This document shows positions 1 through 64,000 of a stretch of DNA of 64,000 nt, one piece after another; within the stretch, counting starts at the first letter, position 1; the number at the start of each line of letters is the position of its first letter. The notes beneath the pieces were generated by a model. The model searched no databases. It was not told the DNA's origin and was given only the letters and a program-made list of their open reading frames with translations. Made by a program: the position numbers and the translations under genes. This DNA comes from Sabellastarte sp. h YS-2021. Lineage: Eukaryota; Annelida; Polychaeta; Sabellida; Sabellidae. Location: NCBI GenBank assembly GCA_964017235.1, contig OZ024929.1, forward strand, positions 165,711,609-165,775,608, written 5' to 3'.

Positions 1-64
1 ATAGATATAGAGTGTTTGTAAAGGTGTTATTCAATAATAAAGAAGTCTTCAAAACTCCTGCCAA
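1..64 (+). CDS. CC2D2A: CC2D2A exon 1 of window (3' part)
   Basis: The exon runs in from upstream and ends at a strong donor, AA|GTAAGT. It reads [15 protein letters not shown] with two bases left over. The residues match the strand of the N-terminal C2-like domain just before the PLGQEF segment of exon 2. No acceptor is visible, so the exon start lies outside the window. Confidence 0.85.
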
Positions 65-194
65 GTAAGTACTTTCTCTGCTTCCTTTGCTACAGTGTTT
101 AAAGTTTGAGAATACTTCTTGACCTGTTATTATATCCCCAGACGAAATTATATCCCCAGACGAAAGTCGGGGATATATTGGATTCAGGTCCGTC

Positions 195-228
<34 letters not shown>

Positions 229-3200
229 AGAAATTTCCTTGTGGACGCGATAACTCAAAAACAAATTAATATTTTTTTTTCAAACTTGGTACACATGTTA
301 AGGGTGCCCAAAGGAAGATCCCTATTTTAAGGTGACCTTAAACTCCCAGTAAAAAAGAACTTATGGCCACCTTAAGGTCAGAAATTGCACTTTTGGCCAC
401 TTAGAGCCCTGTAGGTCACAAACTATGATGCTCAGCTGGCTGAAATTTTACCTGACAACACATTAATATGTTCTTAGTACATGTGCCGAAAATCATGACT
501 TTAAGTTGAGGAGAAAATTGTGTTTGAGGCCCATAAATACCCCCGCTTAGGGATTTTTTGCTATACTTTACACATATTTTGCCCTATAATTTGGAAGTGA
601 TAATTCTGATGAGTCTCAAACTGCGCTAGGTATAACTTTGATATGTAATCCTTGTCTGTAGAAAATTTTAGGGCTGTAGGTTTACCCAAAGGGGTCGACT
701 TAAGGTCTCAAAAGTGCCCACAGAGACCCAATTTATGCACTTTTTGCCACTTTCAAGCACTGTAGCTTTCAAACTATGTCTCTCATCTAAGTTAAATATC
801 ATCTGGGAATATATCTATGTGTTTTCTTATATGTGCCCCAACATTTAGGCCTTTAATAGACAGTTAACATGTGTATCAGGACCATAAACACCCACCCGAG
901 TGACCCTTATAAGACATTTTTCACATCTTTTTCCCTGTAACTTGGAAATGGTAAGTCTGAGAAGTTTCAAACTGTATTAGATATATATTCTGTGTGTAAT
1001 CTTAGTATGTAACAGATTTTAAGTCTGAAGCTTTAATTTTGAAGGTCAAATTGAGGTCTCTAAAAGGCTCCCAAAGACCCAATATTTGGACTTTTTGCTA
1101 CTTTTAAGCCCTGTGACTGTCAAACTATGTGACTGATAGAGCTCAAATCCTATCTGAGAAGATATTAGTATGTTATTTTTATATGTGCCAAAAATTAAGG
1201 CTTTAAGAAGACATTTAACCTGTGTATGAAGACCATAAATCCCCACCCGAGTGACCATTTTTAGACATTTTTCACATATTTTTCCCTGTAACTTGGAAAT
1301 GGTAAGTCTAAGAAGTTTCAAACTGTATTAGATGCATATTCTATGTGTAATCTTAGTATGTGACAAATTTTAAGTCTGAAGCTTTAATTTGAAGGCCACA
1401 TTTAGGTCTCTAGGAGGCCCCATAAAGACCCAGTATTTGGACTTTTTGCCAATTTTAAGGCCTGTGACTGTTAAACTATGTGACTGATAGAGCTGAAATC
1501 TCATCTGGGAATACATTATTATGTTCTTTTTACATGTGCCAAAAATCAAGGCTTCAAGTAGACATTTAACCTGTGTATCAGGACCTTTAACACCCACCTG
1601 AGTGACCCTTTTAAGACATTTTTCACATATTTTGCTCTGTAACTTGGAAATGGTAAGTCTGAGAAGTTTCAAACTTTATTAGATACATATTCTATGTGTA
1701 ATCTTAGTATGTAACAAATTTTAAGTCTGAAGCTTTAATTTGAAAGCCACATCGAGATCTCTAAAAGGCCCACAATGACCCAATATTTGGACTTTTTACC
1801 ACCTTTAAGCCCTGTAACTGTTAAACTATGTGATTGATGGAGCTGAAATCCCATCTGGGAATGCATTATTATGTCCTTTTTACATATGCCGAAAATCAAG
1901 GTTTTTAGTAGACATTTAACCTGTGTATGAGGGCCATAGACACTCGCCCAAGTGCCTTTTTTGACATTTTTTCCGTATTTTGCCCTGTTATTTGGAAATG
2001 CTTAGTGTGACAAGTCTTAAACTGTATTATATATGATTTTTGTTTGTTATGTATGTCCCCCCAAAAAGTTTCAGATCTGTAGTTTAATTGCTAAGGTCTC
2101 TTTAACAATTGTAAAATGCCCACAGAAACCCAATTTATGGATATTATGCCACTTTAAAGCCCAGTAACTGTCAAACTATGTGGGTTATAGAGCTGAAATC
2201 TTTGAATTTTTAAAAGGAAATGCCTGTGTATTTAAATTTTGAATATTAATAATGTTATGGCTATCTTAGTCTTTTAAGAACTTATTTTTGTGTGTTATAC
2301 CTCTGCTTGCTGAGTTTTTCACTTTTTAAAATGAAACTGGTGAAACATATTGAAGTAGACAAAATGGACACTTTAAGTGAGCTTTAAGTCCCAATATTAA
2401 TGAAATTATATCCTTATGTAGTAAAACTAGGGGATTTTTAACCCTCAACTAGCCCAGTTTTATTCAACTTGCCTCAGTTAATTTTGGCACAGCTCCTACA
2501 GTTATGAACTCATTTCAGTTGATAATCACATACTTAAAATTCTCAATTCTTTTTGTATTTGAGTACCCCTTTTATATAGATTGTTTGTTTACCATTTATG
2601 CTCAACCCACATCCCCCACCCGGATTCCCCCCACCCACCTCTGGGACCTCCAGCTATATTGAGTGACACTAAATAAACAAAGGTATTTAATGATATCAGA
2701 TGAGAAACAAAGAACTCAATGGGGTTGCAGATCTTGTGTAATAGTGAGAGAGGTGTGGAGAAGGGGAGAGGGGTGGGGGTGGGAGGTGGTGGGCTTCATT
2801 ACATATAACACAAAGGGGAGTCAGAACTGAGATTGTGTCACATATTTAGGTTGCATATATATGGACCACATATATAGGTATAGAGGAAATGAATAACTGA
2901 AAACAATTTGCAAATTCTAAAAATAATATAATAAAATAATAATATAAATAATTTTTTTTTAATAATATTTTATTTGTGAGCAAATATAGAAACAGATATG
3001 CGCTTTTGGGATTATGAATTTTAGAATGGACATTGAATCATCAATCATTTAAATACTTTGAAGGAAGATTGAAAAATATGATGAGTTGAGTTAAAAATAA
3101 TATTTTATTTGTCAACAAATATAGAAACAGATATGCTCTTTTGGGATTATTATTTTAGAATGGACATTCAATCATCAATCATTTAAATACTTTGAAAATA

Positions 3201-6200
3201 GGTTTAGAGTTATCATTGCAGGAAGATTGAAAATATAATTTGAGTTATGTATTCGGCGTCTGGGGATACACCATCTTCCTTGGGGAGATATAAACAGAGT
3301 AGATTGATGTGCTGAAGTTCATATAATAATGGGTAATTATGTTTTAAAAAATTCCCGATCAAAACCTGTGGCGTGAGTGATGACCTGTCTGGGGATATGT
3401 TGGCGCCGAGTTGGCCCAATCTAGTTTATTTCTGTGATATTCCTGTGCATGCATAGTTTGTCAGCCTGGCTTATAGTGAGGCTTTACAGTGAACAGTTTG
3501 TGTGTTTAGCAAGCAACAATATGAAATACAGTATATCATACATCAAGAGATCATAAAATCTCTACTGAAAAAGGATTCCCTGATAATAGTGTATCTGTGA
3601 CTAGAGCCTGTGCCATTGCAAGTGCAAAATATACTTTAATTAAAATAAAATGAACGATATTCCACTTGAAAGTGGTAACTCTTTTAAATGTAAGTAAATA
3701 TCCTCAGTGTCTGTGGATGTTATACACCGGTAGATCTAATGTCAGATGATCTGACTTTTGCATAAGTTTACTCTGACATCTTTCTGAAATAGGCCAGTCA
3801 GTCATAGTAAAGTTACTATCAGCTGTTAAGCAGAGTTTTAGTAGAAATTGTGTAATAAGATATATTCAAAAATTCACATATTTCAGCCTGCAGTTGAGAA
3901 GCTCATATTTGGTTGTAAGAGTTTTGTGAGAATAATTACAATGAGGATGTTTATCTGTTTATGGCTTTCTATTTTTGACCTAATAATAACCTTGGCATCT
4001 ATGATGTTATATGTTTTTTTTATTGCGTTAATACATCCTACCCAATGGACAATATGCTTAACCAGTCGGCGCAGACCGGCCCGCCAAACGTCAGAAAAAG
4101 ACGTCCTGTGTTTCCACCGGCTGGCCGGTCCTCACACTGCACTCGCCAGGTGGCGTGTCGTACTTCCTTCCTGTCTAGACAAGCTGACGTCATAGCATCT
4201 TTTTCGTTTGGCGCATGCACTGCTTGAACGATTTTTGGAAATTGTATAATTATTTGGATTTTTTGTGAGTTGGAAGAAGTGCTGAACTTTATAACTTTGC
4301 GAATCACTTCCTCACATGTTATAGACCTTTTTGGAGTTCTCAGCTTCTCTGGAACGTTGTGAGTTTGTAGAAGTGCTGTGTTTTATACAACTGTTGAATC
4401 ACTTCCTCATGTTTTTTGTTACTCCATTATGTCTTCTCCTAGTCAGCGTCGGGGGGGATGCGGCCATATGATGGCAGGGTTTGACCATCACTCTGTGTGC
4501 GCGCGGTGTAGAGATAAGAAGGGCTCTGACCCCTGTATCAAAACTCCACCTGCTCCATGCGCGCCCTGTGACGACTTAACCCAAGAACAGAAGGATCAGC
4601 TTGCCACCCCCTCGTACAAGCTTAAAAAAGAGAAGAAAGAAGCCAAGTCATCTACGCCTCTTAAAGAATCAGACACTCTCAGTCCCACCCTTGTGGACCC
4701 GGCACTTGTGTCGGTAGTGGGGGTCGTGGATGGCCAAAGCACCTCTGGTGTTTCTGGTTTGAGTGGACCGGTGGAGAAGAAAGCAAAGAAGGCTGAGGCT
4801 AAGTATTCTACTAAAACCAAGTCTGATAAGCCGACCAAGTCTGATAAGCCGGCCAAGTCTACCTCCAGCCGACCACCAACTTCTTCAACCGACCAGGGCA
4901 AATCTACCACTTCCTCTACCGACACAAAGATTGCCGACCTTGATAAGAAGTGGTCGGACGGATTTAACCGGCTGGAAGCCTTGCTATTGGCTAAGACTTT
5001 GGACCCTCCATGGGACCCTGTATTCAGTACAGTGAAGGTTACGCCACCTCATGCTCCACCAGCTAATGTGGTCTGGACTGACCCATTTATTAAACCAGCC
5101 TCTCAACCCACCGACCCTGCTGTGGAATCACTGGCCACCGACTCATCTCATCACAAGTCGGGTGCCAAGGCCTCATTTTCTGCTCAACCGGACCCTACTA
5201 CATCGGTCCTGGTTCACAGACAGTTATCTACTGCCTTTGATGTCTCCCGCAAGGAATCCCTCTCTTCTAGTGATTCTGACTCTGACTCCCTATCATCAGA
5301 CCAATCCCCCCTGGACATCCTACCGGAAGAAGGTGAACTGTTGGACGATCAGAAAGCTAACCTATCTGATCAGGAACAATCTTTGTCCGAAGCACAATCT
5401 TACCGAGAAACCATGCAGGGGATCAGATCTTTTATGGGTTGGAATCACATACCAGACACTGATTCCGGTGCTACTACCTCAGAGGATAACCCGTTCGCGG
5501 GCCCCAAGTTGCACACACTGGGCAAGACCTTTGTCAACCTACCGACCGACGAATGGCTGTGTCGGAAGATGGCCAAACTGAACATTACACTGGCCCAGGG
5601 GTATCCTACCCATACTTCTGAGGCAGCAGGACTTTTGCGGGATCAGTTTGTTCGCCCCCCTAAGTCACAGCAAAAGTGGTACGGTTTTCATTCCAACCCT
5701 AAGAAGGACTCTGACCAAACTGTCTCCTCTTGGCATACTGGGGCTTCAAGGTTCAACAGCACCTATCTCAGGATAGCTCGACAGGCCGGCATTGCTACTT
5801 CTCCTCCCATGTCACGCACTATCTCTCAGGAAAGTCTGCGCAAGTGGGAGAGGTCTGCACGCGAATCCACTGTAATTTGCAATCACGCAGCCAGTTTTAA
5901 CCGGTGTCTGTTGAAAATCCAGGAGAATATGAACACTCAGCTAAAAGCCATCAGAGTAGAATCCAAGGGAAAGACAGCAACCAAAGTGTCATCAGCAGTA
6001 GACGAACTCCAATTTCTTCAAGATTTTAACTCTAGTGTGCGCCAGGCCATGGTGAAATCCATGGAACACTTGACGGAGTTCGTCTTTGTTAATATGGCCA
6101 ACACCACCTTGCTTAGACGCGATTCCTACTTAGCTTATCTCAAGGCCGGTGTAAAAGCTGACACTCTACATGCCTTACGTACCGCCCCACTCCAGTTGGA

Positions 6201-9200
6201 CACCTTGTTCCCGGACAGTGTTGTTAAGAGGGCGGAGGAAGACATTACTGGTTTTGATAAGGGTCGGTCCAGTTCAGTCTACAAGGGAAGGAGGTATCAC
6301 CCCTATGAGAGGCAGGACCCCAAAACGGAAAGTCGCCAAGAGAGGCCGGCTTGGAAGAATCTGTCCCGCACTCAGCGTAGGAAACAGAAGGGCAGACAAC
6401 AGTACTCATCACGACCGGCCAAGGGTCAGCAGCAGCGTAAATGACAATCAATGTGTAACTCAGTTGAAGCCTCTGCTGCTGACTGGGAGCCCTACAGGAA
6501 AGACAATAGACACTTGTTTAAATGCAAAGCTAGATGTTGTTCATTTTGCTCATACTGCTCCCGGGCATTCTCAAAAGAACAAAATAAGTTCCGGGACAGC
6601 AGGTTGTCTTTACAAGAAAGATATATTAAAACCTGTGAAAAGTGTTTCTTGTGTCATTCCATTATCTTATGTAAATGCTGTCTTAAATGCTCCAAATGTT
6701 GTCACAAATCTGCCTGTAGGGGCCAGACTTCAAAAGTTTTGGAAAAACTGGTTAGATCTGGGTGCCGGACCGAAAGTGGTTCAAATCTTGAAAGAGGGCT
6801 ACACCCTCCCCTTTCGGATCCGGCCGAATTTGTCAAGGACTCCCACAGTCATAAGCTGCTATGGCAATCCTCACAGAAACAGTCATGGACAAAAATGCCA
6901 TAGAACTAGTTCACAAAAAGGTCTCACTAGGTTTCTTCAACCGACTATTTTTAGTCCCAAAACCCGAAAACAAGTGGAGACCGATCTTAGACCTAAGCAA
7001 TCTGAATTTTTTCCTCAAGACAGAAAAATTCAAGATGGAGACACCGGAAACCATCAGAACATCTCTCCAAAAGGGGGAATGGGTAACCTCCGTAGACTTC
7101 AAGGACGCTTACTTCCACATTCCAATACAGGAACGGTCCAGGAAGTATCGCAGATTTCATATCCAGGGGCAGACCTACCAGTTCAAAGCACTGCCGTTCG
7201 GTCTGTCAACGGCTCCCATGGAATTCACTATTATAGCAAAGGAGGTGAAGCTGATGGCCATTCACAACGGTATAAGGATCCACCAGTACCTAGACGACTG
7301 GTTGGTGAGAGCCACATCCCACCAGGTCTGTCTCCAGCATACACAGGTCCTAATAAAAATGTGCTAACGTCTAGGTTGGCTGGTGAATGTAGAAAAGTCG
7401 GAGCTGAAACCCAAGCAGATTTTCAACTTCGTAGGTTACCAATTCGACCTCCAGTCCGGTCGGGTTTGACCGACACCGGACCGGTGGCAAAACCTTCAGG
7501 ACAAAATACTGGCTCTGATCTCCCTACCGGCCTGTTCGGTAAGGGAATTTATGTCCCTGATAGGGCTACTGACAGCCATAGAAAAACAAGTTCACCTGGG
7601 CAGACTACACATGAGGCCCATTCAATGGCATCTCAAAAGCAATTGGAGAATACCGGAATCCTTGGAAAAACGGATCCCTCTACCCAGATCGCTACATCCT
7701 CATTTGCAATGGTGGCTGAAAGAAGACAATGTCCTCACCGGCCAACCATTACACCCCATGCAACGTGCTCTGCAAATCTTTACTGACGCATCAAAAGAAG
7801 GGTGGGGCGCTCACTTAAACGAGTCCATTGCCAGAGGAACCTGGTCAGTGCCGGAAAGCAAACTGCATATAAATTACTTGGAACTAAAAGCAGTCTTTCT
7901 GGCTCTAAAAGAGTTCCAAAAGCTATGCACGGGCAAATGGTTCTGGTAGCAACCGACAACACCACAGTAGTGGCCTACATCAACAAGGAGGGAGGCATGA
8001 GGTCGGGCCAACTTTGTGCCCTACTTTGGAGAATCTTGACCTGGTGTACCAGGAAACAAGTGACTCTGAAGGCTCGACACATTCCCGGCCGCCTAAATGT
8101 AGTGGCAGACAAGCTGTCCAGATTGGGACAGACTATTCAAACAGAATGGTCCCTCCTTCCAGAGGTTTTTCAAACCCTGTGCAGCAGGTGGCACCGGCCT
8201 CAGATAGATCCCTTTGCTACGAGATTCAACAACAAGGTGCCCCTGTTCGTATCACCAGTTCCGGATACCATGGCCACTGCAGTGGATGCACTCAGTTTGT
8301 CATGGGAAGATCTGGATGCATACGCCTTCCCACCGACAGCCATATTGGGCAAAGTGGTGGAGAAGTTGCAGGACTCCCCATACCGGAGGCTGATCATTAT
8401 TGCCCTGGGGTGGCCCAACATGACATGGTTTTGGGACCTAGTGGAAATGTCCAGCCAGATCCCATTGCTCTTGCCTCAACTGCCAAACCTACTGACCCAA
8501 CCCTTCAATCAGACCCCTCACAGGAGTCTGACAAACCTAAATCTCCATGCATGGCTCCTAGAGCCACAGCTATCAAGGAGCAGGGTTTCTCTGAGGCGGT
8601 GGCAACAAGAATTGAGGCTCCTCAAAGAGGATCAACCAGATCTGTCTATGAGGCAAAGTGGGCCATTTTTACAAAGTGGTGCATCACAAATCAGGTGGAC
8701 TTCAGGGCACCTCCTGTAAAATCAGTTGCTGATTTCCTTATGTACCTTTTTGAGGAAAGGAAATTACAGCCCAGCACCATTGACGGCTACAGGTCTGCCA
8801 TTGCTGATAAACTGGGAAACTCAACTCTCAACATCAGCAAAGATGAAAATCTCACCCGTCTCTTGGATAGTTTCCATAGGGACAGACCCAAGGGCAGAAG
8901 ATGTATCCCCTCCTGGAACCTATCTCTGGTTTTACACCAGTTAACAAAGGCTCCCTTTGAACCAATTAAGGAGACCTCCTTGAAGCACTTGACCTTCAAG
9001 ACAGTTTTCCTCTTAGCCCTGGGTTCAGGCAAACGCAGAAGTGAGATTCATGCTTGGCAAAGCAGGAACATCAGACACCAGTCGGACTGGTCTAAGGTGT
9101 CCCTGTACCCATCTCCCAGCTTTTTTTCCAAGAACCAGCTGGCCAAAGAGGGTCCGGACAGCGTGGCCCCAGTGGTTATACCAGCCCTGGCCCCGACCTT

Positions 9201-12200
9201 GGACAGGTCCCTCAAGTCTGACAGATCCCCCTGTCCGGTCAGAGCATTGCGCTACTACTTGGACAGGACCTCAGACATCAGGCAGAATAAGGAGTTAGTT
9301 TTTGTCTCCTTCAAGAAAGGTTTTCACAAAGATATCTCCCCTGCCACTATCTCCTCATGGATCAAACAGACTGTGATCCTATGTTATGAGCTCTCAGACC
9401 AAGAGGCCCACACCTTACATCAGGTCAAAGCCCATGATGTTAGGGCCTTTGCTACTTCCAAGGCCTTCCAGTCGGGAGTTTCCTTGGAACAAATCTTGTC
9501 AGCCTGCCACTGGAAGTCACATAATACCTTCACATAATTTTATCTGAAGGATGTGGCATGGGCGGACTCTGAGCTCTATCACCTGGGACCTGTAGTGGCT
9601 GCTCAGCAGATCCACAAGTAATCCAGGTCAGGGAGGAGATCTGTACATATGTATATAGTGTATATATAATTAAGAAGCATCAAAAAAAAAAAAAAAAAAA
9701 AATCAGACGTGCTTTCTTCGGGAGGTTTATTTCCTTGGGACTGAACTCATCCCTCTCTTCCCCTACCTCAGAGCAGGTCTGTAAAAGAAGGAGGGAGGAG
9801 GCGAGTCGGTTTGGACCGTTTAACCGGTTTCTGTTGACCGACTATAGCCTTAAGGGTCTTGACAATCCTAGATCAACCCAGGCTTAGAGTTGTTAGTTAC
9901 TTTCTGAGTTTGCATAAGTCCCCAGTAACTTACCCACTGACCAAGCGGTAGTTATTCAGGATATTGTCCATTGGATAGGATGTATTAATGCAATAAAATT
10001 GCAAATTTAATAAGTAAATTAAATTTTTATAAGTTAATACCCTATCCAATGGACACACAAGACCCTCCCACCAGCCCCGCTATCAGTTTACTAGGGGTCT
10101 AATAAGTTTAGACAATGAAAAAGATGCTATGACGTCAGCTTGTCTAGACAGGAAGGAAGTACGACACGCCACCTGGCGAGTGCAGTGTGAGGACCGGCCA
10201 GCCGGTGGAAACACAGGACGTCTTTTTCTGACGTTTGGCGGGCCGGTCTGCGCCGACTGGTTAAGCATATTGTCCATTGGATAGGGTATTAACTTATAAA
10301 AATTTAATTTATTTATTAAATTTGCAAATTTGTAGACCTTTAGGACAAGAGTTCCTGGTGAGATTTGCTCAGATATTTAACATAGAAATTGTTCAGTGGC
10401 CGGAATCAATAAAAATACAGGTAAGAAACTACTTCATTTGCATAGTTTTCAAAGCATATAAAAATCTCAGTCTGGCATGTTTTATGGTGAGTACAGTGTC
10501 AAGTTTCATTAAATAGTACCAGTGCTCCAATGTACATGTCACCAGTATCGTTTTTCTCAAATATTCAATTTTCTAATACTATAAAACTCATCACATTTTC
10601 ATTCTTATTATCTGTAATCTGACATAATATATTGTAAATCAGAAAGGAGTCTTTCAAAAGTTGGTCTAGTTGTTTCCAGTTAACTGGTAATATAATAGAA
10701 AAAAATAGACTGAGGTGACTGCATGATATATTGTAGATAGAACGAGTTACAAGCTCTCTATTCATTATTCCAAAATTCAGCTTAAACAAAACAAGTGTTT
10801 TATATTTTAACATTGAACATTTTATATGTATCTTGAAAAAAAACAAAAAAAAAAACAACTATTTTTTCATATCTAGATCTACGAGTCAGCTGGTATTGGC
10901 TCATCCATGGTAGCGGAATTGTATGTAGCTATCCCAGAATCCAACATCACCACGGAAACAATGCAGCTAGAGGAAATAGACTATTCTGGAAGCCAGAAAG
11001 TCCACCACACACATGAAGGTGTTGGAAGTGGTAAGCATATGACTTCATGAAGTGTTGACGGCATGATGTAAATGTAACAGTGTCATTAAATGTAACCATA
11101 CCAGTGTTTTGTCATTAACAACCCTTGGAATCAGATCTCTGATAGAGTTTTTTGTTTTCATGGTGAATAATATGTGTCTGGGTTTTTACCAAATAGTTGG
11201 TTTATGATTCATTTGGGGTCCTTGATATCAAAGTTAAGGTTCAGGTAATTTCAGTTCAGACAGATATTCAGGAACAACAAAAATACTTCTTAGCAGGATT
11301 TCCAGAGTTATTGGAGCTTGTTATTGTGGGTTACCTTTATGCGTCGCAACTCTTGGGAGGTAATAAGACTTATCTTTTTGGTTGTTCAGTAGTAAGACTG
11401 TCCCTTCACTCAGTACAAGTTATGTTTTATGTACAAGTTGTAGCAGCCTCCCAAGTTTTGCTTGACTGGTGTTTCCAGGTGTTTAACACTAAAATACCCG
11501 TACCCAGATTAGTATGGTTCTCATTTTACAGTTACTTGGCCCCATTTGTTAACGCTCGACGATAGGAGAGGGTTATTGTGATCAGTTTGTTTCTGTCTGT
11601 CGGTCTGTCTGTCTGTGCACCGTTTCGCCCTTATAACTCAAAAACTATAATACCAATCGAGCTCAAATTTGGTGGGCAGATATTTCATGGGGTAGAGATG
11701 GATTCTTGAAAATTTGATGTAATTTGTGTGAAAATTAAAGCCAGGAGAGAGTTTTTCTTATTTGTAATTGGGCTTTTACAGTGAAATCTGCTTCCCTGTC
11801 TGTGAACCGTTTTTCCCTTATAACTCAAAAACTATAACATCAATCAATCTCAAATTTGGTGGGAAAGTATTTCATGGGGTACAGACAGATTCTTCCAAAT
11901 TTGGTGTAATTTGTTTGAAAATTAAAGCCAGGAGAGAGTTTTTCTTATTTCTAATTGGGGATACACAGTGAAACTGCTTCTCTTCATCACATAAGTAAAA
12001 AATCAATATTTTACTTTCTGATGATGTCATTACTCAGTGATGTCACAATGCAACTGTCATTGTGAGGTCACAAAACTAGCTTGTGATACTTGCTGTCTTT
12101 AAGTAAAAATATTTCTTCTCATTTTATGTCTTGAAATTGACATAAACATAATAAAGAGGGAGGTGGTATATTCATCACTTTTATTAACAAGATGCACTCA

Positions 12201-15200
12201 GAGAGAGCAAAACGCTCGACTCCATGTGACCAGTCTCTCAAGTGATATAAAGTATTGTAAGGAAGACAAATAAAACCAAACATGTAAAGTAATCTTCATA
12301 GAAATATCAAGTAGAAAGCTAAAGTCATTAAAAATACATTGAAATGGGACCTCTGAAAAATCATGATTTTTTATGTCGTCACTCTGCGGCGTGGGCGTCC
12401 GCATCCGCGTGAACAACTTCTCCTCCAAAACTACAAGGCCTAGAGACGTGCTGTTTTTTTTTAAAAGATACCTTATCTATCGAGGATGAAAAATTGTTCA
12501 AGGCATGCAAATCTGTCTGTTCGTCTGTTTGCTAGAGACATTACAAGGGGGGTACCCCCACCAAAAGTGTGAAAATTTCAACACTTAATCACAATTTTCT
12601 CAGTGACTATTGCAGGGATTTCTCTCATATCTTGCATATATGTACTAGGCCACAGGTAGATTCTCTTGTGTGAGTATGAGACCTGGATCTGTCTTACTTT
12701 TTTTTTAATAAATTTTTTTAATAATTTTTAATGCATTAAAATTCATGAAATCATGCACAAAATCATTTATAACTTGAAAAGTGTTGCATTTAGAGATTTT
12801 GTTAAAATATGTTATTCAGCTACTTTTTTCATAGCTACAATATGGTGAGTAAGTTGGGTGCCTGTCTCAATAGCTAAGTGAGTAATAGCTACTTTTGGGC
12901 TTTTCAGTAACTTCCATCATGAGTAAAATCACTTGTAACTTAAAAACTATTGCATTTAGAGAATTTCGTATAAATATGTTATTCAGCTACTTTTGGGTCA
13001 GCTATAACATAGTAAAATTTTAGACCTGTAGCTCATGGCATAGCTGAGTAATAGCTACTTTTAGGTTATCACTGTTGAGTAAATCGCTTATAACTTCAAA
13101 AATATTGCATTTAGAGAATTTCGTATAAATATGTTATTCAGCTACTTTTGGGTCAGCTATAACATAGTAAAATTTCAGACCTGTAGCTCATGGCATAGCT
13201 GAGTAATAGCTACTTTTAGGTTATCACTGTTGAGTAAATCGCTTATAACTTGGAAACTATTGCATTTACAGTATTTTGTTGCATATATTATTCACCTATT
13301 TTGGGATCAGCTATAACATAGTGAAGTTTCAGATCTGTGGCTCATTGCATAGCTGAGTAATAGCTACTTTGAAGTTCTCACTATTGAGTAAATCACTTGT
13401 AACTTAAAACCTATTGGATTTAGAGAATTTCGTATAAATATGTTATTCAGCTACTTTTGGGCCAGCTATAACATAGTGAAATTTCAGATCTGTAGGTCAT
13501 GGCATAGCTGAGTAATAGCTACTTTAAAGTTCTCACTATTGAGTAAATCAGTTGTAATTGGAAAACTATTGCATTTAGAGAATTTCGTATAAATATGTTA
13601 TTCAGCTACTTTTGGGTCAGCTATAACATAGTAAAATTTCAGACCTGTAGCTCATGGCATAGCTGAGAAATAGCTACTTTTAGGTCATCACTATTGAGTA
13701 AATCAGTTGTAACTTCAAAACTATTGCATTTACAGTATTTTGCTTAAATATGTTGTTCACCTACTTTTGGGTCAGCTATAACATAGTGAAATTTCAGACC
13801 TGTAGCTCATTGCATAGCTGAGTAATAACTACTTTGAGGTCATCACTATTGAGTAAATCAGTTGTAATTGCAAAACTATTGCATTTAGAGAATTTAGTAT
13901 AAATATGTTATTCAGCTACTTTTGGGTCAGCTATAACATAGTAAAATTTCAGACCTGTAGCTCATGGCATAGCTGAGTAATAGCTACTTTTAGGTCATCA
14001 CTATTGAGTAAATCAGTTGTAACTTGAAAACTATTGCATGTACAGTATTTTGCTTAAATATGTTGTTCACCTACTTTTGGGTTAGCTATAACATAGTAAA
14101 ATTTCAGACCTGTAGCTCATGGCATAGCTGAGTAATAGCTACTTTGAGGTTATCACTGTTGAGTAAATTGCTTATAACTTGGAAATTATTGCATTTAGAG
14201 TATTTTGTTTCAATATGTTATTCACCTATTTTGGGGTCAGCTATAACATAGTGAAGTTCCAGACCTGTGACTCATTGCATAGCTGAGTAATAGCTACTTT
14301 GAAGTTCTCAATGTTGAGTAAATCACTTATAATTTGAAAACTATTGCATTTAGAGAATTTCATTAGTGGTGTCAAGGCATCACGCCTGTCAGTCCCCACC
14401 TCAGGGAGAAGATTCGGAGCAGTGTGACTGGGGCTTAAGTAATGCCCTCTGACCTTAATGACTGTATCCATGGTAAATGCCAGGTCATCCAATGGCTAGT
14501 GGCCTCCTATTATTATAGGGCTCAAAGTGGAGGGAAACTGCCACTTTTAAAACTGAACTTGATGGAAGTAGAAGGATAATTTCGAATTTGAACATGAACT
14601 TTGTTATGAATCTGCCGATTATTTTATTTTTATGTGTTGTGCATTTTAGTTGATTTTAATTGATTAAACGGTCATTTAGTGTTTTACAGAATATCTTATT
14701 TACACCTTCACCACTGGAACTCTGCGTTTGCTATCTGCTGAACTTTGTGACTATATATGCTGATGCTGTTTGCAGTTATTTCTTTGACAACCTCATGCTT
14801 GTTTTGGCTTGTATAAACCCACTAAAAGGGATGGTCTAACCTATTTTTTCTTTTGATTGTCATCCATTTTATGCTAGCCATTACGGCCTGAGATTGTCAA
14901 GGAATACGGGGGATACCCATCTGTCTAGCGTATTTTTCAGAAAATTATAAAATGACTAAGCCAAAGGCAAAAAATAAGAACTATTGTTCTGCATGTCATG
15001 AAAAACACATCCCTCCCACAGGGAAAAAATGTCAATTGAAAAAACAACCAGAAATGGAACTTGCAAGTGTGAATGGTGCCCAGCTGAGGTCTAATGCCAG
15101 TGATAGTGATGTGCCGGACTCGGGGGTGGGGGCTTTCAATGTTAACATGAGTGCCATGAAAACTAAAAAGCAGAAGGACTGCTCTGTTAGGAAGGTGGTA

Positions 15201-18200
15201 GTTGCAGGTCGTGCCACATCAAGTGATGAAGATGCAGAAACATCAGAAGACGAACAGCACTCATCTGGTGGTCTGCAAGCCCTCATTCTCCAGCAACTCC
15301 AGCGAGTAGCTTCACGGTTGGATGCAGTAGAAGACAGACTGGAAGATCACAGCCAGGGCAGAACTACAAGCAAGGACAGTACCAAGTTAAGTACTTCTCA
15401 GAGTGTAGTTAAAAATAAACAGAAAAGTAACAAAAGTAGTAAAAGTAAGGTGAAACATGTAGTGTCCGAGTCGTCATCAGATGACGAAAGTTTACCATCT
15501 TTGTCTGTGTTAAGGTCATCTCGTGATATCCAAAGGGCTGTTGATAAAAGATTGGCTGAAATCGAAAATATCTCACATGATCAAGGTTGAAGTCTCGGTT
15601 TCCAAGAAGGTTGCATGGCCCTATGACAATGTATTAGGCGGAAATACCAGACAAAGGGTCACATACGACCAGTTATCACTAACTCAGTTTATACAGGGTT
15701 TTGCTAGAAACATGATTGATGAGAAAGACAGTGACATAAGAGAGCACATGTTGTGGTACCTCCATTATCTCATGGAGGATGCCACTGATTTTACGTGGAG
15801 TAGTGCTAAAGCTGCCCATGCTGTGCTCCTCTGCGAGATGGAGAGGGGCACAGTATGTTGGTCTGATACAAACCGAATAGACCGGATCCGTCGCGCCCAT
15901 GCCCAAAAACACACCCATTCTGGCAGGCAAAATTGGGTTAAAAAGGATTTCGACCCCAATAAACCATGGTTCTGTAAGCTATATCAAACAGGTTTATGTC
16001 AATATACAAAGGATCATGAATTTGCAGGAAAAATCCAAAAACATATTTGTGCAAATTGTCTGAGTCTAGGAAAAATCGCTGGTCACCCTCAAAAGGAATG
16101 TCATGCGACAAAACGACAGCCAAAAAACGAAGGGGGAGCTGCTCAGCAGTAGCAAATAGTGTGAGCAGCTCAGATCAGAACAGTGGTGATATAGTTGCTG
16201 TAAATAATAATGTGCAAAGTTTTAGTTCTGACGCTGTGCGTCATAATGTATGTGTAAATTCAGAGCAGTTTGACGGCTCACAGACTTGTACCAAACATAA
16301 ATTTCAAGATTGTAGAGGTGTTTCTTACAACCAGGTTCGAACCAGGATCTTTTATAACTCTGTTATGGATAAAAGGCAAGTCCAGGGCCTGTTGGCCCGA
16401 GGTAGTAAGGCCTGCCGGGTAACTAGTCACCTAGATTGTCAGTCATGCTACAGATCCAACTGAATGTACCATTGTTGAGAGCACTGATCGGGTCAGTGCG
16501 AATGGTGCCTTACATGGTTTTCCCACTCCACATAATGAAAACCCACACTCTTTTGTTGAAGCAAACAGTCGTGTCCACACCTCTGGGGATAACAATGGGG
16601 CCCCAATTAATAAGTCTGTCAGCACTTGTGATAACAAAGGGGTTAAATCTTGTAATCAGTCATTGAATGACCGAAAGTGTCATAACTCACCAGGTGTTAG
16701 TCATTCACACAATGGTACAATGTGGGGTGCGAAATCCAGGGTGCCAAAGTCCATTGATAGTAGCGTTCATGAAAGTGACACTGTAAAACATAGTACTTTT
16801 GTCAATAATGACAATGATTACCCAATGTCAAGTGAAAACTATGGTCCATATGCCCTGATTTATGATGTTAATACTGATCAAAATGGATTTGGTGCTGAGT
16901 TGTCCAACGCGTTGTTTTTTAAAAATGGTTGGAAAAAACATGAACAATACTTGAAAGAAAATTGTTCTGATTTTAATCTGTGGAGTACACAAACAGACTA
17001 TCAATTTGGGTTCGTGCCTCTGAGTAATTTGGTATTACCTAACAACCCAGGTCATATTGGTGATAGGGTCGATGATCCCATTCAACAGCATTTTCGGGTC
17101 AAGGCCACTGGTATCCCGAATTTTTTGGGAGCAAGAATCCCAGTCAAGTCTCAGCTGAATGTGGAAGAGTGGCAAAAAATTTTAGTGAATTACTGGGACA
17201 AGCAACTCATACACTTAATACAATTCGGCTTCCCTCTGGATTTTAATAGGGCTTCTACCTTGACTCATGGCGATGAAAATCACTCTTCAGCCAATGACCA
17301 CCCAATCGATATTCAGACTTATCTGCAAGAAGAAATTGAACATGGGGCCATCATTGGCCCATATGAGTGTAGCCCTATACCAAATTGTCACATATCCCCG
17401 TTCATGACAAGGGAGAAACCAAATGCTCCCAATAGACGAGTGATTATTGACTTGTCATGGCCAAAGGATAATTCGGTCAATGCTGGGGTAGATAAAGATT
17501 CGTACCTGGGTTCGGAATTCAGTCTGACGTTCCCCACCATTGATGATATCACCAGTGAGCTAGTAAAGCTGGGACCTGGGTGTCATATCTACAAAGTCGA
17601 TATCAGTAGGGCGTTTCGCCATTTGAAGATAGACCCCCTTGATTATGACCTCTTGGGTTTACGTTGGGACGCAACGTTCATTGATACGTGCCTGCCCTTC
17701 GGGAGCAGACACGGAAGCCTGCTTGCGTAACGTCCTTGAACGCCTGGGTTTAACCATCAGTGAGAAAAAGCTAGTTCCTCCAACAACGCAGGCGGTTTGC
17801 CTAGGTATCCTCATTGACACAGTTAATGGTACGGTATCCATACCAGAAGAAAAATTGCGTCAAATCAAACGCAGCGTCATTGAGTGGCAACAGAAATGCG
17901 TCCGTCCGGCCAGACTATTCTTGGACAGGATGCTGGATCTATTGCGTCAGAATTATGACGCCTCTTCCATCAAGCTCACCCAGCCCTTCAAACGTGATCT
18001 CAGGTGGTTTACCAGGTTTCTGGAGAACTATAATGGCGTTTCTATGTACACACACAGGAAAATTGACCACGTGGTCAAACTCGACGCATGTCGTGACGGT
18101 TTAGGCGCAGTCTGGAAAAATTATGTGTATCACTTACCCATCCCCAGTCATTATTTGAACCTCACCATTGTGCATCTGGAAATGATTAACATTCTAGTGG

Positions 18201-21200
18201 CAATTAAAGCTTTTGGCCCATTTTGGGCTCAGAAAAAAGTGTTGGTCAAGTGTGACAACCAGGCTGTAGTTTCAGTGCTTAGACACAGTAGAACTAAAGA
18301 TGCTTTTCTGGCTGCTTGTGCCAGAAATATATGGCTTCTGGCTGCCTGGTATGACCTAGAAATGAACTACGTCCATATTAAAGGCAAGGAGAATATTGTA
18401 GCTGACTTATTGTCCAGGTGGAGGAATACCCCAAATGACATCCTTAAGTTGCATTCACACATAGCTGACCCTCTGTGGTTACAGGTCCCAGGTGAATTTT
18501 TAGACCTGGATAATGAAATATAAGTAAAATCTGTAGGCGCATATCCTATCATGTTGTACACCTAGGCATAATCACATATTAGATACTCAGATGCTGCACT
18601 TTGTTTTGTAGAGCCAGTACTGGAGAGGTTGGCTGTGGGAGTCAAAAGACGTCTGGCTTCTGCCCTCAGACCTAAAACAGAGAGCTGCTATGCTTCATTG
18701 TTCAGGTCCTTTGTGGCCTTTTGTGTCTGTGTTAAATTAGATATCTCGCAATTGAATGTAATGCATGTGTTGTCTTATTTGGAGTACTTAATCACACAAA
18801 AAGTAACTGCTAACATGTTGGCCAATCATGTCTCCGCTTGTAGGGCCAAATTTATCATGAATGGTTTGCAGTTTGAGCTTTGGGATCACCCCAACGTGCG
18901 TTATCTTTTACGCTCAGTAAGAATTAACAGGCCTATCATGGTTACAAAGAAGCATGTCATTGATCTCAGTACCCTTCATCAAATGGTAGCCCTTTGTGAA
19001 GATATGTACCTTGGACAAATATTTAAAGCTGTTTTTTTATTAGCCTTTTTTGGCTTCCTTAGGTTGTCCAACATCGCCCCTCATTCCCTCAGTTCATTTG
19101 ACCCTTCTAGACATTTATGTGCTGGTGATCTCATTTTTGGCCAACAGTTTCTGAAGGTCATATTGAAATGGACAAAAACCATTCAAGGTAGGGATAAGGT
19201 CCATTTACTCACCTTGCCAAAAGTAAAGGGTTCGAACTTATGTCCTTATCAGGCATGTAAACAAGCCTTAAAGCTGTACCAACCATCGTCCAATCAACCA
19301 CTGTTTCAGTTTTACAGCAATAACCAATGGATTGTCCTCACTGATACCAGGATACGTAAATTTTTGGCCAGAATCAACATTAAACTAGGTCTTCCCAGAA
19401 ATTACTATACCTTCCATGCCTTCAGGAGGTCTGGTGCTACATTAGCTTACAACTCGAAAGTACCCATTCCCCAGATCAAGGACCACGGGTCCTGGTCTTC
19501 TGATTGCGTTTGGACCTACATCCAAAAGGACCACACCAATGGTGAACATATTGCCTCTATATTTGCTCACTTAATACGATAATGTTGCCTACTTGTTGGG
19601 CTTTGAGGGTTTTCTTTTATATAAGTATAAATATGGTAAGTTTGGCATTAAAACTTAAGCCTACTGCTTAATATTCAGTTTACATAAAACATTTGGGTAA
19701 AAGGGGGGGGGGACCCTTACATTGCCTTGTCTTAATCTCGGTTTAAAGGTGAGGTCTTCCTGACCTCAAACTTAAACTGATTTTCTGATGGGTCAATCTC
19801 ACTTTACGTTGAAACTTAAAGTTTTGTTCATAAATTTATGTTCAGTAATCCATCTCTTTGTAGAGTCATTGATGTTTGTGTATCTTGTATTTAGTATAAC
19901 TTAACCATCACTGCCTATTTTACATTAGTTGTGTATTGCAAAGCTAGCATAACATTCTTAGAATAATTTACTGAAGCCTGTCTGTAAAGTTAGTGACTGT
20001 TTGTCACTCAGTGCATGGACTGGACACTTACATCTATTGGCTTCAATTTTCTAATTAGTAGTCTTATTTACTCCTTTTTACATTTATTTATGTATTGTAA
20101 ACATATAAATTACTTGTTATGTATAAATAAACCACATGCTCCGCCTTGTGTTTCTCACTGGGGTAGGGGGACTGTAGTATAAATATGTTATTCAGCTACT
20201 TTTGGGTCAGCTATAACATAGTAAAATTTCAGACCTGTAGCTCATGGCATAGCTGAGTAATAGCTACTTTTAGGTCATCACTGTTGAGTAAATCAGTTGT
20301 AACTTGAAAACTATTGCATGTACAGTATTTTGCTTAAATATGTTGTTCACCTACTTTTGGGTCAGCTATAGCATAGTGAAGTTCCAGACCTGTAGCTCAT
20401 GGCACAACTGAGCAATAGCTATTCTCAGGCACTGACTGTTGAGTAAATCGGCTATAACTTGAAAAATATTGCATTTGGAGTATTTTGTTAAAATATATTG
20501 TTCACCTACTTTTGGGTTAGCTATAACATAGTGAAATTACAGACCTATAGCTCGTGGCATAGCGGAGCAATAGCTATTTTCAGGTTCTCACTATTGAGTA
20601 AATCAGTTGTAACTTGAAAACTATTGCATTTACAGTATTTTGCTTAAATATGTTGTTCACCTACTTTTAGGTCAGCTATAACAGAGCAAAAATTCAGACA
20701 TGTAGCTCATGGCATAGCTGAGTAATAGTTACTTTGAGGTTCTCACTCTTGAGTAAATCAGTTGTAACTTGAAAACTATTACATTTAGAGTATTTTGTTA
20801 AATATGTTATTCACAGACGTTTTGGTCAGCTATAACATAGTGAAATTGCAGACCTCTATGTCATGGCATAGCTGAGCAAAGCTTCTTTCAGGTTCTCACT
20901 GTTGAGTAAATCATTGTATCCAACCTGTAGGAAATCATGGGCTGGGAATCTGTTAATATGGTCCGATTTGACCTTGGAACCCTCCTTCAAGGTCAAATAA
21001 GGATAGCCAAACATAAAAGTGCTTATAACTCGCTTATTATTGGTCCTAGAGGTTTGGAATGAAAACCAACCTATAGAAAATCATGAGCTGGGAATTTTTT
21101 GGTGTGGTCGGATTTCACCTTGGACCCCTCCTTCAAGGTCAAATGAGGATAGCCAAACTTAAAAGTGCTTATAACTCACTTATTATTGGTCCTAGAGGTT

Positions 21201-24200
21201 TGGAATGGAAAACCAACCTATAGAAAATCATGGGCTGGGAATCTTTTGGTGTGGTCGGATTTCACCTTAGACCCCTCCTTCCAGGTCAAACGAAGATAGC
21301 CAAACTTAAAGTGCTTATAACTCGCGTATTATTGGTCTTGGAGGTTTGGGATGGTAAACCAACATATAGGAAATCATGGGCTGGGATTCTTTTGGTGTGG
21401 TCAGATTTGACCTGGGACCCCTCCTTCAAGGTCAATTGAGGATAGCCAAACTTACAATTGCTTATAACTCGCTTATTATTGGTCCTACAGGTTTGGGATG
21501 GTAAACAAGCTACAGGAAATCATGGGCTGGGAATTTTTTTGTGTGGTCGGATTTGACCTTAGACCCCTCCGTCAAGGTCAAACAAGGATAGCCAAACTTA
21601 AAAAGTGCCTATGACTCACTTATTATTGGTCCGACAGGTTTGGAATGGTAAACCATCCTAAATTCTTTGGCTGGGAATCTTTTGGTATGGTCAGATTTGA
21701 CCTTTGGATCCCTTCTTCATGGTCGAACGAGGATATTGCATTTATAGTATTTCTTTAAATATTTTTAACCTACTTTTTACACTTAAACAATTACCTTGTT
21801 ACTTTATTTCATAATACCATTTGCAGGGCACAACTTTTTTGTCCTTTTCTTCTGTCAGCTTCGGAATATCTTTCGAACATGCTGTTCAGTTACCATTTAC
21901 TGTATTTCTGTACAGCCCTTTTCCTGATATTTATGCTTTCCTCTCATTATCACCATCAGAAATCAAAAACATTCAGTCAGCTGACACAGTGCCCATTCAC
22001 GGGCACTCTCCTCTTGTTTTTTTTGTATCCAAAATAAGATCCAGATCTTTCTTTTAGTAACTTCTTCCTTCAGTCAGGTTCTACCCACAAATTTTTAAAT
22101 AAAGATCTGTTCATTAGTTTTGGAGTAATCTAAACACACACACACCCACCCACCCCCAGACAACCTCCCCCCCCCCCAAAAAAAAAAAAAAAAAAAAAAA
22201 AACCAGACAAATAGACAATTAAACAATCAGCACACAAAAACTTAGACTGCTGGTGGAGGTAAAAATATTGCTTAAAGGTCACTTCTTGATGAAAATCACG
22301 CATGGTAATTTTTTGTAATGGACTGTCAAGGAATTGAAAGAAAAAAAAGAGAAAATAAAACAGAAATAGTAATTAATAAAAATGATGAATATACCATCTC
22401 CCTCTTTATTATGTTTATGTCAATTTCAAGACATAAAATGAGAAGAAATATTTTTACTTAAATACAGCAAGTATCACGAGCTATGTTTGTGACATCACAA
22501 TGACAATTGCATTGTGACATCAATGAGTAATGACATCATCAGAAAGGAAAGTATTGATTTTTTACGTATGTGATGAAGAGAAGCAATTTCACTGTGTATT
22601 CCCAATTAAAAATGAGAAAAACTCTCTCCTGGCTTTAATTTTCAAACAAATTACACCAAATTTGGAAGAATTCATCTGTACCCCATGAAATACCTTCCCA
22701 CCAAATTTGAGATTGATTGATGTTATAGTTTTTGAGTTATAAGGGTAAAAAGGTGCACAGACAAAGAAGCAGATTTCACTGTAAAAGCCCAATTAAAAAT
22801 ACGAAAAACTCTCTCCTGGCTTTAATTTTCACACAAATTACACCAAATTTGGAAGAATTTGTCTGTACCCCATAAAATACACGCCCACCAAATTTGAGCT
22901 CGATTGGTGTTATAGTTTTTGAGTTATAAGGGCGAAACGGTGCACAGACAGACAGACAGACAGACGGACAGACAGAAACAAACTGATCACAATAACCCTC
23001 TCCTATCGTCGAGCGTTAATTATTATTTCTGTTTTATTTTCTCTTTTTTCTTTCAATTCCTTGACAGTCCATCACAAAAAAAATACCATGCATGATTTTC
23101 AACAAGAAGTGACCTTTAAGCAATATTTTTACTTCCACCAGCAGTTTATATTTTTGCGTGCTAATTGTTTTAATTGTCTTTTTTTGTGTGTGTGTGTGGG
23201 GGGGTGGTGCGTGGGTGTGTGTGTTTAGATTACTCCAAAACTAATGAACAGATCTTAATTTAAAAATTTGTGGGTAGGACCTGACTGAAGGAAGAAGTTA
23301 CTAAAAGAAAGATCTGGATCTTATTTTGGATACAAAAAAAATTATAATTTTTCAGAGGTCCCATTTCAATGTATTTGACTTTAGCTTTCTACTTGATGTT
23401 TCTATGAAGATTAATTTACATATTTGGTTTTATTTTATTGTCTTCCTTACAATATTTTATATCACTTGAGAGACTGGTCACATAGAGTCGAGCGTTTTGC
23501 TCTCTCTGAGTGCATCTTGTTTTGCCCTGTATCACATCTGAGATCAAAATTTAAGTGAAAGTGAGAGACACAAGACATAATGTTCACACTATTTACAGGA
23601 GTGGCTTTCAGTTTTGAGAAGAACAACAGTAACATGATGTCGCTGATGACCACAGGCACACTGTCCACCACCGTCGGGTGGGGAGTGGACAACAATGGCA
23701 TGGTGTTGGTACCTCCTACAAAAGGAAAGACTGAGAACATATACAGGTAAATATTTGAACAGTCATCAGAAGCATTTTACAGGGGAAAGTGTAAGCAAAA
23801 TGAAGACTGAAAACATGGTCAGGTAAACATATAAGCAATCAATGGAGTTATGTACACCTGAAAAAGCATAAACAAGCCAACAAAAATATATCAGTTACAG
23901 GAACATTACAAAGTAAATTTTTATTGCGTAAAATAGCCTTACCTTATCCTCACAAATGTTTATTTGGTTTTGTGGAGGCAAAACTCGGCGACCAACAAGA
24001 ATATTTAAAAATTTATTCTTGTTCGAGAGGTGAACCCCGTAGCTACTAGTGCTGCGCCGATTAGTGGTCCATTCGATGCATTGATCGATGACAGCATCAC
24101 TTTCGATGCATCGATAAAAAAAACGAAATTCGGAAAGCCGAAAAAGGGTTGAGGTCTAGTATGTTTCCAGTCGAACCAAACGAAAGAGGAAGTGATTTTC

Positions 24201-27200
24201 CGTAAAATAAATATGGAGCAGTTTTTGTCCCAAAATATCGCATTAGAATTGTTGAAATGTACTAAAATATTATATGAAAGTGTGGATTAGTTATTTACTC
24301 TGTAAGTTTTGTATGGTTTTAATGTCTGCCGATGCATCGAATTATGCATCGATCACATGTGGGCGATAATCGAGTGGGTTTTGCAGACCGAGTCGCAGCA
24401 CTAGTAGCTACAAATGAGTGTGCATTCGCACAAGTCGTCGGCTGGAGTTTATCGAGAGATCCTCATTTAGTTTTTGCTTGTGGAGGCAAGACGTTTTCTA
24501 CGAAGATGGCAAAGTCTCAGCTGAAGAGTACTAGATTTGCACCTGGCTGTGGTCACCCCATTTTTGATTGGGACACACATAATCACTGCTTTCCTTGCCA
24601 TAAAAATTGGACTGATCAAAGTTCTGTACATGAAACAGCTAGCTTTTCTTCAAAGAAAAGAGACAGGTCACCCTTCCCTCATGAGGAGGTAGATGATGAT
24701 CCCTCATATAGAGAAACACTGGTGGCTATATGAACTCTTCTACAGGTTGAAGTTCCTGATGAGTCTGCTGACCAGCCAGTCAAAATTTGGTTCCCGAAGT
24801 GGGGATTTGAAAAGAAAATCTACCCTTCCTATGGTGATGCCACCACCAGAAGACATTGTTGAGAGATGGCATTTTTACGAAGCATAATCCAAAGAAAGGG
24901 GAACCTGAGAGACTGCAATCCAGCCCTGTAAATGCAGACACCTTTTTGTCATAAATCTTCAACTTCTGAATTCAGTACCAGTGCACCTATGTGCCAGGAT
25001 GCTTTCAAATACCTTGTTCCCCAAGGTGATACCTTCATCAGTGCATATACCTATGAAGCAGCTGACTGTTATTGAGACAGTTATTCGCAAGAATACCCAA
25101 GTGCTGTCTTATGTTAACTGGTTTTTAAAGGCCATTGGCAAAACTACGAGTTCCATGGAGCAACTTCTCCAACAGACGGACCATAATTTTTCAAAAGAAT
25201 GTGAGCTGATCTTGGCTCACCTACACACGCAGACTTCCTGTCTAAATTCCTTGGATAAAGCTTTAGAAACAGTCACAGGTTTGTCTATTGCTCTTGCCTG
25301 TAACTTACAGTTAGCTAGGAGGGATTCTATTCTGAAGGTCTGTGCTCCTTACCTTCATGAGCACTATTTTAATAGGCTCAAAAGGACAGGCTTTAAAGCA
25401 GGGGATCTGTTTTGTGCTGCTGCACTGGATCAGATCCAAAAGAAACATGAGAGATCTCCCAAGAGACAGAAATTAGATTCCAGGCAGTCTTTCCATTCAA
25501 AAAGACATGGGGAAGACAGGCGTTCTTCTGGCTCGCAAGGTTCCTACTCCAGTTCTTTTCATGGCCAGAGCAATACAGAAAACAACCCTACAAGACATGG
25601 GGGGAAATAGGAGAAAGTGACAACCAAAGTCAACTGTCTCATGGAGGCTGTTTGCAGTACTTCTGGAAGGTATGAGAAGATCTTTATTGTCACCCAAGAG
25701 TTGTGCAAATCTTGAGGCGAGGTTATCGAATAATACTTCAGTCGAATCCGCCCATGTCTGTACATCCCATAATTCAAAGTGGTTACAACAGAAAAGAAAA
25801 CATGGCTACCTAAAATATTGCGTGTCTCAAATGCTTCATAAAGTTGCAATTTACCATCTCAAGGATTGCACATCTCCAGGTTTTTACAGCAGATTATTTC
25901 TTGTTCCAAAACTTGGCAAAAAATGCCGCCCTGTGATAGATCTCCGTGTCCTGAACGATTATATGCTGGTTCCAACTTTCAAAATGGAAACAGCAGAGAT
26001 AATCAGAAACTCGGTCACAAAAGGTGAATGGCTAGTTTCGATAGACCTGAAAGATATGTACTTTCACGTGCCCACACACCAAGATTCTCAACATTTGCTA
26101 CGTTTCCATGTAGACAAACAAACGTATCAGTTCAAAGCACTGCCATTCTTCAGTCTCGTGGAGTTCGAGTTCACCAATACCTGGACGACTGGTTGTTAAG
26201 AGCAAATACCAGACACCAGTGTCAGCTCCAAACAAAAGAACTCATCCAAACTATTCAAGAACTTGGCTTCGTGATGAACTTTGAGGAAACCGAGCTCGAG
26301 CGAACACAAAGAATCAATTTTCTAGGTTACCATTTCGATCTAGTACAAGGAAAGGTCTTTCCAACTGAAAAGAAATTAAAAATGCTAGAAAAATCAATTC
26401 AGGACATGGGCTTCTCTTCACAAACAACCCCAAGATTGCTTATGTCCCAGAAAGGTGTACTGGCATCTCTAGAAAAGATATTACCTATGGACAGGCTCCA
26501 CATGTGTCCCTTCCAGTGGTATCTAAAAACTCATTCGCAGTATCCCCAGTCTCTAGATATGAAGATTCCTGTTTCAAATCTTCTGAAAGGGCATCTTTAG
26601 TGGTGGAAAAATCCAAAAAATTTGAAAATGGGTTGTCCTTTACATCCACAGGAACACAATACCCTTATTTTCACAGATGCATCAAACTAGGGTTGGGGAG
26701 CCCATCTAGAAAACATGATAGTCAGTGGCATTATGTCCACCCCCCTGGGCGGTGACTATATTATTTTTGCTTTTTCTGCCGTCTGGCGTCCGATGTCCGG
26801 CGTCACGCATGGTTTCCGCTCATTTAAAGGAAAAGTATTAGAGCTATTGTCACCAAATTTGGTATGCAGGCTTATTGGGTCAGTAGCTTGCTTGGGATTG
26901 CTTTTGGCTGTTGTACCTCTTTTGCTTACTGAGTAATACTTAAGTACAGCTATTTTCAGTACCCATTGGTTTCCGTGCATTTAAGCCAAAATAATTAAAG
27001 ATATTTTACTACAATTTTGAATACAAGATTGTTATGACCATAGCTCGCTTGGTATTGCATTTGGGACTGATAGCTTTGTCAGTACATGAGTAATAGCCAT
27101 TTAGGTACTTCATTGTGTATTTTCAGTACTACTTTTGAGTAATTTGCTAATATCTCAGAAACCGTAAGAGATAGAGCGATTTCGACAGAATTTTTGACCC

Positions 27201-30200
27201 ACAGGGTAGTAGAAAAGTATTCTATACAAAATTTTAAAAATTTTCAATTTTCGCCACTTTTGGCGGCCATCTTAATTTTTTGCGAAAAATGAAAGAATCT
27301 TAATATCTCGGAAACCGTAAGAGATAGAGCGATTTGGACAGAATTTTTGACCCATAGGGTAGTAGGGAAGTATTCTATACAAAATTGAAAATTGAAAATT
27401 TTCGCCACTTTTGGCGGCCATCTTGAATTTTTGCGAAAAGCGAAAAAATCTTAATATCTCAGAAACCGTAAGAGATAGAGCAATTTGGACAGAATTTTTG
27501 ACTCACAGGCTAGTAGAAAAGTATTCTGTACAAAATTTAAAAATTTCAATTTTCGCCACTTTTGGCAGCCATCTTGAATTTTTGCAAAAAACGAAAAAAT
27601 CTTAATATCTCGGAAACCGTAAGAGATAGAGCGATTTGGACAGAATTTTTGACCCATAGGGTAGTAGGAAAGTATTCTATACAAAATTGAAAAGTTTCAA
27701 TTTTCGCCACTTTTGGCGGCCATCTTGAATTTTTGCGAAAAGCGAAAAAATCTTAATATCTCAGAAACTGTAAGAGATAGATCGATTTGGACAGAATTTT
27801 TGACCCGTAGGGTAGTAGGAAAGTATTCTATACAAAATTGAAAAATTTCAATTTTCGCCACTTTTGGCGGCCATCTTGAATTTTTGCGGAAAAACAAAAA
27901 ATGTTAATATCTCGGAAACCGTAAGAGATAGAGCCATTTTGACAGAAATTTTGACTCGCATGGTAGTGGTAGAGTATTCTATGTGCAATTGAAAAATTTC
28001 AATTTTCGCCACTTTTGGCGGCCATCTTGAATTTTTGCGGAAAAAAGTTAATATCTCGGAGACAGAGCGATTTCGACAGAATTTTAATAGCCATTTAGAT
28101 ACTTCATTGTGTATTTTCAGTACTACTTTTGAGTAATTTGCTAATATCTCAGAAACCGTAAGAGATAGAGCGGCTTCGACAGAATTTTTGACCCACAGGA
28201 TAGTAGAAAAGTATTCTATACAAAATTTAAAAAATTTCAATTTTCGCCACTTTTGGCGGCCATCTTAATTTTTTGCGAAAAATGAAAGAATCTTAATATC
28301 TCGGAAACCGTAAGAGATAGAGCGATTTGGACAGAATTTTTGACTCACAGGGTAGTAGAAAAGTATTCTGTACAAAATTAAAAAATTTCAATTTTCGCCA
28401 CTTTTGGCGGCCATCTTGAATTTTTGCGAAAAACGAAAAAATCTTAATATCTCAGAAACCGTAAGAGATAGAGCGATTTGGACAGAATTTTTGACCCATA
28501 GGGTAGTAGGAAAGTATTCTATACAAAATTGAAAAATTTCAATTTTCGCCACTTTTGGCGGCCATCTTGAATTTTTGCGGAAAAACAAAAAATGTTAATA
28601 TCTCGGTAACCGTAAGAGATAGAGCGATTTCGACAGAATTTTTGACCCGTAGGGTTGTAGCAGAGTATTCTATGTGAAATTGAAAAAATTCAATTTTCGC
28701 CACTGTATACTAATAAATATTTAAGCATCCATATATTTTACATATGAAACGGGGTCTTGTAATACTACTGTACAATTTTGGCAAAAGGTTCATGGGGTGG
28801 ACATTACACATGATAATGTGTGTTCTATGCTATCCTGTTTCTATTCGTATGTCGCAGCTACAATCAACAGGGCGTCCTATTTCTAGTTTTTGTTCAAATC
28901 AAGAAAAAGCATTACATATCAATGTTCTAGAACTAAAAGCAATGTTTCTAGCTCTAAAAAGCTTGCAAAACAAAATTCTAAACCAAAGAATTCTGATAGC
29001 AACAGACAACGCCACTGTAGTGAGTTATCTGAACAAACAGGTGGCTACACACTCATGGGACATGTGTCTCCTAGTTTGGCACATCTTGGCCTACTGCAGT
29101 CCTCGAAATATTCTCATAAGAGCTGACATATTCAGGGTTGCCTCAATGTCGTAGCCTACAGCCTCTCCAGAATGGACAAAGTGATTCAGACAGAGTAGTC
29201 CCTTCATCCACAAATGTTCAATTTGATTTGCAAAGTTTGGCACAAACCAGCGGTACATATGTTTGCCACCAAAATGAATCACAAACTTCCACTCTATGTC
29301 TCACCAGTCCCAAATGCAAATGCACTGAACATAGATGTATTAAACATCTCATGGGAGGGTCTGGATGGCTATGTCTTTTGTCCTGTAGCTCTCATTCCAA
29401 ATGTCATTCAAAAAATGAACACCTACAGGTGCAAGATGATTGTAGTGGCCCCAGGTTGGCCCAGGATGCATTGGTTTTGGGATCTAGTGAATCTGTCGAC
29501 CAAATCTCCATTACAACTACCTCACTGGCCTCATCTATTGAAACAACCATTCAGTCAGAAATACCATCAGAATCTGTTGTATCTGAACCTTCCTGGTTGG
29601 CACCTAGACACCACATAGACTCACTTGAATCATTCTCTGAGCATGTGGCAGAGAGAATTAAGGCACTTCAAAGATCCTCATCTAGAAAATTATATGAGTC
29701 AAGGTGAGCCATTTTTGAACTCTGGTGCCAACAGAATCAGGTGGTCAGCTCAGGGCCTACTATCTCAAACATAGCAGAATTTTTGAACCACTTATTCACT
29801 ATCAAAAATCTGAAACCTGGTACTACTGCTAGCTATAGGACTGCCATAGCTGATCATTTGGGACAATTTGGCCAGGAAGTGAGCAAGAGTTTGAACCTGA
29901 ATAGACTTCTTACAAGCTTATATAGGAGAGGTATTCCTTCTTGGGATCTGTCTTTAGTCCTCATGGCTTTGAGTAAGGCCCCTTTTGGGCCTCTAAAGGA
30001 TGCAAGTCTTAAGCTTTTGACTTTTAAGACTGTCTTCCTCATGGCTTTGGCATCTGGCAAAAGATGGGGGGAGGTGCATTCTTGGACATATTCTTCCCTC
30101 AGACACAAACCACCCTGGAAGGAGGTCACTATTTCTCTTTTTGCGTTCTGGGCTAAAAATCAATTGGCCCCAGATGGTCCAGATTTGCTCAGACCGGTGG

Positions 30201-33200
30201 TCATTCCAGCCTTAAAACCATTCTTGAGCTCAAATTTGACTGAGGACATGACACTTTGCCCTGTAAGAGCTCTAAGATATTATTTGGACAGAACTAGTGC
30301 ATCTAGAAAGGGTAAAAATCGTTTATTCATTTCTTTCAAGGATAGTTTCAACAAGGATATCCAGAGATCCACTATTTCATCCTGGATTAAACAAACTGTC
30401 ATTCTGGCTTACCAGTCCTCGGGATCTAACAACAAGGACCTGCAGGTTAAGGCACATGACATCAGGTCTGTGTCTGCTTCTTTGGCTTTCAAGGGTGGGG
30501 TGTCCCTTGAACAGATTTTAGTCTCCTGCTATTAGAAGAGCCACAACACATTTACTACTTTCTTCTTTAAGGACGTGGCTTGGCAGTCCACAGACCAAAC
30601 AGATTACAAATTAGGCCCTGTGGTTTCTGCTCAGCATGTGGTTGATATTTGAGTATGTTTCTTATCTATTTCTTATGGCTTACATACTTTGACTCTTTCA
30701 TCCATACCAGTATCTTGTACTGAAATATGTCTTCTTTTGTTGGAGATGGCCCCATGACTGTATTTAAGTAAGACACAGAAGTCAGCTTGGAGATACCTTC
30801 TTGGTGGATGACAGCTCCCAGCTTGATGGACCCAGGAAGCCATCCCCAACCACATAGTTATGGGTGATGGTTTAGATATAAGACAACTTGATACTACATT
30901 GGACAAGTGTCAACTACAATAGTGCATCATGAATGTTCATGAGATTAGCTATCATTACTTATCTTTACAGATATTTTACAGTGATGAAAATTCTGATGTA
31001 GCGTACTTAAGCTTATCTTATCCTCTCAATCAAATGCATACATGGTGAACCCCATATTTACATTAACAGGCAGGTTGCAAAACAAACCCCTCCTCCTGTT
31101 ATGGCTGGATTCAAGCATTTGTGAGGATAAGATAAGGCTATTTTACGCAATAAAATCTAACAAATTTTATTGTAATTTAACTTTTTGTAAGTTAAATACT
31201 TACCTTATCCTCACAAAGACAGACCCACCCTACCTCCCCTCACAAGTTTGTTTTATAGGGGGACCAAAAATTAAATGAGGATCTCTCGATAAAGTCCAGC
31301 CAACAACGACTTGTGCACATGCACACTCATTTGTAACTACGGGGTTCACCTCTTGAACAAGAATAAATTTTTAAATATTCTTGTTGGTCGCTGTGTTTTG
31401 CCTCCACAAAACCAAATAAGCATTTATGAGGATGAGGTAAGTATTTAACTTACAAAAAGTTAAATTACAATAAAATTTGTTACAATTTTGCAGTTTGTTC
31501 TCAGATACCCAAGACACCAAGGTTACCAAGTATGAAAGTTTAATTGCAACTTTGGTTCTATTTCATACAGTTACTTCTCACTTATTATATACTGTGCGAG
31601 TCTTATTTGACATATTTTTTGAAACAGCAATCAGAGCCAAAGTGTAATGCTAGATATTTTAAATTTACTGCAGGTAATACTTGCTTTTATTCAGCTATTT
31701 AAACATCATTATAAAAATAATAATATTATTAATGACCTGGATACTCCAGTGTGTTGAAAACTGGTAGCTTAGTATTATGAACTAGAAAATAGTATTATTT
31801 GTGCAAACCAGGGAATATGGTGTCAGAAAACAGTATGACCGTCTATTGGATTGGTTAGTTACAGATAGGCAGAGATACTTAAATAAGTCTTGTGTGTTTA
31901 CAATGTTTATTCTGTCTCCTTTTCAAGCTTTATGTTAATGTTTTTGTTTGTCATAAGAAAAAAACACTGTTGAAAAATAAATTGCATAAATATGATGTGT
32001 TAATATATTATTAACAGTTAGTAAATCATTCCTATGTGGTATTTAAGACTTTATGTTTCAGTATTTAAACACAGTGTTATGTTGGTTTTATAGACAGGTG
32101 TGAGTTTTTAATATAGGTTTCAGTGTGAGAAAATTTGACAGGGCTAGCATAGTTATCCATTGCTTCATTCTGGGAAATTTAGAAGCTTTTATTCAGTACT
32201 TCCCTTTTCATCTTGGCTGGTATTACTGTTGTAGATAAATCTCAGCATGTAATGTTAGTTAAATTAATAATATTATATAAACAACATAACAATTAATGCA
32301 ATGCAAGACATACAAAAAGTGAAACTATTTATTTCTTTGAGTGCTGTGAAAGTACAGATGTTGCAGTAGGATTCTTGGATTATTTTACTGTATATCTTGC
32401 AGTGATTTGATTAATCTTATGATTTGATATATGTCATGTAGTTATTTACTGTATATCATTTAGTACTTTGACGCTATTTTGCAGTAGTTCACTGCGTGCT
32501 TTGCAGTCACTGTTCCCTTGTTTCAGTGCTATGAAGGGAATGGATGCTGTAGCAGGAATTGGTATGGCAGGAATGCAGGACATGGACAAGCTCTCTGAGT
32601 GGATTGCTCAGTCTAGACTGGACCCCAATGACCCCAGTAATGCAGCCCTCATGTACATGATGAGGGTAGGGCTATGCAAACATAAATATGTGATGTTGAT
32701 CGTCATGGCAGATCGCACCTGAACTACCAGTATTTTAATGGATAGTTTTGTAGATTTATACCCATCTAAACATGTAGAACCTCTAATTTAGAGCATTATT
32801 TTACTTTGTTAAGATATTTATTAAACTCTATGATTTGGAAAAAAAAAATTAAATACAAAACCCCTGTGAGGCCATTTATAGTTAAGTTTGTCATACCAAT
32901 CGAAATGAAACTTTGCACTGTGAGTAACCAAGTCTGGGTAAAATGTTAAAATGTTCTAATTTAAAATCCATGACAACACTGTGCTTATAAGACATATTAA
33001 GTAAGTTTTTAGGGACTGCATATTAGCTTTAAAGTGGATAATAACTGAATAATCACCAGCTTGTATTGATTTTTTCATGGTTTTGTAATTCTGCATCTGC
33101 AACTTTTTTTCTGAAAACTGACCATCTCGTGATATTTATTTTCTAGCCTCAGGGTGGAGGAGACTCTATGCTGAGCATGCTGAGGTTACCAGAACACTTT

Positions 33201-36200
33201 AGACTGGAGCAGTTACAGGAAGAGTTTGACCTGGCACCAGATGACTTTATAGAACAAACACGCAGGTGAGAAAAAACTTGTACAGGACCATGAACAGTGT
33301 TACAACACATACTAACTTATTCATTACATAAATAATAAAGATTTGGTGGCACCATTTGACTACATAGTCCCAAGTATTTAGATGTTTCTGATTTAATGTC
33401 CATTATTATATCATTTTGGAAATTACCAAACTATTTCAAGAAAAAATTCTGAGCCAATATCTTTTCTGCGAGTAAAGATAATAATTGTGATTTAATGTCA
33501 TATTTTGATATTCTTTATATATGACAGATTCCGATTAATTCTCCTGCGTGAGCAAGAAGTTCCTGAATTCAAGAACAAACAAATCCCAGCGATGGATAAA
33601 GAGGTCACTGAAGACTTCTTTACAGTAAGTGAGCTTCCCTGTAGAATACAACATGTACATTGTGAACTTTAGTCTGCCTGCAAATATATTGATTCCCAAC
33701 TATCATCTGGGGACTCAATTAATTTGTGAGTATCTATTCTACGAGACAGTGTGATAACTACAATCTAAATATTTATTTTTGTAGACTGTGGTACATCAAA
33801 ACTGTTTTCAGGTTTTATATTTTTGTATAAACCTTGAGAGTATCACTTTCATGGTGACTAAAGGAAAATATGCTTGATGGTGAGGTTCCCAAGAGTTAAG
33901 TATGAAAGTATTTACAATATAAACTGATGACCAGTTTGTGTGAATGGTTTTGCAGGAATATGAAAAGAAGCAGCGACTTGAAGAGAAAGTAAAGAAAGAG
34001 GAAGATATGGACACACACAGGAAGGCAGTGGCTAAGTACATGCAGAATGTGAGTATTGTAACAATGTGACGATTCTCAGTAGACAGTAACTACTTTTCTA
34101 CTTGAAAAAATCCCTCTAAACAAAATTAAAAAGCATGACCTTCGACTTGTCTTCAAAGTTTGCTGCTTTTGATTGAACAATGGATGTCTGGCTGTGAGGT
34201 ATCAGCTATGCCCAAATAGGGGACACTAAGATTGGGAGTTTCTTTTATTGAGAAACCCCCTTTGCAAGAATATAAAAAGTCAAATCAGAGTTTGGGTTTT
34301 ATTTCCCATTCATCAGCCAGGGTCATATTGAGATGAGGTCGTCAGCATTGTCACTTGTGGTGAATCGAACCCACACAGAGCTGACAGTCTGTGATTAGAT
34401 GCCAAACCTGCTAATCCACTAGACCACTAAAGACCTAGAATATGAAAAGAGGTTACAAATGGAGCATACATCTTCTTCCTAAAGTATTTCTCTTTACATA
34501 GGGTAAATAATGTGTAAATCCCCCACAGTAGCAGTAGGTGAAATTTGCCACTTGGAACGATCTAAAGTTTTTTTCTTTTTAAACAAAAGCAAAGTTTATG
34601 GAAATTCTGCATCAGATAAGTGTGGTTTTTTGCTTCCCATGCTAACAGGTAAGGTCATATCTGGACAGACCTTAAGTGAAGCCCTGCATCAGATTAAATG
34701 AGTGGCTTAAAATATCACAGTTATCACTGATTTGAATAATCTATAATAGTAAGACAGCAAAGATGTAATGGAGGTGTGCTGCTGTATTTGACAATGTTCA
34801 GGTGCGTGAACAAGTACTGATGCGATTCCGACTGATGGCTCACCAGAAGACACTGGAAGAGGTTGTGTATGAGGACGCTGTGCCAGACATTAAGTGAGTC
34901 TATTATGATATATTCATGATGCAGAAAATATTCTTGGTTTATGGATACACTGTGTATATATTTACAGAACCAGTTTTAGTGGAACTTTGGTTTAAGTGGA
35001 ACCAATTTAAGGTCCCAAAATCAGGAAATACTGCATGTTTATAAGAAGTTACTTGATATAGAACTGACTCATGTGAATGTTTGTGGTTAAAGTTGTATTG
35101 GGTTATTAGCTGCACTGAGTGTTAGTCAAAGTATATGAACAGGTGTACTTGTAGAGCTTTAAATAAATACATTCTCTTGAAAGTCATCAGAAAACTTAAA
35201 ATATTTTTAACTAGATCGTGAGTTTCACTTGTTGCTGTAAACAGTAAAATGTCTCTGATGATGTTCTGAAAGAAACTACATGTGTATTTTGAAATGGGCA
35301 AAACTTTTCTTTTAGATGTTTTGTGAGTGTTCAAAGAGATGCTAAATATAGAGAGATAATTTCATAATTCAAACTTGTGTGGGTATTTATCATGTACAAG
35401 TAGTAACAAAAAGTACATATCTAAAATATTTATACGTCTATTTTGCACAAATGTTTCTGTTTCAGAGAATTGCTGTCATACAATTTTAAGACTTATTTAT
35501 GCACGAGTACTAAACCCGGGTAATAAAGATAGACACTAGATAATGCCTTAGATAATTGTTACAGTTAAGATGACAAGCATTTGTTCTGTTGATCTTAATT
35601 TACTGCAATTAATATTTATTTATTACAAATGCTCCCTGTATCATACAGTTCAGGAGTGTACTAGTCTAGATTCTCTGTTTATCAGTCAGGAGAGGAAAAT
35701 TCTTTGCTTCCTTTAATCAGGGTTTCAGATTTGTGTCGGCCATCAGTCATTGACCCATTTTTGCAACAAAAGCCTGAATTTTAAATAGAATTATTTTTAC
35801 AGTTTACCTTTTCCAAATGCCAATAATCTGATAACAATAAACTCTTGCTTTGTCAATTTGGTTTTGAATAAAACAGCACTCAATTATTTCACTATATTTT
35901 ATTATATCCCCAGACGAAAGTCGGGGATATATTGGATTCAGGTCCGTCGCGCCGCCGCCGCCGCCGCCGTAGAAATTTCCTTGTGGACGCGATAACTCAA
36001 AAACAAATTAATTTTTTTTTTTCAAACTTGGTACACATGTTAAGGGTGCCCAAAGGAAGATCCCTATTTTAAGGTGACCTTAAACTCCCAGTAAAAAAGA
36101 ACTTATGGCCACCTTAAGGTCAGAAATTGGACTTTTGGCCACTTAGAGCCCTGTAGGTCACAAACTATGATGCTCAGCTGGCTGAAATTTTACCTGACAA

Positions 36201-39200
36201 CACATTAATATGTTCTTAGTACATGTGCCGAAAATCACGACTTTAAGTTGAGGAGAAAATTGTGTTTGAGGCCCATAAATACCCCACTTAGGGATTTTTT
36301 GCTATACTTTTCACATATTTTGCCCTATAATTTGGAAGTGGTAATTCTGATGAGTCTCAAACTGCGCTAGGTATAACTTTGATATGTAATCCTTGTCTGT
36401 AGACAATTTTAGGGCTGTAGGTTTACCCAAAGGGGTCAACTTAAGGTCTCAAAAGTGCCCACAGAGACCCAATTTATGCACTTTTTGCCACTTTCAAGCA
36501 CTGTAGCTTTCAAACTATGTCTCTCATCTAAGTTAAATATCATCTGGGAATATATCTATGTGTTTTCTTATATGTGCCCCAACATTTAGGCCTTTAATAG
36601 ACAGTTAACCTGTGTATCAGGACCATAAAGACCCACCCGAGTGACCCTTATAAGACATTTTTCACATCTTTTTCCCTGTAACTTGGAAATGGTAAGTCTG
36701 AGAAGTTTCAAACTGTATTAGATATATATTCTGTGTGTAATCTTAGTATGTAACAGATTTTAAGTCTGAAGCTTTAATTTTGAAGGTCAAATTGAGGTCT
36801 CTAAAAGGCTCCCAAAGACCCAATATTTGGACTTTTTGCTACTTTTAAGCCCTGTGACTGTCAAACTATGTGACTGATAGAGCTCAAATCCTATCTGGGA
36901 AGATACTAGTATGTTATTTTTATATGTGCCAAAAATTAAGGCTTTAAGAAGACATTTAACCTGTGTATGAGGACCATAAATCCCCACCCGAGTGACCATT
37001 TTTAGACATTTTTCACATATTTTTCCCTGTAACTTGGAAATGGTAAGTCTAAGAAGTTTCAAACTGTATTAGATGCATATTCTATGTGTAATCTTAGTAT
37101 GTGACAAATTTTAAGTCTGAAGTTTTTATTTGAAGGCCACATTTAGGTCTCTAGAAGGCCCCATAAAGACCCAGTATTTGGACTTTTTGCCAATTTTAAG
37201 GCCTGTGACTGTTAAACTATAGAATAGAATAGAAACATTTATATAGCGCAAAATTGATGCAACATCCTCTAATGCGCTTGAAATCAAAAAGGGAAAGTCG
37301 AGGGACGTTCGAGGTCATGAACTATGTGACTGATAGAGCTGAAATCTCATCCGGGAATACATTATTATGTTCTTTTTACATGTGCCAAAAATCAAGGCTT
37401 CAAGTAGACATTTAACCTGTGTATGAGGACCTTAAACACCCACCTGAGTGACCCTTTTAAGACATTTTTTACATATTTTGCTCTGTAACTTGGAAATGGT
37501 AAGTCTGAGAAGTTTCAAACTTTATTAGATACATATTCTATGTGTAATCTTAGTATGTAACAAATTTTAAGTCTGAAGCTTTAATTTGAAAGCCACATCG
37601 AGATCTCTAAAAGGCCCACAGAGACCCAATATTTGGACTTTTTACCACCTTTAAGCCCTGTGACTGTTAAGCTATGTGATTGATGGAGCTGAAATCCCAT
37701 CTGGGAATGCATTATTATGTCCTTTTTACATATGCCGAAAATCAAGGTTTTTAGTAGACATTTAACCTGTGTATGAGGGCCATAGACACTCGCCCAAGTG
37801 CCTTTTTTGACATTTTTTCCGTATTTTGCCCTGTTATTTGGAAATGCTTAGTGTGACAAGTCTTAAACTGTATTATATATAATTAAGCGTCCCTTGAAAA
37901 GGGGACGCTTATTGGTTTCACCCCCGGTTTTCAGTCAGCCGCCGCCGCCGCCGCCGCATTATCGTCTCCCTTGAATATCTCCCTTGTTATTAGGCCTATC
38001 CAAATGATATGTGGCAGTGTTCTTCTATAGGCGTGGGGAAATTTTTTGACAGGCATAAATTTGACCTTTGACCTTTATCAAGGTCACATTATCAAAAATT
38101 CAAAAAAAAATTTACTTCCTTTTCACTAGATTTCCTCAGAAAGTACTGGGTGTGGGTCAACCAAATTTGGTATGCACATTCCTGAGGGAAGAATCTAGGC
38201 GCCAGTCGATATTGGGATCAGTCGGGCCATAATTGACCGATTGACGGGTGATTGATTATAAGTTCATAAAAATTTTGCTAAGATTAAGCCTTGAACTCGC
38301 TTATTATTGGTCGTAGAGGTTTGGGATGGTATACCAACATATAGGAAATCATGTGCTGGGAATCTTCTGGTGTGGTCAGATTTGACCTTGGGCCCCTCGT
38401 TCAAGGTCAAGCGAGGATAGGCAAAGTTTAAAGTGCTTATAACTCGCTTATTATTGGTCCTAGAGGTTTGGGATGGTATACCAACATATAGGAAACCATG
38501 GGCTGGGAATCTTTTGGTGTGGTCATATTTGACCTTGGACGTCTCCTTCAAGGTCAAACGGGGATAGCCAAACTGGAAAATGCTTATAACTCGCTTATTA
38601 TTAGTCCTAGAGGTTTGGGATGGTATACCAACTTATAGGAAATCATGTGCTGGGAATCTTCTGGTGTGGTCGCATTTGACCTTGGGCCCCCCCTTCAAGG
38701 TCAAACGAGGATAGCCAAACTTAAAAGTGCTTATAACTCACTTATTATTGGTCCTAGAGCTTTGGGATGGTATACCAACATATAGGAAATCATGGGCTGG
38801 GAATCTTCTGGTGTGGTCGGATTTGACCTTGGGCCCCTCGTTCAAGGTCAAAAGAGCATAGCCAAACTTAAAAGTGCTTATAACTCGCTTATTATTGGTC
38901 CTAGAGGTTTGTGATGGTATACCAACATATAGGAAATCATGTGCTGGGAATCTTCTGGTGTGGTCGCATTTGACCTTGGGCCCCCCCTTCAAGGTCAAAC
39001 GAGAATAGCCAAACTTAAAAGTGCTTATAACTCGCTTATTATTGGTCCTAGAGGTTTGGGATGGTATACCAACATAGAGGAAATCATGTGCTGGGAATCA
39101 TCTGGTGTGGTCAGATTTGACCTTGGGCCTCTCCTTCAAGGACAAACAAGGATAGGCAAACATAAAAATGTTTATAACTCGCTTATTATTGGTCCTAGAG

Positions 39201-42200
39201 GTTTTGGATGGTATACCAACATATAGGAAATCATGGCCTGGGAATCTTTTGGTGTGGTGGGATTTAACCTTGGGCCTCTCCTTCAAGGTCAAATGAGGAT
39301 AGCCAAACATAAAAATACTTATAACTCGCTTATTATTGGTCCTACAGCTTTGGGATGGTAAACCAATATGTAGGAAATCATGGGCTAGGAATCTTCTGGT
39401 GTGGTCGGATTTGACCTTGGGCCCCTCCTTCAAGGTCAAACGAGCATAGCCAAACTTAAAAGTGCTTATAACTCGCTTATTATTGGTCCTAGAGGTTTGG
39501 GATGGTATACCAACATATAGAAAATCATGGGCTGGGAACCATCTGGTGGGGTCGGATTTGACCTTGGGCCCCTCCTTCAAGTTCAAATGAGCATAGCCAA
39601 ACTTAAAAGTGCTTATAACTCGCTTATTATTGGTCCTAGAGGTTTTGGATGGTATACCAACATATAGAAAATCATGGGCTGGGAACCATCTGGTGTGGTC
39701 GAATTTGACCTTGGGCCCCTCCTTCAAGGTCAAATGAGGATAGGTAAACTTAAAAGTGCTTATAACTCGCTTATTATTGGTCCTAGAGGTTTGGGATGGT
39801 ATACCAACATATAGGAAATCATGTGCTGGGAATCTTCTGGTGTGGTCGCATTTGACCTTGGGCCCCCCCCCCTTCAAGGTCAAACGAGGATAGCCAAACT
39901 TAAAAGTGCTTATAACTCACTTATTATTGGTCCTAGAGCTTTGGGATGGTATACCAACATATAGGAAATCATGGCCTGGGAATCTTTTGGTGTGGTGGGA
40001 TTTAACCTTGGGCCTCTCCTTCAAGGTCAAACGAGGATGGCCAAGCTGGAAAGTGTTTATAACTTGCTTATTATTAGTCTTAGCGGTTTGGGATGGTATA
40101 CCAACATATAGGAAATCATGGCCTGGGAATCTTTTGGTGTGGTCGGATTTAACCTTGGGCCTCTCCTTCAAGGTCAAAAGAGGATAGCCAAACATAAAAA
40201 TGCTTATAACTTGCTTATTATTGGTCCTAGAGCTTTGGGATGGTAAACCGACATGTAGGAAATCATGGGCTAGGAATCTTCTGGTGTGGTCGGATTTGAC
40301 CTTGGGCCCCTCCTTCAAGGTCAAACGAGCATAGCCAAACTTAAAAGTGCTTCTAACTCTCTTATTATTGGTCCTACAGGTTTGTGATGGTATACCAACA
40401 TATAGGAAATCATGGGCTGGGAACCATCTGGTGTGGTCGGATTTGACCTTGGCCCTCTCCTTCAAGGTCAAATAAGGATAGCCAAACATAAAAATGCTTA
40501 CAACTCGCTTATTATTGGTCCTAGAGCTTTGGGATGGTATACCAACATATAGGAAATCATAGGCTGGGAATCTTCTGGTGTGGTCGCATTTGACCTTGGG
40601 CCCCTCCTTCAAGGTCAAATGAGCATACCCAAACTTAAAAGTGCTTATAACTGGATTATTATTGGTCCTAGAGATTTAGGATGGCATGCCAACATATAGG
40701 AAATCATGGGCTGGGAACCTTCTGGTGTGGTCAGATTTGACCTTGGGCCCCTCCTTCAAGGTCACATGAGGATAGCCAAACCTAAAAGTGCTTATACCGT
40801 GCTTATTATTGGTCCTAGAGGTTTGTGATGGTATACCAACATATAGGAAATCATGTGCAGGGAATCCTCTGGTGTGGTTAGATTTGACCTTGTGCCCCTT
40901 GTTCAAGGTCAAACGAGGATAGGCAAACTTAAAAGTGCTTATAACTCGCTTATTATTAGTCCTAGAGGTTTGGGATGGTATACCAACATATAGGAAATCA
41001 TGTGCTGGGAATCTTCTGGTGTGGTCGGATTTAATCTTGGGCCTCTCCTTCAAGGTCAAACGAGGATACCCAAACATAAAAATGCTTATAACTCACTTAT
41101 TATTGGTCCTAGAGCTTTGGGATGGTATACCAATATATAGGAAATCATGGGCTGGGAACCTTCTGGTGTGGTCGGATTTGACCTTGGGCCTCTCCTTCAA
41201 GGTCAAACGAGCATAGCCAAACTTAAAAGTGAATAACTCACTTATTATTTGTCCTAAAGGTTTGGGGTGGTAAACCAACATGTACGAAATCATGGGCAGG
41301 GAATCTTATGCTGTGGTCGGATTTGACCTTGGGGCCCCCTTCAAGGTCAAGCGAGGGTAGTCAAAGTTAAAAGTGCTTATAACTCGCTTATTATTGGTCC
41401 TAGAGGTATGGGACGGTAAACCAACATGCAGGAAATCATGGGCTGTTAATATTTTAGTGTGGTCGGATTTGACCTTGGGCCTCTCCTTCAAGGTTAAATG
41501 AGGATAGGCAAACTTAGAAGTGCTTATAAAGCACTTATTATTGGTCCTAGAGGTTTGGGATGGTAAACCAAGATGTAGGAAATCATGGATTTGGAATCTT
41601 TCCTTGGGTTCGGATTTGACCTTGGGACCCTCCTTCAAGGTCAAATGAGGATAGGCAAACTTAAAAGTGCTTATAACTTGCTTATGAGTCGCTTATTAGT
41701 GGTCCTAGAAGTTTTGGATATTAACCAACCTATAGGAGTTCATGGTTTGCAAATTTTTTTTCATTTGTGATTTTGAAATGTTTTGCAGTTGGCCTTCATA
41801 TCTGTGACAAGTGTATTTACTTTGCAACCTCTTGCTTTTGACTAAAGTTACATATATTTTTTCCTGTACAGTACAACAACTCTATATATTACTTTGTTCT
41901 CTTTCTTTTATATTTGTAAAAAGGAATTTATAATCTTTCCCCTTCATTAATCCAACAAACAGAAACTTCACTCAGTTTACCATATTTTGAAGTGAATTAC
42001 CACTGAATTATGTTCTAATGATATATTAGGATAGTAAGTTGCTACAGTTGTAAATGTCTGATTTACTGCTTTTTTCAAAAAGTATACAGATCCATGCCAC
42101 CTTAATAGTAGATTCAACCTTTTCTTTACACTCACTCATAGCCTTGCTTAAGGCTCAAGTACCCTAGTAATTAAGAGAAAATATACAGAAAACATGGTCA

Positions 42201-45200
42201 TTTTGCATAATGTACTCTTACAATTAACATGTACTGGATTTTACACATGATATGTCTGCTCAGTTTATATCTCAAAACATGCATGAGTGCTTTATGAATA
42301 CCAAATATCTGTGTACAAGTATGAAAACATATGGTACAAATTTGAGCCTTAAACAAGGCTAACTCACTCAATGAGAATTTAGAGAAAAGACACTGTTGTA
42401 TACTTCAAGGATGAAAACAATCATGTAGCCTTGTTCAGGTGCACAGATTGTTTCTGTTGAAATTAACATTTTTATCACCTTTTTAATATCAGATCACTTT
42501 GTGGCATTGTCTGATGGAATATTGGTAATCGATGTGCCCAAGATGGGCATCATATTTAACAAGTCCCTATAATAATATACATTGCATCATACTCATTTTA
42601 TTTCCTGTAATATGTCACAGAACATTGTAGAAATAATATTGTGTGCTACTGACATTATCTACATATGACATAGCTTTCAGATAATTTGTTTTTTTATACA
42701 CCGGACACATATTTTTGTTAAGGAAAACAATGACCTACAATATTATAATTGTTGCATTTTTCAAGCTGTAGAACTGTTTTTGAAATAAGTAAGGTTAATT
42801 GCTGGTGCTTATTATTGGTCCTACAGCTTTGGGATGGTAAACCAACATGTAGGAAATCATGTGCTGGGAATCTTCTGGTGTGGTCAGATTTGAACTTGGG
42901 CCTCTCCTTCAAGGTCAAATGAGCATAACCAAACTTAAAAGTGCTTATAACTCGCTTATTATTGATCCTAGAGGATTGGGATGGTATACCAACATACAGG
43001 AAATCATGTGCTGGGAATTTTCTGGTGTGGTCTGATTTGACCTTGTGCCCCTCGTTCAAGGTCAAACGAGTATAGCCAAACTTAAAAGTGCTTATGACTT
43101 GCTTATTTTTGGTCCTACAGGTTTGGGATGGTATACTAACATATAGAAAATCATGGGCTGCGAATCTCTTGGTGTTGTCAGATTTGACCTTGGGCTTCTT
43201 CTTCAAGGTCAAACGAGGATAGCCAAACATAAAAGTGCTTATAACTCGCTTCTTATTTGTCCTACAGGTTTGGGATGGTAAACCAACATGTAGGAGATCA
43301 TGGCCTGGGAATCTTCTGGTGTGGTCGGATTTGACGTTGGGCCCCTCGTTCAAGGTCAAACGAGCATAGCCAAACTTAAAAGTGCTTATAACTCGCTTAT
43401 TATTGGTCCTAGAGGATTGGGATGGTATACCAACATGTAGGAAATCATGGGCTGGGAATCTTTTGGTGTGGTCAGATTTGACCTTGGGTCTCTTCTTCAA
43501 GGTCAAAAGAGGATAGCCAAACATAAAAGTGCTTATAACTCACTTATTATTGGTCCTAGAGCTTTGGGATGGTAAACCAACATGTAGGAAATCATGGCCT
43601 GGGAATCTTTGGGTGTGGTCGGATTTGACCTCGGGCCCCTTGTTCAAGGTCAAACGAGGATAGACAAACTTAAAAGTGCTTATAACTCGCTTATTATTGG
43701 TCCTAGAGGTTTGTGATGGGATACCAACATGTAGGAAATCATGGGCTCGGAATCTTTTGGTGTGGTCAGATTTGACCTTGGGCTTCCTCTTCAAGGTCAA
43801 AAGAGGATAGCTAAACATAAAAGTACTTATAACTGATTTATTATTGGTCCTAGAGGTTTGGGATGGTAAACCAACATGTAGGAAATCATGGGCTGGGAAT
43901 CTTCTGGTGTGGTCTGATTTGACCTTGGGCCCCTCGTTCAATGTCAAACAAGCATAGCCAAACTTAAAAGTGCTTATAACTCGCTTATTATTGGTCCTAG
44001 AGGATTGGGATGGTATACCAACATGTAGGAAATCATGTGCTGGGAATCTTCTGGTGTGGTCAGATTTGACCTTGTGCCCCTCGTTCAAGGTCAAATGAGT
44101 ATAGCCAAACATAAAAGTGGTTATGACTTGCTTATTATTGGTCCTAGAGGTTTGTGATGGTATACTAACATATAGAAAATCATGGGCTGGGAATCTTTTG
44201 GTGTTGTCAGATTTGACCTTGGGCCTCTTCTTCAAGGTGAAACAAGGATAGCCAAACATAAAAGTGCTTATAAGTGGCTTATTATTGGTCCTAGAGCTTT
44301 GGGATGGTAAACCAACCTGTAGGAAATCATGTGCTGGGAATCTTCTGGTGTGGTCAGATTTGACCTTGGGGCCTCTCCTTCAAGGTCAAATGAGCATAAC
44401 CAAACTTTAAAGTGCTTATAACTCGCTTATGATTGGTCCTAGAGGTTTGGGATGGTAAACCAACATGTAGAAATTAAGGGCTGGTAATCTTTTGCTGTGG
44501 TCGAATTTGACCTTGGCCCTCTCCTTCAAGGTCAAACGAGCATAGCCAAACTTAAAAGTGCTTATAACTCACTTATTATTGGTCCTACAGGTTTGGGATG
44601 GTAAACCAACATGTAGGAAATCATGTGCTGGGAATCTTCTGGTGTGGTCAGATTTGATCTTTGGCCTCTCCTTCAAGGTCCAACGAGGATAGGCAAACTT
44701 TAAAGTGCTTATAACTCATTTATTATTGGTCCTAGAGGTTTGGGATGGTATACCTACGTATAGGAAATGATGGCCTTGAAATCTTTTGATGTGGTCAGAT
44801 TTGACCTTGGGCCTCTCCTTCAAGGTCAAACAAGCACAGCCAAACTTTAAAGTGCTTCTTCTTCAAGGTCAAACGAGCATAGCCAAACTTAAAAGTGCTT
44901 ATAACTCACTTATTATTGGTCCTACAGGTTTGGGATGGTAAACCAACATGTAGGAAATCATGTGCTGGGAATCTTCTGGTGTGGTCGGATTTGATCTTAG
45001 GCCTCTCCTTCAAGGTCCAACGAGGATAGGCAAACTTTAAAGTGCTTATAACTCATTTATTATTGGTCCTAGAGGTTTGGCATGGTATACCTACATATAG
45101 GAAATGATGGCCTTGAAATCTTTTGATGTGGTCAGATTTTGACCTTCAAGGTCAAACAAGCACAGCCAAACTTTAAAGTGCTTCTTCTTCTTTGCAGCTG

Positions 45201-48200
45201 AAAACACACAGTCAGCTGATACAGAACCCGTTCATAGGCACTGAGTGTTTTTTTCGTTTTAAGGTCACTTTTGTGATCCTAACATGGTCCTTTTCACGAA
45301 AATTTCTCTTCACCAATAACATTTACCTCTTCACATTAGTCCTTTACCATTTTATATAAAGCTTAAAAGCTGTAGGGACGCTTTGTTTTTGTGTACAAAA
45401 ACTTTTGTCTAGTTTTTGTTTGTTATGTATGTCCCCCAAAAAGTTTCAGATCTGTAGTTTAATTGCTAAGGTCTCTTTAACAATTGTAAAATGCCCACAG
45501 AAACCCAATTTATGGACATTATGCCACTTTAAAGCCCAGTAACTGTCAAACTATGTGGGTTATAGAGCTGAAATCTTTGAATTTTTAAAAGGAAATGCCT
45601 GTCTATTTAAATTTTGAATATTAATAATGTTATGGCTATCTTAGTCTTTTAAGAAGTCAACTTATTTTTGTGTGTTATACCTCTGCTTGCTGAGTTTTTA
45701 ACTTTTTAAAATGAAACTGGTTAAACATATTCAAGTAGACAAAATGGACACTTTAAGTGAGCTTTAAGTCCCAATATTAATGAAATTATATCCTTATGTA
45801 GTAAAACGTGGGGATTTTTAACCCTCAACTAGCCCAGTTTTATTCAACTTGCCTCAGTTAATTTTGACACAGCCCCTACAGTTATGAACTCATTTCAGTT
45901 GATAATCACATACTTAAAATTCTCAATTCCTTTTTGTATTTGAGTACCCCTTTTATATAGATTGTTTGTTTACCATTTATGCTGTAGCACTCCATCTCTT
46001 TGTAGTCCCAACCCACATCCCCCACCCGGATTCCCCCCACCCACCTCTGGGACCTCCAGATATATTGAGTGACACTAAATAAACAAAGGTATTTAATGAT
46101 ATCAGATGAGAAACAAAGAACTCAATGGGGTTGCAGATCTTGTGTAATAGTGAGAGAGGTGTGGAGAAGGGGTGGGGGTGGGAGGTGGTGGGCTTCATTA
46201 CATATAACACAAAGGGGAGTCGGAACTGAGATTGTATCACATATTTAGGTTGCATATATATGGACCACACATATAGGTATAGAGGAAATGAATAACTGAA
46301 AACAATTTGCAAATTCTAAAAATAATATAATAAAATAATAATATAAATAATTTTTTTTTAAATGATATTTTAGTTGTGAACAAATATAGAAACAGATATG
46401 CGCTTTTGGGATTATGAATTTTAGAATGGACATTGAATCATCAATCATTTAAATATTTTGAAGGAAGATTGAAAAGTATGATGAGTTGAGTTAAAAATAA
46501 TATTTTATTTATCAACAAATATAGAAACAGATATGCTCTTTTGGGGTTATTATTTTAGAATGGACATTCAATCATCAATCATTTAAATACTTTGAAAATA
46601 GGTTTAGAGTTATCATTGCAGGAAGATTGAAAATATAATTTGAGTTATGTATTCGGCGTCTGGGGATACACCATCTTCCTTGGGAAGATATAAACAGAGT
46701 AGATTGATGTGCTGAAGTTCATATAATAATGGGTAATTATGTTTTAAAAAATTCCCGATTAAAACCTGTGGCGTGAGTGATGACCTGTCTGGGGATATGT
46801 TGGCGCCGAGTTGGCCCAATCTAGTTTTTAGTAATACTTGATCATTGGACATCATAAAGACTTTTTGACATTTTAACTAAAATGAGATTTTTATTATGAT
46901 TCAGTAGATTTTACTTTATTTCCCATTCTTATAGGGTTATTGCCTTTAATGACTTTATTTTAGCAACCTGTAGAATGAAAATTTGATTGACAAGAATTCT
47001 GTTCTAAATTCTTCGAAAATGTCCTTAACATTTTCCTAGTCTTGGGACAGAATGTCCAGCTGGACTTTTCACGTAGCAGAATCACTGTAAATAGTTTATT
47101 TTAACTTCTTTTCTTTAAATATACAACAAAGGACTGTTAACAGCTCAGCTCTCACTATCAAATTAATGTGCTGAGTCTCTAGCTTTCACTGGTACCCCTT
47201 TATTCTTGATCCAGAGCTCTTCTTTATCTGTGAGGTCAGCGGTTCAAACCCCGGACCTTAATGTGGGAAAGTTGGTAGTTGCTTACTGATGGTCGGCAGT
47301 TTACAGTACAGAATCTTGACCAACTGTATGTACTGGTTTCCTCTGCCAATAAAAGTACCCATCATGATATGACCTATACAGTGTTGAAAGCGATGTAAAA
47401 CCCCAAATAAATAAAATCTTCTTCCACAAGCCTAATCCACAGCTGGCACTGTTACTTTTGTGAACAATTTTCCAAAAGATGATTCACTTTAAAATCACAA
47501 GTGGCTTGTAAACTTGACAAATTCTAAAACATGGCTCCTGAAAAACATATAATAAAACACTACTGACTAAAATGGATTTCTCCGTGTATACAAATTATAC
47601 TGTCCAGAACATCCCAGAGACAAAGACTTTATCCTAGATGTAAGCTGAAAAACATACATGCAACATATCACTGGACTTTGATAGAGTCAGTAAACCACTT
47701 CAATAACTTTTGGAAAATTATCACTGAATCAGATCCTTTTAATAGACCATAAAAGTTAAAAACAAAACAAACGTCTCTCCAGTGGTTCGATACTACACAC
47801 AAACACATGTGCAGAGTAATCTGTGGCACCATGTAAATGTTTTATTTTGTATTTTAGAACTTCGAGGCACTTCTTGTTGTAATGTGACCCTGCAAAAAGA
47901 AAAAAAAAAAGAAAAATTTAAATAGATTTCATCTGTTGATATATCCGAACTTGTTTGTTTTCTATAATTTACAGTGTTACAGTTTCTGGTACAAAAAGTA
48001 GCTTGCTTAAACAATGTTTACAATTTATCAGTGATCTTTGTCTTTGATGTTTATAATACAGTTATTTTTTCCATTGAAGTGCTGTTAACATTTCCACTAA
48101 TCTTTATCTTTTGCATAATTCCCACCAGAATTGATTTGTCTCAGTCCAATCATAAAAAAACCAAGGAAATTTTGGGGGTAAACAAAAAATTTAAGAGAAC

Positions 48201-51200
48201 GTTAAGTTGAACAATGAAATATCCGCCACAAGTTAGGTTCTTTATCACAAGAAGTTTTCAGTTTTAACACCATTATAGACTTAAGGTTTGTAAGAAAGGG
48301 TAATGTTTTCTCCAATGTTTTTCAACCTTTGTTGTTTTTCTTCAGAAGAATTATCCCTAACTTAATGAAACTAATGGAACCAAGGCGGCCGCTGAAGCCC
48401 ACAAGAAAGGAACGTAAGAAGGTGAATGCACAGACTCTTCAGACTATGGATGTGAAAATACTCGTCAATATTGTCAGAGCCTTTGATATCCCAATCAGAG
48501 CTGCGGCTTTACCCAAGTAAGTGTTATCCTGAACCTCAAGTCAGTGTGCAGATATCACTGAATATTGTCAGAGCCTTTTATGTCACTATAAGAGCTGAGT
48601 AAACACAACTGTCAAAATTAAAATAAAATTAAGCTCAGTCACAATATGTAGGCCAGGAATGTGAAGATGCCTCAGAGCACTCACTGTCTGAAAGTGATAA
48701 ATGTTCATGATACCCACTGGTACCTTGAGGTCACTTGATACCTCTATGAGTGCAGACACTTTGCCCAGGTAAGTACACAGGATCTGCAGGTTATTCATGG
48801 ATATGTCATGGTAGAAAGTCCAATCTGATAGAATTTCAAATTATATATACTCACATAAATGTTGCTAGAGCCTTTTATTTTGCTGTCAGAGGTGAGGCTT
48901 CTGTATAAAGTGAAAAACAGAACCAAAGCCATTCAGAATCTGAAGTTCATAAATGTAAAGATACTAATTAGTAAAGTAACCAAGCTTTTGATAGTCCTAA
49001 TGGAACTGAGGAATGGGTTTAATGTATTAAATTAAAAATAAATGAGGCAAGATAAATATATGCTTGGTCCAGTTGTACTTGATTCACTAACATAATGTTA
49101 AAAATTTAAAGTTTAAATTTTATGGAAAAATCATTATCAACTAAGAAACTATTGTGATAAAACATAATGTCTCTCACCACTGATCATGTATTTAACTTGA
49201 TAAATCACTAGAATTAAGGGGCTATCAATGTAAGTACCTAGAATTTGTTTACGTAACGCTCACCAGACGTCACAGACAAACCAGTCTTTGTTGTTAGGCA
49301 CGGACTAGTTTGACATTGTTTACAACAGAGATATGTATGTCAGAACGTTTCAGTGAAGAGAGTGGGTGTATTAGATTTGGGAAGGATTTCTTGTTTGGAA
49401 ACAGATCATTTCATTATTCTGTACTTACATTTGTTATTTAAATGAAATGCTCTCACTAATTTCTTGGTAATCATGTTGCTGTTCTTAAAGGGGGGAATTT
49501 TCATTCTAAAACATTAAGTTTTATGTCATTTGAAACCCTGTGTTTAGGTGAAAAAAAAGATACTCTGTTTCTGGAAATAAATTTTCCCAATCTAGTCCAG
49601 CCAATGTGAACGTTTTTTTTTCTCCACACTGTCTATGGTGGGGTGTGTGTGTGTGTGTGTATAGTTCCATTTCTTTTTCTCTTGAGAAAAGACACACACA
49701 TGGGTGAACTCAGTGCAGATGTACTATTTATTATCAAGCTATTTTAATCAGAAGTCTTGTAAAAAGTTTAGACACAACAAATGCCGACAAAAAATATTTC
49801 TTTCTTCAAAGATATATATGTCAATATATTTAACTATTGTTTCATATTGTTACACCCTTAGTTACTGATGAAATGGTGTCAAAAGATGTGAGAAAAGAGA
49901 GGAGATGCCTGTCTATTGTGACAAAAAAAATCAATCCTTAACTGTTATGCATGGGGACATAATGATATACACAATGCTCCAAGAAACAAGCATATTGATT
50001 TGTATGATTTATTTTTTTCAGTTGAAATTTCTTTGAATTTTAAATCAGTGTAATGTCAGAAAAGTATGAAATAGTAAGAAACATGTAACACAATCTTACT
50101 TTTTATTTCATAAAAATGTAAATATACTCTACCATATGAAAACACTTGGGTAAGCGTAGCTTGGCGTTCAGTGACCGCCACATACACCGTACATAGAATT
50201 TAAAATATGAGGGGAGACCCTCTTTAAACCCATATACTTGCTACCTTTGACCCCTAGTGACCTAATTCACTCTGCCATGCGCAGTAATACAGAAATAGTT
50301 CATTCTTTTTGTGGCGGTTGTAGTGTCAACAGGCGTTTTTGCTATCTCACTAAGACCTGCATTTACACGTTTTTGGTTCTCTGTAAGTACACTTAAGCTA
50401 TTTTGTTCACTCTTCCTCCATTTTATTTACCTTTTACTTCGATTTCTGGTGAATTTATTGTGTACTTTGGGCATATATTTTACGTGTTTTTCCAAAACTC
50501 GTATTATCGCTCATCTGGTCACGTGGTGTTAGAATGTCGGATTTCCTTTAGATATATTCATTTCCTCAGTAAATTATTTCCTTTTATGCACTTCTACAGG
50601 CATTACAATTTTAATTTACAGTTTTCCTTCATTCTGTTAACGAAATTCTTCGTTTTTGTTCCACATAGTTTGACCGTAGTGTCAACCTTGACTGTGCATT
50701 GTTTTTCACGTAAATACCAATTGGGTATTATCGTTCATCGGGTCACGTGGTGTCAGAATGTTGGATTTCCTTGGGAAATATTCATTTCCGTGGTGAATTA
50801 ATTCATTGATGCACTTCTACAGGCATTATAATTCACCATTTTTGGTTTCCTTCATTCTTTTTACGAAATTCTTCGTTTCACCGCGTAAATTGACCCTATT
50901 TATTTAGCTTTTTACTAATCATTCACCAGGTCACGTGACTATGACGTCACATCCAAAATGGAGGTCAACCGATCGGTTGTCAGAAAATATTCATTTTCAT
51001 GGTGATTACAGCATTTCCAGGTTTGTTTATGCATTCCTTCTACATAATTCTTTTAATATTATCATGTCAGAGCATAATGTGTAATATATTTCATTGTTAA
51101 CGCATATTTTATAGCGTAACATTATGGTATTTACTACCTATCATTCACAGTTCTTTACTTGTACAGGCCCTTTCTTTTGACATTTCTGGATTACGGATCC

Positions 51201-54200
51201 TAGTTTCAGTATTTTGGGGTTCAATTTTGAGCCCAGGGTCTCTATTTTTAGCCTTTCTCCACCTTCAATTCTGGAGGATGGGGGTTTACGGCTTCTGGGG
51301 AGGACTTTGTCTTCCACCTTTTGGAGATCCATCTCACTGTTACTGGTTTCCTACATTTCAATTTTGTCATTTTGGTCATTTGGTTTCTCAGTCCATTTTT
51401 AGTCCTTTGGCCTCTTTTGTGCCTAGGGCTCAGCCTAATCAGGCTGCTTTTTGGTGCTGGGATTACCTTATTAAGACCATTCATGTTCAGGGTCCTTTTA
51501 GAAGAGTTTATCAGTTGAATCCAACTGATTTTCTACTTCCTAAACACAGCTCCATTCATTTTCTAAATCTAGAAAATTTTTGTTTGGGGTTTGGTGGAAA
51601 TCTTCTGTTACTCAACAGCTTTCTATTGTGTTTTCACCATTTTTTTTTAGATCTGACGATCAATGGGCACATCTCCCTTTTGGGTATGTTGGGGGTTCCT
51701 CTGTCTACAGTTAACCTTTAGGCAGACTCCAGGAACCCTATTCCAACTTTTTGGTGCCAGTCTGTTGGACTATATGGGTGCTTAGCACTTCATTCTTTAA
51801 TCTTCTCCTCAGAAGATTTTCAAGCTTCCTGTCTAACAGAATTAGGGAATAAATTTGACTGCTCTTTCCTTTTGATCAGTCTTATTTTTCTCTAAGTCAA
51901 CCACTTTTCCCAGGCTTAGAAGTTCCTTCATGAGGCCAGATACTTTCTGTCACTCATTCATTTTGGGATCTTCTTATTCTAAGTTTTGTAGGTTGGGTAA
52001 TTACCCAATTTTCCTTCTAAAACTTAGTTTTGCCAGGTACAAAATCCTTTTCAGAGGGTTTTTTGGGTTGACTTGCTCAGGTTTCCGGACCTGGGATCTA
52101 GCCTGATGGGGTTCTTAAGACCTTCTCTTCCCTAGGTAGAGTTCCTCTGCTATTAGGGGAGATCTGAGATGGACCTTAGGGTCCTTATTTCTGTGGGATT
52201 TTTTCCTTCAGTCCTGTTTTGTTGATCACTTATTCAAGTTGATTGACAAGGCAATACTTTCTCAGTGGTCTTTTTCATCCACCATTCTTTGGACATTTGT
52301 TCAATGGGTCTTCTAGCTCCATTTTAGCTGGTTGATCTATGGCCTTTATTCAGCCATCTTTGCACTTTGTTTTGAGAGATTTCTTTATCCATTTCCCTCA
52401 CTTGTGCTTAGTCACTTGGTAGGGTTAATTGGTCCTATTTTGGTCTTATGCTGTTTTTTGTGGTATCTCTCTTGGGAGACCATTTCTTCTCACATATAAC
52501 AGTATAAGCAGAAGCTTTTCATGTGGCCCTTACTCAAGGTGCCTCTTTTAAGCTAACTGCATTAGCCTCTTGAGGCACACCAATTAAGACCTTTTTCCTC
52601 CCATCCAGGGAGTTTTCTCTCAAATTTTGTGCTTTAAGGATGTGGTTCCTTTCCAGGTTCCAACATTCTGATGGTGGAATGCCTTCCAGAGGTAGAGGCT
52701 CAGCCTCAACCTCTATTATGGTGTCCTTCAGGAGATAAGAGTGTTGTTTTACTCAAATTTTCACTCTTACTTCCAGATCCCTCCACTTGCCAGTGGGAGG
52801 TCAACTGATTCCAGTGGTCTCTCAGATTCCACTTTCCTGATTCTTCAGCTCTTCTCCACAGAAGAATGCTGTTCTTTGTCATTCAGTCTCACACTGTCTG
52901 TTCACATGAGCAGTTCAAGTATCTTGAGCTCCTGTTTTCCTGATTTTTCAGGGCATTATCCTTGACAAAGATATACTGGAAACCACCATTAGATTTATAT
53001 CTTTTCCTGGTTTTCCAGACTATCAGGATGCAACTTATCAGTTGATCATTTTCTCAATTGGCCAGTGGACCACTTCTCTTCCTCAATTTGCCTCCTTTCT
53101 CTCCTCTGGCTCCTTTGGTTCACTCTTGCTCATAGTTTTGCTTTTGGGCAAGGTGTACCACTTTGTGGCAATGCCTTATGGTCTAGCCACTAGCCTTTCA
53201 GGATTCACTTCCTTAGTCAAGGAAGTAAGGAAAGTTGGCTTTGAGGTTGGGCATCTCAGTGCACATGTGACTACAAATTGGCTCATTAGAGCCAATAGTT
53301 GTCAGAGGCTCATTTTTCAACTCTATTAGAGTTGACTTTCAACTTGGAGTGGTTCTTAGCAGGAAGTATTTAGATCTGTTTCTTTAACAGGTCTCCTTCC
53401 TGGGTCACGTTCTTCACCTGTTTCTTAATTACCTCTCCAACTGGGCTCCTTATTTCTTTTGGCTTCCACTTGGAAGCCGCTTCTTCAAGGTCCCTGCACA
53501 TGACACTTCTTCTGTGTCATCTCAGGACACTTGATTTTCCTTCTCAAAGGTGCTCTGGATTTTCCATTCCTTGATCCTTCTATGAAGGTTCATTCAAGAT
53601 GGTACTATCCTGGGAACTATGTCTTTGCATACCTCCCTTTAATTCCCTAGTTTTTACATCTACTTTCATGGATGTTTCACTGCAGGGTTTGGGAGTTCTT
53701 TGTGCTCTGTGGACCACCTAAGGTCTATTTTTGATGTAGCAGTCCAGTCTGTTCATCAGTTCTAGAGCTCATAGCTGTCCTTTTTGCTCAGACTTTTGTT
53801 CCTGTATTATCCTTTCATCAAAGGATCATCCTTTCAGCCTCAAACAACTCAGATGTCTTGTTCTCAAGACATTTGTTCCTCACTTGTCCTTTCTTTAAGG
53901 GATTCTTCAGATAGTCCAGGTAACACTGTTGTCTGGGCTTTCTTTATATCAAGACAGGTTCCACTCTTGGGACATGTGTATTTTGGCATCTTTTGCCATT
54001 ATTTTTACAAGAACAAGTCTGTTCTTCCACCTACTCATGTTCCAGGGGCATGAATCCTTGGCAGACCATCTCTGGAGGTCTTTTCTCACCTTTCATATAA
54101 GGTGGCCCCTCAATTCTTGGATCTTCAGATGGTAGTCTCAGACTTCTCATCTTATTTAGATCTCTTTTGCCATGTGATTCAATCACAAGCTGCTCTTACA

Positions 54201-57200
54201 TGTGCCTCCTGTGCTAGATCGTTAGGCTCTGGCAACAGATGCCCTGGAGTGTTTTGGTCCGGAGTACTTGTTTTACTCCTTCCCTCCTTCAGCTCCTTGT
54301 CCTCTATGGCCAGGAAGTTAATCAACTTTCAGAGCTGTATCATGCTTCTTGTAGCCTTCCTTGGTAATTGCCAGGTTTTGGCCTCAAGTTCTCCTTTTAG
54401 AAAGCCTTTGGCTCTTCCTCTTATTCTTCTATAACAATCTCATCTTGAGTTTTGTTATTAATTTTTATGGAGTTCCTTTCTTCAAGCTTTCTAGCTGAAG
54501 TCTCCGTTAAGAAGAATTTTCTCAGGAGGGGTCCATAACTGTCTATGAAGCAATGTGGAACTGCTTCAAAAACTTGTGAGAAACATGGCCACTCTGCCAT
54601 GCTTCAACTGTCCCATTTATTGCTGTTTGTTCCTATTTAGGAATTATTTTCAGACAATAGGGATACAGGTCAGCTCTCTCCATGTACTACTTGGAGTTGG
54701 GTTCTTATAGGAGCTAGGAAGTCTCATTTAGAGCTTCTTTAAGTCCAGAATTAGGGTAGTCGTCACCTACCTGTTTGGTACTTAATCCTTGGTTCTGCAG
54801 GCTCTTACCAGGATCCTCTTGGACCCTTTTCATTTGCTGAGCCAAGTTTTTCACATTTTAGACAGTCTTTCTTACTCCCTTTGGGAAGGAGAAGGAGTGA
54901 TTTTCATTCCTCTATTTAGAGATTTTCTCTCACTCTCTAGGAATGGCCTAAGTCATCCTTTAGTCAGATTTTACTTTCTTGGCTTAAGCCAGTTAGCTTC
55001 AGAAGGCTCTTCCTGCTTTGACTTTTTGTCTTTGGTCAGGATGACTTAGAGGACCTCCTTTTCTACAGTCAGATTCCTAAGATATTATCTATCTAGCTAT
55101 TCTGACTTTCTTAAGAGGATTTCTTCTTGGTCTTTCTTCTGAAGTCCAAGAGGGTGATATTGCTGCTCAGACAATATCTTTTTGGATAGCATTTTATCCT
55201 TGATTCCCTCAATCTCTGTTCCACAGAGAATGCATCTCTTCATGGTGTCAGGGCTCATCATGTCATGGCACAGGCTGCTTCCTGGTCCTTTAGGGGTGGA
55301 ATCCCACTCCTAGTCAATATGAGATCCTGCACGTGGAAGAGCCATTCCACTTTTACATCCTTCTACTTTAGGAATGTACCTCTCAAGAAGGGGGATTCCT
55401 CTTGGAATCCTTGCACTTCACTTATTTTCCTTCAGAGATGTTGTTCTTAAGAATCTCTATGATTTCTTAAGTGGAGTGGACATCCTTTTCCACTCAGCCA
55501 TTTCTCTCTCTTCTACTTAAATTCCTCAATTTAAGTCCATCTGAAACTTTTAGTTTCAGAAAAAGGGGGGTGGCATTTCCCTTTTAGGGAATCTATTCTT
55601 CATCTCTATTTTCAGAACCGTGCTTCTTAGTGCCTCTGGACATGTTCCCATTCTGAGCACAGGGCATACTAATGCCTTCTCCTTTGAGCTGACCTAATAG
55701 GGTGTAGACAGCAGTGTTGAAGTTAGTGCAGTGGTTAATGCTACTCACTTAACTCCGTGGAGTTATTGCTTCAGCACAGAGGTTTTGGGTTCAATTGCAT
55801 TGCACTAGGAAGTACCCTTTTGTAGCAATTTAACCTTAGGGTGGTTTTCCTCAGTCTGTCTTTTTCCCACCATCCTTCCATGTGGGCATTCAACCCAAGT
55901 GTTTTCATATGGTAGAGTATATTTACATTTTTATGAAATAAAATTTCATATTTTTAAATGTAAAATGCATTTTTATGAATAAAAATGTATATACTTACCA
56001 TATGAAAACAGCAAATCACCCTCCCGCCTGCCCCGCTTTTAAAGACCTTTTTCCAGCATTTATGTTTATTCACAAAAAGAATGAACTATTTCTGTATTAC
56101 TGCGCATGGCAGAGTGAATTAGGTCACCAGGGGTCAAAGGTAACAAGTATATAGGTTTAAAGAGGGTCTCCCCTCATATTTTAAATTCTATGTACGGTGT
56201 ATGTGGCGGTCACCGAACGCCAAGCCACGCTTACCCAAGTGTTTTCATACGGTAAGTATATACATTTTTATTCATAAAAATGCATTTTACATTTAAAAAT
56301 ATGAAAGTTTTTCCACGTCTACCAAAAATACCCAAATTTATTAAAAATCTAAATCATTCAAAAGTTTCTTGAGACACTTTTCTTTGGCATAGTGTATGGA
56401 AAAGTGGCATTGGCATTTCTTCTCTACACTTTTTTTGTCACGAAAGGAAGGCATGCAGTATATTCAAGTTGACCAAAAATACGCCATATTTATTTTCATT
56501 TGTCTTTGTTGTTTATACATTCACACAACATCTTAAAAGCAAGCATAGCAATTTATTGTCATATTTCATACACAAAACATGTCATACAAAAAAAAAATCT
56601 CTACTTGTGAATATTTTGTGACTTTAAGCCCTCAAAGTCTACACCCCACAAAAAATAATTCAAGTTCCAGTAAACGACTTTCACTGGCCCTGAAAAACGA
56701 TGCGTTACGTTGATAGCCCCTTAAAAAGTAATTGGGAAGTAATAACTTCTGTAGCCCTTGTCTTTAGAGTTGACAGTGATAAGTTACAAATTATTGTCAA
56801 GTTATATTACAAATGATTATTGATTAACATAACATTAATATATAACTCATGTATCAAATTTCTTACCAAAAATAGTTTTGGTGTGTCATATATAAAACAA
56901 TTTTCAGCTTGATGCATCCTTGGCTACTGGAACAATATAAAAATCAACTTCCCTATCTTAAGCATTTCATTGGGTAAAAAAATGTAGATAAGATTTTGCT
57001 GCTTGATATTGTTTTTCAAATTCAATTGTTTGCACCACATAATTTCCACTTTAGTTTCAGTGTTTGTGTATACCTGTATTTTTATGTCAGCTGACTTGTC
57101 AGTCAGCGAACATTATGGCATCACTCTGCGGTGTCCGCGGACGCGCCCGCGTGAACAACTTCTCCAAAACTACAAGGCCTAGAGACATGCTGTTTTTTTT

Positions 57201-60200
57201 AAAAGATACCTTATCTATCGAGGATGAAAAATTGTTAATGCAAGCAAGTCTGTCTGTTCGTCTGTTTGCTAGAGCCATTACAAGGGAGGTACCCCCACCA
57301 AAAGTGTGAAAATCCCAACACTTTATCACAATTTTTTCATTGACTATTGCATATTTCTCTCATATTTTGCATAAATGTACTAGGCCACAAGTAGATTCTT
57401 TGTGTGAGTATCAGACCTGGATCTGTCTTAGTTTTTTTTATTAATTTTTTAAATAATTTTCAATGCATTAAAATTCAAGAAATCATGCACTAAATCACTT
57501 ATTTTCTCATTGACTATTACAGGGATTTCTCTCTTATCTTGCTTATATGTACTAAGCCATTAGTAGATTCCCTTGTGTGAGTATCAGGCCTGGATCTTTT
57601 TAAATTTATTTTTTATGAATTTTTTAAATAATTTTTTATACATTAAAATTCATGAAATCATGCACTAGCTAAGTGAGTAATGACTACTTTCTGACATTTC
57701 AGTACCTTCCATTATGAGTAAAATCACTTGTAACTTGAAAACTATTACATTTAGAGAATTTTGTGTAAATATGTTATTCAGCTACTTTTGGGTCAGCTAT
57801 AACAAAGTAAAATTTCAGACCTGTACTCATTGCATAACTGAGTAATAGCTACTTTGAGGTTATCACTGTTGAGTGTATTGCTTGTAACTTGAAAACTATT
57901 GCATTTAGAGTATTTTCTTTAAATATGTTGTTCGCCTACTTTTGGGTCAGCTATAACAGTAAAATTTTAGACCTGTAGATCATTGCATAGCTGAGCAATA
58001 GCTACTTTCACGTTCTCACTGTTGAGTAAATCTCTTGTAACTTGAAAACTATTGAATATAGAGAATTTTGTGTAAATATGTTATTCACCTACTTTTGGGT
58101 CAGCTATAACATAGTAAAGTTGTATACCTGTAGCTCATTGCATAGCTGAGCGATAGCTACTTTGAGGTTTTCTCTGTTGAGTAAATTAGTTGTAACTTGA
58201 AAACTATTGCATTTAGAGAATTTTGCTTAAATATCTTATTCATCTACTTTTAAATTAGCTATAACATAGTAAAATTGCAGATGTGTAGCTCATGGTATAA
58301 CTGAGTAATAGCTATTCTCAGGTTCTTACTGTTCATTAAATCAGTTGTAACTTGATAACTATTGCATTTAAAGTATTTTCTATAAATATGTTATTCATCT
58401 ACTTTTGGGTCAGCTATAACATAGTAAAATTGCAGACCTGTAGGTCAGCTGACACAGAGCCCGTTCACGGGCACTGATTGCTTGTTCTACAAGTAGTGAT
58501 GTCGGCAGACAGGATATATTTTGTGGCATTATAAAAATCAGGCATACAAAAATGTAGAGTAGGAAATATAAAAGTCTATGACAGCATGGTAAATACATCA
58601 GAGGCGGGGCTGGTCTTTCAAAGTAATTTTAAATAATCCACAGTTGTGCCAGATTTTGTATGAGAGGAGATCACAGGTCTATTGAAGTCACAAAATTACT
58701 ATTGTGAAAAGAATTTTCCCAGGAATTCAGGATGCAGAATGGGGGTTCACATACTTTGTCTTATCTTACATTTGTACAATCGATCACTGTGGAGGCTAAA
58801 AGGCTCAAATTCTATGATTCTATAATAACTCCCTCTCCTTTTCTGTTGGTCAAGCTTTACTCTTCAATGTTTTCTCAATTGGTATTTAATAAATTTTTAT
58901 GTTGAGGCCAAAAATTGGTAAGCAAGTATTTATGTATTTTCCAGTGAGGCTCCGAAATCAGGACCTTCAAAATCTGGCAGTGACAAACCTGTCAGGAATA
59001 TTGCTGGAGAGGTAAGATATCACTAATGTGCTGCACTCTTCTGCTGCTCATAGACCCAGTTTTTGATGTAATATTATCCAGTCTTTTGGTGATTTATGTG
59101 TGTCACATTTTCTTTATTTCACAAAAATTTGAATCAGATTTCTTTCAAAGTGCAGCTTGCCATTCCCGTCATTATATGCAAGTCATGAATATCACCTTGC
59201 CTATATAACTAAGACTGAATAGACAACACCAATTACATAAGTCTGTCTTTTAGTCTGTCTTTATATCCTAGAATGTGTGAAATGTTCCGCTATTCCCTGA
59301 AAGTCCTGTTTTCAGTAGCAGTATTGTGCATCTGCATAATATCAATACATCTTTGTGCTTTTGCCTGTTATTGGGGACGTGCACTATATTTACAGAATTC
59401 ACAGTGGTTTGCTTCATAGTATTGACAACCTTGGAAGTCAAAATATTTGATATTGTGTCCCAAAATAAATCAAAGAAAAGTGCTCAATTTACTTTAGGAT
59501 TTAATGTTGATTCACATACTTCATATAGGTCAGACCACTATGGCCAGTTAAAGCAGGTAGAAGTAAGCAATACATATGTATTGGTCAAGATTCTACACAA
59601 TAAACCATTGGATATTAGCAAGTAACTTTAGTTTCAATATGATAAAGTTTTGGGTGACTCCATATATTGGATCTGATTGCTACAAGTAATGGTTTTGCAC
59701 CTCTGTTTGTCTTAGATGCCAGAGCCTTTAAGTATTAAGGAGTTAGTTTTGGATCTGTTTTAGACCCTGGTGCGTCCGTTTGTGGAGGTGATGTTCCAGA
59801 GACACAAGTCCTCAACCACTGTGGCTGATGGACCCAATCCCTCCTGGAATGAGGAGCTACAAGTCCCATTCAAGTGAGTCAGCCGGCCCAAAATGTGCTA
59901 GATACTAAATGCTTATTTAAAACTTTTGTGGTATCGTGAAAACACAAGGTAATATTTTCATTGAGTGAGTCAACTACTCAGAAATATTTGATATTAAATT
60001 TCAATGTGAAACTTAGTATGGGCCCATGATTGATATAAGATAACCTTCCACAAAGAGCTGCAACTGTCCTTGAAGTGAGCAAGCTATTGAGGATATGTTA
60101 GATATTCAGTGATAATATAAAATTTGTGTGGACGCATAATCAAACCAAGACAGTCTTCCAAGAATAAGGAGCTACAAGAGCTCTTTTAGTGAGTGAAGTT

Positions 60201-61482
60201 AGTAAATTTTGCAGTACCCCATAAATTATATAAGATAACCTCTATGGGTAGAAAGTAAAATATATTTTGTACAAGTTACAAAATCCTAACTTCTACATTT
60301 ATTTGGAAATAGATTTATGTACAGTCTCAAAATCTTTAGGATATTTTTTGTCTTAACTCGAAAAAAATAATCATCCTTTCCTGTACTGTAGTTTTGGTGA
60401 CTCCTACAATTATTGGTTTATTTTTTGCGTTAAACGTTCACGCTCCTTAAACACCATATATTTGCTGTCATACATTTGCAGAGCCCCAAACAATGATTAC
60501 TCAGCCACCAATCTGCAGTCTGTCAACGATGACCTCTACCTGAACCTCTTTGACGAGTTCATCATTGATACACAACAGGTGCAGCATGGAATTTCTCTCA
60601 TTATCTTCACTGCCATTTTTGTACATATAATGTCTCGTGGTAATATACGTTTAACCGATTGCAAACTGTAAAAATTGGGTACTTTTGAATGCAATGAAAA
60701 AAAAAATTAAGGGAAATTTTTATCATAGTGACTGTATACAAATTTTGCAGAAATAGTGTTGTTGGATTGCTGTTCAAATGGTAATCATTAGAACATAATA
60801 AAAACTGAAGTTCACTTTGTACAGGTAGAAACTCCAGTTACAGGGTTTGGTTTTGGTAACTTTCACTTATAGCTAAGGCTGTGACCCCTTTAAAAACAAC
60901 AAAAAACAAGGAAAACAAAACAGGGTACCCATTTGGTAAGAACTGATCCACGTCTGGGTATTTGTGATTTTGTTGTAACCAACTGAAAGAGCCATGATGG
61001 ATGATGTAAGCAAATATATCAAAAATAAAATGTTAAACATTTAAAAAACTAAGGAAAATTATGTGAATAACTGAAACCGAATAGACAAATCTGTCTCAAT
61101 AGTAAGGTTTTGTAACTTATTGATTTAAACTAACAGTTTTTCGGTCATAGGTTTCACTACTTTGCACTCAGTTTCTCAATGGAGTCAGACCATTTTCAGG
61201 TAACACGATTACCTATCACAACTTTACTTATAGCCACAAAAACTGAAAGCATTTGTTGATGTTGGAACCTCAAAAGTAGTTACACTTTAACCAAAGTTTG
61301 ACTTAAAATTGTCTATTTGTAAGGGGTTAACTGAACATATGAAAATGCTGATGTTTCTACAGAATACTTTTGTTTTTGTTCAGACTGACAAGGACAAAGG
61401 CTCCAGTGTGTACAGACGCATAGAGAAGAGGTGGCTGGGCTCCATTAAGATCCCTTTCTCCACTATCTACTTCAACTCCAGG
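1..61482 (+). CDS. CC2D2A: CC2D2A, internal part of the gene (14 exons seen)
   Basis: This is the central part of CC2D2A, a scaffold of the MKS/B9 (tectonic) complex at the ciliary transition zone, where it helps gate entry of membrane proteins into cilia. Fourteen exons with GT-AG borders join in consistent phase to give 511 codons. I recognise the order from the vertebrate protein: the N-terminal C2-like domain (motifs [15 protein letters not shown] and HEGVGSG), the linker ([11 protein letters not shown], then [10 protein letters not shown], then [12 protein letters not shown]), a basic stretch ([13 protein letters not shown]), and the C2 domain ([56 protein letters not shown]). The coiled-coil N-terminus lies before the window and the C-terminal transglutaminase-like part after it. 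Exons are 64-171 bp. Introns run from 262 bp to over 13 kb, and the large ones are inflated by nested transposons. Identification is by recalled family motifs, not by a search. Confidence 0.95.
195..228. repeat. CCG microsatellite near the 5' end of Helitron A
   Basis: About ten CCG/GCC units follow the palindromic 5' end. The same position in copy 2 holds a shorter run (35949-35969), and the unrelated element E has one too (37939-37957), so a CCG run near the 5' end is a shared design of these families. Confidence 0.85.
239..2215 (+). repeat. tandem array, about 350-bp unit, about 5.5 copies
   Basis: Each unit contains CTGTAACTTGGAAATGG (seen near 581, 931, 1281, 1631 and 1981), followed by stretches such as GACCCAATATTTGGACTTTT and AAACTATGTGACTGATAGAG. 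Units are diverged. Short open frames across the array arise from the repeats and have no coding character. Confidence 0.85.
3425..4017. other. CC2D2A intron 1, unique stretch
   Basis: Single-copy AT-rich intron between Helitron A and the DIRS element. I see no gene or repeat in it. Its last bases (ATGTTTTTTT) look like the original pyrimidine tract of exon 2, now 6.3 kb from the acceptor. Confidence 0.6.
4018..4208 (+). repeat. left inverted terminal repeat of DIRS 1
   Basis: The segment from CAATATGCTTAACC to GCATCTTTTTC recurs in reverse complement at 10115-10275. It contains a perfect TGACGTCA (CRE-type) palindrome at 4185-4192. Confidence 0.9.
4378..6444 (+). CDS. gag-like frame of DIRS 1 (fossil part)
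   Basis: One long frame of 688 codons. The N-terminus has a Cys/His cluster ([18 protein letters not shown]), the middle is Ser/Thr/Lys/Asp-rich and low in complexity, and the C-terminus is very basic ([13 protein letters not shown]). Position and composition fit the gag-like first frame of DIRS elements, thought to bind element RNA. The first in-frame ATG is used here. A start at the later ATG before SSPSQRRGG is equally possible. Confidence 0.7.
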   Translation: MFYTTVESLPHVFCYSIMSSPSQRRGGCGHMMAGFDHHSVCARCRDKKGSDPCIKTPPAPCAPCDDLTQEQKDQLATPSYKLKKEKKEAKSSTPLKESDTLSPTLVDPALVSVVGVVDGQSTSGVSGLSGPVEKKAKKAEAKYSTKTKSDKPTKSDKPAKSTSSRPPTSSTDQGKSTTSSTDTKIADLDKKWSDGFNRLEALLLAKTLDPPWDPVFSTVKVTPPHAPPANVVWTDPFIKPASQPTDPAVESLATDSSHHKSGAKASFSAQPDPTTSVLVHRQLSTAFDVSRKESLSSSDSDSDSLSSDQSPLDILPEEGELLDDQKANLSDQEQSLSEAQSYRETMQGIRSFMGWNHIPDTDSGATTSEDNPFAGPKLHTLGKTFVNLPTDEWLCRKMAKLNITLAQGYPTHTSEAAGLLRDQFVRPPKSQQKWYGFHSNPKKDSDQTVSSWHTGASRFNSTYLRIARQAGIATSPPMSRTISQESLRKWERSARESTVICNHAASFNRCLLKIQENMNTQLKAIRVESKGKTATKVSSAVDELQFLQDFNSSVRQAMVKSMEHLTEFVFVNMANTTLLRRDSYLAYLKAGVKADTLHALRTAPLQLDTLFPDSVVKRAEEDITGFDKGRSSSVYKGRRYHPYERQDPKTESRQERPAWKNLSRTQRRKQKGRQQYSSRPAKGQQQRK
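6850..8500 (+). pseudogene. reverse transcriptase-RNase H region of DIRS 1 (fossil part)
   Basis: RT motifs appear in the usual order: [34 protein letters not shown] and [11 protein letters not shown] with the YLDD active site. RNase H follows, with [44 protein letters not shown] and the C-terminal [15 protein letters not shown]. This is the DIRS arrangement. The region is broken. Confidence 0.85.
8500..9540 (+). CDS. tyrosine recombinase region of DIRS 1 (fossil part)
   Basis: The YR domain has an N-terminal SAM-like part ([13 protein letters not shown], then [20 protein letters not shown]), the arginine motif [23 protein letters not shown] for the HxxR box, and ends [11 protein letters not shown]. 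This enzyme integrates the circular cDNA without target duplication in DIRS elements. The frame overlaps the RT-RNase H region, as is usual in the family. Confidence 0.85.
9961..10055. repeat. internal complementary region of DIRS 1
   Basis: The first half matches the reverse complement of the left element end (GGATGTATTAATGCAATAAA), the second half that of the right end (GCAAATTTAATAAGTAAATT). The two are joined as in a circle junction. This is the template DIRS elements use to rebuild their ends, and it fixes the outer borders used here. Confidence 0.9.
10110..10327 (-). repeat. right inverted terminal repeat of DIRS 1
   Basis: Reverse complement of the left repeat, with an extra AT-rich outer tail (TAAAAATTTAATTTATTTA), as in other DIRS elements. 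A CRE palindrome lies at 10130-10137. The tail runs to within about 8 bases of the CC2D2A exon 2 acceptor and supplies its upstream context. Confidence 0.9.
10336..10420 (+). CDS. CC2D2A: CC2D2A exon 2 of window
   Basis: This 85-bp exon begins after TTTGTAG and ends at ATACAG|GTAAGAA. The one-base start completes a lysine codon with exon 1. It then reads [15 protein letters not shown] and [13 protein letters not shown], a hallmark of the CC2D2A N-terminal C2-like domain. The acceptor is unusual because a DIRS element ends about 8 bases upstream, so the branch-point and pyrimidine region is transposon DNA. Skipping this exon would shift the reading frame. Confidence 0.92.
10421..10876. other. 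CC2D2A intron 2
   Basis: A 456-bp intron with GTAAGA donor and TCTAG acceptor, AT-rich. I see no repeat or gene in it. Confidence 0.7.
10877..11030 (+). CDS. CC2D2A: CC2D2A exon 3 of window
   Basis: A 154-bp exon between ATATCTAG and AGTG|GTAAGC. It encodes [20 protein letters not shown] and ends in HEGVGSG, the conserved end of the N-terminal C2-like domain. It starts in phase 0 and leaves one base for exon 4. Confidence 0.93.
11031..11548. other. start of CC2D2A intron 3
   Basis: Unique intron sequence; nothing recognised. A weak echo of the exon 3 tail (CATGAAGTGTTG near 11048) may be another exon-tail copy but is too short to claim. Confidence 0.5.
11549..12187 (+). mobile_element. repeat element B, copy 1
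   Basis: About 640 bp beginning TTAACGCTCGACGATAGGAG, then a GTCTGTCTGTCTG run and two units of about 187 bp with CTTATAACTCAAAAACTATA and CTCAAATTTGGTGGG. It ends CTTTTATTAA. A second copy in reverse orientation (22373-23019) has the same limits, which defines it as a mobile unit. No terminal inverted repeat is seen. The class is uncertain; it resembles the Helitron-like minisatellite families nearby. Confidence 0.6.
12188..12358 (-). mobile_element. element F fragment (3' end), reverse
   Basis: In reverse this reads as the last 170 bases of an element ending GAGTGCATCTTG, with a small hairpin GAGC-GTTTT-GCTC. A forward copy lies at 23341-23519. The CTTG|TT end is like that of element C. 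Confidence 0.5.
12900..14361 (+). repeat. 155-bp tandem array (about 9 copies)
   Basis: Each unit carries CTTGTAACTTGAAAACTATT, GCATTTAGAGAATTTC, TTCAGCTACTTTTGGGTCAG and GGCATAGCTGAGTAATAGCT. Units stay highly alike, which allows the exact insertion point of the retrotransposon at 14362 to be read. Confidence 0.9.
14952..16150 (+). pseudogene. gag-like region of YR element 2 (fossil part)
   Basis: It begins with a Cys/His cluster ([18 protein letters not shown]), then an acidic/Ser-rich middle, a capsid-like helical part ([28 protein letters not shown]) and a C-terminal zinc-finger-like block ([17 protein letters not shown], then [12 protein letters not shown]). This is the usual first region of such elements. 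Confidence 0.7.
16800..18523 (+). pseudogene. RT-RNase H region of YR element 2 (fossil part)
   Basis: RT motifs [35 protein letters not shown] and LPFGSRHGS are present. RNase H shows [40 protein letters not shown] and [15 protein letters not shown]. The IDLSWP and DISRAFRHL wording is unlike DIRS 1, 3 and 4 in this window and marks a different lineage. Confidence 0.8.
18629..19582 (+). CDS. tyrosine recombinase of YR element 2 (fossil part)
   Basis: A single frame with the phage-integrase fold: N-terminal core-binding part ([20 protein letters not shown]), arginine motif [14 protein letters not shown], HxxR box [13 protein letters not shown], and [13 protein letters not shown] around the expected catalytic tyrosine. 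Sequence differs strongly from the DIRS 1 recombinase. Confidence 0.82.
   Translation: MAVGVKRRLASALRPKTESCYASLFRSFVAFCVCVKLDISQLNVMHVLSYLEYLITQKVTANMLANHVSACRAKFIMNGLQFELWDHPNVRYLLRSVRINRPIMVTKKHVIDLSTLHQMVALCEDMYLGQIFKAVFLLAFFGFLRLSNIAPHSLSSFDPSRHLCAGDLIFGQQFLKVILKWTKTIQGRDKVHLLTLPKVKGSNLCPYQACKQALKLYQPSSNQPLFQFYSNNQWIVLTDTRIRKFLARINIKLGLPRNYYTFHAFRRSGATLAYNSKVPIPQIKDHGSWSSDCVWTYIQKDHTNGEHIASIFAHLIR
20177..20915 (+). repeat. 155-bp array, continuation after the retrotransposon
   Basis: About 4.7 further units of the same repeat. The first begins exactly where the unit before the retrotransposon stopped. Confidence 0.9.
20930..21745 (+). repeat. 147-bp tandem array within element C (about 5.5 copies)
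   Basis: Units with CTTATAACTCGCTTATTATT, TAGGAAATCATGGGCTGGGA and paired TTTGACCTTG / CAAGGTCAAA. This is the same repeat that fills element E (38280-45190), here joined directly to the 155-bp array. Confidence 0.88.
22017..22372 (+). repeat. left arm of a 0.35-kb inverted repeat
   Basis: Begins TTTGTATCCAAAATAAGATC, includes CTTCCTTCAGTCAGGT, a CA/C/A-rich run, and GGACTGTCAAGGAATTGAAA. It is repeated in reverse complement at 23020-23340. The spacer is element B, reverse copy. Confidence 0.9.
22373..23019 (-). mobile_element. repeat element B, copy 2 (reverse)
   Basis: Reverse copy of 11549-12187 with two 187-bp units and the GTCTGTCTG run. It lies exactly at the centre of the surrounding inverted repeat, at a TTAA, so it probably inserted into the palindrome's middle. 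Confidence 0.7.
23020..23340 (-). repeat. right arm of the 0.35-kb inverted repeat
   Basis: Reverse complement of 22017-22372, differing mainly in the simple-sequence part (GT/G runs against CA/C/A runs). Confidence 0.9.
23341..23519 (+). mobile_element. element F fragment (3' end), forward
   Basis: Matches the reverse of 12188-12358, ending GAGTGCATCTTG before TTTT. It ends 80 bases upstream of exon 4. The inverted repeat 22017-23340 may be the body of the same element. Confidence 0.5.
23599..23746 (+). CDS. CC2D2A: CC2D2A exon 4 of window
   Basis: A 148-bp exon after ATTTACAG, ending ATACAG|GTAAAT. It reads [20 protein letters not shown] and later [15 protein letters not shown], matching the vertebrate segment with SFEADGSNQLTLMTSG. 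The next 150 bases contain at least one decayed copy of its last 30 bases plus donor. Confidence 0.93.
23776..23905 (+). repeat. decayed tandem copy of the exon 4 tail and donor
   Basis: GAAGACTGAAAACATGGTCAG followed by GTAAACATATAAGCAATCA mirrors the exon 4 end and intron start (GACTGAGAACATATACAG then GTAAATATTTGAACAGTCA). The copy's donor is at 23823, 76 bases after the real one. A weaker third copy may end near 23898. Confidence 0.6.
24047..24403. mobile_element. hAT-type MITE with 8-bp target duplication
   Basis: A 357-bp insert flanked by GTAGCTAC on both sides (24039-24046 and 24404-24411). The ends are inverted, TAGTGCTGCG and CGCAGCACTA, with subterminal ATGCATCGAT motifs. An 8-bp duplication and this terminal wording fit hAT elements. 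No coding capacity. It inserted after DIRS 3 arrived. Confidence 0.9.
24480..25610 (+). pseudogene. gag-like region of DIRS 3 (fossil part)
   Basis: It starts with a Cys/His cluster ([17 protein letters not shown]) like the one in DIRS 1. The later part ([18 protein letters not shown], then [20 protein letters not shown]) resembles the helical C-terminal half of the DIRS 1 frame. Broken. Confidence 0.65.
25670..26730 (+). pseudogene. RT region of DIRS 3 (fossil part)
   Basis: RT motifs [39 protein letters not shown] and [11 protein letters not shown] are readable, close to those of DIRS 1. Broken. Confidence 0.78.
26731..28886 (+). mobile_element. Helitron-like element, family D, inside DIRS 3
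   Basis: The insert starts TTATGTCCACC right after an A and ends CTAG before T, as in families A and E. The start is palindromic (GTC-CACC ... GGTGAC). It lies between two parts of the DIRS 3 RNase H region, which marks the borders. The interior is mostly a 151-bp tandem array. No coding capacity. The 3' hairpin is unclear. Confidence 0.65.
27130..28703 (+). repeat. 151-bp tandem array (about 10 copies)
   Basis: Units contain TATCTCGGAAACCGTAAGAG, ATAGAGCGATTTGGACAGAA, GGGTAGTAGAAAAGTATTCT and TTCGCCACTTTTGGCGGCCA followed by TCTTGAATTTTTGCG. A block starting AGCCATTTAGRTACTTCATT occurs at 27096 and again near 28088, so about 1 kb of array plus leader was itself duplicated in tandem. Confidence 0.9.
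28887..29160 (+). pseudogene. RNase H region of DIRS 3 after the insert (fossil part)
   Basis: Shows [18 protein letters not shown] and [14 protein letters not shown], matching the RNase H of DIRS 1. Broken. Confidence 0.75.
29590..30655 (+). pseudogene. tyrosine recombinase region of DIRS 3 (fossil part)
   Basis: Shows [53 protein letters not shown] and [20 protein letters not shown], all close to DIRS 1. Broken. Confidence 0.8.
31116..31216. repeat. internal complementary region of DIRS 3
   Basis: Joins the reverse complements of both outer ends: GGCTATTTTACGCAATAAAA (left end) and AACAAATTTTATTGTAATTT (right end). This sets the element borders. Confidence 0.88.
31270..31484 (-). repeat. 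right inverted terminal repeat of DIRS 3
   Basis: Reverse complement of the left repeat, for example GAGGATCTCTCGATAAAGTC against the left-side GAGAGATCCTCATTTAG region, and GGGGTTCACCTC. Lacks the MITE found in the left repeat. Confidence 0.88.
31485..32526. other. CC2D2A intron 4, unique part
   Basis: About 1 kb of AT-rich intron before exon 5. I see no repeat or gene in it. Confidence 0.6.
32527..32665 (+). CDS. CC2D2A: CC2D2A exon 5 of window
   Basis: A 139-bp exon after CTTGTTTCAG, ending ATGAGG|GTAGGG. It encodes [20 protein letters not shown], then [14 protein letters not shown], the conserved SKLDPNDPNNAPLM motif of the family. It ends in phase 0. Confidence 0.93.
32666..33146. other. 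CC2D2A intron 5
   Basis: A 481-bp unique intron; nothing recognised. Confidence 0.6.
33147..33265 (+). CDS. CC2D2A: CC2D2A exon 6 of window
   Basis: A 119-bp exon after TTTTCTAG, ending CGCAG|GTGAG. It encodes [20 protein letters not shown] and [19 protein letters not shown], matching the FFRLEQLQQEFNF region of the vertebrate protein. Confidence 0.92.
33528..33624 (+). CDS. CC2D2A: CC2D2A exon 7 of window
   Basis: A 97-bp exon after ATGACAG, ending TTTACA|GTAAGT. It encodes [20 protein letters not shown] then [13 protein letters not shown]. The [10 protein letters not shown] stretch is diagnostic of CC2D2A (vertebrate RSQEVPEFRN). Confidence 0.94.
33625..33955. other. CC2D2A intron 7
   Basis: A 331-bp unique intron; nothing recognised. 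Confidence 0.6.
33956..34048 (+). CDS. CC2D2A: CC2D2A exon 8 of window
   Basis: A 93-bp, phase 0-0 exon after TTTTGCAG, ending CAGAAT|GTGAGT. It encodes [20 protein letters not shown] and [11 protein letters not shown], a charged helical stretch matching the family's DTHRAIVAKYLQQ segment. Confidence 0.93.
34280..34440 (-). mobile_element. tRNA-derived SINE in intron 8, reverse
   Basis: In reverse it reads AGTGGTCTAGTGGATTAGC (A box) and, about 40 bases on, GTGGGTTCGATTCACCAC (B box), the internal RNA polymerase III promoter of a tRNA-like head. The tail (toward 34280) is not clearly bounded. The rest of intron 8 (34049-34801) is unique. Confidence 0.65.
34802..34893 (+). CDS. CC2D2A: CC2D2A exon 9 of window
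   Basis: A 92-bp exon after AATGTTCAG, ending ATTAA|GTGAGT. It encodes [20 protein letters not shown] then [10 protein letters not shown], matching the VRESVINRF and EEEVPNI segments of the vertebrate protein. Two bases carry over to exon 10. Confidence 0.92.
34894..35901. other. CC2D2A intron 9, first part
   Basis: About 1 kb of AT-rich unique intron before Helitron A copy 2; nothing recognised. Confidence 0.6.
37221..37319. mobile_element. 99-bp short insertion with 6-bp target duplication
   Basis: Interrupts a 350-bp unit of Helitron A copy 2. AACTAT is duplicated on both sides (37215-37220 and 37320-37325) and occurs once in copy 1. The insert contains TATATAGCGCA and TGCGCTTGAAATC, a partial inverted pair. 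It has no coding capacity. The class is unknown. Confidence 0.75.
38062..38086. promoter_or_regulatory. DR1-like nuclear-receptor motif cluster (candidate)
   Basis: TGACCT-T-TGACCT is, on the other strand, AGGTCA-A-AGGTCA, a perfect DR1 as bound by RXR/HNF4-class receptors. TCAAGGTCA follows at 38078-38086. This is motif matching only, inside a transposon; no activity is implied. Confidence 0.3.
38280..41755 (+). repeat. 147-bp tandem array of element E, left block (about 23 copies)
   Basis: Units share CTTATAACTCGCTTATTATT, GGTCCTAGAGGTTTGGGATG, ATATAGGAAATCATGGGCTG and TTTGACCTTG ... CAAGGTCAAA. Because 147 is 49 x 3, long frames stay open on both strands. The repeated 49-residue peptides they would encode are artefacts of the repeat. 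Confidence 0.95.
42139..42361. mobile_element. 223-bp MITE with 9-bp target duplication
   Basis: Flanked by ACTCACTCA on both sides (42130-42138, 42362-42370). Terminal inverted repeats of 20 bp with one mismatch, TAGCCTTGCTTAAGGCTCAA at the left. A 9-bp duplication fits Mutator-like elements; the terminal wording is not one I know. It lies in the unique spacer of element E. Confidence 0.85.
42800..45190 (+). repeat. 147-bp tandem array of element E, right block (about 16 copies)
   Basis: Same unit as the left block. Near the end two units repeat as a larger block (about 44570-44860 and 44870-45175), a sign of recent higher-order duplication. Confidence 0.95.
46825..47204. other. CC2D2A intron 9, unique part
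   Basis: AT-rich unique intron after Helitron A; nothing recognised. Similar unique sequence continues from 47417 to exon 10. Confidence 0.6.
47205..47416 (+). mobile_element. tRNA-derived SINE in intron 9
   Basis: Contains a B box (GGTTCAAACCCCGGA from 47241), the conserved body TGGTTTCCTCTGCCAATAAA, and the tail TTGAAAGCGATGTAAAACC followed by AAATAAATAAA. This body and tail are typical of SINEs common in molluscs and other invertebrates. The 5' limit is approximate. Confidence 0.75.
48346..48516 (+). CDS. CC2D2A: CC2D2A exon 10 of window (start of C2 domain)
   Basis: A 171-bp exon after TTTTCTTCAG, ending ACCCAA|GTAAGT. It carries the basic linker [15 protein letters not shown] and the first strand of the C2 domain, [20 protein letters not shown]. 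Intron 10 begins with several decayed tandem copies of the exon's 3' end (48555-48912), one with a perfect consensus donor. Confidence 0.95.
48555..48912 (+). repeat. decayed tandem copies of the exon 10 tail and donor
   Basis: Three echoes of the exon 10 end: AATATTGTCAGAGCCTTTTA at 48561; a stretch from CACTTGATACC to CTTTGCCCAG|GTAAGT with donor at 48769; and TGCTAGAGCCTTTTATTTTG from about 48864. The exon itself has AATATTGTCAGAGCCTTTGA and CTTTACCCAA|GTAAGT. Confidence 0.7.
48913..49213. other. CC2D2A intron 10, unique part
   Basis: AT-rich intron between the exon 10 tail copies and the TTAA-flanked element; nothing recognised. Confidence 0.5.
50101..50312 (+). repeat. left inverted terminal repeat of DIRS 4
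   Basis: Includes CCATATGAAAACACTTGGGT, GTGACCGCCACATACACCGT and CTGCCATGCGCAGTAATACA. All recur in reverse complement at 56082-56306. Confidence 0.9.
53000..53335 (+). pseudogene. RT trace of DIRS 4 (fossil part)
   Basis: Readable traces are [20 protein letters not shown] and TNWLIRANS, matching the RT regions of DIRS 1 and 3 around LPFGLSTAP and DWLVRA. Heavily broken. Confidence 0.6.
55000..55445 (+). pseudogene. tyrosine recombinase trace of DIRS 4 (fossil part)
   Basis: [15 protein letters not shown] and [15 protein letters not shown] match the C-terminal recombinase block of DIRS 1 ([23 protein letters not shown]). Heavily broken. Confidence 0.6.
55715..55870 (+). mobile_element. tRNA-like SINE head inside DIRS 4
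   Basis: GTGCAGTGGTTAATGC (A-box-like) is followed by TTTTGGGTTCAATTGC (B-box-like) about 45 bases on. It lies between the recombinase trace and the internal complementary region. Borders are not clear. Confidence 0.45.
55888..56012. repeat. internal complementary region of DIRS 4
   Basis: Joins the reverse complement of the left end (GTATATTTACATTTTTATGA region) to that of the right end (TTTAAATGTAAAATGCATTT), meeting at AAAA|TTTC. This fixes both element borders. Confidence 0.9.
56082..56306 (-). repeat. right inverted terminal repeat of DIRS 4
   Basis: Reverse complement of the left repeat, with the extra AT-rich outer tail seen in the other DIRS elements. Confidence 0.9.
56725..57084. 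other. CC2D2A intron 10, unique part
   Basis: AT-rich intron between the TTAA-flanked element and element C; nothing recognised. Confidence 0.6.
57085..58484 (+). mobile_element. minisatellite element C, copy 2
   Basis: About 1.4 kb. It starts near GTCAGCTGACTTGTCAGTCA, shares GTGAACAACTTCTCC and ACAAGGCCTAGAGACATGCT with copy 1, contains about five 155-bp units (57690-58440), and ends GTCAGCTGACACAG, a hairpin (GCCCG 58459-58463 with CGGGC 58468-58472) and CTTG before TT. GTCAGCTGAC stands at both ends. Helitron/Helentron-like, non-autonomous. Confidence 0.65.
58485..58944. other. CC2D2A intron 10, last part
   Basis: 460 bp of unique intron before exon 11; nothing recognised. Confidence 0.6.
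58945..59011 (+). CDS. CC2D2A: CC2D2A exon 11 of window
   Basis: A 67-bp exon after TATTTTCCAG, ending GGAGAG|GTAAGA. It reads [20 protein letters not shown], a Ser/Lys-rich loop lying between C2 strands. The loop is poorly conserved in the family, so support rests mainly on splice borders and phase (1-base start, phase 0 end). Confidence 0.8.
59012..59763. other. CC2D2A intron 11
   Basis: A 752-bp unique intron; nothing recognised beyond a short open frame without coding character. Confidence 0.6.
59764..59873 (+). CDS. CC2D2A: CC2D2A exon 12 of window (C2 domain)
   Basis: A 110-bp exon after CTGTTTTAG, ending ATTCAA|GTGAGT. It encodes [20 protein letters not shown] and [16 protein letters not shown], the best conserved part of the CC2D2A C2 domain. 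It is followed by three decayed tandem repeats of its tail and donor. Confidence 0.96.
59930..60235 (+). repeat. three decayed tandem copies of the exon 12 tail and donor
   Basis: Donor-like GTGAGT/GTGAGC sites at 59965, 60075 and 60189 follow the real donor at 59874 at spacings of 91, 110 and 114 bases. The last two are preceded by GAGCTGCAA and GAGCTACAA as in the exon (GAGGAGCTACAAGTCCC). Intron parts also align, for example GTGCTAGATACTAAATGCTT against ATGTTAGATATTCAGTGATA. The remaining intron 12 sequence to 60481 is unique. Confidence 0.75.
60482..60578 (+). CDS. CC2D2A: CC2D2A exon 13 of window (C2 domain)
   Basis: A 97-bp exon after ACATTTGCAG, ending CAACAG|GTGCAG. It encodes [20 protein letters not shown] and [12 protein letters not shown], matching the vertebrate APNGDYSTASLQSVKD and NIFDE motifs. 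Confidence 0.95.
60579..61383. other. CC2D2A intron 13
   Basis: An 805-bp AT-rich unique intron; nothing recognised. Confidence 0.6.
61384..61482 (+). CDS. CC2D2A: CC2D2A exon 14 of window (end of C2 domain)
   Basis: A 99-bp, phase 0-0 exon after TTTTGTTCAG, ending TCCAGG|GTAAGA. It encodes [20 protein letters not shown] and [13 protein letters not shown], matching [22 protein letters not shown]. The following coding exon (IDGTFKIDIPP-like) was not found before the window ends. Confidence 0.96.
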
Positions 61483-64000
61483 GTAAGACAACAGTCTCAG
61501 CATTAACAAGTTGTGTATATACTGTACACTTCAGAAATATGGCCTGACTTTAAAGAAACGAGTGCGGGACAACTTCACTGTTACCTGTGTAGTGCACAAC
61601 ACAGGTACAGTTTAAAATTGGGCGGATCATATGCTAATTCCTAAACCATAGCTGACACGTATACCTCGTTGAAAAACACCATCTGTACACCTCATATCTG
61701 AAATTTGCCACATGTGGAAACACCAATAAAATAAATGAATTGAGGTGAGATTTGTTGAATGTATAGCAAATTAAGGCTTTTTGAACTAAAAAATAACACG
61801 TTTAAGACAAAAAAACTTTTTTTTTTCATTTAATTAAGTTTAGGTTTTTAGAGATGGTGAAATTTAGATTTCTGGCGAATTTTAGATTCCTTATTCTATT
61901 TTTTTCTTCTTCACACCCACAGCTCAGAATTATTGACCTGGGCCCAAATTCTTCAGAATTACTTAGACTGTTTTAAACTTGGATTCAGAGTTTTTCTCGA
62001 GCATTGACTGACCTAGATCAAAATGGTATTAATCAACATTCCTAACTCTAAGGTCACCTTAGACCTCTACTTACATTTCAAGTTATCTATAGAGGTACCA
62101 TAGACAATGCAATGTTTTTGTAATTATTGCAGGGAATCAAGTGTTTTATTGATATTTATCTGTGACACAACATTTGAAACAGCATTCTCCCTCAAGAAAA
62201 TGAGTTTTTTTGCGCCACTTTTAACAAAGCAGATGATTCAGTAAAAAAACAAAGGATACCTGATGTAAGAATTGTTGTGGAATAAGACTCATTCTAACTT
62301 AGTCTAATAGATATACTAGTTTTAAAGTTTACAGTTACAGTACAAATTGTAGGGAAATCTCCTTAGAATCTAGGTAACACTTCAAGTAGAAGTTGATGAA
62401 TACAAAATCTAAGTAACTCTTTGGTAAGTAGAAAACCATTCCTAACTTGGATCTAAATTGACCTCAGCAAAGTATTGTTGAAGAATTCGGCCCCTGGAGT
62501 TTCACTTTTGTCCATTCTTCTGTTAGTTTAATGCACTAAGTTCCCCCTTGTGAGGAAGACATTGTGTTTGCAAAACAGGAGTTTAGATATTTGCAAATAC
62601 AGTCAAAACCTTTGACACTAAACAGCATTCCTATTCAGTAGAGTGGATATTAGTGCTCAGAGTTCAGTACTTCTGGTCCCTGAAGACATCACTGGATGCA
62701 ACTGTATGTTGACATCGGGTTCAATATAATGGAATAGAAAAAATGTTATTGCCTAGGCCATATTTTGGAGAAATATAAAATAGTAGACTCTGTATAACTA
62801 GAACCTCCACTATCTACAAGAATACTGCATTTTGTGGTGCTAGGATTTCTAGGGTAGTTCCACTTAGACCAATATTCAAGTTACACTAGTTCTACTTATA
62901 GAGAGTCTACTGTATAGAACCTTCTTCTTGCACCATTTCTTGAAATTACTACATCCTTTCTCTCAATTAGTCATTTTCCTTCTTGTTCAGGAAAGATAAT
63001 AAGTAAACTAATAGTAAAGTTACTAAGATGTAGATTTTACTTTCTTACTCTTTCTGAGTGCGTTCTGTCTGAAATAAACACATTAACATAATTTATTCAC
63101 TTTCTCTTGTTAATATTTCAAACAAATGTTTATTTTGTTTTGTAGGACTTGTGTTAGGCTTGTAACCCAAGAATTGTATTTGTATCTTAACTGTTCATAC
63201 AGTATACTTTTGTGAACTCTAATTTTCTAGGCTAAATTTATTATTTTCACTTTAATCTTAGAGTTCAGCTTTGTTTCCTTTCTCATAACGTTTTAAGAAA
63301 TCTTTGCTCAATTCTGGAATTTACTGTTCATGTGCCATGGTATTATAATTACGTCATTTCTACACATACAATTAGACTATATTAAACCAAGAAGGACCAG
63401 GAGATGTCATAGCCTTCCACTGCAAGCACGTACTCTGACCTTTTATGTCACCAAATATTTCACTTTTGTTACATCCCTAGTTAGATATATTTTAGATCAT
63501 TGATTAGTTGCATAATACTGTGGCCACTATAGCTAATTTTAGAATTGAGCTGCCAATTTGTTATTTTATTTTAATTTTTTTTTTTTTTTTTTGTAAATCA
63601 ATTTTGTACAGAATACTCTAATGTTTCAGCAACATGTCTGCCTTTTCTTTTACAGGGTGGTAAAAATAAGGTATTCAGTTTTATTGTTAGATATATGAAG
63701 CATGCATTATCAGATTTTCATGTATACCTGAAATTATTATTATTTATGATTAATTCTATGTGCAAATTGTTCTTGGTGAAAGTGACTTTATTATTGACTT
63801 GAATTAAGTCAGATGTGAACATGGATTACATCAATCAGCTGTGAACTTGCAGTGTGATGACAAGGGATTTCATGAGCATTTGGCCCTTTATAGCAATATC
63901 CATGATAAACATTTACACTGCTGTGTATGTGGCTGTATGTGTGCATTATCTGTACATAGAGTTTGTATATTGGTATTATCCTATCATTTAGAAGCTACCA
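61483..64000. other. CC2D2A intron 14 (incomplete)
   Basis: At least 2.5 kb of AT-rich intron running off the window. It has a perfect 9-bp hairpin (TACCTGTGT 61582-61590 with ACACAGGTA 61599-61607), a T run near 63578-63593 and the possible micro-exon at 63656. No transposon was recognised. Confidence 0.5.
63656..63670 (+). CDS. possible 15-bp micro-exon of CC2D2A
   Basis: A strong acceptor (a pyrimidine-rich run ending TTTTACAG) is followed 15 bases later by AAG|GTATTC. The segment would add GGKNK in frame after exon 14. The vertebrate protein has no such insert at this point and the donor is weak, so this is a candidate only. Confidence 0.2.

Follow-up and report, generated by a model that had tools for sequence, protein, structure and literature searches.

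A DIRS1-like retrotransposon of 6,310 bp is inserted in sense in an intron of CC2D2A in Sabellastarte sp., eight bases upstream of an 85-bp exon whose loss would shift the reading frame. We consider it likely that the element recombined, without target duplication, into an ATTTGT core with which the polypyrimidine tract of this intron ended. The insertion would have spared the acceptor AG together with its six preceding bases, while placing the original host branch point and the remaining tract 6.3 kb away; the tail of the element would then have taken over the splice signals, and the exon is probably still included. Coordinates refer to the window, the whole stretch of 64,000 nucleotides that was analysed.

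The CC2D2A exons

Four exons in the window belong to CC2D2A:

3–64 (+), 3' part of an exon with donor GTAAGT at 65; PF15625 match at window −31 to 62, in-frame splice
10336–10420 (+), exon of 85 bp; PF15625 match at window 10337–10423
10877–11030 (+), next exon, 154 bp; PF15625 match at window 10871–11047, in frame
23599–23746 (+), fourth exon of the window, 148 bp; PF15625 match at window 23595–23717, in frame

Spliced together they give a single open frame, and the peptide of the first three matches PF15625 (CC2D2AN-C2) at 1.8e-29. A genome search with PF15625 returned four places over the cut-off, all collinear at this locus, which is the only PF15625 gene found in the genome; the gene had been named correctly in an earlier, sequence-only reading of the window. 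CC2D2A also has a second C2 domain and a C-terminal transglutaminase-like part. Exon-like peptides at 32.5–34.9 kb and 59.7–61.5 kb are ascribed to the gene by eye only, and the one of these sent to Pfam gave no match.

The exon at 10336–10420 has AG directly 5' and GTAAGA directly 3' and is present in one copy in the assembly, a genome search matching only itself. The sequence-only reading had called it exon 2, beginning at 10336 after TTTGTAG; the position and length hold, whereas the number applies to the window alone, as the exon at 3–64 extends past the left window edge and the gene runs off with it. That skipping the exon shifts the frame was borne out by the computed splice, which meets a stop after 11 further codons.

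Structure, class and age of the element

The element and the bases beside it comprise the following features:

4018–10327 (+), DIRS1-like element, 6,310 bp; inverted repeats, internal complementary region, ends common to other copies, paralogous empty site
4042–4205 (+), conserved core of the left inverted terminal repeat, 164/164 identical to the reverse complement of 10117–10280
10117–10280 (−), conserved core of the right inverted terminal repeat, counterpart of 4042–4205
9955–10055 (+), internal complementary region, reverse complement of the right end joined to the left end
10286–10327 (+), right extension, AT-rich, without AG, with yTnAy motifs; putative new branch point and tract
10328–10335 (+), what the host retains of the intron end, ATTTGTAG, made up of the integration core ATTTGT and the acceptor AG
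4363–6444 (+), first open frame, gag-like in position; 693 codons between stops
6855–7367 (+), reverse transcriptase stretch (PF00078, 8.2e-19)
7470–7949 (+), RNase H-like stretch (PF17919, 3.9e-4; PF17917, 7.9e-4; both below the curated cut-off)
7909–9537 (+), frame with a recombinase-like stretch (about 8730–9537)

The right end at 10327, first placed there from the internal complementary region, is confirmed. Residues 10271–10327 are the reverse complement of 9999–10055 with one mismatch in 57, and the left end (4018–4061) is that of 9955–9998 with four mismatches in 44. A ranked similarity search scored 39 other copies, of which 29 came with loci (L002–L030); all 29 share the GCAA right end, and their flanks diverge beyond it. 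When the two flanks of one copy (L048/L003) are joined, they can be aligned gap-free to copies of a host repeat that carry no insertion [such as window 13540–13659, 87.5% identity over 120 positions]. From this paralogous empty site it follows that no target base was duplicated or lost at insertion and that sequence 3' of GCAA is host. The L048/L003 copy lacks about 1.3 kb of interior, judged by coordinates. The idea that exon 10336–10420 is itself part of the element was ruled out, the flanks after GCAA varying among copies while the exon matches only itself. A misassembly, with the element residing elsewhere in the animal, is very improbable: the locus is known from one assembly, but both borders coincide exactly with the ends that other copies share, and the adjoining host sequence agrees with the target core of the family.

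The terminal repeats are inverted, not direct. Together with the internal complementary region, the lack of target duplication and the reverse transcriptase and RNase H-like matches, they uphold the original assignment to DIRS. A Pfam scan of the first open frame gave no match over the cut-off; the recombinase-like stretch matches PF02899 (2.5e-4) and PF00589 (0.0019), both below the curated cut-off, and the frame at 7787–8719, scanned for the methyltransferase-like domain that DIRS1-like elements carry between RNase H and recombinase, gave RVT_3 alone (5.8e-4, below cut-off) with models that do not include the DIRS domain. Both the pol and recombinase frames are broken. The reverse transcriptase stretch is cut off early by a private stop missing from all five relatives compared, and the early end of the recombinase-like frame is found in one of the five. 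Inside the element AATAAA occurs in sense at 7352 and 9992.

In the consulted text of PMC3266345, DIRS1-like elements, including molluscan ones, likewise combine conserved-core inverted repeats, a right extension, an internal complementary region, reverse transcriptase and RNase H with a terminal NTT (23 of 28 elements) and short-core integration without target duplication. The convention given there assigns the terminal NTT to the element, by which the host share beside the exon would be five bases, not eight. The present element exceeds the size range of the 28 elements described in that paper (3,974–6,283 bp), and it gave no methyltransferase match in the Pfam scan, which was without a DIRS-domain model. 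The word 'intron' has 0 occurrences in that text, which does not discuss introns or acceptors. Dictyostelium DIRS-1, as described in the excerpted text of PMC5633606, is likewise a recombinase retroelement with an internal complementary region that integrates by recombination; it prefers its own copies and centromeres, unlike the intron-end site described here.

The insertion had been taken as young and perhaps polymorphic, with identical terminal repeats; its youth is borne out in part. The repeat cores do agree at all 164 positions, but the ends depart from the internal complementary region at five bases. Of 3,735 bases compared, 43 are substitutions private to this copy, whose genes are also broken. 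Its nearest relative, also the best match genome-wide, differs by 2.15%, whereas certain other copies of the family diverge from each other by just 0.17–0.28%.

Splice signals at the occupied acceptor

Only eight host bases, ATTTGTAG, remain of the intron end, so the branch point, and with it the greater part of the tract, would have to come from the element, probably from its AT-rich end. The layout thus requires much of what the sequence-only reading had proposed for the tail, except that ATTTGTAG would supply part of the tract. The 49 nt before the acceptor are free of AG and contain five branch-point-like yTnAy motifs 20–43 nt from it; because the right extension supplies this stretch, splicing probably still includes the exon, and we infer that inclusion is near normal. 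The motifs themselves weigh little, since AG-free stretches and yTnAy are common in AT-rich DNA, and the proposal that the right tail is under selection for splicing has no support beyond such motifs. The intact exon says little at such an age because less than one change is expected in 85 bp.

The share of pyrimidines at −20 to −4 is 0.53 in the filled site, 0.65 in the joined empty site and 0.53–0.82 in nine further acceptors within the window, two of which were assigned to CC2D2A by Pfam and seven by eye. As the filled tract is weaker than the empty one, inclusion may have dropped. In the extreme, the insertion would harm CC2D2A, the exon being mostly skipped or the transcript ending in the element, and the animal would carry it on one of two alleles. 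Both sense AATAAA motifs and the early stop upon skipping fit such harm, as does the weaker tract, yet the acceptor features lie within the range of the nine acceptors compared, and apparent exons directly after other copies suggest tolerance, if they are real and used; we think harm of this kind unlikely. The canine merle element in PMEL17 is of the non-LTR type and has a target duplication. It likewise sits at an intron–exon border and can affect its gene, but differs in its reverse orientation and poly(A) tail, according to the excerpted text of PMC7349775.

Target core and copies near other exons

The family inserts at a core NTTTNT. Among 78 right flanks, from copies selected through an internal 46-mer, positions 2, 3, 4 and 6 hold T in 73, 76, 49 and 56 cases, and ATTTGT at the CC2D2A site scores among the best 0.4% of all window sites for this core. 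Core scoring covered ten intron ends, one of them mis-placed and lowest in score. A consensus ATTTGTA among L002–L030 was dropped as evidence because these 29 copies had been ranked by alignment with the window's own flank, and the core was re-derived from the 78 copies. This core preference makes landing beside an acceptor likely, since NTTTNT with AG behind it amounts to a T-rich acceptor. There is no clear excess of AG immediately 3' of the core: 7 of 78 flanks have it, where later positions average 4.4, and 12 of 138, where they average 7.9.

Of 168 other right ends, five are followed at 8–42 nt, in sense, by what looks like a coding exon, and two of the five have clear database matches (NOX2 and poly(A) polymerase). 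These two copies, L189 and L105, end 16 and 26 nt before the acceptor, where the host branch point was probably displaced too; the Pfam match of L189 (0.0018) is below the curated cut-off, as is a sugar-transporter match of L081 (0.0048). For L098, which we take to be AGPAT-like, the Pfam match (0.066) falls short of the cut-off and the PDB gave none. L165 is presumably NBAS; it had no match in Pfam or the PDB, and a genome search for Sec39 found none but carries no weight, its controls having been missed as well. For L178 Pfam gave nothing, and the PDB just one unrelated match (E 0.6).

The 46-mer sample used 86 of 100 listed places; of the others, six were already among L002–L030, seven belong to a group of eight arranged in tandem on contig 2, and one was a further place. 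Further samples were 34 of the 39 other copies of the genome-wide list and 40 regions from two more searches. Left out of the counts were L062, L065 and L188 (tail not found), 14 of the 34 genome-wide regions (fetched stretch without tail), L152 (a repeat of the L077 site), L198 and L216 (flanked by other DIRS sequence) and L211 (wrong anchor); L187, with 9 flank bases, is outside the 167 right ends used for rates.

It is slightly more probable than not that chance accounts for these cases, some of a few thousand copies falling beside exons with no tie to acceptors beyond the T-rich taste of the core. One internal 46-mer has 575 exact matches, first-look candidates run to thousands, two of the four samples have no recognised exon within 45 nt (0/37 and 0/29), AG after the core is without clear enrichment, and the two clear matches alone are not significant (p 0.21). 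Against chance, the five sense cases compare with about 0.56 expected from more distant exons (a ninefold excess, p 0.007), and no antisense host exon was recognised near right ends, candidate frames being checked by eye. Recurrent landing of the family at acceptors is a lead, not proven. More tentatively still, and with some doubt, the family may habitually land in sense between branch point and AG of host introns because its NTTTNT core, when AG follows, already makes a T-rich acceptor, its right extension doubling as replacement branch point and tract, so that insertions would be nearly silent and persist in essential genes.

If DIRS elements do land at acceptors with splice signals of their own, this would be a new, low-cost way to live inside genes and would show, as an experiment of nature, how much looseness the definition of animal branch points allows. 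Should an empty allele exist, CC2D2A would offer a clean pair with the same exon and AG, in which everything more than eight bases upstream is replaced by the element.

The CC2D2A exon and the element beside it

Splicing of 3-64, 10336-10420, 10877-11030 and 23599-23746 gives a single open frame; the peptide of the first three exons matches PF15625 (1.8e-29), which a whole-genome search finds in four places, every one collinear at the CC2D2A locus. The second of these exons, together with its downstream intron, matches only itself in the whole genome (1.79 Gb).

Element and exon (window positions)
4018-10327, sense to CC2D2A: DIRS1-like element, 6,310 bp
4042-4205 and 10117-10280: conserved inverted repeats, 164 bases, identical
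9955-10055: internal complementary region, which is the reverse complement of the joined ends (right, then left)
10336-10420: CC2D2A exon, 85 bp, AG precedes and GTAAGA follows

Skipping the exon shifts the frame, with a stop 11 codons further on. The observation made in the sequence-only reading, of an element abutting the acceptor of an 85 bp CC2D2A exon at 10336 whose loss would break the frame, stands.

The first frame inside the element has 693 codons. Pfam recognizes a reverse transcriptase (PF00078, 8.2e-19); stretches resembling RNase H and a recombinase score below its cut-offs, and a Pfam scan of the frame 7787-8719 finds no methyltransferase match. The internal complementary region follows the recombinase frame and precedes the right repeat; the layout is that of DIRS1-like elements in PMC3266345. 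An AATAAA in sense lies within this region (9992-9997) and a second at 7352; as a possible polyadenylation signal, such a motif might threaten the host transcript.

Further DIRS and retroelement sequence is present. A second DIRS-like element at 23919-31155 shows a left-end-like motif at 23919, another in the opposite orientation at 31155, and pol- and recombinase-like frames between the two. Long open frames at 14892-19579 resemble another retroelement, their peptides looking by eye like reverse transcriptase and recombinase. On contig 2 of this genome, a 26 kb stretch (24104219-24130660) with eight matches to a right-terminus 46-mer, approximately 6.4-6.7 kb or 249 bases apart, is a tandem array of this DIRS. 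At two other loci (L198 and L216) the left end of DIRS-like sequence directly follows the right end, so copies can sit head to tail or within older ones.

Borders and target core

The right end at 10327, as first read, is confirmed by comparison of copies: GCAA terminates all 29 other copies with loci from a ranked search, the flanks diverging beyond it, and is the exact end in 164 of 168 other right ends examined. For one copy, whose coordinates make it ~1.3 kb shorter than that in the window, both flanks (L048 left, L003 right) were examined; joined, they align gap-free to unoccupied host-repeat copies over 120 bases, including window 13540-13659. It follows that the element starts TTTTATTG and ends GCAA, with zero duplication and zero loss of target, and the empty CC2D2A site is therefore expected as ATGTTTT then ATTTGTAG. 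Beside the exon the host retains 8 bases, or 5 if the terminal NTT is assigned to the element, the convention of PMC3266345. The paralogous empty site came from unoccupied units of a host repeat (unit ~155 bp) whose arrays (window 12920-14279, 20285-20868 and 57715-58447) have been entered by several DIRS copies.

In 78 right flanks selected by an internal 46-mer alone, the six bases following GCAA form a core NTTTNT, with T in 73 flanks at position 2, 76 at position 3, 49 at position 4 and 56 at position 6. The element's circle junction has TTTTAT at this position, as expected if the recombinase requires a matching core. ATTTGT, the CC2D2A core, ranks among the best 0.4% of sites in the window, and across ten intron-end regions, of which the lowest-scoring is mis-placed, favourability averages ~2.2x background.

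Age of the insertion and the filled acceptor

The insertion had been called young on terminal repeats that look identical. Identity holds over the 164-base core, but the internal complementary region differs from the element ends at 1/57 and 4/44 bases. The closest of 29 copies, also the best other match genome-wide (98%; query 2.3 kb of the element), differs by 2.15% (38/1,764), and the closest pairs among some other copies by only 0.17-0.28%. Over 3,735 compared positions, polarised with four outgroup copies, the window copy carries 43 private substitutions and this relative 28, with 6 unresolved. The reverse-transcriptase frame of the window copy has two stops missing in 5/5 relatives; 26 bases present in 4/5 relatives (the fifth is not aligned there) and one base present in 5/5 are absent from it, and the early end of its recombinase frame is shared with 1/5. 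From the private changes, frame damage and repeat-end differences, the insertion counts as recent, though not fresh, and the copy as broken. At so low an age, the intactness of the exon tells little.

The intron's own end beside the exon is reduced to ATTTGTAG, everything upstream being supplied by the element. AG is absent for 49 bases before the acceptor, and five yTnAy motifs lie 20-43 nt from it. The pyrimidine share at -20 to -4 is 0.53 in the filled site, 0.65 in the joined empty site and 0.53-0.82 in nine other window acceptors taken as CC2D2A (two via Pfam, seven by eye); these values predict a filled acceptor weaker than the empty site yet within its neighbours' range. We infer that the element's tail would serve as branch point and tract; an effect of the insertion on CC2D2A is plausible.

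Other copies near exons

The 168 other right ends comprise 139 selected independently of flank [83 by the internal 46-mer, 19 by a 2.3-kb element search and 37 by further searches] and 29 from the ranked search. Five have an apparent exon in sense 8-42 nt downstream, distributed over these samples as 3/83, 2/19, 0/37 and 0/29.

Right ends before apparent exons, all sense
L178: 8 nt, again ATTTGTAG; no family match
L189: 16 nt; poly(A) polymerase (PDB, 3.8e-4)
L165: 20 nt; no match, presumably NBAS-like
L105: 26 nt; NOX2 (PDB, 7.4e-21)
L098: 42 nt; acyltransferase-like (Pfam 0.066, below cut-off)

Two farther sense exons were recognized; the one at 126 nt matches a cyclin (5.9e-6), the one at 171 nt a sugar transporter (0.0048, below cut-off). 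The rate ratio of five near to two far exons is 8.9 (p 0.007; 0.07 with three near exons and 0.21 with two). Assuming 200,000-300,000 coding exons, 0.4-0.6 near exons are expected (five seen, p < 0.001), and five are still unlikely once the core preference is taken into account (p 0.003-0.016). On the antisense strand, inspection by eye of candidate frames from 101 and 130 flanks revealed no recognizable host exon; a mechanical test (acceptor, open frame and donor) gave 14/78 in sense and 10/78 on the reverse strand, no clear difference. DIRS landing at splice acceptors appears in no title or abstract opening among the matches listed from full-text literature, a body that holds few subscription papers. 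A landing habit of this DIRS family at acceptors is a lead, not a result, and it is this possible habit that deserves a genome-wide test.
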